A stretch of 64,000 nt of DNA from Gracilariopsis chorda. Lineage: Eukaryota > Rhodophyta > Florideophyceae > Gracilariales > Gracilariaceae. Each line of letters starts with the position of its first letter. Within the stretch, counting starts at the first letter, position 1. Under the pieces are notes generated by a model. The model was not told the DNA's origin. It made no database searches and worked only from the letters and a program-made list of their open reading frames with translations. The position numbers and the translations under genes are program-made. The DNA lies in contig NBIV01000035.1 in NCBI GenBank assembly GCA_003194525.1, positions 62,001 to 126,000 on the forward strand. Direction: 5' to 3'. Positions 1 to 64,000 of this stretch are shown here, piece by piece.

Positions 1-1000
1 ATGTTTCTTTATGCCCCTCTGTTCATTGTATCTTAGTGCTTTTTAATATCCAGACCGACAACAAGTGGGTCATCGCCGTACGTTAGGTCAAATGTTAGGC
101 CCAAGGGTTTGGGTGCTTCATCATTGACAGTGAGCGTCCAAGAGTATTTAACTGGTCTACCGTCTATGCTGTTTGGTCCCCATCCTTGTAAGTATTATTC
201 TCGCGGTGCATCCAGGTTCATTCTTATCCCAAGTATGTAGCAGATACGTGCAGCGGTCACTATACGTCCTTCTGATATTGGAGCCCCTTCATCTAGGGAT
301 GGGTTAGGATCTGGATGCTATCTATAGATCTTACTAACTGAAAATAATGTTTTTTTGTGACTTTGGAGCTTCGATTCTTCCAGTATCATCCGGTTTATCT
401 TCTGACTTATGCGTCTTCTTTCACTCCTGATCGTCTGGTTCGTTGTTTGGTCTCTTCTATTTAGTGGATGCATCCCACATTTCCGATCTTTCCAATGCCA
501 ATTCGGGGCTTACTGCATGCCTGAAAAAGTTTCTTTCTTCCGAAAAAGTCTCAGATTTTGCTGAAATCTGAATTTTTGGTATTCTATTCCGGCAATCATA
601 GTATTCACAAGTTCCACTTCTTCTGGTGGATCTGTAATTGCATTATTGTCTTCTTGTCAATCCGTTTGTATGTATTTGATGATAGTTAGTGCATCCTTAA
701 GGCTTATAAAATATATCTTGATGTTTCCGTCATGCAAAACATGTTTGGTTTCAGAATGTTTTCCATATTTCGGTAACATTCTTTGAATTTTTGGGACTTG
801 AGTTTGTCTGCTGCTGTTTCTCTGGTTAGGTTAGTATCTGACTCACTTGGTTGTCTGGTAAGTTCTATGATCTTAACTATGATCTGCTTCAGTAGACTGA
901 GCTTTGCTGGCTGATATGCAGTGGTACGTCTCAGTTAAGTTGTAGTTGACTCTTGGGGCTGCGATTAGCGTAGAGACCACGTTATTGAAATTGATTGTTA
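1..1000 (-). pseudogene. Retrotransposon gag-protease remnant
   Basis: Translating the reverse complement gives one broken but recognisably coding stretch. From about 960 down to 360 it is rich in charged and polar residues with a few stops, and has a CG-containing segment that could be a degraded zinc knuckle. From about 310 down to 27 it reads as a protease-like segment: DEGAPISEGRIVTAARI in a retropepsin-like position, and later GDDPLVVGLDIKKH just before a stop. The gag-then-protease order is that of an LTR retrotransposon on the minus strand, with any polymerase lying beyond the left edge. The expected D-S/T-G active site reads D-E-G, so it would be inactive. The family assignment is inference from short motifs, and Gypsy-type is only a guess. 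Confidence 0.45.
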
Positions 1001-1924
1001 AGAGGTTCGCGTTTTTTAATACTCTCATGGCAACAGCTTAACTATCTTGTCCATCATCTTTTCTTCCACATGGAGTGAGGTATGACTGTGCATGATCTTA
1101 AGAGCGATCTGCATATCTATTAAAGCTTTCTTTATCACCTTTTATGCACTTGTAAATTTTGCTGACCATTTTGACTTTGCGCGTTACAGAATCTGATAAG
1201 AGGTCTTTAGCAAGCAATCTGATAATTTCCACCAACTCTGCCAGCCGGTTTTATGTATTATTATTTTTGCCTATGCATAGTTTCTCAGCATCGACAGATC
1301 TATGTATGAGTTGCTTATATCTGTAGTTCAGGCATGAGTATGCGGTTAGACAAACAGTATTTGGTAATCTCTCGGCTTGATTATTTACTGCTTTGGCTTA
1401 ATTGAGTACTCTTTTTGCCCATATGCTCACAATCTCTATCCCAAAATACTTGTTAGTAGTAGATTAAAGTTGCCTTGATCTAAAGTTATTTATGCTTGTT
1501 GCACTGGGACTATAACTGTGGATTGTTTGGACGCCATTTCATTCGCAGGATGTGTTCTGTAGTGTAAGGACACTGTAGAAAGCAAGATTGCTCGGAGTCC
1601 GACCTTGTTCAATCTTTTCTCTCTCTGCTCTTCACTTTACGAATATTTGCTTCTCTTATATTACATGCATGAGCCCTTTCTCTAGTCGCATAACCATCTT
1701 TTGTCTGACTTTTCACGTTGCCAGCTATCGTGTCATGTTATGACCAATTCGGATGTGCGCTCTTATTCAGTTACAATTTCTTATCTCAATTCGATACGTG
1801 CAAAACATATCACATACGGCTCGAGAGTACCAAGGATACCTCGAGCAAGAGCAATGGCCAAAATCACAAATCCACGGAATTTGGGTCTCGGTGACGGAAC
1901 CACTCATCGAACCCCCGAAAAACA
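1001..1924. other. AT-rich stretch without a supported gene
   Basis: No conserved product is recognisable on either strand. It may hold further decayed 5' sequence of the minus-strand retrotransposon to its left. The short open frames near 1701-2012 overlap the edge of the MULE terminal repeat and have no recognisable motif. Confidence 0.4.
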
Positions 1925-2350
1925 GGGAAGGCTGAATCTATTTGTAGTAAAAAGCAGTAGAAATTCCACCAATCACAAACACGAGTTCACTCTTGATCCG
2001 CGAGTGCAGTAGCCTGGGGGACCGCTTCCAACGTGTGCCGCGGCATGATTGCAAGACAGGCAATCATAAGTTGGAGTTAACCCCATCGCGGCGTCCTTAT
2101 CCATCTGCAACCAAATAAAAAACACAAAGTCATAGCAGTCCAGATTCAAAACTGGCAAAAGGCGCGCTTTTCGGTACTGGTCACACCAAGCATATTTCAT
2201 TGCCAGCACACCTTGCCTTGCGTCCCAAAATCTAATAACTGCCCTCACGTCACTACCTTCTTCCCGATTAGTGCTGATCTTCATTTCACCGCTTTGCTCT
2301 GATTTCTTGTCTGGTTTCATCATTCTAACTCCCGCATCGCATTGCATACA
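1925..2350. repeat. Left terminal inverted repeat of the MULE
   Basis: The reverse complement aligns with 8850-9245. The best-conserved block is around 1960-2110 (GCCGCGGCATGATTGCAAG and flanks), matching 9060-9235. Similarity continues inward, weaker, to about 2350. The open frame on the minus strand here (1973-2347) lies entirely inside the repeat and is not supported as a gene. Confidence 0.8.
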
Positions 2351-2758
2351 CCTCTGCTCTACATTGACCCTATGCTAGCTTCTATGCGATGCTCTGGGTT
2401 GCCTTTCGCTCTCTTTGCACTGATCTCTGCTTTGAAAACCTATCTAGCATTGCCCGTCTGCTGCTTTTCTCTTCTTGCATGCTTCATCTATCTGCTCTAA
2501 GCCCTGCCACGTTTTGGTCTACTTAACCTGGCTTCGTAACTGTGCTACGCGCTACTGTCGCACCCGTGTTTTACTCATCCTGGCTTCGTCGCTACGTTAA
2601 AAGCCGCCATGACACCAGCATTGTGCCCATCATTGATTCGCCCGTACTTTGGCTTCTTCTCTACCCATGTTACGCGCCTGAATTGCACTTTAACCATCCT
2701 TGTTTACGAGCTTACTTGTCATTTATATTTGCGATACATATTTCGTGTATTGGAAATG

Positions 2759-3088
2759 GTACTGTGTGTCACCCATAAGCTACGTCAGGCTGAAACCAAG
2801 GAGATCGAGGAGTGTTTCCAAGTTTTGAAGGAAAATGCGCAATTGGAGTTCCCACAGGACGACGAAGCGCAGACATTCCGATTTCATTCTGTCTATAAGT
2901 TTATTGCAACGCTTCTGTGGAACGACCGCAACCACTCAACATCAACATTTTTCATTCTTAGTTATCCATCAGGTGATTACATGTGTATTGTGCTTACTAC
3001 TGCTGGTATCACAGACATAGAACAGGTACCTGGAGTGGTTCTTTGCACAAACAACACCGGGGCCTACCGCATGGGAATATCAAAATAG
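2759..3088 (+). pseudogene. MULE accessory ORF fragment, unknown
   Basis: An open frame of about 110 codons from the methionine at 2759, reading MVLCVTHKLRQAETKEIEEC at its start. The composition is ordinary for a protein, and it lies inside the transposon upstream of the recognisable transposase. I do not recognise a domain. It could be the 5' part of the transposase gene or a separate accessory gene. The frame closes at 3088, and only short frames follow until 3578. Confidence 0.35.
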
Positions 3089-3577
3089 TTCTACTCCAAG
3101 AACTGCTCAGTTGGGTTAAAATTGGAACATTTGTAAACTTTTGCTCGGCCATTCCGGTATTCATTGTTTGGGGATGATTCAGAGATACAAACTGTGGTCG
3201 TACCATTGAATATTAGGGAAGCTCATTGGGAAATGATAGTGGGAGAAGATCCTTGAGAAAACTCAGCAGGTTGGAGACAAGACCTGTGTACATTGGTGAC
3301 AGTCTGGGTTGGACTTGCCGTGATAACTTATTCAGATTTTTTAAGGCACTTTTGACCACGCGATTCCACGAAATTCTATTGAATGGACATAATCGAAACA
3401 GAACTACATGTTAAACATTTTGGGGTTCGAAAAACAATAAGATTCTCACAGTTGTGGTGCCTACGTTATGGAATCCTTTGCGGAAAGCACAGAACACCTT
3501 CCAAAACGAACATTTGTTCATGGGTACGAAAAAATCTTACGGATCACTACCGCTGGATGTCTGCAAAATACTAAGTT

Positions 3578-4177
3578 TTGAATATTGCCCTTGCATCAGA
3601 AAAAAATCGGGCGGAAAGTGTTTCTGAAGATGAAGTTGTTGTTTTTCAATATGAAAACTGGAAGAACCGTCTCAATTTTCGACGAGAACAGGCTCGTCAG
3701 AGTAAAAGCGGAAATGAGTATACAGACGCCGCAACTGAAGAGATTGTGGCATCTCCGAATTATGGGGTCATGGATTTGGTAATGAGCGCATACGAAGAGA
3801 GACACAGAGCTCAACGACCGATCTCAGTTAATGATCATGAACGACTTCAAGCACTAGCCCAGAAATTGAGAGCAGTTTCCGAGCATCAGGATGGTTGGTA
3901 CAACTGTGAATTTTGGGAGGATTCAGTTTCTCGTGGCCGTCGAAAAAGGATACTAATCATGGAAAGCGCACTGGTAATAGGTAGTATTATCGAGGATATC
4001 GTTACGGAGGCCGCCTTTTCATCAAACTCTAAACTGCCAGGGATGACAAATGTGAGCTTCTCTTCGCAGCCATCGGGGAGCCAGACTCCCAGTTTGGATA
4101 CTACTAATGATGTGGAAGATCTCGTTGAAGAAGTTTCAGATCTTCCAAATTTTATCTATAACTTAAGCCTCTCTTGA
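3578..4177 (+). pseudogene. MULE internal ORF fragment, unknown
   Basis: An open frame of 199 codons, charged and largely hydrophilic, with a helical-looking central part (ERLQALAQKLRAVSEHQDG) and an acidic, serine-rich end. No family is recognised. It sits between the left repeat and the zinc-finger part of the transposase and is probably an element-encoded protein or the transposase N-terminus. It is open for 600 bases while its neighbours are broken. There is no evidence that it is expressed. Confidence 0.4.
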
Positions 4178-4218
4178 CAACTTTTTGGGGTACATAGATT
4201 CCGCATCATATCCCGAAG

Positions 4219-4719
4219 TTGCTAAAAACGAAATACACTCGTAACAGCTCGACTCTGCTGCATAAAGCAAAAGCCGTTAGTGTCATGTCGGCGATGCATC
4301 ATCGCAAAACTACAAGCAAAGTCGATGAAGTGGGTTTTGTTGTCTCGGGGTCCTACAGTCATACGTTACAGCGAGTTTCACAAGAGCTCTGTGAGGATAA
4401 GTACAACCTAATTGTGGGGTCAATTCTCAGTCATGTAAAGACCTGGAAGAGAGAACAGAAGCTGGAGGATACCTCTTGGTGTTGGAATGTTCTGGAAAGG
4501 ACGCTGATTCCGTTCCAGAAGAGAAATAATTTAAATGTTGTGTCGACTCGTTTATCATGTACAGACAAAAAGATGGGGGCAGTAAATGATAATGAGGTGC
4601 GAAAGAAGATTGAGGCAGGTATTACTCTGCTCAGACCAAAGGCGGAAACAGAAGAACCATATTCACTAAAAGAGAATGAAGTGGATTTGGTACAGGAACC
4701 GTGGGAAAGGCCACTATGA
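4219..4719 (+). pseudogene. MULE internal ORF fragment, unknown
   Basis: An open frame of 166 codons, basic in its first half and acidic near the end, with no recognised domain. It follows the previous fragment after 42 bases in another reading frame, so the two may once have been one gene broken by an indel. Function unknown. Confidence 0.35.
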
Positions 4720-4853
4720 CTGATGATCGCGATTCTTTCCCTACCTTGTTTCATGATCATGATCGGAATGCAACCGCAGCCATGCGTATGGTCCAGAATC
4801 TGAAGAGAAGTAGAAAGGAAGATAACGCAGTTGCCATGGGAGATACATAGAGC

Positions 4854-5486
4854 TTGGGCTGTGAGGCTCTACAGTCATTTATTTCTAAAGTGGGAGAAAA
4901 CGACGCAGGATTGCAGGTCATTAAGGAGGTCCAGTTCATTTCTGACTGCTTCGGGTTTGATTTTTTCGTACGGGACCCAGGTTATAATAAGCACATCACC
5001 GGTAGTATTAATGCTCGGGCTTGCAATGGTATGGACAGCGATGAAGATGATGCTGAAGTGATTGAGGGCAAAGATGTTCTGAAAAGGGCATACTTGAGCT
5101 GCGTGGAGCATAAGACGACTCTAAAGGTTCCCTTTTCTTGCGTAATAAGAACTGAAAATGATATCTCGAGGCGACATGGCTGTGATGATTTGGTAAACGT
5201 GTACCGTTGTGAAATGAAAAACGGGTCGCACAATCACCCACCAAACCTGAGCAAGGGGATAAGTTATTTGTCCCCTCGGCTTCGAAGAGAGAGATTTGGG
5301 ATGAGAACGGAGGTGCACACTCAACTGAGAGACATTTTCTCTCTGCCAGAAAGTTCGTACAGTATCACGATGAACACAAAAGCGCTGCGCAGTAGAATTT
5401 CATATTCATCACATGTTGAGGCGCCAAAGCAGCACGAGTGCATGCTGCTTTGCAGAGAGCTCCTGCACGTGATGCTAATAGTGTAG
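4854..5486 (+). pseudogene. MULE transposase N-terminal part with zinc-finger-like motif
   Basis: An open frame of 210 codons. Around residues 85-130 it has a cysteine before and after a basic stretch, then YRCEMKNGSHNHPPN. A C...C...HNH arrangement ahead of the catalytic domain is typical of the WRKY/GCM1-superfamily zinc fingers of Mutator-like transposases, which bind the terminal repeats. An acidic patch (MDSDEDDAEVIEG) precedes it. The frame is cut off at about 5483, exactly where the 0.6-kb repeat begins, and the catalytic domain resumes only near 6288. Confidence 0.55.
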
Positions 5487-6105
5487 TGCAAACCCCGAAA
5501 ATGGGTGATACTCAAGGATGTCCGAGTCCCTGCCCTCTTGCGAGGTAGACTCAGCGGTTGAGCCCTCCGTCTACCCAGGTGTTGGGTGTAAGACCAACGG
5601 TAGTTCGGAAATACCACGGAAGTAAAGAGGAACGGTGAGACCGGGAAACGGTGGAACACGCGTACGGTGGACGAGTGCGAACCCAGAAAGGGGGCTATCC
5701 AAAGAGAGATTGGAATCACCCGATGGGTCGTGCGGACAGCGGGAACAGAACTGACGGTAGGTGCCAAAGCAACAAGAAACAACAAAAGAATACCCAATAC
5801 AGGGTCGATATCTGTAACACAGAGAAAATAGAAGTCACACGAAAATTAGTGAACACAGTATACCTGTACTGGTACGGAGCAGGTAGATACTACAAACCAA
5901 CTACGGCGACCCTCCCAGTGGAGTAGTGCACGGTGCAAAGGCAGTACAGTCCAGAGCTGGACCTTTTGGGTCAAACTGAACACTTATGTGCGACCGAAGA
6001 TTCAGGTTGACTTTACTTAGCGCTCGAGACAGTGAGGTCGCGCTCACCTAAGTAGGTACACTACAGAAATAAATAGTAATCATTAACTAAATTAGTGCAC
6101 ACCTT
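5483..6105 (+). mobile_element. 0.6-kb repeat inserted in the MULE (copy 1)
   Basis: This segment aligns over its whole length, with gaps and clear divergence, to 49189-49805. Shared landmarks are GGATGTCCG near the start, GGTGTAAGACC about 80 bases on, an AGCGGGAACAG block, an A-rich part, and a final CTAAGTAGG...CTAC run. Neither copy has a long open frame. Both interrupt reading frames of transposable elements. It could be a solo LTR or a short non-autonomous element. TAGTG occurs at both edges here and could be a target duplication, but the second copy shows no matching one. Confidence 0.55.
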
Positions 6106-6117
6106 TTCAGGTCTACA

Positions 6118-6258
6118 AAGACGCGCAGAGGCGCAGAGGCGCAGAGGCGCAGAGGCGCAGAGGCGCAGAGGCAGAGACGCTCAGAGGCGGAGACGCGCAG
6201 AAGCGTCCATCATTCTGACGCGCAGACGCGCAGACGCGCAGACGCGTCCATCATTCTG
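6118..6258 (+). repeat. GC-rich minisatellite inside the MULE
   Basis: Tandem 8-base units of GCGCAGAG type run from 6120 to about 6170, then degenerate. A second block of GACGCGCA units follows. Each block ends in GCGTCCATCATTCTG, so the pattern has a higher-order duplication. It follows directly after the 0.6-kb repeat. Confidence 0.85.
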
Positions 6259-6287
6259 CAATCCACTTCAGATTCCTACCTTCCTAG

Positions 6288-6863
6288 GTGAGCTTGCACA
6301 CAATCAACCATCCACTTGGTGCCACTCCACGTGAGTCCAAATCATATACCGTAGAGCCATTGCAGAGACTACGTTTCACTCTTATGAGTTGTATCCGCGC
6401 GGGTATTGCGCAAAGGCGTTGCTCCACAAACAGAGAAAAAAAGGGGTTCCTAAGTGTCAATGGAGAAGGGGTGATGGATTCAGCATCGTGGGCGTTTGCA
6501 GATTGGCTGGAAGATTATGCTAGATATGGCGTGGTGCCAGGAATCAGCGTTGATTGCAAAGACATCTCTAACAGGTTTGGTCTCCCGATGTTTACCATCA
6601 ATGGTAGGTCTAATGATGCTTGTATTTTGACCTTTTTCATTGGTTTCGTTTCCTGTGAGACAGAGGAGAGCTTTACACAGATAATACGCAAATTCCAATC
6701 TGCAATACTGATCTCACCTTCCATGATAGCCATGGATCAAAGTGTGGCGTGGATTAACGCAGTCAAGAAAGTCTTTCCACTTTCGTACATAGCTCTCGAT
6801 GAACGGAACTTGAACCAAAACCAGGCTCGTACCTGTGCTTCATGGTGTGCGAAAATTGGGTGA
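6288..6863 (+). pseudogene. MULE transposase DDE domain fragment
   Basis: The 191-codon frame carries the core of a Mutator-type transposase. VDCKDISNRFGLPMF holds the first catalytic aspartate. FIGFVSCETEESFTQIIRKF is the conserved helix segment. MIAMDQSVAWINAVKKVFP holds the second aspartate. The ALDERNLNQN segment aligns with the usual C-x-W-H-x-x-K-N motif but lacks its cysteine and histidine. The frame ends before the final glutamate region; the following plus-strand frame at 6915-7148 probably continues it. The protein would have cut and joined the element's terminal repeats in the nucleus. It is broken and presumably dead. Confidence 0.7.
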
Positions 6864-6914
6864 AAGCAATGGATTAGAGATCTATCAACGGATCTTTTTA
6901 ATTTTCCTCAATCT

Positions 6915-7513
6915 ATGTCAGAAGACGGTTTCTTGGTTCGGCGAGAGCAGCTTGAGAGAAAGTACTCCTACAGCTTTCAACAAAACCCTCCATCGTGGTA
7001 CAAATTCTTATACCATGAGAACTGCAAAATAATTATTGCGGTGTATCGCAATCAATCCGTCCTCATCGTTCCCTTTTCCAGGGAACTGGGAATACAGAGA
7101 GCTCTAACTCAGTATAACTTCATCATATTTTACGTAGATGTGTTCTAATATCAAAATTTTCTACTGAGCTGCATACACTAACCATGAAGCGGGAGGAAAA
7201 AAGAAGTGATGAAAGAACAAAAGCACTGAAAAGTCAGAGCTGGACATTTTGTAAGATATCCAAATGCCAGTTGCCAGTTCCCACGAGGGCACTAGACGGA
7301 ATGATATATGATTACAGCTCATTTTGTCTGTTGAAGTTCGTCGAGCGGAGCGTGGAGCCGTCGCGACAGTTTGCGGTTCTCGACGTCACAATCAAACCAA
7401 TCTCGAAGACTGAGTGGCCAGATGAAAAGATGGAAAACAGACAAAGTTCCGATCGAGGTGTGGTCTTTACTGTCACGTTGTCTGGAATGGATGCTTCAAA
7501 CACAACAATATAA
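6915..7513 (+). pseudogene. MULE transposase middle fragments
   Basis: Two short open frames, 6915-7148 and 7184-7513, lie between the DDE domain and the SWIM finger. They carry no decisive motif, and the assignment to the transposase rests on position and strand alone. Frame changes separate them from each other and from their neighbours. Confidence 0.35.
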
Positions 7514-7540
7514 TCGATACAGACCAGTTCGAGGTATAAA

Positions 7541-8161
7541 GTGTATATTTCAAAGCTTTCTAACCCTCAAATGACCTCTGCACCTTGTACCGTGGCCTGT
7601 TCTTGCTTGCAGAATTCCATCTCAGGTTTCCCTTGCCGCCAAACTGTCTGCTCTGCAGTTATATACCCAGAACTGGTTCTTCGTTCACCTACCCTGGCTG
7701 ATTTGGTAGGTACCTGTATGCCGATAGAGTCTTTTTTCGAACGGTACTGGAGGCACAACACCGAGGAAGTCTCGCATGCATACTTTATTGGCCTGCGCCA
7801 AAACAATGCAAAACATCATGCTGACTCTGTTTCGCTTAGTCTTGGAAGGGCAATAGAAGTTAATTCAGATAGAAAAATCATCGATAAAGTAAATGTCGAA
7901 AAAGAAATGGGCCAGGAAGCCAAGACATACCTCTCTTGGTCTGACGGAAAAGCTTTATATGACAAAACGCATCGTCTAGCATCTTCATTGGGTCCAATAG
8001 CCATTAATGGCTTGAAAATGATGATGAAAAGTGCCATTGAGGCTCTTTCCCACGGCGAAATACCAGCAGAAATACCTGATAAACTATTAAATTCGAATGC
8101 AGTACGGACAGTGATTGTTGCTGGGCAAAGTAGAACTCAAGAAACTCCTCACAACCGTTAA
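7541..8161 (+). pseudogene. MULE transposase C-terminal part with SWIM finger
   Basis: A 206-codon frame. Near its start is CSCLQNSISGFPCRQ, the C-x-C-x(n)-G-x-P-C-x-H pattern of a SWIM zinc finger with the final histidine replaced by glutamine. SWIM fingers follow the DDE domain in MULE and FAR1 transposases, so the order supports the element's identity. The remainder is a helical tail ending 700 bases before the right terminal repeat. The replaced histidine would impair zinc binding. Confidence 0.6.
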
Positions 8162-8849
8162 AAACCCTTACTATGGTCTTGAAAAGAGCGAAAAGCGGAA
8201 ACACGGATGCATGGAATCATCCACATCCACACGAAAAAAGGACCAGAATACTATGAGGCCACAATCAATCTCATTGAAACCTGTTAAAACGTCTCAAGAA
8301 TGTTCTCAAGAACCTAGAGACTCATAACGATCCATATCACAAAGTGTACCACTTCTTTCAAACATTTCAAGAATAATAATAGACCGTGCGATCGCAAAAG
8401 GTCTTAGAATCCTCTACAAGTAACCATCATAACGAATTAAATAAAGTAATTTTCAACAGGTTCTTCTTGCAGTCACCAGGAGTATACAGTAAGTATGATG
8501 ACTGGAAACCAGACGGATGAGCGGTTATAACCAAAAAAATGAAGCTAGGATGAGTATGATAGAATTGCAGGAAAATTACAGCTTTGAACGAGCCAATTTG
8601 GCCATGAAGAGTAGACAACAGGCAAAAAGATGATTATAGCGAATTAACGAAGCACGAACTAGTACAAAACTGAACGAACAAAATTTTTATGTAGAGCAAA
8701 ACGGTGAGACATCAATGAGTCCAACGCAGACAAGAAGAAAGTATTATGAAAAATAGCCACGCGTTGCAGAGAGAAAAAATAGCAAGAGCGTTTTTGACCA
8801 TGACAAAGCAAGAAGAGTGAATAGAAAGTTGACGAAAGAGCGCCGTGTA
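8162..8849. other. Non-coding 3' part of the MULE
   Basis: No supported gene lies between the transposase end and the right terminal repeat. The short frames here are not protein-like. Confidence 0.45.
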
Positions 8850-9245
8850 CGCAAATTAGACTTAGAAGCTGGTTCAAAAGCTCAACATAGTGAAGAAAAG
8901 ATGGCTTGAGTTGCGGACAGAAGATGGGGATTGAGGCGCTAGGTAGGAACGAGAAGCACCAGGGTAGAGAAAAATTTTTGGTGCGAGCAGTAATGAAAAC
9001 CGTGCGTTTTGCCAAGTTTGAATGTGGAATGCTATGAATTGGGGTTTTGAAATTGGTTGCAGATGGATAAGGACGCCGTGACGGGGTGAAATCCTACTTA
9101 TGATTGGCTGTCTTGCAATCATGCCGCGGCACACGTTGGAACCGGTCCCCCAGGCTACTGCACTCGCTGATCACGGGTGAACTCGTGCTTGTGATTGGTG
9201 GAGTTTCTACTGCTTTTTACTACAAGCAGAGTCAGCCTCCTCCCC
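8850..9245. repeat. Right terminal inverted repeat of the MULE
   Basis: This is the inverted partner of 1925-2350. The shared core includes CTTGCAATCATGCCGCGGC and the run ending CTACTGCTTTTTACTACAAG. Divergence between the two arms is substantial, which points to an old insertion. Confidence 0.8.
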
Positions 9246-9495
9246 AAAATACTAGTCTCCACGTGGACAGCAACCACAGTACAGTGGTCTAAATTTCAGT
9301 TAGGGAATGCAAAAAGTTTGGATTTCTTATTAAATATCAATTGAATTCATCATCATCTTATCGCGCACAAACAGGTACGGAGATCTACCCTTAGTAACCT
9401 TAAGGTTATCAGGTTAACCTTAAACAGACCACCCTTGTTACAAACGGTACACGTAGCAACAGAAGAAGAGCTCAACTTTTATTTCCTTGAGAACT
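9246..9495. other. Short intergenic spacer with a palindrome
   Basis: The stretch lies between the MULE and the stop of the next gene. It has a perfect 14-base palindrome, TAACCTTAAGGTTA, at 9395-9408, followed by a partial repeat, GGTTAACCTTAA. A role is unknown. Confidence 0.5.
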
Positions 9496-11127
9496 CTAGC
9501 ACTGATTGTCCCGGACATTGCAATCCCATTCGCCTAGCCAGGTGTCGACGCGGCCCCTGAGAAAAACGTCAAGCCCTTGTCCATGTAGTGGCGTGGCCAT
9601 CACCTCACGGAGTATGTTGTGAGAGGTGAGCTTGTATCGGAAAGCCGCGATCTTTCCTGGATGCCGAAAAGGGATCGTGCCGTTCACAAAGAATCCTGCC
9701 CATTGCACAAAAGTGGAGATGAAGAGCGACCTTTTGAGCTTTTTCATAGAAATAGTTCTCTCGTCATCGTAATCCGAATCGACTTGAGCGGTCGAGCTGG
9801 TGGTGTCGTTTGAGTTGTGAATGCCGCTCTCTTCGATAAATGCGTGCGTTGAACTCCAGGACGGGGGTGTCATTCCGGTGGGTTCCTCTTCTAAGCAGGA
9901 AGTTTCCTCCGGCCCTCCTGTCCACTCAGACCATTCTCCAAAAAGCTTTGACTTCATAGTCAAGTAAAAGAATAGAATCGAGTACACCGTTCCCTCTCGA
10001 CCACGAAAATTGGGTGCCTCGGCAAAGAGGCGAATCTGCATTAGATCCAACTCTCGCCATTCAGTTATGCCCATCTCGCTGACAACGGCATTGCAAACTT
10101 GGATTGCGGCAAAGGCGAGGCGATTCTGATACAGATCCAGCGTGTCGAGTTCTCTTCGAATGTAGTCGCCCCTGTAGTGCAGAACAAGCCGCCCAATAGC
10201 AACGATATCAGAAATCAATCGAAGGGCTTGTCCGACTTGTGATGGGGTGTTGAGGTGTACCACCCATGGTTGCATGACAAACCACAAGGAGCGAGTAAGG
10301 GATAAGAACCACTTTTCCTCTGGTACGGATGAGAGGTTACGCAAAACTACAACAGACGTGGTGTGGTTCATAACGATACCGTCCCAGCGATACTGCGGTG
10401 GATGACCGGAAAAGAAATCAAATATACTAGCGAGGCGACTTTGTCTGCTCCACAGTTTGAGCTTCATCCGTGGGAACCAGAGATGAGTTGGGCGACGAAA
10501 ATGACGCACGTAAAACGTGGCTTCGCAGCGAGCCATGCCACACCGCAATAATTTCGGGTCTTGATGCTTTGAGGGAACGCTTTGATGTGTTGGAGCGCCT
10601 GGGTATCTCATTCCTTCCTTGCACTTGCTACCCATGGTGATGTAACAGAAATGATTGTAGTTGGTAGGAAAAACGCGGAAAAGGCGCATTACCAGGTAGA
10701 CATACAAGTCAGTGAAAACGTCACGAGGGAAGGAGACGAGACCAGGGGTAAGAGCGAACACAACGGCCACGATGGCATCAAGAGAAATGGTTCGGTTATG
10801 GCCCAGAACAATGGCAGCTATGCTAACCCCGGTAGCAGAAACGGCGAGGAATAAGAATGAAAATGAGAAGACGAATGGGCGACGTCCTTTTTCGTACATC
10901 TTAGACGAGACCTTGATGGGCAAAGCATAAAGAAAGAAGGAGATAACAATGGAGGCTGTGATTAAGGCGAGCTCGAGATCAGTAGCCTGCGAGCATGAGG
11001 GGGTTTGTTGACGAACTAAGCGGGATAATGGTACTGGGGCCATGTGGTTGGACGTGGTACGGATGGTGGCGCGAACCAGCTTCTGTGCAAAAGGAGAATG
11101 GGAGAAGGTTGAATGCCGTGACGACAA
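9496..11127 (-). CDS. Multi-pass membrane protein of unknown function
   Basis: An uninterrupted 543-residue frame, the longest minus-strand frame in this part of the window. Hydrophobic segments at about 52-71, 84-109 and 116-132, with a possible fourth at 138-150, suggest a membrane-anchored N-terminal third. The remainder is mostly soluble, with a helical middle (about 330-420), an acidic and serine-rich stretch near 425-480 and a short hydrophobic segment near the end (LFISTFVQWAGFFVNG). A later hydrophobic segment makes a channel or transporter possible, but I recognise no family. The start at 11127 is the first methionine; the next are at residues 29 and 77. No neighbour suggests its role. 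The frame is intact and the composition is ordinary, so it is probably a real host gene. Confidence 0.65.
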   Translation of the reverse strand: MSSRHSTFSHSPFAQKLVRATIRTTSNHMAPVPLSRLVRQQTPSCSQATDLELALITASIVISFFLYALPIKVSSKMYEKGRRPFVFSFSFLFLAVSATGVSIAAIVLGHNRTISLDAIVAVVFALTPGLVSFPRDVFTDLYVYLVMRLFRVFPTNYNHFCYITMGSKCKEGMRYPGAPTHQSVPSKHQDPKLLRCGMARCEATFYVRHFRRPTHLWFPRMKLKLWSRQSRLASIFDFFSGHPPQYRWDGIVMNHTTSVVVLRNLSSVPEEKWFLSLTRSLWFVMQPWVVHLNTPSQVGQALRLISDIVAIGRLVLHYRGDYIRRELDTLDLYQNRLAFAAIQVCNAVVSEMGITEWRELDLMQIRLFAEAPNFRGREGTVYSILFFYLTMKSKLFGEWSEWTGGPEETSCLEEEPTGMTPPSWSSTHAFIEESGIHNSNDTTSSTAQVDSDYDDERTISMKKLKRSLFISTFVQWAGFFVNGTIPFRHPGKIAAFRYKLTSHNILREVMATPLHGQGLDVFLRGRVDTWLGEWDCNVRDNQC

Positions 11128-12881
11128 CGCAGTTACGGGTATAAAGGGTATAGGCGGAGGGCAACAGAAAAAAGGGAGGGATGCCGAAGATTCTCAATGG
11201 CCATCCTGACGTCACCTCCGAAGGGTAGACGACGTTTGGGTTTGGATAGACGGGTCTCACAAGATTGGCTTCGTTAGTGACTATAGCCATGGCTGGGTCG
11301 TCTATGACTACGGAAAACGGAAAACAAGCAAGAGGCATCACTGTAAGCGGGTTATCTCATGGGAGGTCTTGGTAACCTTCCTCGTCTCTCGGTTCTCCGG
11401 GAAGGCTTGGACAAGAGATATGGCGGGACCGTCGGGACATGCCGGAGATGGGACATACCCTTGTGCCTTTATCCCTCATAAGTCTATTTTGATACACGTC
11501 TGCGCAAGGGTAAACCCTTTAACCAGGGATACGTTGGTTTACGAAGCCTCAGCAGCCAAGACACAGCACGTTTTCAAACGCTTGGTACGAACTTCGTAAG
11601 AAAGGTGCCACATAGTGGCCCGTATGTAGGGTTCTCGCAAAGTACTGCACGTGTAACTGCAGTTAAATCTGTAACATACGTTAGATATCCCACCGAAGCA
11701 GTGAGGACAACTGAACGGTCCATGGTTATCTCACTCAATTGGTGTTTTTAATCAGTGCCGGTCCTTTGATTTAGATATCATTTCATTTATTCATTTCTCA
11801 TGCACCGTAGCGAGTGCTATTTAGTTCATGCGCCGTGGCTGCTGCACGGTGATAGACACCTATGGTATGTAGCTTACGAAGGGTAATTCTTACGTATTTT
11901 CGGATTATTTCTCTATTCTGGCGAACTCAGAAGGCCACTCTTACGCTCGTTCATGTCATCATTTGTGTCAAAATTCACAAGAAATAGCTGAAGAGCTACT
12001 GTACATGCGTCGGCACTTGCACGCTGCGCTGCCGAGTTGGCACTTGCCAACTTCGCAGCAGGTCGCGCTGGCGACTGCGAAGTTGGCAAATGCCAACTCC
12101 GTCACATGATGTGACGGCGCGCATACAGTGGAATTTCTGGTAAGTTGCTCCGCAGACTCGGCAGACTCCTTCAACCACTGAAAAACTCTCTCCCTTTTAC
12201 GTCTCCGTTTGAGAACCAACCGCAGACCCGTTTCGCTTCCCTAAAAGTAAAGGGAAGACAGGCACACCACGTGAAGGCGGATCGCTTGCGCCCACTGAAG
12301 AATTCGTTTCCTACGTAGATAGACCGCTACCCTAGACTCCATTGCGGAATACACGGTGTTTACTAGGTTGGTGTTTTTTACACCACACTAGTCGCTCGCT
12401 GCTGTTCCGCACGAATCAGAGACGGGCCAGTATCCGTGATACGTCTTCCAACACCAGAAAGTAGCCTAGTTAGCCTTCCACCACCGTACTAGACGTCGGG
12501 GTTATACCATTTCCGACTAATGTCTTTCCAAAGCAAGCCTCATTGCACTAAGTGCATCACCATCGCCAACTTCGTGTAACTTACGACGGTACATGGGTCT
12601 CTGTAGCACACCTCTGTAGAACGTCACATTTGCGGCGGAGAAACAGAGCTCGGTGCGATAGCCTGCTGAGAGCTGGTCAGAATCGGAACGGCAGCATGGA
12701 TTCCGTGCAACTCCTTTTCTTTGCCAGTTCGTACTACATGTTACAGCAAACACTGCCTACAACCAGTGCTTTACGAGCATCATGGTAATGAGAAGAGCCA
12801 AACACGGCCAATCTCTTGCAAAAGCACACAGAAGCACAACCACACAATTCCAACACTCACACCCGGGACAGAATGAACATT
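11128..12881. other. Intergenic region with strong inverted repeats
   Basis: No supported gene. At 12034-12058 and 12075-12099 there are two 25-base arms that are reverse complements with one mismatch (GAGTTGGCACTTGCCAACTT and onward). Each arm is itself palindromic around GTTGGCA...TGCCAAC. A second hairpin near 12362-12393 has arms ACTAGGTTGGTGT and ACACCACACTAGT around a T-run. These could be short elements or cruciform-forming sequence upstream of the gene to the left. Confidence 0.6.
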
Positions 12882-14015
12882 TCAAGGCTCCCTACTGCGT
12901 CCAATTCGCAGTGAAGGAACCGGAAGGTCCTCAAGAAATTTCTCGATGGGGTCGCAATATTTCTGACTTTCATCATCTCGGTGAAGGATGAGCGGCTCCC
13001 AAGCCAGTATCTTGAATGCTTCACTTTGTGTCTTAGAAGGAACACGGACTTCGGATATGCTGTACGACTCCCGCCATACTGGAGGCAAATGTCTGAAATA
13101 CGTCTCAGGTTTGAGCTCAAGTAGCACTCTGGTTGGAGCCGTTCCTGAAACATGGCACATTTCCTGATACCGATGAAGATACATACCAGAACGAGCGATC
13201 ACGGGTTCAACACGAGCATATTCGCTCTTGTCATGAATTAGAGCGACAAAGGCTTCTTCATTTGTAGGATCGCAAGCGCTACATGCTGCCACAAGGAAAT
13301 CGAGAATGGACGCAGACGTTTCAACGTGCGCAAGATACTTTTCACGGCGCTGGGGAGGCTTGCGGTGGTTACACGGGGCGTAGAATGGAGGATTGATCAG
13401 CACAACATCAAAGCGACCATGCAGACAATACGGTAGGTCGCCATTCTCGATATCAAACTCCATTACATTTCCCTTGAGGTCGTTTAACATCAAATTGATT
13501 TTAGCACGACGAACAAGTTGTTCTTGGAGTTCGATCAGACATAATGCACCTGGTTTATGTGCCTTTGCGAATAGGATGGACACGAGACCAACACCGGCAC
13601 CAAGATCCAGCACTCGAAGAGGCTTCGTCATATACTTGCCTTTAACTGCGATGAACCTTTCTGAAGCGAAATAAGCTAACATATGAGCATCAGTATTGAC
13701 CCTGTAACCCTTTCGAGATTGAATCAGGTACACCTTCTGGCGTAGAATGAGATCAAGAGTCTCATTTGACTGAGGACGAAGGTTCGGTGGCAGAGATTGG
13801 ATGTCTGCTTTGGGCCAATAGTCTGAGCGCCTTCTCGTGAATCCGTACTCCTCATTCTCAGGGCAGTCATGTTGCTTTTCGCTTGTTTTGTCTGTTGGCT
13901 TGGTACGATCGCTGTATGTTCGACCGACAGATCTGAAAGGTGCACCTTGCCCCTGAAGGCGGACAGGAAGGAAGCTCAGTCTGAAGCTCAAGGTCGTTCT
14001 GAGGCACAAGCACAT
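12882..14015 (-). CDS. TrmN6/YfiC-like methyltransferase, probably organellar
   Basis: A 377-residue Rossmann-fold methyltransferase. Motif I is VLDLGAGVG at about 135-143, and the catalytic NPPF tetrad is at 208-211, after an acidic stretch. The segment YRVNTDAHMLAYF before motif I matches the R-V-N/T-D start of bacterial tRNA1(Val) adenine-37 N6-methyltransferase (TrmN6, formerly YfiC). Members transfer a methyl group from S-adenosylmethionine to an adenine or glutamine; the tRNA substrate here is inferred from the bacterial family. The N-terminal 40 residues are rich in arginine, serine and leucine without acids, like a transit peptide, so plastid or mitochondrial action is plausible. The frame is intact and is followed after about 1 kb by the NUDIX gene on the same strand. 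Confidence 0.75.
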   Translation of the reverse strand: MCLCLRTTLSFRLSFLPVRLQGQGAPFRSVGRTYSDRTKPTDKTSEKQHDCPENEEYGFTRRRSDYWPKADIQSLPPNLRPQSNETLDLILRQKVYLIQSRKGYRVNTDAHMLAYFASERFIAVKGKYMTKPLRVLDLGAGVGLVSILFAKAHKPGALCLIELQEQLVRRAKINLMLNDLKGNVMEFDIENGDLPYCLHGRFDVVLINPPFYAPCNHRKPPQRREKYLAHVETSASILDFLVAACSACDPTNEEAFVALIHDKSEYARVEPVIARSGMYLHRYQEMCHVSGTAPTRVLLELKPETYFRHLPPVWRESYSISEVRVPSKTQSEAFKILAWEPLILHRDDESQKYCDPIEKFLEDLPVPSLRIGRSREP

Positions 14016-14990
14016 TTAGAGCGATGGGTTGCATGGGTACCTTTGGTATAGTAGTGTGGTGCAGAGAAGGCTAAGGGTTAAACGGGCTGGCCTTCTATCG
14101 TCGCCCCAGTAACAGTGGGTTAGCAGACCCCTACCCTTCGGTATATATCGAAAGGCATAATTTTGGAATGCATGTGCGTGAAGATTTCAGCATCTCTTCT
14201 GGGTGGCAAGATGCGAAGGCACATGCACATGCAATTCCGCCCGTCGAGGTGTGCCGACCTTCCGAAAAGGCTATAAAACATTACAAAGTTACGCCAGATG
14301 AGGAAGCCAAATGGAGATGCGATTGGGTCTATTAGGGGAATTTAGCCGTCGAATAGATAATTAGCCTTCTACTTGTAGAAAGCGAATACCGTTGCCTTGG
14401 AATTAGAGGCACGTGCCCATACTGTAACCACACACACACAAGATGCGAAGCTGAAGGCTTTACCCATATCTGTGGATGCAAGCTCACGATTTCCGTGATG
14501 GTCATTTACCAGATTTCAGTCGCTCTTCATTGATGACGACTCAGCATGCAAAGGCTCGGCGGATACTGGCGATGACGATTACAATGATAGTTAACCCCAG
14601 AGCGTGCTGCTCCTACGCGAAAGCATAGGTAGAAGGCTAGCGGAAGGCAAGTTTATCCTTCTTTACCCTTCTGTTTACAAGATTCTCCTTAGCTGTATGT
14701 AGTCTGCAGAGGAACGCACTGCAAGTTTGACACGATCTGATTTGGAGGCACGATTGATGCGCTTCTACGAAGAACACGGTGTTTGTATGATTCAGCTCCA
14801 AATGCATCATGCTTGCACAAAGTTTGTGGATAGACGTGACGCTGGGGGCGCAGCAACGTCGACAGTGAGCGCTAAACAGAAAGAATCGAAGGGGCCAAAC
14901 GGTCCACCCGCCTATTTAAGGTACGATGCGCGCAAGGCACACGTGCACGTGCAAGTAGCTTCGTGAATAGGATGGGCTAGAAGATAGAGC
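14016..14990. other. Intergenic region, no gene seen
   Basis: Nothing is recognisable as coding. A TGCATGTGCGTG segment at about 14168 faces CACATGCACATGCA near 14219, forming an imperfect hairpin. A short CA repeat lies near 14430. The open frame at 14727-14966 shows no domain. Confidence 0.5.
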
Positions 14991-15701
14991 TCACTTGCTC
15001 TTTAGTTGCGGTTGTAGGTGTTTGTTATTCAGATTGTGCAGGGAGTAACGTAGTGCCCACTCAACGGTGGGAAACGCAAGTTGATCCCATGGGATTTGAT
15101 TCCATTCAAACATGCGGACCTCCTGCATTTCCGGGCCCGGCTGAACATGCGCTTCATTCAACAAGGTGGATCGATACAAGATCTGCACCTGCTTAGCCGG
15201 AATGACGTTGTACATAGCCAGAATAGTGAGAGGTTGCAAGTCAAGTTCAGCGCGCATTTCCTCCCATGCCTCACGTGCGGCGCCCTGATGAGCGGTTTCA
15301 CCAGACTCTAGAAAACCGGCTGGGATGGTCCATTTTCCGATGGGAGGGTAGGCTCTCTTGCCTAACAACACGCGGTTTTGGTCTTTAGAGATTGGTACAC
15401 ATCCTACTACGAGTTTGGGGTTGTCATAAAACACTTTGTTGCAGTTGGGACAGACTAGTCTTAAGCGGTCGTCACCGGGGGGTCGCTGTTGTTGTAGAGG
15501 CGTTGCACATTCTTGACAATGGCCGAATGAGAGTTTCGATGAGGTAGTTTCGGGGAATTTGTCGTTTGGAGAAGAGTTCAGAGACATATGAATTGTTCGG
15601 GAGATGGGGCAGCAGGATGACGCGGGACCGGTGGGAACGGATTGAGAGAGAAGAGACGCGCGAAGTGAGGGATTAGGTACGAACGCCATGAGTACGGGCA
15701 C
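14991..15701 (-). CDS. Zinc-ribbon NUDIX hydrolase, NUDX23-like
   Basis: A 236-residue protein. An N-terminal zinc ribbon has four cysteines at 62, 65, 84 and 87 (CQEC and CPNC). The complete Nudix box follows at 129-151: G129, E135, then REAWEE at 143-148. This pairing of ribbon and Nudix domain is that of NUDT12/NudC relatives and, at this length, of plant NUDX23, a plastid enzyme that hydrolyses FAD and ADP-ribose. The first 50 residues are serine-rich and nearly free of acids, consistent with a plastid transit peptide. The substrate is inferred from the family. The gene is divergent from ESF1, with about 360 bases between the two starts. All Nudix-box acids are present, so it should be active. 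Confidence 0.8.
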   Translation of the reverse strand: MPVLMAFVPNPSLRASLLSQSVPTGPASSCCPISRTIHMSLNSSPNDKFPETTSSKLSFGHCQECATPLQQQRPPGDDRLRLVCPNCNKVFYDNPKLVVGCVPISKDQNRVLLGKRAYPPIGKWTIPAGFLESGETAHQGAAREAWEEMRAELDLQPLTILAMYNVIPAKQVQILYRSTLLNEAHVQPGPEMQEVRMFEWNQIPWDQLAFPTVEWALRYSLHNLNNKHLQPQLKSK

Positions 15702-16058
15702 ACAGAGTTGAGCAGCAGAAACGCCGGGACGACTTACGACTGAGGGGCGCAGCAGTCGTCACTGAAACATCCTCCCGCCTCGGAGATGAACGGGAAGACT
15801 CATAGACACTCTCGCCTTCTCTCGTGAGAATTGGCACGACAAGCGTTGGGAAGTGCAGCAGCCGCACGGGGCCATACGATTGGTTAAAGAAACCGACCCT
15901 TTATACACAGATGTGAAACACGTATTGAATCATTTCATTTCGCTTGTGAACGTCGTCGCTCGGAGTCAACCATGATGTGTCTACCAGATCCATCGCAAGG
16001 CGGTCTATACCGGACAAAGAGCTCTGTTCGTCCTCACGTGCCTGTGGGAGCTGGAACA
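15702..16058. promoter_or_regulatory. Shared divergent promoter of the NUDIX gene and ESF1
   Basis: The two start codons face away from each other across about 357 bases that contain no other gene. Such a short head-to-head arrangement suggests a bidirectional promoter. No TATA box or known operator is obvious, so this is inferred from position only. Confidence 0.45.
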
Positions 16059-18176
16059 ATGAAGACCGAGCTCGCTTCGAAAAACAAGTCATCTTCATCA
16101 AAAAAGCCGTCCCGCAAGCGAACCATCTCAACACCATCAGACCATGACCCCGAGCAACAGACACAAGATGGACGCTTTGCAGATGCACGATGGGACCCCC
16201 GCTTCAGCAGGGTTCCGAAAAGGGCAAAGAGACATGTCCCAGACGAACGCTTTAAGGATAAGCTCAAATCCAATCCCGGTTTCCGAGACCTGGAAACCCC
16301 AGTTGACCGCTTTGGGCGCCCTAAAAAAGGCACTCTTACAAATTCCTTGAAAGAGGCCATACTTAGTGACCGCAGCGATAGCGAAGCCAGTGAGGATCCG
16401 GAAGAGCAGTTCATGCAGTATCAGAACTCGGAAAGCGAAGAAGAGCTCGAGGAAGAGCATGACCGCGACATCGAGGAACAGATTGAATTGGCGCAAGCTC
16501 ACGCTGAACGCATACCACTGGGAAAAGCTACAAATCGATTAGCGGTTCTCGGCCTCGATTGGTCCTCTACGCGTGCTGTGGATGTTTTCGCTAGTTTGAG
16601 TAGCTTTTGTGCGCCTGGTGCGGAGGTCGTTTCGGTCGAAGTGCATCCATCTAAGTTTGGGTTGGAGCGACTTGAACAAGAGGCTAAACTTGGACCGCAG
16701 GTACTTTCCAAGATCGATTTGAAGGTTGTGAAAGATGCTGGCTTGGACCATGCGATCGCAAGCTCTGCGCGAACAGACGCAGTGGAACGTGGGAGTGAAG
16801 AAAGTGACAGCGAGGAGGAGGAGGAGGATGATGATGAAGACCCTGAAGATGAAGAAGACAAGCAATGGAGAGAGCAGCTCGCGTTACGCAAATATGAAGA
16901 GGAGCGTTTGAAATACTATTATGCAGTTGCCGAATTTGAGGATGCGAAAAGTGCGGATGTGGTGTATAAACAGTGTGATGGCGTGGAGTACGCGCAATCG
17001 GGACTGGAGTTTGACCTTCGCTTCATCCCAAATGACATGAAAATTGTGACGAAACCGAGAGATCGCGCGGATAAGATACCGCAGGGATACAATCCCCCTG
17101 AAGTGGCATCATCATCGCTAAACACAAGCAAAGTGAAGTTATCCTGGGATGCGGATGATCCTGAACGCGTGATTTTGAGGCGTAGCGGGATTGGCAAACG
17201 GGAGGAGGATGAACAGAATTTGAGGGCGTATTTGGCCGGATCTTCTGACGAGGAGCAGATGAGCGAAGGAGAACTGGAACGAAAGAAACAGTTATTGTTG
17301 GGTGCAGTGGAGGAGGAGGAGGATGGCGAGGATGGCGATGAGGATATGAATATGGAGATTTCATTTGACCCGGGGATGTTTGAGAAGGGAGAGGATATTG
17401 TAAAGAGGAAGGAGGAAAGAGAAGAACAGGGAGGTGAAACACCTTGGGAAAGGCGTATGAGAAGAGAAAGAGAACGGAAGGCTGAGAAGCGTGAAAAGCG
17501 AAGGGCGTTGATGGAAGCAAGGGAGAATGGAATAGACGTGGACAATGAGGGTGATGGAGAGGTTGAGATGGATGACAAAGGATTTGACGATGCATTCTTT
17601 TCTGAGGAGCGAAGTTTGGAGGAAGCTGAAGACAGGGAGGGAAGGGCGGGGCGGAAGAAGGGTAGCAAGAAGGTTAAGAAGAAGAGAAAGGGTGGAGATG
17701 TGGTTGATGACAAGGATGAGGCGGAGGAGAAAAGAAAGGCGGCGGAGCTGGAATTGGTGTTGATGGAAGATAAGGTGGGGCACTCGAAGGTTACAGGAGG
17801 CGGTAAACAAGGTTTAGTTAATGTAGCGAAGGAGGACGAAGGCGAAAGAAAGCGAGGCGAGAGGAAGCGTAGTCGAGGACGACGGCGATCGCAGCGCGAC
17901 AGCCGGGAAACAGCTGATGGTCTAAACGTGAAGGACGAACGATTCGAAAAGGTATTCAGCTCACATTTGTTCGCGATTGACCCGACACACAGTAAGTTCA
18001 AGAAGAACGAGACGAATGAAAGTATCCTTGCGGAGAAGAAACGGCGCAGCGAACGGGATGTAAATGGCGATGGCGGCGGTGTAGGAGGCGGTAGGGCTAA
18101 TGAAGAACTCCGTGAACTTGCTGGTCGGCTGAAAGCGCGGGCTAAGGCGAAACGAAAGGGCGCTTATAAGAGCTAG
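16059..18176 (+). CDS. ESF1: ESF1-like pre-rRNA processing protein
   Basis: About 705 residues from the methionine at 16059 (MKTELASKNK). The frame is open upstream to a methionine at 15972, but the shorter start begins the lysine- and serine-rich tail usual in this family. Diagnostic segments are DARWDPRFSRVPKR early on; TNRLAVLGLDWSSTRAVDVF, the start of the RRM-like domain; EERLKYYYAVAEFEDAKSAD and SGLEFDLRFIPNDM, its end; long acidic and basic coiled stretches; and DERFEKVFSSHLFAIDPTHS, the C-terminal NUC153 domain. ESF1 is a nucleolar component of the small-subunit processome needed for 18S rRNA maturation. The frame is continuous with no intron. Its stop codon overlaps the stop of the convergent gene on the other strand. 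Confidence 0.9.
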   Translation: MKTELASKNKSSSSKKPSRKRTISTPSDHDPEQQTQDGRFADARWDPRFSRVPKRAKRHVPDERFKDKLKSNPGFRDLETPVDRFGRPKKGTLTNSLKEAILSDRSDSEASEDPEEQFMQYQNSESEEELEEEHDRDIEEQIELAQAHAERIPLGKATNRLAVLGLDWSSTRAVDVFASLSSFCAPGAEVVSVEVHPSKFGLERLEQEAKLGPQVLSKIDLKVVKDAGLDHAIASSARTDAVERGSEESDSEEEEEDDDEDPEDEEDKQWREQLALRKYEEERLKYYYAVAEFEDAKSADVVYKQCDGVEYAQSGLEFDLRFIPNDMKIVTKPRDRADKIPQGYNPPEVASSSLNTSKVKLSWDADDPERVILRRSGIGKREEDEQNLRAYLAGSSDEEQMSEGELERKKQLLLGAVEEEEDGEDGDEDMNMEISFDPGMFEKGEDIVKRKEEREEQGGETPWERRMRRERERKAEKREKRRALMEARENGIDVDNEGDGEVEMDDKGFDDAFFSEERSLEEAEDREGRAGRKKGSKKVKKKRKGGDVVDDKDEAEEKRKAAELELVLMEDKVGHSKVTGGGKQGLVNVAKEDEGERKRGERKRSRGRRRSQRDSRETADGLNVKDERFEKVFSSHLFAIDPTHSKFKKNETNESILAEKKRRSERDVNGDGGGVGGGRANEELRELAGRLKARAKAKRKGAYKS

Positions 18177-18937
18177 GTAGCGTGCAGTTGGAGTTGTGTG
18201 GTGTGGAGAGCGGATTTGAAAAGCTGTAGTGCGGCTTGTAACTTGTCGGAGGCGTGCTGTGCGGCGGGGATGTGATCGTGCACTGCGGACGGATGAAGGT
18301 GGTTTCGAAGGGCGCGATCGATGATCTTCGAAGGCGGTAAACTTGTTTCAGCGGAGCCTGAAGCGAAGGTTTTGCACAATGCTTGCACGAAGTCGATGAA
18401 GTGGGCGTGATGCGCGGGCGAGAGCCAAGCGACGGTGCCGCGCGGCTGGTGGAGTAGCGCGGCGCGTAGGGCGCGTTCGGCGGATAGTAAGTGCGAGAAA
18501 TGGGCGCGGAGAAGATGTAGAGCGGCGGCGACTTGGCGTGGGGGAGGGGTGTTGCCCGTGGGTTGCTGGTCGGCGAGCAGGGCGGCGTAGGCGGCGCGTT
18601 TGGCGCGCCTGTGACGGCGCTGCGCGTCCGAGAGGGCCGTGGAGAGGAGCGCGGTTTGGTCGCCGACGTGCGCCTTCATGGGCGGAGTGGATTTTAGTAG
18701 CTCGGCTACGTCGTCCCAGCGCCGAACGCTTTCTGCGGCGCTTTTGCCCTGCTCGTCTTGTTTATGCACCGGCTTGGTCGCCATTGCGGGCGCGATTCTT
18801 TGTGTCGGTGGTGCCGGACGAACGGCAATGGCGGGATGGCGGCGCTGAAGGGGCGATGCGGACAAGGATGCACTTTTTGTTTGCATGCTGTTTTTGAATT
18901 TGAAGTTGCGAAAAGGTGGTGGAGTTACACGCGGCAC
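18173..18937 (-). CDS. Alanine-rich helical protein of unknown function
   Basis: A 254-residue intact frame, very rich in alanine, leucine and histidine and mostly predicted helix from about 75 to the end. Residues 1-50 are basic, proline- and serine-rich without acids, and could be a targeting sequence; alternatively translation starts at the methionine at residue 52 (MATKPVHKQDEQG). No domain is recognised. The gene is convergent with ESF1, and the two stop codons share the palindrome CTAG. High GC content (third positions mainly C or G) could keep the frame open by chance, but the length and the tight convergent spacing favour a real gene. Confidence 0.5.
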   Translation of the reverse strand: MPRVTPPPFRNFKFKNSMQTKSASLSASPLQRRHPAIAVRPAPPTQRIAPAMATKPVHKQDEQGKSAAESVRRWDDVAELLKSTPPMKAHVGDQTALLSTALSDAQRRHRRAKRAAYAALLADQQPTGNTPPPRQVAAALHLLRAHFSHLLSAERALRAALLHQPRGTVAWLSPAHHAHFIDFVQALCKTFASGSAETSLPPSKIIDRALRNHLHPSAVHDHIPAAQHASDKLQAALQLFKSALHTTQLQLHAT

Positions 18938-19165
18938 AGCGTTTCACGCGCTTACACCATTCTTCCTGTTCTCTTTCTGGCTGCGCCTGTTTTCGATTGA
19001 CTGTTAAATTTGTGTGTGGGCGCCCGCCACCAGTATTGCCATTGTGTAAGAGAGCAAGTTTGTGCGAGAAGACACCGGGTGCATCGCTCTCTCCTTGTCA
19101 ACGTCTCTCGATCCCCCGTTTGCGCACCTTGTTTTGTTTCTTCTTGTGATCCCTCCACGACTACC

Positions 19166-19609
19166 ATGGTGGTGGCTGATTACCTTGCGCGCGTCGCCAT
19201 CATAATGCTCGGGCTCGTGTACCCGGGCTATCAATCCTTCAAAGCAGTCAAACGCGCAAACGTTGTCAAGCAACAAGCGTGGTTGAAGTACTGGCTCGTG
19301 CTAAGTGTAGTCGCCTTTCTCTCCCTCTTCATCGAACCCCTACTGCACGACCGCATCCCGCTTTGGAACCTCGTCAAGATCGCTTTTGTCGCCTTTTTGG
19401 TGTTGCCGGTCACCTCTGGATATGAACGCGTTTATCATGTCGTGCTGGAACCGCAGCTGGAACGACATGAAGCTGTTATTGATGATGCCGCGGATAAGCT
19501 TTATCGCGCGGGCGAGGAACAGGCTAAGAATCTTGGACCTGCGGTTTCTCGTTTGTATCAACAGGGTAGAACTGCTGCTGAAAAACGTCTTTACAAGAAG
19601 GCTACATGA
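19166..19609 (+). CDS. REEP/HVA22/TB2-DP1 family membrane protein
   Basis: 147 residues from the methionine at 19166, which has a good context (CTACCATGG). The frame is open 52 codons further upstream, but that part is cysteine-rich and unlike the family. The TB2/DP1/HVA22 domain is clear: LVYPGYQSFKAVKRANVVKQ, WLKYWLVLSVVAFLSLFIEP and IPLWNLVKIAFVAFLVLPVT, followed by YERVYHVVLEPQL. Hydrophobic hairpins at about 8-22, 42-58 and 66-82 insert into the endoplasmic reticulum, and an amphipathic C-terminal helix follows. The family bends and shapes ER tubules and assists membrane traffic. Length and motif order are as expected for plant HVA22 or yeast Yop1. The gene is divergent from its left neighbour across about 230 bases. 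Confidence 0.88.
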   Translation: MVVADYLARVAIIMLGLVYPGYQSFKAVKRANVVKQQAWLKYWLVLSVVAFLSLFIEPLLHDRIPLWNLVKIAFVAFLVLPVTSGYERVYHVVLEPQLERHEAVIDDAADKLYRAGEEQAKNLGPAVSRLYQQGRTAAEKRLYKKAT

Positions 19610-21486
19610 GCGGCACCTTTCTTTTTCGGTCTCTTGAACGCCTTCCGTGCTTTTGTGCTCAGTGGTAAACTTGTTTTTGTTGCTTCGTGCACCTCATGTC
19701 CGCTCTGCGTCCTTTCGTCTTTCATCACTAACCCTCACTCATTCTTCGTAGAATCATTACACAGTCGCCTGCGCCTGCTCCCCTCCACAAGTCTCACCAC
19801 CTGTGTCAACAGTGATATCCATATCTGTGCGCCCAACGTTACCCTTCCCATCTACCTGCGTCGTCCTCAACTGCACTAGTCCCAGTTTTGTGTCGTCGCC
19901 GGTCTCGCATCCGCTGACATGAGCACATTTCGTCCTTCCTTCTGCAAAAGTGTTCACCGATTTTCAATCGCGTGGCACAACACCTATGTCCACAGCGCAC
20001 GTGACTGTTCTCCTCTTTCACAGCCTAACCTTTACGCTTAATAGGTGTTTGTTTGAGAAACACCTGCATAATACAGGTAGCTTGGATTCGGCATCGTTTT
20101 GGCTGATTGACAAGGATAATTGACATCTGCGCTATTCGCTGTAGTGCTGCCGCTGGCAACGGCAACTCGCTCTCTTCGTTCTTTCCTTTCTAGTCTCACT
20201 GCACTTCAGCAACTGTCCGGGAAGGGTCAGCAACAGCTAGACACAGCCAAGTCAGTAAGTATACGTAAACATAGAAAGTGCTCTCTTCAGCACATAGGGA
20301 CTATTGCAAACCAACTCTGACCTCACATATCATCAGGCAGTGTAAAACGAATGAGACTGAGCAAGACTCCTTGATGATACGTAACCCTCGACAATCACTC
20401 CCTTCGCCGAACACAACTGTATTGCTAGCTGCAGCGCTGCTGGCGGCGGTTGCAGCTGTAATCTTTCCCCTTCCTCTTCTGGAAGTCGCTTCGTTGTGAC
20501 AGGAAGGGTAGTACCATCTGCAATACTAATAGAAGCGCTGCTGCTGGATGCGGCGACTGGCTTTCTTTCCTCCACTTCGCCATTATAGTCCATGGAGAAC
20601 GGCAAATGACACACGCTGCTGCCTGCAGCGTTGCCGATTGCGCCTGCAGCCTACTTTGAGCTTCTTCACCTCATGTCTCGCTTTCCCACCATTCAGCGCA
20701 TTTATCAGCAGCACTCTTGTCGTCGATATACCACAATGCGATCGGAACAGTGCACCCCTTGCCAGCACTACTGGCGGCGGAAACTGGTCCATGGCGTCTC
20801 TCCTTACCAACTCGACGGCTCCTCATCAAACCACATTCACGCCATCTCCAGGCTGTCAACCTCTCTGGCATCAGCCGTGGCTTCGAATAGAATCACGTCC
20901 ATGCGTCTCCAGAGTTGTCAACTCCTCCGGCAACCGCCATGGCTCTGGATCAAAGCACACCTATGCCATCTCCGGACCCGTTAACCCCCTCCTTCCTCTG
21001 GCAGCCATGATTCAAACAAGGAGCGGCATGGCACCTGCAGCGTATGCGCTATAGGCGACTGGATCTCCGAATACCACATCTGTGTCTCCTTTACTATATC
21101 CGCCTCACCTCCAGACGTCTTTTCGGGATCCATTCAACTACACTCATTTCAATCACATCAGCGACTGGCCTGTTCTCTTTACTCTTCGCACCAGCAGTCG
21201 CATTATTACCTGCACTTTCAGCTGCCCTTTTGCGGACCCTTCTCCCCGCTACGTTTTGTTTCCTCCCTTGCGCGTCCGTAAATAGACATCGGAGTACACA
21301 CACGGTCGTGCTCGCGATGATCGTGGTAACAACAGAAACGGACAAGGCCTTCCAGATCATCATGGATACAAGTCTAGTTGAATGTATCGTTGTCTGTTTG
21401 TTTAAGCTTCCTCGCACGGGTTGTAGGTTCGCTCGGAAGGGTTTCAGACTCGCAAGCTGAGGCGGCAGAATACGAAAGCTGTTCTT
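19610..21486. other. Gene-poor flank of the tandem array
   Basis: No intact gene is supported. Minus-strand frames at 20333-20614 and 21094-21546 look like decayed coding sequence. The first contains LQLQPPPAALQL, resembling HQLQLPAAALQL in 36158-36472. The second has one hydrophobic segment (ALSVSVVTTIIASTTVCVL) followed by a basic stretch. Short GCTGTAGCGCTGC-type motifs recur here and near 36310. The last part, about 21410-21486, resembles the sequence upstream of the diverged fourth array copy (37400-37480). Confidence 0.45.
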
Positions 21487-21646
21487 AATTGCACCTCGAC
21501 GAGACTTGTGGGATACCTGCTGAAACATTCCGTATATGCAACCCAATGGTGGGTCTTCCGTTGCTTGTCAGAACCATGACACGAAACCCTTCCAATTCAT
21601 TTCCCCAGCTTCCGTCCCATTCCTCGCTCAAGTCTACTTAACAGCC

Positions 21647-21694
21647 ATGTCTGCTCTTGCTACTGCCATCTCGTTTCTCGCTCTTCGTAAGTAA
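21647..21694 (+). CDS. Conserved 15-codon upstream ORF, array copy 1
   Basis: The product is MSALATAISFLALRK, then stop. The same short frame precedes the acidic gene in all four copies, and the diverged copy encodes the related MRSLAIAFSLLAPRE at the same distance. Its last codons overlap two GTRAGT splice-donor-like sites. It is either a regulatory upstream peptide or the first exon (signal-like) of a spliced mRNA. Confidence 0.5.
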   Translation: MSALATAISFLALRK

Positions 21695-21727
21695 GTCTTT
21701 GACCGAACACCCCCACACGCGCACACA

Positions 21728-22171
21728 ATGTTCCCAACGTCTCCAACATCTCCAACTTCTTCAGTGCCTCTTGAATCTCCCGTTGCTTATATGGACATTG
21801 ACTTCTGTTAGAGGCCGGTTCCGGAGCCCATGCAGATCTGTGACCCCCCAGACGACGAGGTCTGGGCAGCCGACTCCGAGGGGGGCCGTGGGAAGTGGGT
21901 CATGATGGACATAGAAACGTGGGGGGCTGGCGAGGTCTTGGGAGTCCAGTACAATGGCGAAGCGCGGTTGTCGGAGGGGATGCACTGCGTGGAGCTGGAG
22001 TATTTGGACGACCTTGATCTTTGCATCCGCAAGCTAGCCGCCCTGGACTTGGCGGGGGGCGACTCAGACAACGGAGAATTGTGGTCGCTACATCGCGATT
22101 ACGAAGATCCGGTGTACTGGGCCACCCTGCGCTTCGTCACGGAAAGACTCGAAGCATTGAGCCTGAGCTAG
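21728..22171 (+). pseudogene. Small acidic repeat protein, array copy 1, premature stop
   Basis: Same frame as the intact copy at 27897, but codon 28 is TAG (21809-21811) where the intact copy has CAG. Translation could restart at the methionine at 21830, giving a 113-residue acidic product that retains the repeat domain. It keeps the sequence motifs of the family (WVMMDIETW, VQYNGEA, LDLCIRKLAALDL, RLEALSLS). The stop is shared with copy 3. Whether this is a pseudogene or an N-terminally shortened gene cannot be decided here. Confidence 0.55.
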
Positions 22172-22184
22172 CGCAGCGGGGCCG

Positions 22185-22312
22185 TGAAAAACCAACAACA
22201 AAACACAAAAATACAAAAACCAAAAAAAAAAAACAGAAAACACAAAAACACAAAAAGTAGAAAAATAGAAAAGCTCAAGAAAACCAAAATAATGAAGAAA
22301 AGAGCCCTGTGG
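22185..22312 (+). repeat. A-rich tract after acidic gene, copy 1
   Basis: A run of AAAAAC, ACAAAA and poly-A blocks starts 14 bases after the stop codon and ends at AAGAAAAGAGCCCTG. The same kind of tract, different in exact sequence, follows every copy, including the diverged one at 38150-38235. Confidence 0.8.
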
Positions 22313-22325
22313 GCCTGGGTTTATG

Positions 22326-22364
22326 GAGTGAGTGCTGAGACTTGACACGTCATCTCACTCACTC
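22326..22364 (+). other. Conserved hairpin after acidic gene, copy 1
   Basis: Arms GAGTGAGTG (22326-22334) and CACTCACTC (22356-22364) enclose a 21-base loop containing GACTTGACACGTCATC. The same structure is at 28502-28540 and 34656-34694. The diverged copy at 38256-38310 has a longer stem with a compensatory base-pair change and a 21-base loop of the same design. Confidence 0.7.
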
Positions 22365-23702
22365 GATCATCTTGAATGCCACATAGCCCTTTGCTCTCTT
22401 TGTTTTGACTCAGTCAAAGTTGGACTGTCAGTTTGTTGTCTGTCGTGTTTGGTGTTTGCGTGGTGGCGTTCTTGAATCAGCTTTCAATTGTGCGCACAAA
22501 AGCCAAGAAGCTGACAATGACCGGCAAGCTGTTCTTTTCAATGTTTCTCTGACAATCCAATGCCGAATTCAAAGAAAGCTGAAGTGCAGCAGTTCTTTTT
22601 GTCCGTAACACAGTGAAAATCAAAAGTGATGCTGTACTTTGTACTCAATTCTTGTTCTACATTATGTGTTCACTTTTTGAAGTCAGCCCACTACGTCTCT
22701 GTGAGTTTTGTCCAGATTTTCGGAGGGTTCCTCTTTGTAAATCTACTTGGAAACACTGCCAGGCGAAAACACTGATTAAACTGATAATTATTTTGAGGCC
22801 AGCAAGAAACGTGACTCCTTGATTTCCTTTCGTAACGTTTTGTAAGAAACAGGTTCTTTCTAGTATCAAGGGTATATTACTAAGTTCTACCAGTTTGGAT
22901 CTCAAGCTGACGACATCGTTATGCTCTCAAACACAAATGTCTCAACAAAAACACTAAAAACATTGGTCTTGTGCTTCTCATTAAAGCGGTTATTGAATCA
23001 ATTAGATCAAGCCCATGTACAGTCACACTGATGTAAAGTAAAAAGTACACGTACTGCATTTGCCAACTCTTGCAAACGCGTTCCTACCACTTCTTTGAAC
23101 AAGCTGTGTCAAGCTGCTGGCGCTGCTCTTGAGACTCGACGAAAAAACAAGCCTTTCTGGCTCCCTAGAATGAAAAAAGCAATATTTATCGTGATCATTA
23201 TGCAAGTGCAAAAGAGTCTGCAAGGACAAATTTGTGTACGGCGAGCAACCCCTGTGTAACCCTGACATTGAAAAAAGAGTCCAGCGAACATTAGTGTCCA
23301 TCGCAACGATACAGATGCCACAAAGAGAATGATCCGGTACATCAAGACTTGCGGAAAATGTAAGACAAACCGCAGTTTTTGTTCAGCTGTTTTGAGTTTG
23401 TCAATGCTTTCCTACCGATTTAAACGAATCATTAAGAGAACCATAAGCTGTAGCTGTGACTGGCTCGTCATCCGTAGTAGCCCATGAACGTTTCTATGTG
23501 AACTTAAAAGCCATTGGTCACCATATCCTAACCTTACATTATGTACTTGCACATACTTTTTCTAGTTTCATCGTCGGCACATTCTCGGTTCATCGAACAT
23601 GGGCGCTTCCTATTTTCAACCAAGGTTGAAGTTTAGACTATCTTAAAGTGCGCAGTGCAAGACTTTTACAAATGGCACATGCCTCTTTTTAATATTACCA
23701 AT

Positions 23703-24278
23703 CTAGCCTTTACGAGCACAAAATCGCTCCTCGCATTTGGCCAGAAAGAGTTTCTTATTCGAAACAATGCTAGCCTGCAAAAGCCGCTTCGACTCTTTTG
23801 ACAGGGTCCAGCTTTGTTTTTGCACTTTGAATATTCCTCTGGGTGTCAAAGAAGGATTATTCTTACCCTGGCCTGGGCTAGTGCAACCGAGGGTTGGTTC
23901 TCTTTTGACCATTCTTCTCTTAGGCCTCAGAGAGCTACCATCAACCCGAATGACCGGCATATCATACGCATTAGCCTGGTCAATCTTCAAGCCAAGCAAT
24001 GGCTCACCAGTTTCCAACTTTCCTCCAACCCTTCCTCCCCGAGTCCCCCTGCCCATGTCCCCCTCAACTGCTTCCCTCTTCACTGCCGGGCTCTTTTCCA
24101 CCACTGTCCCAAAGCCGTTCATTCTTTCCTTCTTAATGCCAGTTTTCCCCTCGAACATCACCAACGACACTTCCCCCTTCGCCGTCCCTCGACGATGTTT
24201 TTCCCAGGAACCGCGATGCTTTCTCGGTCTCGAGCTTGCACGAGTAGCTTTCGGATCCCATCTCTTTTGGTTGTGCAT
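23703..24278 (-). CDS. Basic 191-residue protein, unknown, array unit 1
   Basis: An intact frame from a methionine (MHNQKRWDPKATRASSRPRK). The product is strongly basic and glycine- and lysine-rich, with no membrane segment and no recognised domain. Of three substitutions against unit 2 within the frame, two are silent on this strand, but they are also silent in the overlapping plus-strand frame 23737-24297, so they do not show which strand codes. A nucleic-acid-binding role would fit the charge but is a guess. Confidence 0.35.
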   Translation of the reverse strand: MHNQKRWDPKATRASSRPRKHRGSWEKHRRGTAKGEVSLVMFEGKTGIKKERMNGFGTVVEKSPAVKREAVEGDMGRGTRGGRVGGKLETGEPLLGLKIDQANAYDMPVIRVDGSSLRPKRRMVKREPTLGCTSPGQGKNNPSLTPRGIFKVQKQSWTLSKESKRLLQASIVSNKKLFLAKCEERFCARKG

Positions 24279-25854
24279 GATATGTGTCTTCCGATAGAAC
24301 CGAGCGCTAGAAACGAAACAGACACAGAGATGGGATGGGTATCACTTCGTGGTCATCTTTCCCATGCTGTGTTCGTTTAAGAATCATTTCCGGAACAGCA
24401 AGAAGATACCAGAAAGCTGGGCGCACAACCGTGCATTCTAATTAGAATTTGTACCGCTCAGAGAGTGACACGCAGCGTGTCTTTCGAATCCAACTTTCTG
24501 TAGCTCTCCCTCCAACAGAATGCCTACTACAAATGATTAGTGACACGGCTCACAATTCATTGCAATTAGAGTTAGCAATCTAATTGCAGCAGAGCTTCGA
24601 GAAGAGAACAGTGAGCGCACACCACACGCGTAAACAACAATTGTATTTCATATCCCAAGAAAATGATGCTCTGCATTCTTTTTGTTGTTTGTCAGCAAGT
24701 ACAAGGACTCGATGGCACAGGTGCCAACTACGACTACTGAAAAGAAGGTGAGTGATGCAAATGCAACTTTGTTAAAATATCGAATCAAATGGATGAACGA
24801 GCATTGCTCGGTTTGTGGGAGATCGAGAATCTGGCAGTCGACATCTGAGGTGAAATCTCAACTTCTCTGTCCTCGCTGCTGAGAGAAAATATCGTCCGCC
24901 CATTTCCCCCTATACACCTCGCAGAAAGTCGGCAGTCCACTGTACACGCCAAGGTGAAGGCTAATGAAAATGGAGCTTGATACGGATGAACATGATGATG
25001 GGTTGAACCCTCTGGCGTAGAGCATGGCATGGACAGCTTGGTGAGTCTTTTGCCTAGCGTTCATTGTTTGTGTTTGGATGATCAGTGCAACGTTTCTGAG
25101 AGCAAACGTCTCCACAAGAAGTGTTTATGAGTGGTGGCATCGCGCTTATGAGCGGTGACATCGTGCTCAGGACTTTATGTGTCTTCTTGATCATGTCAAG
25201 TAATGGACTCGTCGACGATACTGTCTTTTTTGCGGTTGTACACGATGTCATTGCAGCGCCTTTCGTGTTTTGTTTTTCACACCAACTTGCATCCGGTACA
25301 ATTGCAACTATGCGTTGGCCTTCTGCCTGTTGTACAACGGCACCTTCATAAACAGACACACAGAAACGACGGGACATGGGTTTTCGACTCTAACATTCTT
25401 CCTGAATTGGTCAAAGCATTTCCATCCATTCATCTTGTCCTGAACTACCGAGATGACTACCTGCAACTGTGATGTACTGCGCTTAGCTTTACTTACCGTC
25501 GGCCAGAGTTTTCCGTGTTCGACATTTCTGCTTACCGGACGTTTTACATCACCGTTTATTCTTTTCTTCCGCTTTTGCGTTCCCGTCAGCCGAGCTTTCA
25601 CATAATCTCCGTACACGAGTCACAACATCATCGTAGGTGAGAGAACATCCGCATTGATTGCTCACGCAACTGGCCTCATGAATCTGAGCTTTGACATCGT
25701 CCGAAGCGGTACTCGCACTATGATGCTGCTAGTAAGAGCTGCTGCTTAGAAACCGTTTATGCCTAGATGCTATCCATGGCTTCGTATGAGAGCTTCCAGC
25801 TTTGGTTTCTATCTTAGAGTTTTAGTCCAGGCGCAGGAGAAGGATTAGTTCCAG

Positions 25855-26172
25855 CTATTCGCTTCCGGATGCAATGCTAGGCGGACGCGATCGTCGCGAT
25901 GGGCGCTTTGCTTCTTCTCTAAGCTCTATTTCGACGTCGTTCATTGCCCTGGCTGAAAGCTCGCTCCTCGTCGAAGCCTCAAAGGCGGATGCATCAAAGA
26001 GTGCAGTACTAGCGCTGCTTGTTGTAGCGCTGCTGTTCCCTGCGGCAGGTGGCGTCGTAGCGGGCGTTCTGGCCCCTCCCGGCTGCGTCACATCACCATC
26101 ACCCACTGCGTTCACCAACAACTCGTCTCCGGTTTGACATCCAACGCGTAACAGTACCAAAGCATACCGCAC
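25855..26172 (-). CDS. Possible 105-residue protein, array unit 1
   Basis: An open minus-strand frame with an alanine-, threonine- and serine-rich middle (AAGNSSATTSSASTALFDAS) and an acidic-then-basic end. It is identical in unit 2 (32031-32348). No domain is recognised. The low-complexity middle resembles other fragments in the array flanks, so it may be a decayed member of a local family. Confidence 0.25.
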   Translation of the reverse strand: MRYALVLLRVGCQTGDELLVNAVGDGDVTQPGGARTPATTPPAAGNSSATTSSASTALFDASAFEASTRSELSARAMNDVEIELREEAKRPSRRSRPPSIASGSE

Positions 26173-26385
26173 TAACGCTGGTCGCTGTTACGTCTGCGGT
26201 GCTTCTGATCTGGTGGCGGGAGATCTCCGACGATTTAATTCGTTAAACTCTCGACTATTGCTATTCACGGCTCAGGACGGTACTACATCTGCAGGGAACG
26301 CACTGCAGGCCACTAGACCTTCAAGTACCGCACTATTATCTTCTTGTGTGCGGGCCACCTCAGCTTTTAGCCGCCTGCCCGCCCG

Positions 26386-26637
26386 CTACCCGACCAAAAA
26401 CAACTTTTCCATGAGCATCAGTTTCATCAGCCATCTCTTCCCCTCTTTCTCCCCATCAACAACAACAGGACTATCAATTTCGACCTGATCTTTGATCTTA
26501 CTATCAGTGACATTGCTTAAGGTGTCCTCCTCTCTTCTTCCGCCGCCAGCTTCCACTGTCTTTCGCATTCGAAAACCTAAGAGCAACCCTACAGTCGCGC
26601 CCATAGCGACCGTCGCAATGCACGCATCATGTACCAC
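26386..26637 (-). CDS. Possible single-pass membrane peptide, array unit 1
   Basis: An 83-codon frame with one hydrophobic segment (CIATVAMGATVGLLLGF) followed by a basic stop-transfer region and an acidic tail. In unit 2 two glycines of the hydrophobic segment have become arginine, which argues against strong constraint. It is probably non-functional or not a gene. Confidence 0.2.
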   Translation of the reverse strand: MVHDACIATVAMGATVGLLLGFRMRKTVEAGGGRREEDTLSNVTDSKIKDQVEIDSPVVVDGEKEGKRWLMKLMLMEKLFLVG

Positions 26638-27816
26638 TTTGCGAACTACTCTGCTTGTTTGTTTCTTTGTGTGCTTGTGCCGGGGCTTCTTTCATATGAG
26701 GTTGAAAACCGTGGCCAATTGCGACACATGGTTGAGCAGAACCTAAAAGCACCAACCAGTTAGAATTGTACACCAAGGGGGAGCGCCGTGTCTTCCAAAA
26801 CCCACCACCTGTGCATCACTGTCCAGTTACCTGCCATAGAATATCTATGAAGGCTGATGAAGACCGTCATTCACCAGAAGCTGAATAACGCCTGCTGCCT
26901 TTTTGAAACCGAAGTTGATCGGAGACCCACAAAGTGTGCTGCGGACACACACGTATGTGGAGATGAGCAGAAACTATTGCGTAGAAATTGCTCTTCGGAA
27001 TGGGATTGAAAGCGTGTGCAAAGGAATTCGACACAACGTTCTATGGCCTCTGTGACTGGTTCTTCTGCGTCTTTTGACAGTCACGTTGGTCTATGGTCTA
27101 TTCCTTTGCAGGAATTCAACATATTTGTACACGGATGAAATTGTTTCGGTCGTTTCTGGTGGCCGTAATCGCGGCTGCGTCAATCACTCAATAAACAGAA
27201 CATGTTACACATCCCAGGCCCGACAACCAGCAGAACTGCACTTCTTGAGATTCTGCATGCTTATGAAATACGCTTGGTACAGAAATACTAGCTGAAAGCG
27301 TTCGCTCTTCAAGATCGAGATGGCTGATAAAGCTGGAGTCAATCAACACTATACAAATAACGCGAAACATCTCTGCCTTTCGCCCCTTTTCACGCACAAT
27401 CAGCAGTTCGGACGAGCCAGAACCAGCGCTTTTACTGCTTTTCTATATTGCATCTTCCCAACACAATTCACCCCACTGCAAACAGCACCAGCAAACAGCA
27501 CCAGCAAACAGAGAGGATGCGCTTCTTCTCTTGGCCGATTAGCGGTCTATTGTGATGTATGCCGTACCGGCCATCACAAATACCACCCACTGGTAACGTA
27601 TTGGTTCAAGCTTATTATAGCTATACAAATAACAGCGGTAGCTTGTGCTCTTCGTAGTTGCAACTCGACGAGACTTGTGGGATAACTGCTGAAACATTCC
27701 GTATATACAACCTAATGGTGGGTCTTCCGTTGCTTGTCAGAACCATGACACGAAACCCTTCCAATTCATTTCCCCAGCTTTCCGTCCCATTCCTCGCTCA
27801 AGTCTACTTAACAGCC

Positions 27817-27864
27817 ATGTCTGCTCTTGCTACTGCCATCTCGTTTCTAGCTCTTCGTAAGTAA
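27817..27864 (+). CDS. Conserved 15-codon upstream ORF, array copy 2
   Basis: Same product as in copy 1 (MSALATAISFLALRK), 33 bases before the start of the intact acidic gene. One silent change (CTC to CTA) separates the two. Confidence 0.5.
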   Translation: MSALATAISFLALRK

Positions 27865-27896
27865 GTCTTTGACCGAACACCCCACACGCGCAGACA

Positions 27897-28340
27897 ATGT
27901 TCCCAACGTCTCCAACATCTCCAACTTCTTCAGTGCCTCTTGAATCTCCCGTTGCTTATATGGACATTGACTTCTGTCAGTGGCCAGTTCCGGAGCCCAT
28001 GCAGATCTGTGACCCCCCAGACGACGAGGTCTGGGCAGCCGACTCCGAGGGGGGCCGTGGGAAGTGGGTCATGATGGATATAGAAACGTGGGGGGCTGGC
28101 GAGGTCTTGGGAGTCCAGTACAATGGCGAAGCGCGGTTGTCGGAGGGGATGCACTGCGTGGAGCTGGAGTATTTGGACGACCTTGATCTTTGCATCCGCA
28201 AGCTAGCCGCCCTGGACTTGGCGGGGGGCGACTCAGACAACGGAGAATTGTGGTCGCCACATCGCGATTACGAAGATCCGGTGTACTGGGCCACCCTGCG
28301 CTTCGTCACGGAAAGACTCGAAGCATTGAGCCTGAGCTAG
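27897..28340 (+). CDS. Small acidic repeat protein, array copy 2 (intact)
   Basis: 147 residues, the only intact member among the three near-identical copies. A threonine- and proline-rich start (MFPTSPTSPTSS) leads into SPVAYMDIDF, then an acidic body. Two loosely repeated segments of about 33 residues follow a pattern N-G-E ... D-Y-x-D-P-x-Y ... L-x-x-L-x-A-L-x-L; the second ends the protein. No catalytic motif, membrane segment or known family is visible. The diverged paralogue at 37731 keeps the same order and spacing, so the protein is under some constraint. It follows a 15-codon upstream ORF and is itself followed by an A-rich tract and a conserved hairpin. Function unknown. Confidence 0.65.
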   Translation: MFPTSPTSPTSSVPLESPVAYMDIDFCQWPVPEPMQICDPPDDEVWAADSEGGRGKWVMMDIETWGAGEVLGVQYNGEARLSEGMHCVELEYLDDLDLCIRKLAALDLAGGDSDNGELWSPHRDYEDPVYWATLRFVTERLEALSLS

Positions 28341-28501
28341 CGCAGCGGGGCCATGAAAAACCAACAACAAAACACAAAAATACAAAAACCAAAAAAAAAA
28401 ACAGAAAACACAAAAACACAAAAACACAAAAAGTAGAAAAATAGAAAAGCTCAAGAAAACCAAAATAATGAAGAAAAGAGCCCTGTGGGCCTGGGTTTAT
28501 G

Positions 28502-28540
28502 GAGTGAGTGCTGAGACTTGACACGTCATCTCACTCACTC
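28502..28540 (+). other. Conserved hairpin after acidic gene, copy 2
   Basis: Same 9-bp stem and 21-base loop as copy 1, without sequence change. Confidence 0.7.
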
Positions 28541-28622
28541 GATCATCTTGAATGCCACATAGCCCTTTGCTCTCTTTGTTTTGACTCAGTCAAAGTTGGA
28601 CTGTCAGTTTGTTGTCTGTCGT

Positions 28623-31600
28623 GTTTGGTGTTTGCGTGGTGGCGTTCTTGAATCAGCTTTCAATTGTGCGCACAAAAGCCAAGAAGCTGACAATGACCGG
28701 CAAGCTGTTCTTTTCAATGTTTCTCTGACAATCCAATGCCGAATTCAAAGAAAGCTGAAGTGCAGCAGTTCTTTTTGTCCGTAACACAGTGAAAATCAAA
28801 AGTGATGCTGTACTTTGTACTCAATTCTTGTTCTACATTATGTGTTCACTTTTTGAAGTCAGCCCACTACGTCTCTGTGAGTTTTGTCCAGATTTTCGGA
28901 GGGTTCCTCTTTGTAAATCTACTTGGAAACACTGCCAGGCGAAAACACTGATTAAACTGATAATTATTTTGAGGCCAGCAAGAAACGTGACTCCTTGATT
29001 TCCTTTCGTAACGTTTTGTAAGAAACAGGTTCTTTCTAGTATCAAGGGTATATTACTAAGTTCTACCAGTTTGGATCTCAAGCTGACGACATCGTTATGC
29101 TCTCAAACACAAATGTCTCAACAAAAACACTAAAAACATTGGTCTTGTGCTTCTCATTAAAGCGGTTATTGAATCAATTAGATCAAGCCCATGTACAGTC
29201 ACACTGATGTAAAGTAAAAAGTACACGTAGTGCATTTGCCAACTCTTGCAAACGCGTTCCTACCACTTCTTTGAACAAGCTGTGTCAAGCTGCTGGCGCT
29301 GCTCTTGAGACTCGACGAAAAAACAAGCCTTTCTGGCTCCCTAGAATGAAAAAAGCAATATTTATCGTGATCATTATGCAAGTGCAAAAGAGTCTGCAAG
29401 GACAAATTTGTGTACGGCGAGCAACCCCTGTGTAACCCTGACATTGAAAAAAGAGTCCAGCGAACATTAGTGTCCATCGCAACGATACAGATGCCACAAA
29501 GAGAATGATCCGGTACATCAAGACTTGCGGAAAATGTAAGACAAACCGCAGTTTTTGTTCAGCTGTTTTGAGTTTGTCAATGCTTTCCTACCGATTTAAA
29601 CGAATCATTAAGAGAACCATAAGCTGTAGCTGTGACTGGCTCGTCATCCGTAGTAGCCCATGAACGTTTCTATGTGAACTTAAAAGCCATTGGTCACCAT
29701 ATCCTAACCTTACATTATGTACTTGCACATACTTTTTCTAGTTTCATCGTCGGCACATTCTCGGTTCATCGAACATGGGCGCTTCCTATTTTCAACCAAG
29801 GTTGAAGTTTAGACTATCTTAAAGTGCGCAGTGCAAGACTTTTACAAATGGCACATGCCTCTTTTTAATATTACCAATCTAGCCTTTACGAGCACAAAAT
29901 CGCTCCTCGCATTTGGCCAGAAAGAGTTTCTTATTCGAAACAATGCTAGCCTGCAAAAGCCGCTTCGACTCTTTTGACAGGGTCCAGCTTTGTTTTTGCA
30001 CTTTGAATATTCCTCTGGGTGTCAAAGAAGGATTATTCTTACCCTGGCCTGGGCTAGTGCAACCGAGGGTTGGTTCTCTTTTGACCATTCTTCTCTTAGG
30101 CCTCAGAGAGCTACCGTCAACCCGAATGACCGGCATATCATACGCATTAGCCTGGTCAATCTTCAAGCCAAGCAATGGCTCACCAGTTTCCAACTTTCCT
30201 CCAACCCTTCCTCCCCGAGTCCCCCTGCCCATGTCCCCCTCAACCGCTTCCCTCTTCACTGCCGGGCTCTTTTCCACCACTGTCCCAACGCCGTTCATTC
30301 TTTCCTTCTTAATGCCAGTTTTCCCCTCGAACATCACCAACGACACTTCCCCCTTCGCCGTCCCTCGACGATGTTTTTCCCAGGAACCGCGATGCTTTCT
30401 CGGTCTCGAGCTTGCACGAGTAGCTTTCGGATCCCATCTCTTTTGGTTGTGCATGATATGTGTCTTCCGATAGTAAGAAACGATAGAAGGAAAACAGACA
30501 CAGAGATGGGATGGGTATCACTTCGTGGTCATCTTTCCCATGCTGTGTTCGTTTAAGAATCATTTCCGGAACAGCAAGAAGATACCAGAAAGCTGGGCGC
30601 ACAACCGTGCATTCTAATTAGAATTTGTACCGCTCAGAGAGTGACACGCAGCGTGTCTTTCGAATCTAACTTTCTGTAGCTCTCCCTCCAACAGAATGCC
30701 TACTACAAATGATTAGTGACACGGCTCACAATTCATTGCAATTAGAGTTAGCAATCTAATTGCAGCAGAGCTTCGAGAAGAGAACAGTGAGCGCACACCA
30801 CACGCGTAAACAACAATTGTATTTCATATCCCAAGAAAATGATGCTCTGCATTCTTTTTGTTGTTTGTCAGCAAGTACAAGGACTCGATGGCACAGGTGC
30901 CAACTACGACTACTGAAAAGAAGGTGAGTGATGTAAATGCAACTTTGTTAAAATATCGAATCAAATGGATGAACGAGCATTGCTCGGTTTGTGGGAGATC
31001 GAGAATCTGGCAGTCGACATCTGAGGTGAAATCTCAACTTCTCTGTCCTCGCTGCTGAGAGAAAATATCGTCCGCCCATTTCCCCCTATACACCTCGCAG
31101 AAAGTCGGCAGTCCACTGTACACGCCAAGGTGAAGGCTAATGAAAATGGAGCTTGATACGGATGAACATGATGATGGGTTGAACCCTCTGGCGTAGAGCA
31201 TGGCATGGACAGCTTGGTGAGTCTTTTGCCTAGCGTTCATTGTTTGTGTTTGGATGATCAGTGCAACGTTTCTGAGAGCAAACGTCTCCACAAGAAGTGT
31301 TTATGAGTGGTGGCATCGCGCTTATGAGCGGTGACATCGTGCTCAGGACTTTATGTGTCTTCTTGATCATGTCAATTAATGGACTCGTCGACGATACTGT
31401 CTTTTTTGCGGTTGTACACGATGTCATTGCAGCGCCTTTCGTGTTTTGTTTTTCACACCAACTTGCATCCGGTACAATTGCAACTATGCGTTGGCCTTCT
31501 GCCTGTTGTACAACGGCACCTTCATAAACAGAAACACAGAAACGACGGGACATGGGTTTTCGACTCTAACATTCTTCCTGAATTGGTCAAAGCATTTCCA

Positions 31601-33821
31601 TCCATTCATCTTGTCCTGAACTACCAAGATGACTACCTGCAACTGTGATGTACTGCGCTTAGCTTTACTTACCGTCGGCCAGAGTTTTCCGTGTTCGACA
31701 TTTCTGCTTACCGGACGTTTTACATCACCGTTTATTCTTTTCTTCCGCTTTTGCGTTCCCGTCAGCCGAGCTTTCACATAATCTCCGTACACGAGTCACA
31801 ACATCATCGTAGGTGAGAGAACATCCGCATTGATTGCTCACGCAACTGGCCTCATGAATCTGAGCTTTGACATCGTCCGAAGCGGTACTCGCACTATGAT
31901 GCTACTAGTAAGAGCTGCTGCTTAGAAACCGTTTATGCCTAGATGCTATCCATGGCTTCGTATGAGAGCTTCCAGCTTTGGTTTCTATCTTAGAGTTTTA
32001 GTCCAGGCGCAGGAGAAGGATTAGTTCCAGCTATTCGCTTCCGGATGCAATGCTAGGCGGACGCGATCGTCGCGATGGGCGCTTTGCTTCTTCTCTAAGC
32101 TCTATTTCGACGTCGTTCATTGCCCTGGCTGAAAGCTCGCTCCTCGTCGAAGCCTCAAAGGCGGATGCATCAAAGAGTGCAGTACTAGCGCTGCTTGTTG
32201 TAGCGCTGCTGTTCCCTGCGGCAGGTGGCGTCGTAGCGGGCGTTCTGGCCCCTCCCGGCTGCGTCACATCACCATCACCCACTGCGTTCACCAACAACTC
32301 GTCTCCGGTTTGACATCCAACGCGTAACAGTACCAAAGCATACCGCACTAACGCTGGTCGCTGTTACGTCTGCGGTGCTTCTGATCTGGTGGCAGGAGAT
32401 CTCCGACGATTTAATTCGTTAAACTCTCGACTATTGCTATTCACGGCTCAGGACGGTACTACATCTGCAGGGAACGCACTGCAGGCCACTAGACCTTCAA
32501 GTACCGCACTATTATCTTCTTGTGTGCGGGCCACCTCAGCTTTTAGCCGCCTGCCCGCCCGCTACCCGACCAAAAACAACTTTTCCATGAGCATCAGTTT
32601 CATCAGCCATCTCTTCCCCTCTTTCTCCCCATCAACAACAACAGGACTATCAATTTCGACCTGATCTTTGATCTTACTATCAGTGACATTGCTTAAGGTG
32701 TCCTCCTCTCTTCTTCCGCCGCCAGCTTCCACTGTCTTTCGCATTCGAAAACGTAAGAGCAACCTTACAGTCGCGCCCATAGCGACCGTCGCAATGCACG
32801 CATCATGTACCACTTTGCAAACTACTCTGCTTGTTTGTTTCTTTGTGTGCTTGTGCCGGGGCTTCTTTCATATGAGGTTGAAAACCGTGGCCAATTGCGA
32901 CACATGGTTGAGCAGAACCTAAAAGCACCAACCAGTTAGAATTGTACACCAAGGGGGAGCGCCGTGTCTTCCAAAACCCACCACCTGTGCATCACTGTCC
33001 AGTTACATGCCATAGAATATCTATGAAGGCTGATGAAAACCGTCATTCACCAGAAGCTGAATAACGCCTGCTGCCTTTTTGAAACCGAAGTTGATCGGAG
33101 ACCCACAAAGTGTGCTGCAGACACACACGTATGTGGAGATGAGCAGAAACTATTGCGTAGAAATTGCTCTTCGGAATGGGATTGAAAGCGTGTGCAAAGG
33201 AATTCGACACAACGTTCTATGGCCTCTGTGACTGGTTCTTCTGCGTCTTTTGACAGTCACGTTGGTCTATGGTCTATTCCTTTGCAGGAATTCAACATAT
33301 TTGTACACGGATGAAATTGTTTCGGTCGTTTCTGGTGGCCGTAATCGCGGCTGCGTCAATCACTCAATAAACAGAACATGTTACACATCCCAGGCCCGAC
33401 AACCAGCAGAACTGCACTTCTTGAGATTCTACATGCTTATGAACTACGCTTGGCACAGAAATACTAGCTGAAAGCGTTCGCTCTTCAAGATCGAGATGGC
33501 TGATAAAGCTGGAGTCAATCAACACTATACAAATAACGCGAAACATCTCTGCCTTTCGCCCCTTTTCACGCACAATCAGCAGTTCGGACGAGCCAGAACC
33601 AGCGCTTTTACTGCTTTTCTATATTGCATCTTCCCAACACAATTCACCCCACTGTAAACAGCACCAGCAAACAGAGAGGATGCGCTTCTTCTCTTGGCCG
33701 ATTAGCGGTCTATTGTGATGTATGCCGTACCGGCCATCACAAATACCACCCACTGGTAACGTATTGGTTCAAGCTTATTATAGCTATACAAATAACAGCG
33801 GTAGCTTGTGCTCTTCGTAAT
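28623..33821. other. 5.2-kb interior of array unit 2
   Basis: A repeat of 22447-27656. It holds the same frames: the basic 191-codon minus-strand frame at 29879-30454 and the weak frames at 32031-32348 and 32562-32813. Nothing of known family. Confidence 0.5.
29879..30454 (-). CDS. Basic 191-residue protein, unknown, array unit 2
   Basis: Counterpart of 23703-24278 with a single amino-acid change (phenylalanine to valine in the MNGFGTV segment). The sequence just upstream of its start (30471-30495) differs strongly from unit 1 although everything around it is nearly identical, so promoter or leader sequence has been exchanged or altered. Confidence 0.35.
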   Translation of the reverse strand: MHNQKRWDPKATRASSRPRKHRGSWEKHRRGTAKGEVSLVMFEGKTGIKKERMNGVGTVVEKSPAVKREAVEGDMGRGTRGGRVGGKLETGEPLLGLKIDQANAYDMPVIRVDGSSLRPKRRMVKREPTLGCTSPGQGKNNPSLTPRGIFKVQKQSWTLSKESKRLLQASIVSNKKLFLAKCEERFCARKG

Positions 33822-33978
33822 TGCAACTCGACGAGACTTGTGAGATACCTGTTGAAACATTCCGTATATGCAACCTACTGGTGGGTCTTCCGTTGCTTGT
33901 CAGAACCATGACACGAAACCCTTCCAATTCATTTCCCCAGCTTCCGTCCCATTCCTCGCTCAAGTCTACTTAACAGCC

Positions 33979-34026
33979 ATGTCTGCTCTTGCTACTGCCA
34001 TCTCGTTTCTCGCTCTTCGTAAGTAA
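33979..34026 (+). CDS. Conserved 15-codon upstream ORF, array copy 3
   Basis: Encodes the same MSALATAISFLALRK peptide as copies 1 and 2. Confidence 0.5.
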   Translation: MSALATAISFLALRK

Positions 34027-34058
34027 GTCTTTGACCGAACACCCCACACGCGCACACA

Positions 34059-34502
34059 ATGTTCCCAACGTCTCCAACATCTCCAACTTCTTCAGTGCCT
34101 CTTGAATCTCCCGTTTCTTATATGGACATTGACTTCTGTTAGAGGCCGGTTCCGGAGCCCATGCAGATCTGTGACCCCCCAGACGACGAGGTCTGGGCAG
34201 CCGACTCCGAGGGGGGCCGTGGGAAGTGGGTCATGATGGACATAGAAACGTGGGGGGCTGGCGAGGTCTTGGGAGTCCAGTACAATGGCGAAGCGCGGTT
34301 GTCGGAGGGGATGCACTGCGTGGAGCTGGAGTATTTGGACGACCTTGATCTTTGCATCCGCAAGCTAGCCGCCCTGGACTTGGCGGGGGGCGACTCAGAC
34401 AACGGAGAATTGTGGTCGCCACATCGCGATTACGAAGATCCGGTGTACTGGGCCACCCTGCGCTTCGTCACGGAAAGACTCGAAGCATTGAGCCTGAGCT
34501 AG
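34059..34502 (+). pseudogene. Small acidic repeat protein, array copy 3, premature stop
   Basis: Same as copy 1, with TAG at codon 28 (34140-34142). The downstream frame from the methionine at 34161 is open for 113 codons to the normal end. Confidence 0.55.
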
Positions 34503-34655
34503 CGCAGCGGGGCCGTGAAAAACCAACAACAAAACACAAAAATACAAAAACCAAAAAAAAAAACAGAAAACACAAAAACACAAAAAGTAGAAAAATAGAA
34601 AAGCTCAAGAAAACCAAAAAAATGAAGAAAAGAGCCCTGTGGGCCTGGGGTTATG

Positions 34656-34694
34656 GAGTGAGTGCTGAGACTTGACACGTCATCTCACTCACTC
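34656..34694 (+). other. Conserved hairpin after acidic gene, copy 3
   Basis: Same 9-bp stem and 21-base loop as copies 1 and 2. Confidence 0.7.
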
Positions 34695-34776
34695 GATCAT
34701 CTTGAATGCCACATAGCCCTTTGCTTTCTTTGTTTTGACTCAGTCAAAGTTGGACTGTCAGTTTGTTGTCTGTCGT

Positions 34777-37479
34777 ATTGGTTGGATTTGGTTGGCGCAA
34801 TGAACTGCATCGGACAGGCAAATGACGCCTTTGTTGGACGACAGTACAATGCAGTTTCCTCAACGTTTGTGGTATGACTAGAGCTCTCAACATTGAATAA
34901 GAACTCTCTTTTCCCCGGTGTTGGTGCAAATGTGGTTCTCTATTCTCAAAAGGACAGTTTCCTTAAAACTAGAATATGTTGTGCTTTGAATTCATCGAAA
35001 TCATGCTCATGACGAACATACTCAGTTGCACCCTTTTCTGTTTCGAGCATGGAAGCATATGTGGGTTGGGAGTGCAATTACCAGTATATAAATGTATGTT
35101 AGACTACTTTGTAGTTTCCAGGTTACTGTCCAGAGTCTATTATCTGCAGATCAGACTATCAGTGTATCTTGCCGAGCAACCGCACGATTTGACTGTTGCA
35201 TGCCCAAGTGTATTCTATTGCGTCTAATTTAGTTCATAAGTCTGTCTTGTTCACAAAGCCATCCCCTTGACTCCTGTCAATGTTTGAAGTTTCGTTTCGA
35301 GAAATTCATTTCAATGGCACACGCCGCCTTCTTCCGCACTGCCCGAAGAATATCGAACTAATCTTCACACAATTATAAGAGGGCGAAAGCAAGAGGCATG
35401 ATGCAGTTACTTGAGGTTGTATTCTTCGGAGGAACAGATCAAAAATCGATCTAGGTGCAAGCTGTGCTCGAACAGTTTAACTTATGATTCATCATATGAA
35501 CAGCTATTACGAGCCAGGTGGGACTTGTGTTCTTTATGGAATTGCGAGAGCGGTTTTTAATCTACAATTCTCTTTAGAATAGTTCACGCTACATATCCGG
35601 GACTTAACATTTTATTGCAATACTCGTGACTCCCAACCAGCTTCAATGCATTTCAAACAGTCCCCTAAGACGAGAAGTAACAAACTACTCGAAAAGTTCT
35701 GCGCAAACATGAGTCCAATCAGCGTTTGCTAGAACTCCAGTAATGTTAAAAAGCAGAGCTGAGGTATGGCAATCCTCTTTTGGCACCTAAAATCTCCCAG
35801 GTTCTAGTCGCATCGCAAACATAGTTGAATTCAATTTTCTTATGAAGGCTGTTGATAATGCAGCTCAGTACTACTATTTTGTAGATGAACCTCTGGTTAT
35901 TGTGCACTCTTCCAAGCTCGATAGGTGTTTAGGGGCGTGCCCTAATATCCAAATGCGGAGGTGTGGCAGTTCAGCATTCTCATTGCTCCTTGAACATCGA
36001 TATAAACTGTTTTGTGGGCAGAAGAGAGACATATGCGCAGACCACTGCAGCTCGCGACTGTAGCTCGGGTTTTTTGTCTTCTTCTCTGATATCTGCTTGT
36101 GCAGCGTAAGCAAACACAAACGAGTTAGAAATGAGTATGGTTAACGGTAGAATGTGCTTATTTGTGCTCAAGAAGGTGTACAACAACTCTGAAAGTATAT
36201 GTCTTCAGACCGTATAAACGCTTGTGATACTCAGACCTAGGAAGGATCATGAGGCATAAATCACCACTGAGGATCGCTCTCTTCCCTAAAAACTCTTCGT
36301 GGCAAAGCTGTAGCGCTGCGGCTGGCAGTTGCAACTGGTGTTCCTCGCTGTCTCCATTACAATTCCGTGCTGCTCTCAAAAAATGGGTCGCAGCATATAC
36401 GCTGCTGCCTGTAGTGCTACTGATGGCACTGCCACAGGCGTTTTGTCTTTTCTTATCTGACGTATTCGGCATTCAATCGGCATTTTCCGCCATTATTCTG
36501 CAACGCTACAAACAGAGGTTACAATTTGTATGCTCCTAGAGCATGAACGTCAGTCTCGTCTTTTTGAATGGCTGTATGTTGGCGGTTCATGCACGAACTT
36601 GTAGTCAACGCGTGATGTGTGCATGTCAACTCAGCGCCTGTATTTCAAATTGCTTAGAATAGCACGATCCTGAGTTCCTGTTGCGGGGTTTCGGCTCTTC
36701 GCTTTGCCTCTCACAACCTTTTCAAAACCTCCTGCTACCGTTTTGCTTCTATGAACCACGATCTTCGATTGAACCGTTATTTTCCGGCAGCTTTCTCTGT
36801 ACGACTTCCCTAGTTAAGGTGTACCTAATATCAATGCATTAGCACTGCTACTGAAGGCAACAGTCTTTGGCAGCTCCCAATTGCAACATATATCAATTTA
36901 GCACCTATGGAGATCAAGACAAGAGCCACTGGACTGTCTTATCCAGCATCGGTGTCTTTTTTATTTCCACTCGTTTAAGCTTTAATCACTTTTCCACTCG
37001 AAAGCTTCACATCGGAACCATCATCCACGTCCGTAAGCAACTTTGTAACAGTCCTTTGCAGAGCACACCAGCCTTGCTAATAGCTGTGCAAGTCATATCG
37101 AGGCCACGAACAAACCCTCCATTAGCAGCCACTTCTTCCGTGCCGTCGCCCATATCATTGGCCCTTTCTGCACTCACACTCCAAGACCTTGCTTATCCGT
37201 GGGTATCTCACCACCTTTTTTACTATCTTTAGCGCTGATTACACCCTCTATTCTCTGTGTTTTGGATAAACTCATCTATAAACCCTGCGGGTACCTTGCT
37301 TACCAATACACACAGGAATAAATCCGAACGGTGCTTATTGCAACCGTCGCGATGTCAGCAACGAACGAACTTCGATAACTACACTCTCGGTTTGTTTGCA
37401 TCTCTTCCAATTGCAAGTTGCGGGTTCTAGCGAAAACGTTTGATAGTGGCCGGCAGCTGCAAAAGACTACGTAGTCTGT
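34777..37479. other. Gene-free AT-rich stretch between array copies 3 and 4
   Basis: No intact gene. The minus-strand frame at 36158-36472 contains HQLQLPAAALQLCHEEFLGK, similar in pattern to LQLQPPPAALQL in 20333-20614, so decayed paralogous sequence lies on both sides of the array. Other frames here have no recognisable feature. Confidence 0.45.
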
Positions 37480-37649
37480 TCTTCATTGCAACTCGATGCG
37501 ACCTGTTTGAAATCTCCGCTGCATCGCCCAATGTACATGAAGAAAATTTGAGTCAACCACTCCATGCCAAAGCCAGTACACGCAACCGTTCTAATTCATT
37601 TCTGTTGGCACTGCACGTTTGCACAACCATCCAAGTCTACTTAAGGATC

Positions 37650-37697
37650 ATGCGTTCTCTTGCCATCGCCTTCTCGCTCCTCGCTCCTCGTGAGTAA
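37650..37697 (+). CDS. Conserved 15-codon upstream ORF, array copy 4
   Basis: Encodes MRSLAIAFSLLAPRE. Length, position and hydrophobic character match the peptide of copies 1-3 despite many base changes, and the overlapping GTGAGT and GTAAGT sites are kept. Confidence 0.5.
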   Translation: MRSLAIAFSLLAPRE

Positions 37698-37730
37698 GTC
37701 TTTGACAGAAAACCCCTTTGAACGCAAAAA

Positions 37731-38135
37731 ATGTCTCTCGATTCTCCCGTCTTGTACATGGACGCTGACTTCGGTCAGCGGCCGTATCCTGAACCCATGG
37801 AGATCTGCAACCCACCAGAGGACGAGGTTACATCAGCCAACTCCCAAGGGGGCCAAGGGGAGTGGGTAATGATGGATATCGACGCATGGGCTAGTGAGAT
37901 CTGGGGATTCCAGTACAATGGAGAAGTATGGTCGCATCAATCGTTCGATTACGCGGATCCAGAGTACTCGGAGGACCTTGATTTCTGCATCGAAAAGCTA
38001 GCCGCTTTGGATTTGGACGAGGCCGTCTCAGGCGATGGAGAAGTATGGTCGCCAGAGCTCGATTACGCGGATCCGGGATACCGGGACGATCTCTACCTTG
38101 TAATCCAAAGTCTCGAAGCATTGAAACTGAGTTAG
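37731..38135 (+). CDS. Small acidic repeat protein, diverged copy 4 (intact)
   Basis: 134 residues, intact. The start, MSLDSPVLYMDADFGQRPYP, corresponds to the SPVAYMDIDF region of the other copies without their threonine- and proline-rich leader. The internal repeat is clear: GEVWSHQSFDYADPEYSEDL is echoed by GEVWSPELDYADPGYRDDL, each followed by a short amphipathic helix ending in L-A-A-L-D-L or L-E-A-L-K-L. The product is strongly acidic. No known family is recognised. Keeping the frame and the repeat at this divergence argues for a functional protein. Confidence 0.65.
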   Translation: MSLDSPVLYMDADFGQRPYPEPMEICNPPEDEVTSANSQGGQGEWVMMDIDAWASEIWGFQYNGEVWSHQSFDYADPEYSEDLDFCIEKLAALDLDEAVSGDGEVWSPELDYADPGYRDDLYLVIQSLEALKLS

Positions 38136-38255
38136 CTCAGCAGGGCCCGTAAGAACACAAAAAAACAAAAAAAAACAAAAAATCCAAAAAAACAAAAAAA
38201 AAACAAAAAATCCAAAAAAAGAAAAAAAGAGAAAAGGGCCCTGTGGGGTTTTTTG

Positions 38256-38310
38256 GGGTGATCGAGAGAGTGTTGAGGCTTGACACGTTATCACACTCTC
38301 TCGGTCACCC
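38256..38310 (+). other. Conserved hairpin after acidic gene, copy 4
   Basis: Arms GGGTGATCGAGAGAGTG (38256-38272) and CACTCTCTCGGTCACCC (38294-38310) pair over 17 positions with one G-U type pair. The 21-base loop keeps CTTGACACGT. Relative to copies 1-3, one pair in the inner stem has changed from T-A to A-T on both sides. Confidence 0.75.
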
Positions 38311-38340
38311 TGAATTCCACAGTGTCTTGTTTTTCTTTTC

Positions 38341-39562
38341 TGATTTCTTTTTGCGGACCGAGTCCGTCAGCAGCAAGCCATCGTTTTTCTGACTGGTATT
38401 TGATCTTAAGTTTTCGAATAAAGTGTTTAGATTGAGAGGAAACGCAATTTCATGATCACTGACGGATCACTCCTTTGTCAATAAAATGCAATTGCAGCCA
38501 CACCAGCATTTTGATACTAATGCGCAACTGTCGAAGAGCGGAGCAAGGAAACATAGCAGTTGAGATAATAGCAATATACTTATAAAAAGATGAATGATCT
38601 GTGCAGCGAATCAGCACAAGAGTGCTGGATTGACTCAATCGTTTTCACAGTACTGGAACAGAAACAAATAAATCACCAGCAGCGCTTAAGACAGATACCT
38701 TCGTAGTCGCTAGTCTACTGGTATAAGTTGGTCATCAGAAACGAACATTTGTTACCGTTTGCTATATAAGAATTTACTTAGTATTGATATTAAGAATAAA
38801 GGATCTGCTGGATCAGCATGCTGCGTAATGGGTTCCAGGTTGAGGAAACGGCTCCCTTCCGCGTCCAAATCTGCTGCATAAGCCACAAATGCTCTGAACA
38901 CCTGTTTTGTGAAGTGGATGTCCACTGAAGTAGTGTTCACACCACTTGCTGATGCGATTAGTAGGTCTATGCATTTCCTTGGAAAGATAACCTAGTGAAT
39001 TCATGGTTTGTAATAATGGCGTAAGTAAGAAATTGTAAGGGGTCAATGCTTTACGGAACCCAGCGTACGCACTATTTGACAGCGTTTTGAAGAAATCTGG
39101 AGATACAAGCATTGTTCTACAAATACAATAAGCTCTTATGTCATTTTGGACCTGGGATAATGAACAAATTAAGGTGGTTGTTTTGTTGAAGCCTAATTTC
39201 GGAGCATGACGTGCCGAATATCAGCTTTTGCGTGTGCGGACACTTTGGATGCTCTTGAGGTTTTGCGTGGGTCGCAAAGCAGTTCTACACTTTTTGGTGC
39301 AACCGATTGAAATTTGAATCGTATGTGGCCTGTCACATCATTCGACATTGTGAGCGCCAAATAAGTTTCGAACAAACAGTTTGTCTTTTTTCCTCGTCGA
39401 CTGACGTCTACTCGTTTTCTCGCACCGCCTTAATTAATTGTCACTGTAATGCCATCCATAATGCACGAAAAGCAGTGTGCACCTCAACTCTCTACTTGTT
39501 TACAAGATAAACACTCGAATATACCTAGAATTGTGTAGTAAAACATTCTATCAAACATTCTA
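38341..39562. other. AT-rich stretch, no gene seen
   Basis: Only short frames without recognisable features are present. Confidence 0.5.
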
Positions 39563-40062
39563 GGTTCGCGTGAAGTGCTAGTTTTGAAAGTAGTTGGTTC
39601 TGCTGCAGTTGGCTCTACCGAAAAGATGAAATTGGATGATCTGTTTATGTTTACCATAGAACACGTCAACCAAGCTGCACAAGAAGATTTGCAGAGTTTT
39701 GTGACGATGATCAAGGCATGTTTGCGTGCTGACCTCAATCTCTAGCATGGTGAGTTTGATGGTGCCAAAAACCAGTCCGCTGCATATGCCATTCTAACAT
39801 AGCAAAACCCGTATGTCGGAGATAAGATACAGCAATCTAGCACAGCTCCAGAAGACATAAGCGCATTGCTGATGATTCAGCATTCGAACCCAATTTATGG
39901 CTTTCATTCGAAACCGCAGCCTTCCGAAAGAGCCAAGTTTGATAGATTTGCAGGGTTTCTTGGTGGAAACGTCGAAGATAAAGAGAAGCAGCTTTCTGAT
40001 ACAAAACCCCGAGGCCCTGCGCCCATTTTTCTTAGTTAATTGGGCGTTTACCCGGGGCTTTC
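39563..40062 (+). pseudogene. Decayed gene, 5' part, interrupted by Copia-1
   Basis: One reading frame runs from about 39563 (GSREVLVLKVVGSAAVGSTE) to the Copia insertion, broken by three single stop codons (TAG, TAG, TAA) but otherwise protein-like. It resumes in the same frame after the element at 44709. Product unknown; no catalytic motif is recognised. All the stops could come from single changes of CAG or CAA codons. Confidence 0.5.
40058..40062 (+). repeat. Target site duplication CTTTC, left of Copia-1
   Basis: Identical to 44709-44713 directly after the right LTR. Five bases is the usual length for Copia integration. Confidence 0.9.
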
Positions 40063-40306
40063 TGATGAAATGATTGCGCGAGCCTGACAGTTCTGTCGTA
40101 AGACAACATGAATTGTGTTGTGTCAGAGATTACGAAACAATTCAGTGTTTCGTAATATGTCAAGTAGTATATATTTGTAGCTCCTCGCGTTAGAAACTAC
40201 TGTGAGATTAACTATTTTAGCGAGGTTTTGAGTTAATCGAATCAATATAAAGGAGGCTCTAGAATCCCGAAAGGGCAATAGAACCAAGAGGAAGTCACCA
40301 CCAACA
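40063..40306 (+). repeat. Copia-1 left LTR
   Basis: Begins TGATGAAATGATTGCGCGAG and ends CACCACCAACA. The sequence AATATAAAGG near 40244 is a likely TATA element for the element's transcript. Confidence 0.93.
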
Positions 40307-40309
40307 TAG

Positions 40310-40325
40310 TGGTAGCATCGCCGGC
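40310..40325 (+). promoter_or_regulatory. Candidate primer-binding site of Copia-1
   Basis: TGGTAGCATCGCCGGC begins three bases after the left LTR. The TGG start would pair with the CCA end of a tRNA. It is not the common initiator-methionine sequence TGGTATCAGAGC; the tRNA is not identified. Confidence 0.4.
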
Positions 40326-40387
40326 AACGTCGCTTCCTCTGATTCAACTGCCTCTTCTCTCCTCCCGATTGTCCGTTCAGCTATGCA

Positions 40388-43300
40388 ATGGACGAAGAAG
40401 GGTTAAAGAAGCTACCAAAATTTACCGCTCGCCGCGGTGAAGACTTTACGCTATAGACTATGCGACTTGAAGCAGTATTGGAGTCTAAGCAACTGCTTGA
40501 CATTGTAACACGTGACCCTGCAATAACCGCTCCAAACGTAGATATTGAGTTCATTTCCGAAGACGCTATGAAGAAGGTTTCGAAGACACTTATGCTGTTA
40601 GTACAATCTTTAGGTGACAAGCCTCTTCGAACTATTTGTAGCGAACGCAGAAATCCGTTCTTGATGTACATGAAGCTCAAGAGAGGATATGCAACTACAA
40701 ATACGGCCACTAGAGTACAGATTCAGACGAGGATATATCAGATAAAATACAATGAAGACAAGACGATGTCTGAGTACATTGAAGAACTTGAATCCTTGTT
40801 CGCTAGGCTCGATGAGATGGAAAGCGCAGTGGAAGGGTCTATGCAAGTTGCCATTCTTCTTTCCAGTTTGGGAAATACCAGTGGCTCGCCTTATGGTGCT
40901 GTTGTATCTGCACTACAGACCATGTCATACCAGGAACTCAACTGGGACAGAGCAACTGCACGCTTACTTCAAGAGTACGAAAGTCTTACTGCCGAGGGTG
41001 CCCAGTCGAGGAATGGAAGCACATCGGTCGAACCGGAAACGGCGCTGCGAGCGCGAATGAGAGGAAAATGTTTCCAATGCGGGAAGAAAGGGCATTTCAA
41101 GAGAGATTACCCTGAAGGCAAGTCAGAAGCTGCTCCCAACAACGAGCATAGAAGAGTACACCGTGTTTTAGTTGCAAGACCTCAGTATAAGGTATTCGTT
41201 GTTGACTCGAGAGCCACTTTTCATATGATTGGGGACAAGACTCTATCCAGGAACTTCCATAGGATGCCACCTAGGACCATTGCCCTTGGCGATGGAAGGT
41301 TGGTAGAATCATCATTATGTGCAAACCTGGATATTGTTCTTGAAGGACCAGGTGGACAAGCTCAATCATGCTTATCTCTCAGGGATGTCCTGTTTGCAAA
41401 TGATCTTGAATGCAATCTGCTTTCATGCTCAGAAATAACTGATGATGGTTTCGATCGCACATTTACAGATAAGCACTGTGTCATTGCAAGGCGATAAAAA
41501 AGGATTCTCGCCCCAAAGAGAGAAGGTATCTACGAACTTCGTGGCACTGTACGCCATGACAGAATGTACAAGGCATCATCCTCAGTAAACGGTGGTGTGC
41601 AGCTCTGGCATGAACGCTTTGGCCATGTTGGAAAAGAGACAATTCGAAGATTGGCTATCGAGCGTATTTTCAGTGGTATTGATCTGAACGAGAAGCCAGA
41701 GATGAAAGCAGCCTGTGTTCCCTGCACAGAGGGCAAGATGACGAGACTTTCACTCAGGCCAAGATCAAAGGCATCGGTAGGAATTGGTGACGTGATATAC
41801 TCCGATATTTGTGGCCCGCTTCCAACACAGAGCATTGGTGGAAAGAAATACTTTGTCTCTTTCATTGACAAAAGTTCTGGCTATAAAGACGTACGGCTCT
41901 TGAAGACGAGAAAGGAACTAAATGTCCAGTTCCGGTGCTTTCTACTCAATTTAGAGAGACGGACAGAGAGAAAGATAAAGTTGTTGTACTCTGATTACGG
42001 GCCTGAGTACATTGGGCTACGGAAGTACCTTGCTGAAGAGGGGATAGATTGGGAAAACAGTGCCCCATATGTCCCACAGCAGAGTGGTACAGCAGAGAGA
42101 TTCAACAGAAGCTCAATGAACATGTTGAGAGCAATGCTTTCTCATGCAGGCCTACCACAGAGATTCTGGGGTGAGGCACTGGTAACAGCAGTGCGTCTGA
42201 TGAACTGCACACCAATTTCTACAACTGGAGATAGATCTGCACGCCAGATAATTGACGGTTGTATACCGTACGTGGGACATCTCAGAACCTTTGGATGTGA
42301 GGTTTGGATGCATGAACCAAACAGGAGGAAACTGGATAAGAAATCCAAACGGGGGATCTTGCTTAGATCCATATCACACAGGAATTACAGAGTTTACGAT
42401 ATCCAAAGTGGTTCCATAACCTTGCACGTCATGTGCAAATTAACGAGTCTGAATTTCCAGGAAAATGTATCTTCAGCACAGAGTGGGAATCCACAAGAGC
42501 AATGCCTCCAGACTCAACAGAAGAATCCGCAGATCGTGATGTCTCAGACTCGGAAACACTTGAAGAGAATGCCGGAAGAAGAGAAGCTGAAGTTGGGCAA
42601 TTGGAATCTGGAACTGGACATGGATTGGAATCTGGAACTGGTGTGGAAAGTACTCAGGAAGGCCACGATGGAGAAGATCCTTGTTCGGGAAATCATGGTA
42701 ACGAACCTCCGAGTGGGGGTGGCAGCCCATCTAGCAACAGTGGAACTGGTGAGAATGTTGATGCAGTGTCCATCTCATCGAGCATGCAAGAGTTTTTAAC
42801 ACACTACCCAGTCCGGAGGTACCCTACCAGGGATAGAAGTGCACCGAACCGATTCTCCGACACCCAGCACAGTGGCTTTGTCGGACGGTTGACTCTACCT
42901 AACGACATTCCAGACTGTGTGGCAGTTGCTCTTTCATCAGATTACAAGCAGGAATGGATGCAAGCCATCAAAGAAGATCTGCTGACGCTGGAGAGGATGG
43001 AGACATAGGAGGTATCCCAAGTACGGCGAGGGTGCAAAGTTATTGGCTCCCGGTTTGTTTTCGCTATCAAGCGCAATGAAGATGGTTCGATTGCAAGATT
43101 CAAGGCGCGCCTCATTTCAAAGGGATGCCAGCAAGGTGCAGTTCAACAGGTATACTCTCCGGTTGTCAACTTTGAAACAGTGAGGATTGCACTGACTCTG
43201 GCAGTCAAACGTGGCTACAGCATTCAACAACTTGATGTGAAATCTGCGTTCTTGAATGGCTCGATGCAAGATAGAGATCCAGTCTATATGCGTCCCTCAC

Positions 43301-44489
43301 AAGGCGTACAGCTTGGACTTGGAACCGGTGAAGCTGTGAAGCGGAAAAGGTCCATATACGGACTGAAGCAATCCAACTCTATATGGGGCAAACTGTTGAC
43401 ATCAAGGTTGATTAACCTTGGGTTTCATGCGCTAAAGTCAGACGAGTGCTTCTTTATCATGAATGTTGGAAGAAGCACAGTGTGGATAGTCGTCTATGTT
43501 GATGATATGCTACTCATGGGTAACGGTGACGGTGTGATGCGAAAGGTGAAGCCGGACTTGGAAACTTCCTTTCAGATTAAGCCGAGAATAAGGCTGCTAG
43601 CTTTCTTGGGGTTCACATGGAGGTAGGAGAGCAGTCTTCTTTACTACGCCAGAAGGCCTTTACATCAGAGATACTGCAGCGTTTCAATATGGATGAATCG
43701 AAGGCTGCTCCAACCCCAATGTCTTCCGCTGCAAAGCCGGGTGATCTTTTGCAGGGAGAGCATATATCCTTTACTGTTCTCTACCAGGAGGCCGTGGGGG
43801 CACTGATGTACTTGCCTGCCCAGACGAGGCCGGATATCAGCTATGCTGTGAATATCCTTGCTCGTGCTCAAGCTCCGCCAACAATCAACCACTGGAGGGG
43901 AGTGAAGAGAGTTTTTCGTTACTTGAATGGGTCGCTGGACATGGGACTCACCATCTGCGCTGACAATGGAGATAATGACTCACCTCTAACTGCGTACGTT
44001 GATTCGGACTGGGCTGGTGATGACGTGGACCGAAAATCTACTTCAGGATTCTATTTGTTTCTTCATGGCACACCCGTGTTGTGGAAGACTCTGAAGCAGC
44101 GGTCCATTGCCATGTCAAGTACCGAAGCAGAGTACATTGCACTTTCTGAATGCGTGAAAGAGGTCAAATGGGTCCGAGCATTTCTTTCTGAACAAGGAAT
44201 GAATGTTCAAAGTAGACCTGCGAGAGTAATGGAAGATAACACTGGTGTACTACACTGGATTGCAGGAGAGAGGAAAGCGAAGCACGTTGAGTTGCGATAT
44301 CACTTTGCACGAAATGCTGCGGAGCAAGGCGATATAGTTTTGAAGTACCGTCCGACATCTGAAATGATTGCAGACGTGTTCACTAAGCCTTTGCCAGTGC
44401 ACCAGCATGATCTGAACTGTCAACGACTGAAACTCAGCACTGTCAACCACGTGCAAGGAGGGGCTGATGAAATGATTGCGCGAGCCTGA
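40388..44489 (+). pseudogene. Copia-1 gag-pol polyprotein, broken
   Basis: From the methionine at 40388. The Gag domain leads to a zinc knuckle, CFQCGKKGHFKRDY, whose last cysteine has become tyrosine (41108-41110). The protease active site reads D-S-R-A-T instead of D-S-G-A-T (41210-41212). Integrase follows (HERFGH, CVPC, VIYSDICG, LLYSDYGPEY, PQQSGTAERFNRS), then reverse transcriptase with YVDD near 43494 and RNase H with TAYVDSDWAG and SSTEAEYIAL. Stops are at 40454-40456, 41495-41497 and 43006-43008. One-base losses lie near 42440 and 43610. In a normal element the polyprotein is cleaved by its protease and copies RNA into DNA in a cytoplasmic particle. Confidence 0.9.
44454..44464 (+). 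promoter_or_regulatory. Polypurine tract of Copia-1
   Basis: The purine-rich run AAGGAGGGGC lies directly before the right LTR, where the second-strand primer is cut. Confidence 0.7.
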
Positions 44490-44708
44490 CAGTTCTGTCG
44501 TAAGACAACATGAATTGTGTTGTGTCAGAGATTACGAAACAATTCAGTGTTTTGTAATATGTCAAGTAGTACATATTTGTAGCTCCTCGCGTTAGAAAGT
44601 ACTGTGAGATTAACTATTTTAGCGAGGTTTTGAGTTAATCGAATCAATATAAAGGAGGCTCTAGAATCCCGAAAGGGCAATAGAACCAAGAGGAAGTCAC
44701 CACCAACA
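44465..44708 (+). repeat. Copia-1 right LTR
   Basis: 244 bases, three substitutions from the left LTR (C/T, T/C and C/G). Confidence 0.93.
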
Positions 44709-45239
44709 CTTTCAAAAGATATGCTGAATGTTCAGGAACAGATGAACCATCCATACACTCTCCTTTTCTGCCAAGAAGGATTCAGTATCGAGCTTGTCGT
44801 TCGAAATATTCTGCGGCGTCGCCAACAGGATGAAAGACCTTTTAATTATAAAGTGGGGCTTCTAGCGCTTGCGAGATGTTTGAATTTTCCTTTATGTGCC
44901 TTTCTCACTATGAAGTAGGCGTTGATAGTGGCTGCCTGTATGGAAAGTGCTCTTCGCCGACTTTGGGATTTGTTGGAAGTACAAATGCTCACTTCTGGAC
45001 CAAGCGCTCTTTCTCGAGAAAAGGCGTGAAAACAGCTGCTTCCATCTTTGGAAATATATTCGGATATCGGAAGCAGTGTCTGGGCAATGCAATCGCTTGT
45101 GAATCGTCAGGTCTCAGCTATATCCAGTGCATGAAATGCAGTGAAAAGCATCATCAGGAAACCTACTCAACAGAATCTAATTCGGGGAAGAGTTAAGCCG
45201 ACAACTAAGTCCTTTGACGACATTGATATGCGTAATTAA
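44709..45239 (+). pseudogene. Decayed gene, 3' part, after Copia-1
   Basis: Removing the element and one CTTTC copy restores the frame of 39563-40062. It continues through DMLNVQEQMNHPYTLLFCQE to a stop at 45237-45239, with internal stops at 44916-44918 (TAG), 45027-45029 (TGA) and about 45132 (TGA). The composition is that of an ordinary soluble, leucine-rich helical protein. No family is recognised; it may be an older mobile-element gene. Together with the 5' part it covers about 340 codons. Confidence 0.5.
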
Positions 45240-45429
45240 CAGTCGGTCCGTAACGACCACAATCATTGAATGTTCTGTTTGCGGCATCGACACGAAGTTT
45301 CTTTCAGTTCTATAGTTCTATCCACCCGTCCCGATTTCTTTTCCGATTTCAACCCTCCAGAGCACCTATTTTTCAGAGTCCAGAGGTGGGTAAGACATGA
45401 GTAATCTCTTAGAAATAGGTCGACAGTGG

Positions 45430-45814
45430 TTAGCACGAGAGGCAAAGCGGATACTCAGTGAAAAGGTTGTAGAGGAGTTAGCTACCACATTTACTTCTTA
45501 GTCTCTACGATCCCACTTTTATAGTCAGATTTTGTGCTCTAAACTTCGGGAACAGGATGAAGTTATCCTGTTCGGCCGTGATCCGTTTTGTCAGTTCTTC
45601 TCCACCCATACTCGTGTTTGTCCTGTTTGCAAACCTCTGAGATGATTGGCCTGCAAACTCTATAGTCCTAAGTGAACTGCCTATCGCTTATCTTAGATGA
45701 AAAAACTTCTGCGTGCCCATTTTTCATCTAACAGCAAGGATCGTGCATGGCGCCTTGTGCGTGCATTTGCGCCTTCCAGGCGGGATCGCCACATTCATGA
45801 AGTTCATCATAACA
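45430..45814 (-). repeat. Copia-2 3' LTR (outer end approximate)
   Basis: On the minus strand it starts TGTTATGATGAACTTCATG at 45814, right after the purine run GAATGAGGGGGAG. It contains a TATA-like CTATAAAAGTGGG at about 45511-45523. The other end is uncertain because no second LTR is present for comparison. Confidence 0.6.
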
Positions 45815-45870
45815 CTCCCCCTCATTCCGACCCCTATCATCTTACAATGTCTATCATGACTTATCTGTCA

Positions 45871-47800
45871 TAAAGCCTTGGTGAACATATCCCCCGGGTT
45901 ATGTTTGGTGGATACAATAAAACCTTCACATTTCCTTTCTTCACAGATTCACTTACGGAATGATACTTGATATCAATATGATTTGTTCGTTCATTGAGCA
46001 CTTCGTCCTTACTTAGGCCAATCATACCTTGGTTGTCCGCAAATACGTCTATTGCCTTCTGGTCTTGGTCAGACATCTCTAGACGTATCCTGCGTAGCCA
46101 CAAACATTCCCTCACAGCAAGTGATATCGCCACGTATTTGGCCTCCAATGCAGACTGTGCTACTAAAGTTTGCTTCTTGCTTAGCCATGAGACTGCGCCA
46201 CCGCCATTCAGAAAAACGAATTCATAAATGGATTTCCTATCTTTTGTATTACATGCAAAATCTGCATCTGAATAGCATTTCATCTCATTTTCGTCTCTGC
46301 AATACGTTGTGCAGTAGTTTTTTTTTAAAGAGTAAATATACCTCAGTACCCTTTTCGCCTGTTTCCAGTCCTTTTCCGTGCTGTGCTACATCTTCTGGGC
46401 GAGAATTGAAACCGCAAATGCAATGTCTGGTCGACCCGTGTTCGCAAGATGAAGCGTTCGACTCTTCTTCATCTTTGATCTGGTAATAACTAAACAGGTC
46501 CCTTACCTGATTTCTGAAGGCAGATTCATAGTCGGTGTCCTTTGCAGTCCATCCTATTTTCTGTTCATTGAATGTCACATCTTTTGACAATTCAATTTTC
46601 CTCAGCTGGGGAAAATAGACTCTGAAGCATCGACCCTTGTCACAACCTACCAGTATCCCCTTCCTTGCCCTTGGTGCATACTTGTCACTCTTCAATCTCT
46701 TCTTCTTAGAGATGTGCACATAGCATTCACATCCAAAAATTCGCATGTGTCCGATGTTGGGAGTCTTTCCAGTAAACACCTGTATCGGAGTACGCCCATC
46801 CTTCACTTCAGGCTGAGCAAACATGTGATTTCGGATGTAGTTAGCTTTCTTCACGTCCTCATTCTAAAGCTGAGCACATCCCGGAGTCCCCAGAAACGTC
46901 ATCATCATTGTCCTACCTTTGTCATTCAACGTCCAATTCAGTCTTTCAGCTTTTCCATTTGACTCAGGATTATACGGTGGTGTTGGTTCCAATCTAACTC
47001 CTTTGTGTTGAAGCCAGTTCGTGAATGACCTTGACAAATATTCGCCTGCATTGTAGAATCGAAATCTCTCCAGTTTTTTCGCTGATTTGACTTCCACCTC
47101 TGTTATCATCTGCCTCAGAGCTTCATAACGTGATGACCTTTTCTTCAGTAGTTTTATACATGATACCGCACTCTTGTCATCAAATGCAGTGGTCATATAT
47201 CTCGCTCCATAACGCGAAAGCCCCTGGAGGGGTCCCATCACATCGTTGTGAACCAGATCCATCATCTGCTTGGCTCTGGATTCCATCTGTACCCTCTTTT
47301 ACGGGACCCTTGTGGATTTACCTAGAACACATGGTTCACAATGCCCAATCTCAGATCCCTTCTTCAAGAAAACTCCCTAAACACAGTTGAGCGTCTTCTA
47401 CAGTTGTTCCTTGCTAGAGTGTCACAGTCATTGGTGCCATAGCTTGCTTATCCCTCCATCATGTGAGCAAAAACATTTCCATTCCCTCTGGGTCCTCTAT
47501 CTTCAGCATCACTCCATAAATTCCATTCTTCAACTACAAAGCCACAACTACTGGCATGTTCATGCCTGGTTTGGTCACATTAGCAGTGTCATTACCGTTT
47601 CCATCGGTTGAAAGCGACACGTCAAACCCTTTTCGACGGATAGCACATACTGATAACAGACTATAAGCCACTTTAGGGATGTAATGCACTTCATCAAGTG
47701 TTATTCGGATTGCTTTTCCAGTCACCATCCCCTTGCACTGAATTGTTTCCATCCCTTGTACATCCAGTTGTAGAGCAACGCCTTTCTGGCGGACTCGGTG
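45871..47800 (-). pseudogene. Copia-2 pol remnant (protease-integrase-RNase H)
   Basis: Protease end with DEVHYIPKVAYSLLSV near 47690. Integrase follows, with CEPCVLGKST, LVHNDVMGPL and NPESNGKAERLN; its second catalytic aspartate is replaced (RFYNAGEY where DNGGEY is usual). Next comes the linker MKKANYIRNHMFAQPEVKDG onward. At about 46440 the frame jumps straight to the last part of reverse transcriptase (RPDIAFAVSILAQKM), so the YVDD core is gone. RNase H follows with CYSDADFAC and VAQSALEAKYVAIS. Several stops and shifts are present. The gene ends at about 45871. Confidence 0.8.
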
Positions 47801-47830
47801 AAGATCCTCTTCATATGGGGTTGATCCCCC

Positions 47831-48880
47831 TTGGGTTGGTGCTGCTCATTATATGAGTTTTCCCTAGGAAGGGGTGTGTCAGGATGGCCCCTGCAAGGGG
47901 ATGGCTCCCCGATGGGTTGGTTATGAATAGCCATGTATGGGTGTAACGCGTGGTACGCGTGGTACTTTTTGGCTCCTATTTCGGAATTTCATTACTTAAT
48001 TAGTTTTTTCTTTGACCCTGACACTGGTATCTCCATTTATACGGCCCTTAGAAGGTCTGAATTAATTCATTTAATTAGTTTAGAAAATTCTAGTGAACCC
48101 TACTTAGTAACGAGTGACCTCGCGGTCGCGAGTCCAAATTGAACTAAACCAAGTGTGGCTCTAACTACAATTGCCCTCGTCGTGTTACGACTCCTCGCGG
48201 AGAGTATCTACGACTAGACTCCATTTAGTTATCCCGTTGGGAACGCTCAGTTTATCTGTATCACACTGCCCGTGGGGCTTCTAACTCTATTGTTATTATT
48301 GTTTTTGTTTCCTTTCGAGGACAGGTTTCTGGCCCTGTGAAAGGATATTTCTTCTTTTTTCCCCTAGTTTACTCTGGTCTGTGGCCTGCCTGTGCACAAA
48401 CCTCGTACCTTTTTTGCTGGTTGCTTCTTCCGCTTTCGGATCTTTACACTGGTTACACCGAATCCGTTACTAAATCCAATCCCAACCCACAACCTTTTTA
48501 GGTTACTACTGAATCACCCTAGGAGTTACGACCCAGGTTTTGGTGGAAGACAGAGCTCTGTTCACTAGCTTACCTGTCCTGAGGACAAGGCTTCGAACAC
48601 CTTGAGGTGCACTTCCCACCGCTGGGTTTTGCTCTATAAGTGGTCTCCCGACCTAAACATTGGCTCGGACTTATCTAATTGATTCCGTGTCTGGATTGTA
48701 TTACACTTTTACCAATCTTTGGGAAGAACTCGAAAAGCTTGGGTATCGTGGAGATTCACAGTTGTGACTTGGATTGTTTGTATCTGTTTTCAGGTTTCTG
48801 AAAGCTTTTGCTTTGTTTGCTCCTTTTCTGGATTTTTTTTGTCGACGTTAGCGTTTTCCCGAACAGTCCGTTCTCTACTG
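47831..48880 (-). repeat. Probable LTR of a Gypsy-like element (minus strand)
   Basis: No gene is seen except a 70-codon minus-strand frame starting at 47934 without a recognised domain. On the minus strand a TATA-like GTATAAATGG lies at 48033-48042, about 90 bases before the apparent end of the non-coding block. With the chromodomain further upstream on the same strand, this fits the 3' LTR of a chromovirus, but no second LTR is present to prove it. Confidence 0.35.
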
Positions 48881-48883
48881 CAG

Positions 48884-51800
48884 CATGAAGCCGCCTGCCC
48901 CCAGTTCAAGGAATGATCCAACCGCCTCGCTGGGCCCGCTCCGCCAGCCAGGCCGAGGTAAAGGATGTCAGTACCCGTAGACCGGGAAGATAAAGGTATC
49001 GATCCGGAAAGTCGAAAAGCACCCTAATTTGCATTGGCACCTCAGGAGGTTATTACTGTTGATCAACCACCCGTGGTGGAAACGCCGTTCGCGGTTAACC
49101 GTACATGGTTTGAAGTAACTGAAATCCATCGTTTGGAGCCCCGCGTGGATATCGCCAATGCCGCCCATGTGTGTGGAGCAAAACCCTGCGATGTCTACCG
49201 GATGTCCGGAGTCCGCCCCCTTGAGAGGTGAACTGCAGCAGAAAGAGCTCTCTGTCCGTGCTCAGTGCTAGGCACGCCGGGTGTAAGACCGGAGACGGGT
49301 GCTGGATATAGCTACAGAGGTGGGGAAGAAGGGATAATATGACCAACGGTATTGGTGGCGAACCTGAGTGAAACGGGGCAAAAGACGACAGCAAGCGGTA
49401 CCGTAGGACGGTGAGGGTGCTCGGGACACAACACCGGGATCGATTCCAAGTACCGTGCGACAAGCGGGAACAGGTCCGTAGGCGGAGTGAAAGCGATAAT
49501 ATTAACCAAAGAAATATCCTATACAGAAACGGAAACCGATCGGAGTCTCGGGACGACGCTGGTCCCTGAAAAGAAGGTGACAAACGATAAAGTGTTTCCT
49601 AGTTGACCCTGAGGGGTAGACGCACCAGAGTCCAACGTGGTTACCCTCCGCGAGGAGTTGTAAACCTACGCAGATGGTTACGACTATCGCCCGGTGTTCG
49701 GGAAGGAGACACGACTCAGTTACCGTTTACTGTGGGGGAGGTGAGGGGAGCTCAACCTGCCTTAAGTAGGCTCTACCACTGCAAAATTGTAATAACTATC
49801 TAAGCATATGTTTACACCTCGCGTGGTCCACGCACGTGGCTAGCCCGCTGTCAGGGTGCCCTCGCACGGCTGTGCCGCCCACATTCACCAAGCAGGTGTC
49901 CCGCGTACCCAGTATACAACTTGTACCCAGGTTGGACATCCAAATCATCTGTGATGGTTACCATTACTTCCGGTTCCAAAACAACCCAAAATGGGTTGTG
50001 CCTCGTAGCCATATCCACGTCACCTTGCGAGGTACCATAGTGTACCTGAATGAAGTGATCCCCGACATCATGGATTCCATTGCTCCACATCTCCCCCTCC
50101 TTAAGAGATGGATTTACATTTCCAAACGCGTGGAGACGCCAGCACCTGGTACGAGAATATGACGACGACCGATTCTCCGGTTTCTTGCTCACGCGGCGAA
50201 CGTTCTCCAAACGGTCCGGATACCGTTTCTCAGTCGCCCCCTTCCTCGGCGCCATTCTTCTCCAACTGAGGCTCCTCCTACATCAGGAATCCTTCTTTTC
50301 CGTACCAACCTGCTTCCGGGGTCTTCATGGGCCACATCGCCGTCTGCTCCTTCGGCTACACTATTGGGTGCTCCGCTCGCGTTGGCGTGTAACGCTCCCT
50401 TGCAGGGTCAACCCGGATACTTCGGGGGTTTCCAATCTGCACCCCTCTCCACAGGGATTCAACAGCATGGCCAGACTTTGGATTTTGCTGCTCCTCACTC
50501 CCAACAGATCGGATTGCACGGGCATACCCCTTATGCACCTTTTCAGGTTCCCGACATCAACTCTGTCGTGTGGAATAGCGAGCAAGCAATGCCATTAACT
50601 GTGAACTCCAGGGGATGGATCTCTCGCGAAACACTGAACCTTCGCAATCCTCGTAATGACGGGCTGATATATTCCCGCGCATCGTGGCCCCACCCGATTG
50701 CGGTTGCTGACGATCCTCTCATCGACTCGTACGCCGTGGACGGCTTGCTTCCTAGAGGGATTCCTCGGGACATGGTTCGGTCTCGTGACTGGCGCTCCCG
50801 TATTGCGGTTGAACCTCATCTGTTGTACCGAGGCCGCGGTGAATCACTCGATAGAGTTCGCTCCGACATGGCTCGCCTGGCCCACGAACCGTTCACCGAG
50901 TCCGGGGCGATCACCTGATTCCACCGTCTTACGGTTTCGACGTTTCACATTATCGTACTTAAGGAGAGGTGTCTTATGGCGATGCACTGGCCGAGTTCTT
51001 CGAACCTGGGCATCGGTCGCTGCAGCCAAAGGTCACACGCGATATGCTCCTTTGGATTCGTCCCCTACTCAGGGCAGAATCTCGCTACCTTCGCAGGTCC
51101 CAGAGACAGTACAACTTCGAACGACGAGTCCGCTTTGAACCAAAGACTCGCTGTCGCAGAGGATACTTGGTTCCGTACCCGCACGTTGAGGTCTAGCGGC
51201 TCCGCAACGATGCGATGAGCACGCTTTACGTCATCCTTCCCTCCTGGTGGGGTCGTGTCGAAGTTCCTCGTGGGTGTTTTGCTGAACCCCCTCCAAGTAT
51301 ATACTACATCGGTTTCCGTTTGATTAACAACCCGTACTCAGGGTACTGGTCCCTGGTGGCGGCCGAATGGGGCGCCCGCGTAGCGGTTCATCTCTTGTGG
51401 GACGCGTATGACCATTACAGGGTGTGGTATATTCCTCCGTTATTTCGGTCAGTCATCCGGTACCTGGATATGTATACCCCATTGGGTTCCCACCAGAACT
51501 GGGATGAAGTCTTGTTTCTCATTGACTTAATCAACAGCGTGGATTGCGATCGAGTCCCAGTGGAAAATCAACCCGAGGGGGCTACAGGCCCCTATGACCG
51601 TTCTCCAGGACGTCCTTCTACTCATGCGGGGCTCTTCGTGCACTACAATCCATGGGACCGAACTCTTATCTCGCGACTGCACGCAATGGCTCTGCTCCGA
51701 CAACCAGTCATGGTACCCATTTGTCACCCGGTAGGGTTTGTGTTCCCTGAGGATTACGCGCCTCCCATGGACAGAGATGACCCAGCGATCCATGACGGGA

Positions 51801-51898
51801 GCGCGACGGAACAAGCCCGCTCCCAAACTCTGGAAGACGCAGCGAACGCGGAGGTTACAAATGATAAAGCGGGCGTATCCGGTCCACAGGTCCCTTAA
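48884..51898 (+). pseudogene. Unknown coding sequence, fragmented (possible antisense ORF of a Gypsy element)
   Basis: Several plus-strand frames read like parts of one protein: 49034-49189 (PQEVITVDQPPVVETPFAVN), then after the 0.6-kb insertion 49836-50162, 50364-50918, 50969-51196 and 51215-51898 (MSTLYVILPSWWGRVEVPRG). It is aromatic- and proline-rich with no recognised domain or catalytic motif. The frames change at each joint. A minus-strand chromodomain lies just beyond its end, so this may be an antisense gene between pol and the 3' LTR of a chromovirus, as known from some plant Gypsy elements. Alternatively it is a captured host gene. Confidence 0.4.
49189..49805 (+). mobile_element. 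0.6-kb repeat (copy 2), inserted in the unknown ORF
   Basis: Diverged counterpart of 5483-6105. It lies between two coding segments of the unknown plus-strand protein. Shared landmarks are GGATGTCCG, GGTGTAAGACC, AAGCGGGAACAG and a final CTTAAGTAGG run. ATGT is present at both edges and may be a short target duplication. Confidence 0.55.
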
Positions 51899-52261
51899 GG
51901 ATGAAACCTCAGCACACAGAGTACCACCGCGCTTTCTTTGGGGTGTGTAGGACATCAGACGCTCGGTAGAAACCCTTAGGTCTCATAACGTGAGAAATAA
52001 ACCACGTAGTGGTTCATGATACTCCTCTGCTTTCGTTCTCCCTTCCAAATAATCTTCTTCTACTCTTCTAGGTTCTGGTTTCGTGAAAAGATGTTGCTAT
52101 ATGATAACACCGTAGTACGGTAGTGTATTGACACCGATAATCCGGTAGTTCCGACATGCTCTCCTTCTTCATACTAGAGCCCCCCACACATCCGCTCACA
52201 TGAGTCCTACAATGGTAACCGCGACGCGGCCTCGAGTACCACAGCCGTTGCCGTGATCTCT

Positions 52262-52510
52262 TTACCCTACTTGGGCGTTATCCAGGGTTGGGGGCAGCGC
52301 TGACCGCGTTCGACGGTGATGCGCTGTGATTTTAGACCTTGGTATGTGTTCAACTGGCTCCCAAGTGTCCTCGTCGGGCGTATATCCGTACCATCGGACT
52401 CGATAAAGTAGTGTCCCTTCGAGAGTAACTTCGTGCTTCACGATACGATCAACCACAAAATCTTGTGGGTAAACCCCGGATCTTTCGGTTTTCTGGAGCT
52501 TCTCGCACAT
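52262..52510 (-). pseudogene. Chromodomain, C-terminal end of a Gypsy chromovirus integrase
   Basis: An 82-codon frame with a clear chromodomain: VVDRIVKHEVTLEGTLLYRV, then RWYGYTPDEDTWEPVEHI with the aromatic W-Y and W-E-P positions in place. Chromovirus integrases end in such a domain, which tethers integration to particular histone marks. Nothing resembling the integrase core is found upstream (beyond 52510), so the element is truncated there. Confidence 0.8.
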
Positions 52511-53073
52511 GTTTAGTTACACTGCCAGCCACGAGGATTCACAGCGCGCTATGAGAGCTTCGGAAGACGGCTGGAATTGGTCAAAACCGTAGTAACAACG
52601 TCAGTGTTATCGGAATGCTAGATAGATGTGCTAGATCGCAAGTTTCTTAGGCCAAAGCTCAAAAATACTACAAAAATGATAGATTCTGCTAGTTTCTGGC
52701 TCTTGCCAAGTAAAAAAAAAACATTTTTTGCAATTAAAACTTCCATATCTTACAGATACTTGCCTCACCTGCACTGCGCATCGCTAGTTTCAAGTTTGGA
52801 GCAAGTTCATTCTCCACTAAAAGCTAGATACAGATCTCGAAATGGCGCTGGCCGCTGTGCAGCCAGGGCCATTTCGAGCACCCAACCAAAACTAACATTT
52901 TTATTTCCATCTTTTGAATTTCAAACTTCATACTGCCCTAGTTTGACTTCCAACTCATCCTCAGGCACTCATCTGGGCAGCTCTCTCCGTTTTCACACAC
53001 CGGACACACCGCGCATCAGATTCCAATACCACCCATTCCGTCGTCCTAACAGCCTCAACGACACTCCTAAACA
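52511..53073. other. Spacer with hairpin, no gene
   Basis: AT-rich with a poly-A run near 52715. At 52837-52877 arms TCGAAATGGCGCTGGC and GCCAGGGCCATTTCGA pair with one mismatch around a nine-base loop. It may mark the left edge of the following gene block, but no matching right edge is visible. Confidence 0.5.
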
Positions 53074-53862
53074 TCACCAGCCTTCTTCTCCCTCTTCCCT
53101 CTTTCCATGCCTCCTCTTCAACCGACTCTTAACCTCCAATACTTCTTCGTCCTTCTCTTCCAACTTCCTTTTCACGCCCCCTCTACCTCCAGGAGTAACC
53201 GGAGACCCACTCCCGACAGCACCTCCCACCCCACCTTCCCCTCCACCTCCATACATCTTGTTCCGCATATCCTCGACTAGATGCACAGCCCTGTCCACCA
53301 GTAAAAGGCGCTTCTCCAACTCCAAAATCCGTCCTCGCAACTCCTCATTCTCCTTCCACAGCCTCCCCAGCTCCTCTCCCACACACGCCACAACCCCATC
53401 GACGTGCCGCTCTGCCCACACCCCAGCCTCCCTCACCCTCCGGCGCAACTCAGCCACAGCACCCATCGGCACTTCTTCCTCCGACGCACTCAGAGCCATC
53501 CCTCTCAACTCCACGATAACCTCCTCAATACACTCATCCAAACGCTCCTTAAGCCCTCCCCCAGCGCTCCTCAATAGTTCCTTCACATCGCGGTAGAACC
53601 CATCCATTCTTCTCCCTCCACCTCCCCCTACCCCTCCTCCTCGACCACCTTCGCCCGCACATCCCTCCCCACCATACTCTCCCATCATCGTCCCAAACCC
53701 AAGCTCCCCGAGCCCAACAACCGCCTTTTCCTCGCGCCTTTCACCATCACCATCCCCTTCCTCATCCCTTTTCTCCCCCGGAGGCGTCTCTGGCACCTCT
53801 TTCATCTCCGCTTTATCCAACAACGCCAGGAGCTCCTCATCATTCACGGATCTGCTCGACAT
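53074..53862 (-). CDS. Coiled-coil protein of unknown function
   Basis: A 262-residue intact frame. Acidic N-terminus (MSSRSVNDEELLALLDKAEM), a glycine-rich stretch near 60-85, a helical middle, a heptad-like segment at about 165-205 (LWKENEELRGRILELEKRLL), a second glycine-rich linker and a basic C-terminus with KRKLEEK, which could be a nuclear localisation signal. No family is recognised. Codon third positions are strongly G or C, unlike the membrane-protein gene next to it. Confidence 0.5.
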   Translation of the reverse strand: MSSRSVNDEELLALLDKAEMKEVPETPPGEKRDEEGDGDGERREEKAVVGLGELGFGTMMGEYGGEGCAGEGGRGGGVGGGGGRRMDGFYRDVKELLRSAGGGLKERLDECIEEVIVELRGMALSASEEEVPMGAVAELRRRVREAGVWAERHVDGVVACVGEELGRLWKENEELRGRILELEKRLLLVDRAVHLVEDMRNKMYGGGGEGGVGGAVGSGSPVTPGGRGGVKRKLEEKDEEVLEVKSRLKRRHGKREEGEEGW

Positions 53863-54222
53863 GGCTACTAAACTCCCTACCCCAACGGTGCTCCCGTTCC
53901 CAACCCTCTACCACCAAGCGTGCACACTCCAACTACTTATCCATCCCCATTTTTTCAATCCCCCGTTTTTGGCGCCATTTCCCACCGCCACACCACGTGT
54001 CCCACCAATGATCAGAAACAGCCTATCTAGGACAACATTTTACAATTCATTCACCCTAAGTATGTAGAGGTAGAACTACAATGCTATCTAAAGGAATGGT
54101 CGAAAACAAGACCCAAAAGGCCTCGGTTGCTCTCCCAGACTCGCAACATACCTCTCAAAATTGTACTCTAAGTCCATATCCACAGCCATATCTAAAAGCA
54201 ACAACACAAAAAACATTGTGTT
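53863..54222. other. Intergenic spacer
   Basis: No gene or clear signal is seen between the start of the coiled-coil gene and the stop of the membrane-protein gene. Confidence 0.5.
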
Positions 54223-55284
54223 CTATACTACAGGCCCCAGTCCCCTTACATTTTGCAAAGAAGTCTCCATCACAAATGTAGATATCAAATATGTAAATAG
54301 CACAGGGAACACCCTTCCAATAAAGAGCCTAATAGCAGCCACACCATCTGTTATCCCCACCACCTTCTTCAAACCCCCGCATACAGTCCCGCAAACACCC
54401 AAAATCAGCTCACCAATACCTCTCTGCACATATGGAAGCCCTATCTCATTGTTAATGCTGTCCCCCGTCACAAAGAACATCGTCAGCCGCTCCACAACAC
54501 ATGAAAGAGCCCCAAACGTGAACTCACCACTGAAAACTGCAACAGCGCCAGTCTTAAGTTCCGTTCTAAGCGACATTGGCGTTCCCAAGAAATGATAGGT
54601 AACAAAAATACAAGCATTCAACGGCACCAGACCTCCCACTTTGAATCCAAGTAGTCTGTTTCGAATCACAGAAAACCTTCCCAGCCGTTCCCTCCCCCTC
54701 AAACGTACAAACGCCAATGAACCAAAATACCTCCTATGCAATGAGGACACAATATCGAAGAGAAGCCAATGCAGAACCATATCCAATATCACCACAAATA
54801 GCATCTTCAGAGACATCCTATCATCACCCACCACATAATGCATTAAAACTGGTTTCAAAACCCCATAAAGAACACCAATGGCTAATGAAAACATAAACGC
54901 ATATGTGTACCACCCATTAAAGCTGAACATATTTCCAGGGCTTTTAGAAAGGTTTGACGCACTCTCCAGATACTCTATTAGATGCGTACTGCCATACAGC
55001 ACCTGCAAAAAATTTGCATTCGTTAAGATATGATTATGTGTCGGTATAGCGTCGAGGACTTCGTATATCTTCGTCACATCCTCTAAAACTCCAGCAGTCA
55101 GCAACCTCGACGACACTCGCACAACACCCTTCTCCGTATCCGTGATATACCGAATTTCAAGTACTTCATCAAACCTCATCACCGTCTCATTGGGAAAGAT
55201 TTCCACATGTATACGGGTCCTCCGGTCACTGACTAAAAATTGCAAATCGTAGTCATGGTGCGTATGGATGTTCTCAAATGACAT
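54223..55284 (-). CDS. Polytopic membrane protein of unknown function
   Basis: A 353-residue intact frame. The first 120 residues are soluble. Hydrophobic segments lie at about 126-148, 158-180, 216-234, 246-262, 290-310 and 321-340, suggesting five or six membrane passes. No transporter or enzyme signature is recognised. The frame is intact, and the 620 bases upstream are gene-free. Whether it belongs to the host or to the modification-gene block on its right cannot be told. Confidence 0.55.
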   Translation of the reverse strand: MSFENIHTHHDYDLQFLVSDRRTRIHVEIFPNETVMRFDEVLEIRYITDTEKGVVRVSSRLLTAGVLEDVTKIYEVLDAIPTHNHILTNANFLQVLYGSTHLIEYLESASNLSKSPGNMFSFNGWYTYAFMFSLAIGVLYGVLKPVLMHYVVGDDRMSLKMLFVVILDMVLHWLLFDIVSSLHRRYFGSLAFVRLRGRERLGRFSVIRNRLLGFKVGGLVPLNACIFVTYHFLGTPMSLRTELKTGAVAVFSGEFTFGALSCVVERLTMFFVTGDSINNEIGLPYVQRGIGELILGVCGTVCGGLKKVVGITDGVAAIRLFIGRVFPVLFTYLISTFVMETSLQNVRGLGPVV

Positions 55285-55907
55285 GAATCTTCAAGAGTCG
55301 TGAATGAATGTTCAAAAGTCGATAATGAATGTCCCACCTCTTCACTTGAACCAATTTTGTCACTGCTTAAATGCACAGCTTATCATCTTCTCATTTGCTC
55401 ACCCCTTGTCCTTCCCAACACACAAAACAATATTTTGAACCTCTACACGATAAACCCTCTCCACTCTTGTTCATACATCAAGCACGCCACAATGCATTCA
55501 TGTACGAAAAGAACCAGTACTTTCTATATCAACAGAATGGACAATCGCGGTATTTGGCTATAACAAAGAGATCCTTCACACCCGTATAATCACCTTCAAT
55601 TCTCATACATAATCCCATACCCAATTTTACATCCATTCGTGTTTCATATGAGCTGCCCCTTCATTCTCCCCTCCAATACCAATCCCAAGTTTCTTCTCAT
55701 ATTTGTAGACCTTTCTTTATGGAATATAACAAAGCGAAATCTTTGTAGACATCATCCCTTCATTATTACGCATCATTCGAATGAAGTCGCATAAAAAGTA
55801 GTCCCCATCGTAGTAAACCTCTCCCATTCACTATAAACATTTACTATAAAGATCAAAAAGCAATCATCAGATTTAACAAACGTATATCAATAGTTTACTT
55901 ATCATTA
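55285..55907. other. AT-rich spacer, no gene
   Basis: Only short frames without features. Confidence 0.5.
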
Positions 55908-57110
55908 TCAATCGCTTTCATCGTCCTCATCTATCAGACCCTTTGCTCCTTTAGGAACCATTTCACCCTCATCGTCATCCTCCTGTTCATAATCTCCATC
56001 AGTGTTTATTTCCGCTGGTTTCAGTATATTCTCATCGTCCTCCTCATCCGACGGGTTCTCACTTTCGGCTTCTTGGATAACTACATCTCTATCGTCAGCT
56101 TCATCTCCCCGCTCCTCTTCCCCTCCTCCCACCTCAGAGAAATCGCCACGGTCCTCTTCATCATTAAAAAAGGGAGGGCGGAAACTGCTTTGCCTATGCA
56201 CCACATCCGGGAGACTGTATCCCTCAGGTAGAAAGTACATATGGTATCGCATGCAATAGCCTTTCGCTATTGCATCATTGTACCCAGTCCCAGCATGAAA
56301 TACATCCCCTCTTCCAATGAACACAGAAAACGGTGGAACTCTGAACTTCCGAACCATCATAGAAGCCGAAAGCTCTTTCAAGTTACCCCGTGTTATTGTT
56401 AGAGTATGTGACCGTTCACAAACCCAAATCATGAACGCATCCGGTCCCGATGCCATTCCAAAATACCCCGGGTTCACATTTCTCATCCTGTCATTCTCCG
56501 TCAAACCCCTGAAATCCGTGTGTAGCACCTGCCTCGGACAATCCTCTCCAGTACAAAGGATACGGCCACCCATGTGAGGGGCATACATCGTTCCACCTTC
56601 AGAAAACCCGAGATCCACTGCAATCTGACCAAGTCTTGCATCCAACATGGCTCTCTTTCGAGCAAGAACCGCACCGTTTTCAAGTTCCTCAATTCTGTCC
56701 GCAATCCCTGGTTTGGTTGTGATGAAACGCCCCACCGCCTTGATACCATTCTTAAAATCCTTTACCCCTCCTTCATTGACGATCATATTCCAGAAAACAC
56801 GATTCGCTTTGTTCGTGAGATCCGGTTGCGAAACAAAGTCGCGTTCGAAGAAGTCTATCAGTTCTCCTATCACATCTTCGTCCATTTGCAGTCCCCTCTT
56901 CGAAGCCTCACTCGCCATGCCTTCATCTGTCCCGAAATTCTCCAGCACACAAAACCCTCTCTCCGACAGCTCCACTCTCTTCTTCGCAAAGTGAACACGA
57001 GCCAAGTCCTCTCTCTCAAAAGCGGCCATCCATAACGCTTCCTCTTCATTCGATGCCGTTCCTGATGACGGCATCTTCACGCCCAGCACTGCACGTGTCG
57101 TAGTACCCAT
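55908..57110 (-). CDS. Fe(II)/2-oxoglutarate dioxygenase-like protein
   Basis: 400 residues from the methionine at 57110. The double-stranded beta-helix core carries H197-x-D199 (QVLHTDFRG), a bulky middle ending FMIWVCERSH, then GRGDVFHAGTGYND with H272 and GYCMRYHMYFLP with R288. This H-x-D...H...R set is that of Fe(II)/2-oxoglutarate dioxygenases. The tail from about 315 is highly acidic. Substrates of the superfamily range from proteins to DNA bases; in this context nucleic-acid modification (TET/JBP-type) is possible but not shown. The methionine follows directly on a TAG in the same frame as the upstream segment, so the protein may be a separate product or the end of a longer one. Confidence 0.65.
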   Translation of the reverse strand: MGTTTRAVLGVKMPSSGTASNEEEALWMAAFEREDLARVHFAKKRVELSERGFCVLENFGTDEGMASEASKRGLQMDEDVIGELIDFFERDFVSQPDLTNKANRVFWNMIVNEGGVKDFKNGIKAVGRFITTKPGIADRIEELENGAVLARKRAMLDARLGQIAVDLGFSEGGTMYAPHMGGRILCTGEDCPRQVLHTDFRGLTENDRMRNVNPGYFGMASGPDAFMIWVCERSHTLTITRGNLKELSASMMVRKFRVPPFSVFIGRGDVFHAGTGYNDAIAKGYCMRYHMYFLPEGYSLPDVVHRQSSFRPPFFNDEEDRGDFSEVGGGEEERGDEADDRDVVIQEAESENPSDEEDDENILKPAEINTDGDYEQEDDDEGEMVPKGAKGLIDEDDESD

Positions 57111-58388
57111 CTAGTTGTGCATGTTGCGTGACGCACGCCAGTACACAGCATGATGAACCATTCGGAAGTCATCAGGTGATAGGCACTCCGCCCGATGGTG
57201 CTTCCTCAGATTTATCCTCCGCATCCATGGATGGGAATGCTTCACTGCATTTCCGCTTGCAGGCCACTCACTGGGCAACGAGTATACCAGGTCCACCCAA
57301 GACATGTCCGCTCCCATAGCCAGCTCTCCTAGCGTACGTAAGCCAGCTGGAAGCTTGTCAGGATTCTTATTGTCAAAGCTGCCTGCGGTTTGCTGCTCCT
57401 CTGCCTCGTCTTCCTCATCATCCAAAAAGTCCTCCTGAGCTTCATCCTCGCTTGACTCGAGCACAACGATCTCCTGTGCTGTCAACGACCTCTTCAAATC
57501 TCTCCTTTCCATACTACGCAGCACCTCCACCACCTCCTGCGAGATACCAAAGCCAGGTCGCTTCACACCAGGTGCAGTCGGCTTACGATTCGATCGTCTC
57601 TGCCTCGTCACCAGTGGCTCAAAATCAACTGACTCTTCATCTTTATCTTCGTCCAGCACCTCCACTCTACGCTTCTTTGAGATTCGCTTACTTCTTCGAG
57701 GCTCCTGGTCAGCGCTCGGAGGCCCCTGAGCAGCTTACTCATTCAGACCAAGCAACTCGATCACGTCCACATCGGCCGCAGAGGGAGCAGCAGCAGTAGC
57801 ATCCTGTCCCTGCATGCCCGAAAAAGCGCTGGACAACATCCTACGAACCTCTTTCACCTTATTAATCACTCTGGACTCCAGTGAACTGCGTTTCCCTGTC
57901 GTATACCACTTCCCCAGACAAGATATGATATACTTTGACACAGTCTGGTCAGAGTCGCCGATGGTAACCGCGGTATTCATCACTTCCTGTACATTCTTTT
58001 TCTCCTTCATGGAACTCCCCAGCTCACTGCAAATGTCATACGTTCTAGAAGCGCAGTCGAAGAACTACTTTCGGAAATCCTCAAACGGTCCCATCTTCAC
58101 AGTGGCCGCCGACCTCACTCGAACATGTGCCTGTAGACATTGGATAGTAAAACGAAACTTATCCCCTGACATTCCAAGCAGAATATCACTAGACACATGA
58201 GTGATTCCAATTTGAGGCGTCTCCTGCCAAACCACATGGAAGAACTCTAACAGACCGGGATTACGCGCAAACTTCAGAGCAAGAGCAGAATGGCGATTGA
58301 AATGACGTATCTTCCCTTCTTTCCCCTTCGTCTCACTGCTCCACAACACCCCCTTTGATTTGGCTTGGTTTAAGCTTCGAGAACTCAT
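57111..58388 (-). CDS. Linker region between ParB-like and dioxygenase parts, with in-frame stops
   Basis: Three open segments in one frame, 58388-58065, 58010-57735 and 57665-57111, are divided only by single stop codons at 58065-58067 (TAG) and 57735-57737 (TAA); a third (TAG, 57111-57113) ends it. The sequence stays protein-like across each stop. The first segments look helical and may complete the ParB-like protein (for example a helix-turn-helix part). The third is basic then acidic (SSEDEAQEDFLDDEEDEAEE). The start of this frame overlaps the end of the ParB-like frame by 56 bases with a shift of one base. The segments are either a decayed coding region or one read by stop readthrough and frameshifting. 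Confidence 0.5.
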
Positions 58389-59799
58389 ACCAATCCTGCT
58401 CTACGCCATTACGAATAAACGAAACAGCAGTGTGAATCTTATCTGCGAAACACATCACCAGAACATTGGAGCTCAAATCATTCAACATCTTCCCCAGCCA
58501 CAACACCTCATTCAATGTCATTCTCCGGCGGTCGTTCCGTTCCCAAAACGTGACGTTCAAACCAGCAGTAATCCGTGCCCATCTCGCACCATCCTGCTCG
58601 AGGTCCAGTAGAACAATCACTCGATGGAAGCCGTCCACCAAAACCACAGGAACAATCAAACGCCCACTCGCATCAATAGCGTCACGAACCGGCACATCCT
58701 CCAACAGGGCCACCGCAATCGACCCAAGAGAAGGGAGCCAGCCGAATTTCCTCAGTTTGTTCGAAGTATCTCGAAGATGTTTGTCATTCTTCGAACGAAC
58801 CATGTTCTTCGGAAATCGAATGTTGTGGATATCGATTACGCAATTGTGCTGGTCATAATCATCTCGATTGATGTCTAAGGTACCCAAACTGTTATCCACC
58901 TCTTCCGAAGGAACAGCATCACCGGCATCATATAAAACCCTCTCCTCCGGATCAAGATCGTTCCTGGAGAGTACAGGCACCTCTATGACGTCATCATCGG
59001 AGCTTGCTCCGACTTCAGGGCCTTCTCGGTTTCCAGAGCCGCCCGCGAGAGCACCTGATGCTCCTCCACCGCTCTGACGGGTTTTCACCGGACCCTCTCC
59101 ACCGCTCTCAAGGCTCTTCACCGGCGCTTTGGTCACCAAAATGCTTGATGGTGTACCAGCAACAGCGGGAAGGCGCCTGACTTGTCTTGCAGTGGTCCTG
59201 GAAGCTGTAAATCTGTGGACAGTCTTCACATTTGCTCCTGACTGCGGTGGAACCCACTCATTGCCCTCTCCGCCTTCATTTTTGACACTCATCATCGCAG
59301 TGTCCCATGCATATAAACCCGCTGAAACCATCTCCTTCAAAGTTGCGGGCGGTTCCTCGGGACCCCCATAAACATAAGGGTACTTCTCATCTTGGTGTGA
59401 CGAAATATTTGTCTTAAAGATAAACACCAAGTCCTCTCCAGGTCTCTGCGTAGAGGACAGGGGATGGTTGTTTAGTGAACGACAGAATCTCGTCCCCGGC
59501 CCCCCAGCAACCCCCACACCGCGCAATTTCGCCTCTCCTACCTTCACCTTCGCATCACTACTCCCAACTCGTACGAACAGATTGACCTCTGCATCGCCCT
59601 TAAGCACCTGACCCGTATTGCCCCCAATTGATGGCTCAGGGTGGCTGGCAGTTCGGGTGGTGCCCCGGCTCTTCGCTTTGCCTCGCGTGGTCGGCATGTC
59701 GATAACACGTCTCTTTGGCGGAACAGGCTTCCTCGGAGTCCGTTTCTGTGATAGCGCATTTATCTTATTCCCAGTGGAATCCATGGCTGAGTACTTCAA
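58333..59799 (-). CDS. ParB/Srx-like domain protein
   Basis: 488 residues (or 483 from the second methionine at 59784). The N-terminus is basic, with PRKPVPPKRRVIDMPTTRGK that could contact DNA. Residues 235-300 are glycine-rich then acidic. The ParB-like fold spans about 318-442: a start strand (NCVIDIHNIRF), KLRKFGWLPSLGSIAV, the signature LVDGFHRVIVLL at 387-398, and NDRRRMTLNEVLWLGKML, the segment that normally follows it. ParB-fold proteins bind or cut DNA, or hydrolyse nucleotides, in plasmid partition and in phage base-modification systems. Divergent from the methyltransferase gene across the double-hairpin region. Confidence 0.6.
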   Translation of the reverse strand: MKYSAMDSTGNKINALSQKRTPRKPVPPKRRVIDMPTTRGKAKSRGTTRTASHPEPSIGGNTGQVLKGDAEVNLFVRVGSSDAKVKVGEAKLRGVGVAGGPGTRFCRSLNNHPLSSTQRPGEDLVFIFKTNISSHQDEKYPYVYGGPEEPPATLKEMVSAGLYAWDTAMMSVKNEGGEGNEWVPPQSGANVKTVHRFTASRTTARQVRRLPAVAGTPSSILVTKAPVKSLESGGEGPVKTRQSGGGASGALAGGSGNREGPEVGASSDDDVIEVPVLSRNDLDPEERVLYDAGDAVPSEEVDNSLGTLDINRDDYDQHNCVIDIHNIRFPKNMVRSKNDKHLRDTSNKLRKFGWLPSLGSIAVALLEDVPVRDAIDASGRLIVPVVLVDGFHRVIVLLDLEQDGARWARITAGLNVTFWERNDRRRMTLNEVLWLGKMLNDLSSNVLVMCFADKIHTAVSFIRNGVEQDWYEFSKLKPSQIKGGVVEQ

Positions 59800-59840
59800 A
59801 GGTCGCGCTTGCGTTTTCTTGGCACCTGCTGACGTCGAAT

Positions 59841-60168
59841 GCTCCCGTGATCACGTATGACTGGTTCCAAAGAGATGGACGTAAGCACTATATATCGTTT
59901 TCAAGACGGTTCATGACATCCATTGTCGTCAACGTAGCATCCCTGCAATTCCCCTCCCAATTACTTGCATTTCAAAAAGAATTTGATAATATTTTTGGTC
60001 GAGGTCTGTGGTCCGAGGTGGGGTGGTGCTCCATTGCCATTACGATGGAGCGCCAGGACGCAAAATTTTAATTAACATTCATGCCTGGCGCTCCATCGTA
60101 ATCGCAATGGAGCACCATGACACCTTGGACCACGGACCTCGACCCAAAACGAAGAGAAACATAATCCG
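59841..60168 (+). repeat. Control-region direct repeat A with long inverted repeat
   Basis: Direct repeat of 60329-60663. The first half contains GGTTCCAAAGAGATGGACG and ACTATATATCG, a possible TATA element. The second half is an inverted repeat: arms 59997-60057 and 60084-60144, 61 bases each with about six mismatches, around a 26-base AT-rich loop. It lies between the two divergent genes. Confidence 0.85.
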
Positions 60169-60328
60169 TGGCAACCAAGTCAAAAGCGTCTTGCGCATTA
60201 TTCGCAACCGCATTCGTTGCGTCGGTTTGGGCGATTGAAAACTTCTATTGAACCCGACGAACAACTTTTTATTGTTAAAAAAAGCACCGGAGTGGTAGTC
60301 TCCAACAGTGTTACCCCTTTCTTTTGAA

Positions 60329-60663
60329 GCTCCCGTGAACACGCCTGCTTGGTTCCAAAGAGATGGACGTAAGCACTATATATCGTTTTCAAGACGTTTC
60401 ATGACATTCATCCGTCGTCATCGTAGCATCCCTGCAATCCCCCTCCCAATTACTTGCATTGCAAAAAAAAAAAATAAACTGATACTTGTTTGGTCGAGGG
60501 CCATGGTCCGAGGTGTCGCGGTGCTCCATCGCGAACACGATGGAGCGCCAGGCATGAATTTTAATTAACATTTCGCGTCCTGGCACTCCATCATGTTCGC
60601 GATGGAGCACCATGACACCTTGGACCACGGTCCTCGACCCAAAACGAAGAGAAACATAATCCG
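60329..60663 (+). repeat. Control-region direct repeat B with long inverted repeat
   Basis: Second copy, 488 bases downstream. Its arms are 60492-60552 and 60579-60639, around a 26-base loop. The arm sequence in the TTGC...ATTA part of copy A is replaced on both sides by TCGCGAACA, so both arms changed together. The end lies 21 bases before the start codon of the rightward gene. Confidence 0.85.
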
Positions 60664-60684
60664 AAGGAAACGGGTTCATTCAAG

Positions 60685-61719
60685 ATGCACGGAACCGGAG
60701 AAGAGCTTATTGATGCTTATCTTGCAGTTCGTGATGACTACGCAGCGACGAGGCAAAATGTGGATGCGCCGATAAGTTTGAAGCTCAATGACTTTGTGGA
60801 GTTCGCCGTACAAAGTAGCAACGTTCATGACTCTGCCAAGAAAATGTTTCTCACTCTCATCGGACCGGATTATATCTCGTATTCGGACTCCGAGCTCCGT
60901 AACATGTCTCTCAGAGGCCCTCCACGTCAACTCTATCTTATGGCAAGAGTGGTGGACGTAAAGGACCGTGAAGAAGACAGGCGTGTAAGGGACTTTTGGA
61001 AGGTTTCTTGTAAAAGGGAAGGGCTTAAAGGAATTCCCCGTAACGTGTTGCTATCTGTCTTTTCCAAGTCCCGTGTTCTGGGAGCAACCAAGAAATCTTG
61101 CGCTTTCCACACGGATCCTTGCACCGACTTTGAAATGGACATTGGGTTGTCTATGGTGCAACAGATTGCCGTGGATAAGAAAGGAAGTGGTAGGAAGAGG
61201 AAAAAGGGCATGGCAGCTAAGAAGTTCTCGAAAGTGAGTTTTTCGGACAGGACCCAGAGTCAGAGAGTCGGGTATGGTGTGCAGCTGGTGACCAGGGCTT
61301 GGGATTGTTTGGCCCAATTCCTCGGGTTTCCCAAGGTTGAGGTTATGATCTTGCCTTACATTCGACTCGACAATATCAGTGTAGTCTCCACCGATATCGC
61401 ACAACGCTCCATGGGCTTCCAACACAAAGATTGTTCCAAACAGTTTGCGGAGGAGAAGAACGTCACCACCCTAGAAGAAAACGTTACCAAATGGGCATGG
61501 AATCTGCCGGACCCAGTGGATACAGCGCTTCGCCTTTGTGCAAAAGAATACCTTTGTGACCTTTCTAATGTGGTGGTACAAGAGAAACTGTTCGACATCT
61601 CTGCTCCCAGCAATTGGGATGCCCTTAAAAGGTTCATCATCACGAGAACGAGACTTTTCCCTCTGCGGTTTGAGAACTTTGGTGAATCTCTTGTCCCTAT
61701 GGTTCAAGAGGCCATATAG
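60685..61719 (+). CDS. Unknown 344-residue protein, first part of the methyltransferase gene?
   Basis: An intact frame from MHGTGEELIDAYLAVRDDYA. It holds CAFHTDPCTDFE near residue 140 and a basic patch (KKGSGRKRKKGMAAKKF) near 170 that could bind DNA or direct nuclear import; the rest is mixed helix and strand. No family is recognised. It ends with TAG at 61717-61719, but one base over the sequence runs on as an open frame into the acidic linker and the methyltransferase, so it may be the N-terminal domain of one large protein. Its start lies just beyond the second control repeat. Confidence 0.55.
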   Translation: MHGTGEELIDAYLAVRDDYAATRQNVDAPISLKLNDFVEFAVQSSNVHDSAKKMFLTLIGPDYISYSDSELRNMSLRGPPRQLYLMARVVDVKDREEDRRVRDFWKVSCKREGLKGIPRNVLLSVFSKSRVLGATKKSCAFHTDPCTDFEMDIGLSMVQQIAVDKKGSGRKRKKGMAAKKFSKVSFSDRTQSQRVGYGVQLVTRAWDCLAQFLGFPKVEVMILPYIRLDNISVVSTDIAQRSMGFQHKDCSKQFAEEKNVTTLEENVTKWAWNLPDPVDTALRLCAKEYLCDLSNVVVQEKLFDISAPSNWDALKRFIITRTRLFPLRFENFGESLVPMVQEAI

Positions 61720-62045
61720 AGCCTCTGAAGCTCATTGCATTGCATGGAAGCAATGTCAAAGTACATCAAGCTGTGAAACCAGAGCCCGCAGAAGACGTTG
61801 ACATCATTATGGAGCCAGTAGACATTGGTACGGCTGGTGGTGGGAACGAACGTGCTGAGCGTGTGGAAGGTGGTGATCAGGGTGAGTTGGAAGAAGTGGA
61901 AGAGATAGAGATGGTAGAAGATGCAGAACTTGGTACTGCGGAACGTGGTACTGCACCAAAGGCCACTGAAGGACTGCAAACAACAGCTTTGTCGCAGAAC
62001 TTATCGTATGATGTCGAAGGCACGGGGATTCGTGCACCACCGTAA
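61720..62045 (+). CDS. Acidic linker frame ahead of the methyltransferase
   Basis: An open frame rich in glutamate, glycine and valine (ELEEVEEIEMVEDAELGTAE). It is closed by a single TAA at 62043-62045, after which the same frame continues as the methyltransferase. It has no methionine start of its own (the nearest start-like codon is TTG at 61740). It mirrors the acidic linker ahead of the dioxygenase on the other arm. Confidence 0.45.
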
Positions 62046-62054
62046 CCTACGACT

Positions 62055-62954
62055 TTGGATGATGTGATAGCTTACAAGTATTGTGAGAAGGAGATGTCCC
62101 GCAACTTCCGTCTCCACAACTGCAAGCTCGAAAACCTCATCGAAGTTGACGACAACAAGTCTGGCGAAAGCGAGGTATCTATTGAAGGAAGGGTACAGTT
62201 CCTGCTTTCCGATCCGCCATATGGGACTCGTTTTGAGTGTCGTTTGGAGAACAGCGAACACGATATTCTGACAGAGAAGGGCATGAGCAGGTCAGCGAGG
62301 AGGTCGTCAAAGCTTCTACGTCCTGGTGGACATATTATACAGTTCTGCTCATGGGATGAGGTACCGTTGTGGCGGAATGTGCTACGGAACGTTACCTACA
62401 TGGATGACTCTGATACGATGCGTTACTCCTTTGTCGTCGACGAACAACCCCTCCATTTCGTACGGTCTTTAGGTAATACGACGGGTAACATAAGGAGAAG
62501 AAGTTGCCGGTTGCACCAGACGACAGAATACGCTGTACATGCTGTTCGTTCTGGAGTTCCTTATGCACAACAGCACCCGATGGTCAAATATGAGAACTTC
62601 AATTATGTTGCTTCACGATACCCAGCGTATCATGCAATCATGGATCAGGTGCCGCCGATGTCAAATAGTGAGATGCTCATGTGGTCTGTGAAAAACCCGG
62701 ATGGGAAGTATACGAGGAAGAGGGTGCGACCGGAACAGAAGTGTAGGGCACTGTTGAAAGAGCTGATTTGCAGCTTCAGTCAGCCAGGAGACCTCGTGAT
62801 GGACATGTTTGCCGGAACGTTCTCGACAGCGATGGCGTGCATGGAACTGCCCAAGCATCGGAAGTATTTGGGGTGTGAACCGGACAAAGCTTGCTTTGAA
62901 CACGCCAGGCATGGCGCTATTGTTCGCTTCGCTTCCATAATACGGGAAGGATAA
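62055..62954 (+). CDS. DPPY-type DNA methyltransferase
   Basis: About 299 residues. The catalytic tetrad is in LLSDPPYGTRF at about 50-60. The cofactor-binding motif comes later: QPGDLVMDMFAGTFSTAMAC at about 243-262, followed by KYLGCEPDKACFEHA. This order (catalytic motif first, FAG motif last) is that of the beta group of amino-methyltransferases acting on adenine N6 or cytosine N4 of DNA, common in bacteria, phages and large DNA viruses of algae. The target site cannot be deduced. The central 150 residues would hold the recognition part. The first methionine-like codon follows the in-frame TAA by nine bases; the true start is uncertain. All visible catalytic residues are intact. Confidence 0.75.
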   Translation: MDDVIAYKYCEKEMSRNFRLHNCKLENLIEVDDNKSGESEVSIEGRVQFLLSDPPYGTRFECRLENSEHDILTEKGMSRSARRSSKLLRPGGHIIQFCSWDEVPLWRNVLRNVTYMDDSDTMRYSFVVDEQPLHFVRSLGNTTGNIRRRSCRLHQTTEYAVHAVRSGVPYAQQHPMVKYENFNYVASRYPAYHAIMDQVPPMSNSEMLMWSVKNPDGKYTRKRVRPEQKCRALLKELICSFSQPGDLVMDMFAGTFSTAMACMELPKHRKYLGCEPDKACFEHARHGAIVRFASIIREG

Positions 62955-63191
62955 ACTGATATTGAGAAGAGCCAGGAGCTTCGAAAGATGGCCCATTGTG
63001 TTTCCTCTGCATTCCCAATGGGAAGAAGCAGGCACACCGTGTTATGGAGGGCTGTCGACGGATTTCCACCGTACCAACTTCTTCCCCCACACCTTGTCGA
63101 CTTTCTCTCCACTTTGTGGCAAATTGAAATTCTAGGGAAGTTGGGAAGGAAGAAAGCTATGGATTGATGGCCGAAGGAGGTGCAGGGAAGA
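62955..63191. promoter_or_regulatory. Spacer before the SET-domain gene
   Basis: 237 bases without a gene between two plus-strand genes. No clear promoter element is recognised. Confidence 0.3.
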
Positions 63192-63838
63192 ATGAATCTG
63201 GAGAACATGAATTCTCTATTGGCAATGGAGGCTGTGCAATATGGGTTGCGAGTGGGCAAGTCTACTATTCGTCACGAAAAGGCTGGTGTTGGAGTGTTTG
63301 CAACTCGTCGAATTGCTGCAGGCGAGGTAGTGTGCTATTTCTACGGGACGTTAGTTTATCATGACCTTTCGAATCGGAAAGAAGTGCACAAGACCTACGG
63401 GGAAAGAGTCATGGGTGTGACGAAGGATCGCTTCCGCAAGTATGCGGTGGAGATAGAAGTCTACGGTCAACAGTTCCGATCACTTCCTCATCGAAAACAG
63501 CTGACAAATTGGCATGGAAAACAAGCAAACCCCATTTTATGGCTGGTTCCTGCCCCTTTTTGTATTGCGGGGTATATCAACGATTCAAAGTACGTGGAAG
63601 GAGATAAACAGTTAGATGCCATGGTGGATGGCCTCCTGAAAAAAGGGAGGCTAATGTGCGAATGAAACGGACACCGGGAGTGGGACGAACACCAGGGGGA
63701 ATAACGGACTACAAACTTATTAAGATGGAGGCGACAGCCAACATAGAGCAAGGAGAGGTACTCTTCGCCAGATACGGTGATGTTTATGACTGGCAAACCC
63801 ATTTGAATGTGGAGGATGGAATGATAGTCATTGATTAG
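63192..63838 (+). pseudogene. SET-domain protein methyltransferase, one-base shift
   Basis: The frame starts at the methionine at 63192 (MNSLLAMEAVQYGLRV follows after five residues). SET motifs are visible: GVGVFATRRIAAGEVVCYFY near 35-55, IAGYINDSKYVEG near 130 (where R-F-I-N-H-S is usual), and, after a change of frame at about 63633, NVRMKRT and ATANIEQGEVLFARYGDVYD. The shift falls in the run CTGAAAAAAGGG and equals loss of one A. SET enzymes methylate lysines, most often on histones; stand-alone small SET proteins also occur in chloroviruses. The usual Cys-rich post-SET region is absent. It is either a recent pseudogene, a sequencing error or a shift site. Confidence 0.65.
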
Positions 63839-64000
63839 TTTGTTGTTATAAACCTTTGTCCACAGCTTGGCTAAAGGGCGAAGCTTATTATTTGAACGGA
63901 TGTGTAGTCCTAACTTAGGAGAACATCACTTTTCGGTAAGGATAGAAGATAAAAAGCGATATAGATGTGACACAGAAACGTCCATTTTCGGTACCACGGA
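63839..64000. other. Window end, no gene seen
   Basis: 162 bases after the SET gene without a recognisable feature. No terminal repeat of the gene block is visible before the window ends. Confidence 0.4.

Follow-up and report, generated by a model that had tools for sequence, protein, structure and literature searches.

A decayed Plavaka-type transposon in the red alga Gracilariopsis chorda, with two divergent fusion genes that may write and erase epigenetic marks

Most of one decayed copy of a terminal inverted repeat (TIR) DNA transposon occupies positions 52599–64000 of the window, the whole 64,000-nucleotide stretch of contig NBIV01000035.1 of Gracilariopsis chorda that was analysed. On the transposase of sister copies the element is assigned to a Plavaka-type (CMC/CACTA-like) family. 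The favoured interpretation, held at a little better than even confidence, is that of a decayed Plavaka-type copy whose family carries two divergent fusion genes, A and B, that write and probably erase epigenetic marks. Plavaka elements with TET/JBP dioxygenases, and transposons carrying SET genes, are described in fungi and oomycetes in one report (PMC12730594). The initial annotation of this DNA had called the system undescribed; single captures are on record, and it is the two fusions (ParB-like with dioxygenase-like, methyltransferase with SET) and their combination that were not found in the literature searched.

The initial annotation confined the locus to 55908–63838, which is too small. 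The unit runs from 52599 to window-frame coordinate 69497 (16,899 bp), with its right end beyond the window and with left and right boundaries common to sister copies. The left repeat lies at 52599–52621 on the forward strand, reads CGTCAGTGTTATCGGAATGCTAG in the window copy and is preceded by the 2-bp duplication AA. Termini of the element family are CGTCGGTG..CACCGACG (CGTCG..CGACG). The repeat has 286 genomic sites versus 1 in the control. Of 17 copies read at both ends, 12 are flanked by 2-bp target duplications (binomial 3e-10 if a match rate of 8% is assumed); C90, C212, C134, C286 and C7:341272 are not. The family is repeated and dispersed in the 91-Mb host genome, where 58 DNA matches to the window copy comprise 33 long ones (32 at 88–98% identity, plus the window itself) and 25 short ones that fall in the central repeats at 81–91% identity. 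Together with the transposase described below, the repeats, duplications and dispersed copies bear out the original suggestion of a mobile element. Copies come in tiers, including 12 with an identical methyltransferase match score, which suggests recent movement and hence natural variation that can be used. Bacterial contamination was considered and rejected, as the sequence matches G. chorda records.

Two further open reading frames (ORFs) lie on the reverse strand towards the left end. One, of 262 aa (53074–53862), recurs with 259 aa in a short 7.1-kb form of the element, L064, and has no Pfam match. The other, a hydrophobic frame of 353 aa (54223–55284), is by eye probably a membrane protein; it corresponds to a 413-aa ORF in L064, against which its dN/dS is 0.34, and its region (53707–55225) is skipped in many copies. 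Cargo varies by copy, the ORFs at 54223–55284 and L063:5973-6806 being present in some only.

The transposase argument comes from sister copies. The Plavaka profile PF18759 is matched by the transposases of L062 and L064 at 67.6 and 77.3 bits (E 1.5e-18 and 1.7e-21; cut-off 26.3), and the genome holds 114 Plavaka matches, 4 of these under the cut-off. In the window copy the transposase region, which lies outside the window, is about 857 bp shorter than in other copies, and the Pfam profile search found no Plavaka match in either of its two transposase pieces. A C(2)C and an H(3-4)H motif, placed between the second D and the last E, are among the features of Plavaka transposases; as candidates for these, CTRC/CPRC and HLLDH can be made out by eye in the transposase frames of P0002 and L064. 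Published termini are TGT..ACA for PlavakaA and CATCA..TGATG for PlavakaB in the available account (PMC12730594). The termini of the present element match neither, so that it would be Plavaka-like by transposase and neither PlavakaA nor PlavakaB by termini. Between subfamilies the transposase dN/dS is 0.26. The 7.1-kb form carries target duplications, has an open reading frame for the transposase and lacks the greater part of genes A and B, from which it follows that an element can do without the enzymes in cis.

The four motif sets of the initial annotation (dioxygenase, ParB-like, methyltransferase and SET) were found where it had placed them, and the outward arrangement of genes from a repeat-rich centre is real. 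What did not survive was the division into four separate genes: sister copies show two divergent fusions, of which the ORFs in the window are broken pieces, and four independent genes were accordingly rejected. Gene A lies on the reverse strand. Its N-terminal part (58333–59799) includes a ParB-like region at about residues 315–440 with the motif LVDGFHRV, and this frame ends at 58335 in the window copy. A middle part follows (57111–57665), and one in-frame stop at 57111–57113 splits off the C-terminal dioxygenase-like part (55908–57110). In sister copy L041 the ParB-like and dioxygenase-like parts form one frame of 1,417 aa, and a deep subfamily has a 1,309-aa counterpart at 36% identity.

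The dioxygenase-like part carries H197-x-D199, H272 and R288 (ORF numbering) within QVLHTDF, GDVFHAG and RYH. An HxD...H...R/K constellation is the mark of the 2OG-Fe(II) oxygenase fold. It is invariant in five sequences, four from the host genome and one, FGB62_382g03, from Gracilaria domingensis, to which the window ORF is 31% identical over 79% of its length. A third, distant relative of this part, P0006 (27% identity; a fragment on a 1,234-base contig), is without the D and second H. Pfam hmmscan of the regions from the window, P0005, P0006, L041 and L076 returned no dioxygenase family, TET/JBP included. Protein searches returned 2 dioxygenase relatives among the matches listed and, for the ParB-like part, at least 1 among the best 8000 candidates scored. 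ParB_N (PF02195) had no match in the host genome, nor did it come up in Pfam and NCBIfam when full-length or trimmed sequences were searched, and gene A met no relevant family in NCBIfam or PHROGs. Profile alignment (hhalign) of the ParB-like region with 9 plasmid ParB proteins was at first no better than 30 shuffles. A second run, trimmed and with the deep relative L076 added, brought box I into register at a score of 22.7 (14.9 without L076); 1 of 300 column shuffles scored as high, which is not a clean probability because trimming and membership were altered between runs, and the HHalign probability was only 4.8%. With the ParB-like or dioxygenase alignments as queries, searches of PDB sequences turned up no convincing match; a histidine kinase match at 0.013 in the gene A searches was judged to be chance. 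Against phages, tblastn with the ParB-like and dioxygenase pieces returned only matches at E 6–7. Structure prediction, recommended at the outset, yielded unusable AlphaFold2 models (pLDDT 31.6 for the dioxygenase from three sequences, 34.0 for the ParB-like region from two). A ParB-like identity is thus weakly suggested, by the motif and a weak profile match, and a dioxygenase-like identity, also weakly, by motifs.

Gene B lies on the forward strand. It begins with orfA, an uncharacterized domain (60685–61719; frame ending at 61717), and continues through an acidic linker (61740–62045; in-frame stop at 62043) into the N6/N4 DNA methyltransferase part (62055–62954), which has DPPY...FAG motifs. 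A stop at 62952 is followed by more downstream, and the frame of the SET-like part (63180–63839) is broken at 63663. The fusion is assembled from two overlapping pieces, orfA plus methyltransferase in one frame of 786 aa in L021 and methyltransferase plus SET in one of 518 aa in L018, rather than read end to end in a single frame. The methyltransferase prediction is firm: the ORF matches PF01555 at E 1.7e-17 (64.6 bits; cut-off 26.7) and a PHROG DNA methyltransferase family at 1.4e-21, and PDB sequence matches include DpnA and CcrM. Its relatives in the protein search numbered seven among the matches listed, six from G. chorda and one a metagenome protein. The SET assignment is borderline, just under the Pfam cut-off of 22.4 bits for PF00856, with 20.5 bits in the window (E 6.7e-4; 37 of 105 positions) and 20.4 bits in L018 (E 7.3e-4; 105 of 105 positions); the best PDB match is KMT2C at E 0.19. 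Profile searches, the check proposed in the initial annotation, thus upheld the methyltransferase, left SET marginally short, and lent no support to ParB or dioxygenase. A system that modifies DNA and histones, as had been put forward, is accordingly plausible, most securely in its methyltransferase and least in the two motif-based parts of gene A.

Between the two genes lie two central repeat units. Unit 1 (59837–60168) has 66-nt inverted arms at 59992–60057 and 60084–60149, and unit 2 (60326–60663) has 64-nt arms at 60489–60552 and 60579–60642. Within them the inner palindrome GCTCCAT-N10-ATGGAGC occurs at 60028–60051, 60090–60113 and 60523–60546, three times in the window versus 0.01 expected. 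A longer form of the pattern, allowing up to three mismatches, has 224 genomic sites versus 0 in the control. Clusters of the listed sites lie near ParB-like or methyltransferase loci in 61 of 62 cases, and nested palindromes stand between genes A and B in all three subfamilies read there (window-like, C242 and C204).

Had the genes been single and unlinked in related genomes, the initial proposal would have lost ground; within the host genome the picture is mixed. A methyltransferase locus lies within 15 kb of 63 of the 77 ParB-like loci, such neighbourhoods making up at most 4.1% of the genome. Linkage is looser for the dioxygenase (48 of 90 loci with a methyltransferase locus in that distance; conversely, 48 of 126), and 86 of 205 clusters hold one module only (Plavaka 30, dioxygenase 25, methyltransferase 24, ParB-like 7). 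These may reflect the ends of contigs, limits on score and short forms of the element. In the deep subfamily, dioxygenase and methyltransferase keep the same divergent order on C179, C435, C473, C539 and C1065.

Parts of genes A and B are under purifying selection between subfamilies. Overall dN/dS there is 0.12–0.34, and 0.43–1.49 within subfamilies. The values between subfamilies are 0.12–0.22 for the dioxygenase part, 0.19–0.32 for the ParB part, 0.13 and 0.28 for orfA, 0.15–0.33 for the methyltransferase halves and 0.13–0.31 for the SET part; against C242 the methyltransferase gives 0.24–0.33 and SET 0.13.

The likeliest role of the two genes, we infer, is to control the chromatin state of the element itself. 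In gene A, the ParB-like part would tether the dioxygenase-like part to palindromes in the promoter that the two genes share, or elsewhere on the element; there the latter could strip a silencing methyl mark of the host. The product of gene B would methylate DNA (at N6 or N4) as well as histones and so keep the chromatin of the element open or self-regulated. Cut-and-paste chemistry would be left to the Plavaka transposase, and the fusion enzymes may help the element to cope with the host silencing machinery. A bolder version can be entertained only tentatively: a complete epigenetic circuit on a transposon, in which a site-directed eraser at palindromic centres (ParB-like clamp plus demethylating dioxygenase) and a double writer (bacterial-type methyltransferase plus SET) jointly establish and reset a heritable chromatin state peculiar to the element, in a red alga and via 4mC or 6mA and not 5mC.

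A different use of the same enzymes, somewhat doubtful, is self-limitation. Methyltransferase and SET would then write repressive marks on their own element, with the gene A oxygenase as off-switch, for copy-number control and not escape from silencing. In bdelloid rotifers, according to the account consulted (PMC8885841), transposons are marked by the methyltransferase N4CMT, which has been proposed to hold them silent together with SETDB1; the same two domain kinds share one frame here. N4CMT, however, belongs to its host and not to a transposon, and a self-silencing element gains little unless damage is limited. A role in transposition chemistry is unlikely. Methylation of the ends would here couple transposition to replication or target choice, and the ParB-like part would pair or segregate them, dioxygenase and SET being secondary. 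Methylation-sensitive transposase binding has precedents in Dam and Tn10 and in Spm. Purifying selection on the modules suits this idea, but the palindromes sit between genes A and B and not at the TIRs, and short forms have target duplications; C15, the one read with a duplication, is without most of both genes. That host or bacterial genes were simply picked up and carried without benefit to the transposon is very improbable: copies do differ in cargo and many clusters keep one module, yet this is disfavoured because dN/dS of the gene A and B parts is 0.12–0.33 between subfamilies, and gene A stays whole at 36% identity and the divergent order is retained on all five deep-subfamily contigs. 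Derivation from a viral DNA-modification island, the origin first suggested, is less probable still: N6/N4 methyltransferases do occur among phage families, as the PHROG matches show, but the five phage records matching this one cover at most 26% of it, capsid, polymerase and packaging functions had no Pfam or PHROG match among the ORFs scanned in the window and sister copies, and scans of viral contigs with 6, 2 and 2 short peptide patterns (methyltransferase, ParB-like and dioxygenase-like), few enough that far relatives can be missed, confirmed no relative.

Transposons that have captured a single epigenetic enzyme are already known. In the present family a DNA writer shares a frame with a probable histone writer, a putative DNA clamp is fused to a putative eraser in a second frame, and the gene A fusion is kept across deep divergence. 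If active, the family would lend itself to experiments on how transposons influence silencing by the host, and on whether amino-methylated bases are an epigenetic mark in red algae. The closest comparison is with TET-plus Plavaka of Agaricales fungi (Kojima 2025, PMC12730594), which, as described there, share the Plavaka transposase, TIRs, 2-bp duplications and an internal dioxygenase-type gene. The G. chorda element differs from them in its CGTCG..CGACG termini, in a dioxygenase-like part that has no TET/JBP match and is joined to a ParB-like one, in its additional methyltransferase-SET fusion and in its red algal host. HarbingerS and MuDR elements of Phytophthora likewise place a SET-type gene on a DNA transposon; they belong to other transposase superfamilies, and the description in PMC12730594 does not mention a DNA methyltransferase fusion. 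Retrotransposons of dinoflagellates and charophytes encode DNA methyltransferases, in that case C5 enzymes acting on cytosine, as outlined in PMC5890265, in contrast to an amino-methyltransferase on a DNA transposon here. Anti-silencing proteins of plant Vandal (MuDR) elements counter silencing of their own transposon, the role proposed here, and are characterized in PMC12730594 as sequence-specific regulators, in a description that names neither a methyltransferase nor an oxygenase. The bdelloid N4CMT/SETDB1 loop (PMC8885841, in the portion consulted) shares a bacterial-type N6_N4 methyltransferase in a eukaryote and a link to histone methylation at transposons. There a captured bacterial gene with a chromodomain serves the host, whereas in G. 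chorda the gene belongs to a transposon and the SET-like part is in frame, which would place this family beside the rotifers as a further eukaryotic example of a connection between histone methylation and a bacterial-type N6/N4 methyltransferase.

The genes at window 55908–63838 lie within a mobile element, one of the two origins (mobile or virus-derived) that the initial annotation had proposed. Terminal inverted repeats (TIRs), dinucleotide duplications, a Plavaka transposase in sister copies and copies dispersed through the genome all bear this out. The window's copy runs from 52599 to 69497 (16,899 bp; positions above 64000 lie beyond the window's right edge). The window is C35:62001–126000 of the host assembly (91.3 Mb, 1,081 contigs). 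A DNA search of this assembly with window 55000–64000 gave 58 matches: 33 are long (the window's own sequence plus 32 further matches at 88–98% identity), and 25 are short and confined to the central repeats. Copies on contigs C230, C90 and C199 match at 93–95% identity over query positions 227 to 9001. Eleven fetched copies extend to the left end; the match starts at window 52595–52599 in 10 of them and at 52605 in the other. At the right end, the listed copies that extend so far share a boundary at query 5594–5601, about C35:131497 on the window's contig. Both ends carry the TIR CGTCGGTGTTCTCG-nn-ATGCTAG, found at 286 genomic sites with up to 3 mismatches; the reversed control gave 1. An identical dinucleotide flanks 12 of the 17 copies with both ends read: AA in the window, CA on C46, AT on C63, TT on C114 and TA on C1 (by eye), with further duplications at C77, C273, C7:438883, C12, C14, C15 and C3. 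The other five (C90, C212, C134, C286 and C7:341272) have no identical dinucleotide at both ends.

The transposase gene, encoded on the minus strand, lies beyond the window, close to the element's right end. About 857 bp of this region is missing from the window's copy relative to the others, and its two transposase pieces (L031:3061–4458 and 4931–5656) have no Plavaka match. Open frames in the C242 copy (stretch L062) and in a related 7.1-kb element of C15 (L064) match the Plavaka profile PF18759 at 1.5e-18 and 1.7e-21, respectively. This profile has 114 matches in the host genome, four below the cut-off, and none across 14 control genomes. To the right of the element, reverse-strand frames resemble a Ty3/gypsy integrase by eye (L031:7133–8498, window frame about 70633–71998), suggesting that mobile elements may be nested in this neighbourhood. 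An unrelated region, window 16000–19000, has strong GC skew (0.29–0.38).

The motif sets for ParB-like, dioxygenase, methyltransferase and SET proteins all sit where they were initially placed; the four separate genes reduce to two, which diverge from a common centre. (i) Gene A is a fusion. On contig C204 (L041), a single unbroken frame of 1,417 aa comprises ParB-like, middle and dioxygenase-like regions, and the C550 frame is also 1,417 aa. A deep subfamily on C172 (L076) has a 1,309-aa frame, 36% identical to gene A, that retains both signatures (LVDGRHR and HTDF/GDIFHAG/RYH). In the window, the dioxygenase and ParB-like ORFs therefore represent pieces of a single gene. (ii) Gene B is joined from two overlapping frames of different copies. 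One of 786 aa (L021) links orfA, the N-terminal part, to the methyltransferase; the other, of 518 aa (L018), links the methyltransferase to the whole SET-like region. The window's copy looks dead. Gene A is interrupted where the ParB-like frame closes (58335) and by a stop at 57111–57113. Gene B is interrupted at 61717, where the orfA frame closes, by stops at 62043, 62952 and beyond, and at 63663, the end of the SET frame. Downstream of gene B is gene C (window frame 65045–66538; L062:3900–5810), a 637-aa frame in C242 that has no family match and looks coiled-coil by eye. A hydrophobic, probably membrane protein (window 54223–55284; L064:1460–2701) is present both in the window's copy and in the 7.1-kb form.

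Sequence comparison assigns the methyltransferase firmly, with PF01555 at 1.7e-17, PHROG at 1.4e-21, and CcrM and DpnA among the PDB matches. The SET assignment is borderline: the profile is covered over its full length in L018, but the score of 20.4–20.5 bits is just under the cut-off of 22.4, and the PDB matches KMT2C (E 0.19) and SETD8 (E 0.44) are non-significant. Profile searches support neither remaining assignment, as neither the dioxygenase-like nor the ParB-like part has a match. Across five aligned dioxygenase-like sequences (four from the host genome), the HxD, H and R positions do not vary, and Gracilaria domingensis FGB62_382g03 aligns at 34% identity with gene A's dioxygenase half, with no ParB-like half visible in that comparison. 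P0006, a more distant fragment, lacks the D and second H of the constellation, which counts against the dioxygenase reading. For the ParB-like part, a first profile–profile comparison with nine plasmid ParB proteins gave no support for a relation. In a second, with the deep relative added and the sequences trimmed, the ParB N-terminal box fell in register and 1 of 300 shuffles scored as high; the HHalign probability was 4.8%, and the score was 14.9 once the deep relative was dropped. Because the setup was altered between tests, this alignment is suggestive only. AlphaFold models failed.

The element's modules belong together. Host-genome tblastn matches (98 ParB-like, 112 dioxygenase-like and 132 methyltransferase) merged to 77, 90 and 126 loci. 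A methyltransferase locus lies within 15 kb of 63 of the 77 ParB-like loci, and a dioxygenase locus within 6 kb of 50; methyltransferase neighbourhoods occupy at most 4.1% of the genome. Linkage is weaker between methyltransferase and dioxygenase, each lying within 15 kb of 48 loci of the other (of 90 dioxygenase and 126 methyltransferase loci). Plavaka matches are found within 15 kb of 72/126 methyltransferase loci and within 20 kb of 40/90 dioxygenase loci. In a deep tier (about 40–49% identity), dioxygenase and methyltransferase matches on C179, C435, C473, C539 and C1065 likewise diverge from a common centre. Of 205 clusters, 86 show a single module.

Shorter forms also occur. Elements on C134, C286 and C273 measure 10.7–11.0 kb; in C286, the sole one read, a jump from 53184 to 57072 removes the dioxygenase part. 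Most of genes A and B is missing from the 7.1-kb element on C15, which keeps an open transposase, the membrane protein and a short stretch that aligns with the dioxygenase end. In cis, the enzyme block is thus dispensable. An identical methyltransferase score (530.1 bits) in twelve copies of the roughly 74% tier suggests that these are young. Elements of 7.0–8.0 kb on C12, C7, C14 and C15 have nearly the same TIR, with both ends of the left type; the C12 element also contains a methyltransferase match. The C242 copy has a 277-aa ORF (IIFGRGHIGSLL; L063:5973–6806) with no Pfam match, and its absence from the window copy suggests that the cargo varies at a slot near window 55775.

In the window, the region separating genes A and B comprises two units (332 and 338 bp), each with 64–66-nt inverted arms around inner palindromes. 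Palindromes with a related core occupy the same position in C242, which has two perfect ones of 32 nt, and in C204, where each of the two spans about 90 nt and the first has arms of 43 nt that pair completely. In the genome, a 30-nt pattern of the window-type palindrome occurs 224 times, against 0 in the control. The 100 listed sites form 62 clusters, of which 61 have a ParB-like or methyltransferase locus within 6 kb. The centre looks like a control site for the divergent genes A and B, and as a target for the ParB-like part it is the natural candidate.

Between subfamilies, dN/dS is low in gene A (dioxygenase part 0.12–0.22, ParB part 0.19–0.32), gene B (orfA 0.13–0.28, methyltransferase halves 0.15–0.33, SET part 0.13–0.31), the transposase (0.26) and gene C (0.20); the membrane protein is likewise under selection (0.34). 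The element's parts have therefore been selected while it was mobile. Values within the window-like subfamily (0.43–1.49) are as expected for post-insertion decay. For C204 against L076, saturation precluded a ratio.

For a mobile element with fused frames, selected parts and a central site, the likely mechanism is as follows. (i) Gene A would be directed to the element through its ParB-like part. (ii) It would then remove a methyl mark there. (iii) Gene B would write marks on DNA and on histones. The outcome could be an element kept active, or one that is limited. The initial view that such a system is undescribed in this kind of genome narrows to the combination of genes, which appears in no title or abstract start among the matches listed from the red-alga, Plavaka and CACTA transposon literature in open-access journals; carried TET/JBP or SET genes are already known in transposons (PMC12730594). 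Anti-silencing is favoured by the fungal Plavaka elements with TET/JBP, oomycete SET transposons and plant Vandal proteins treated in the same source. The bdelloid N4CMT–SETDB1 loop (PMC8885841) indicates that amino-methylation together with histone methylation can also silence.
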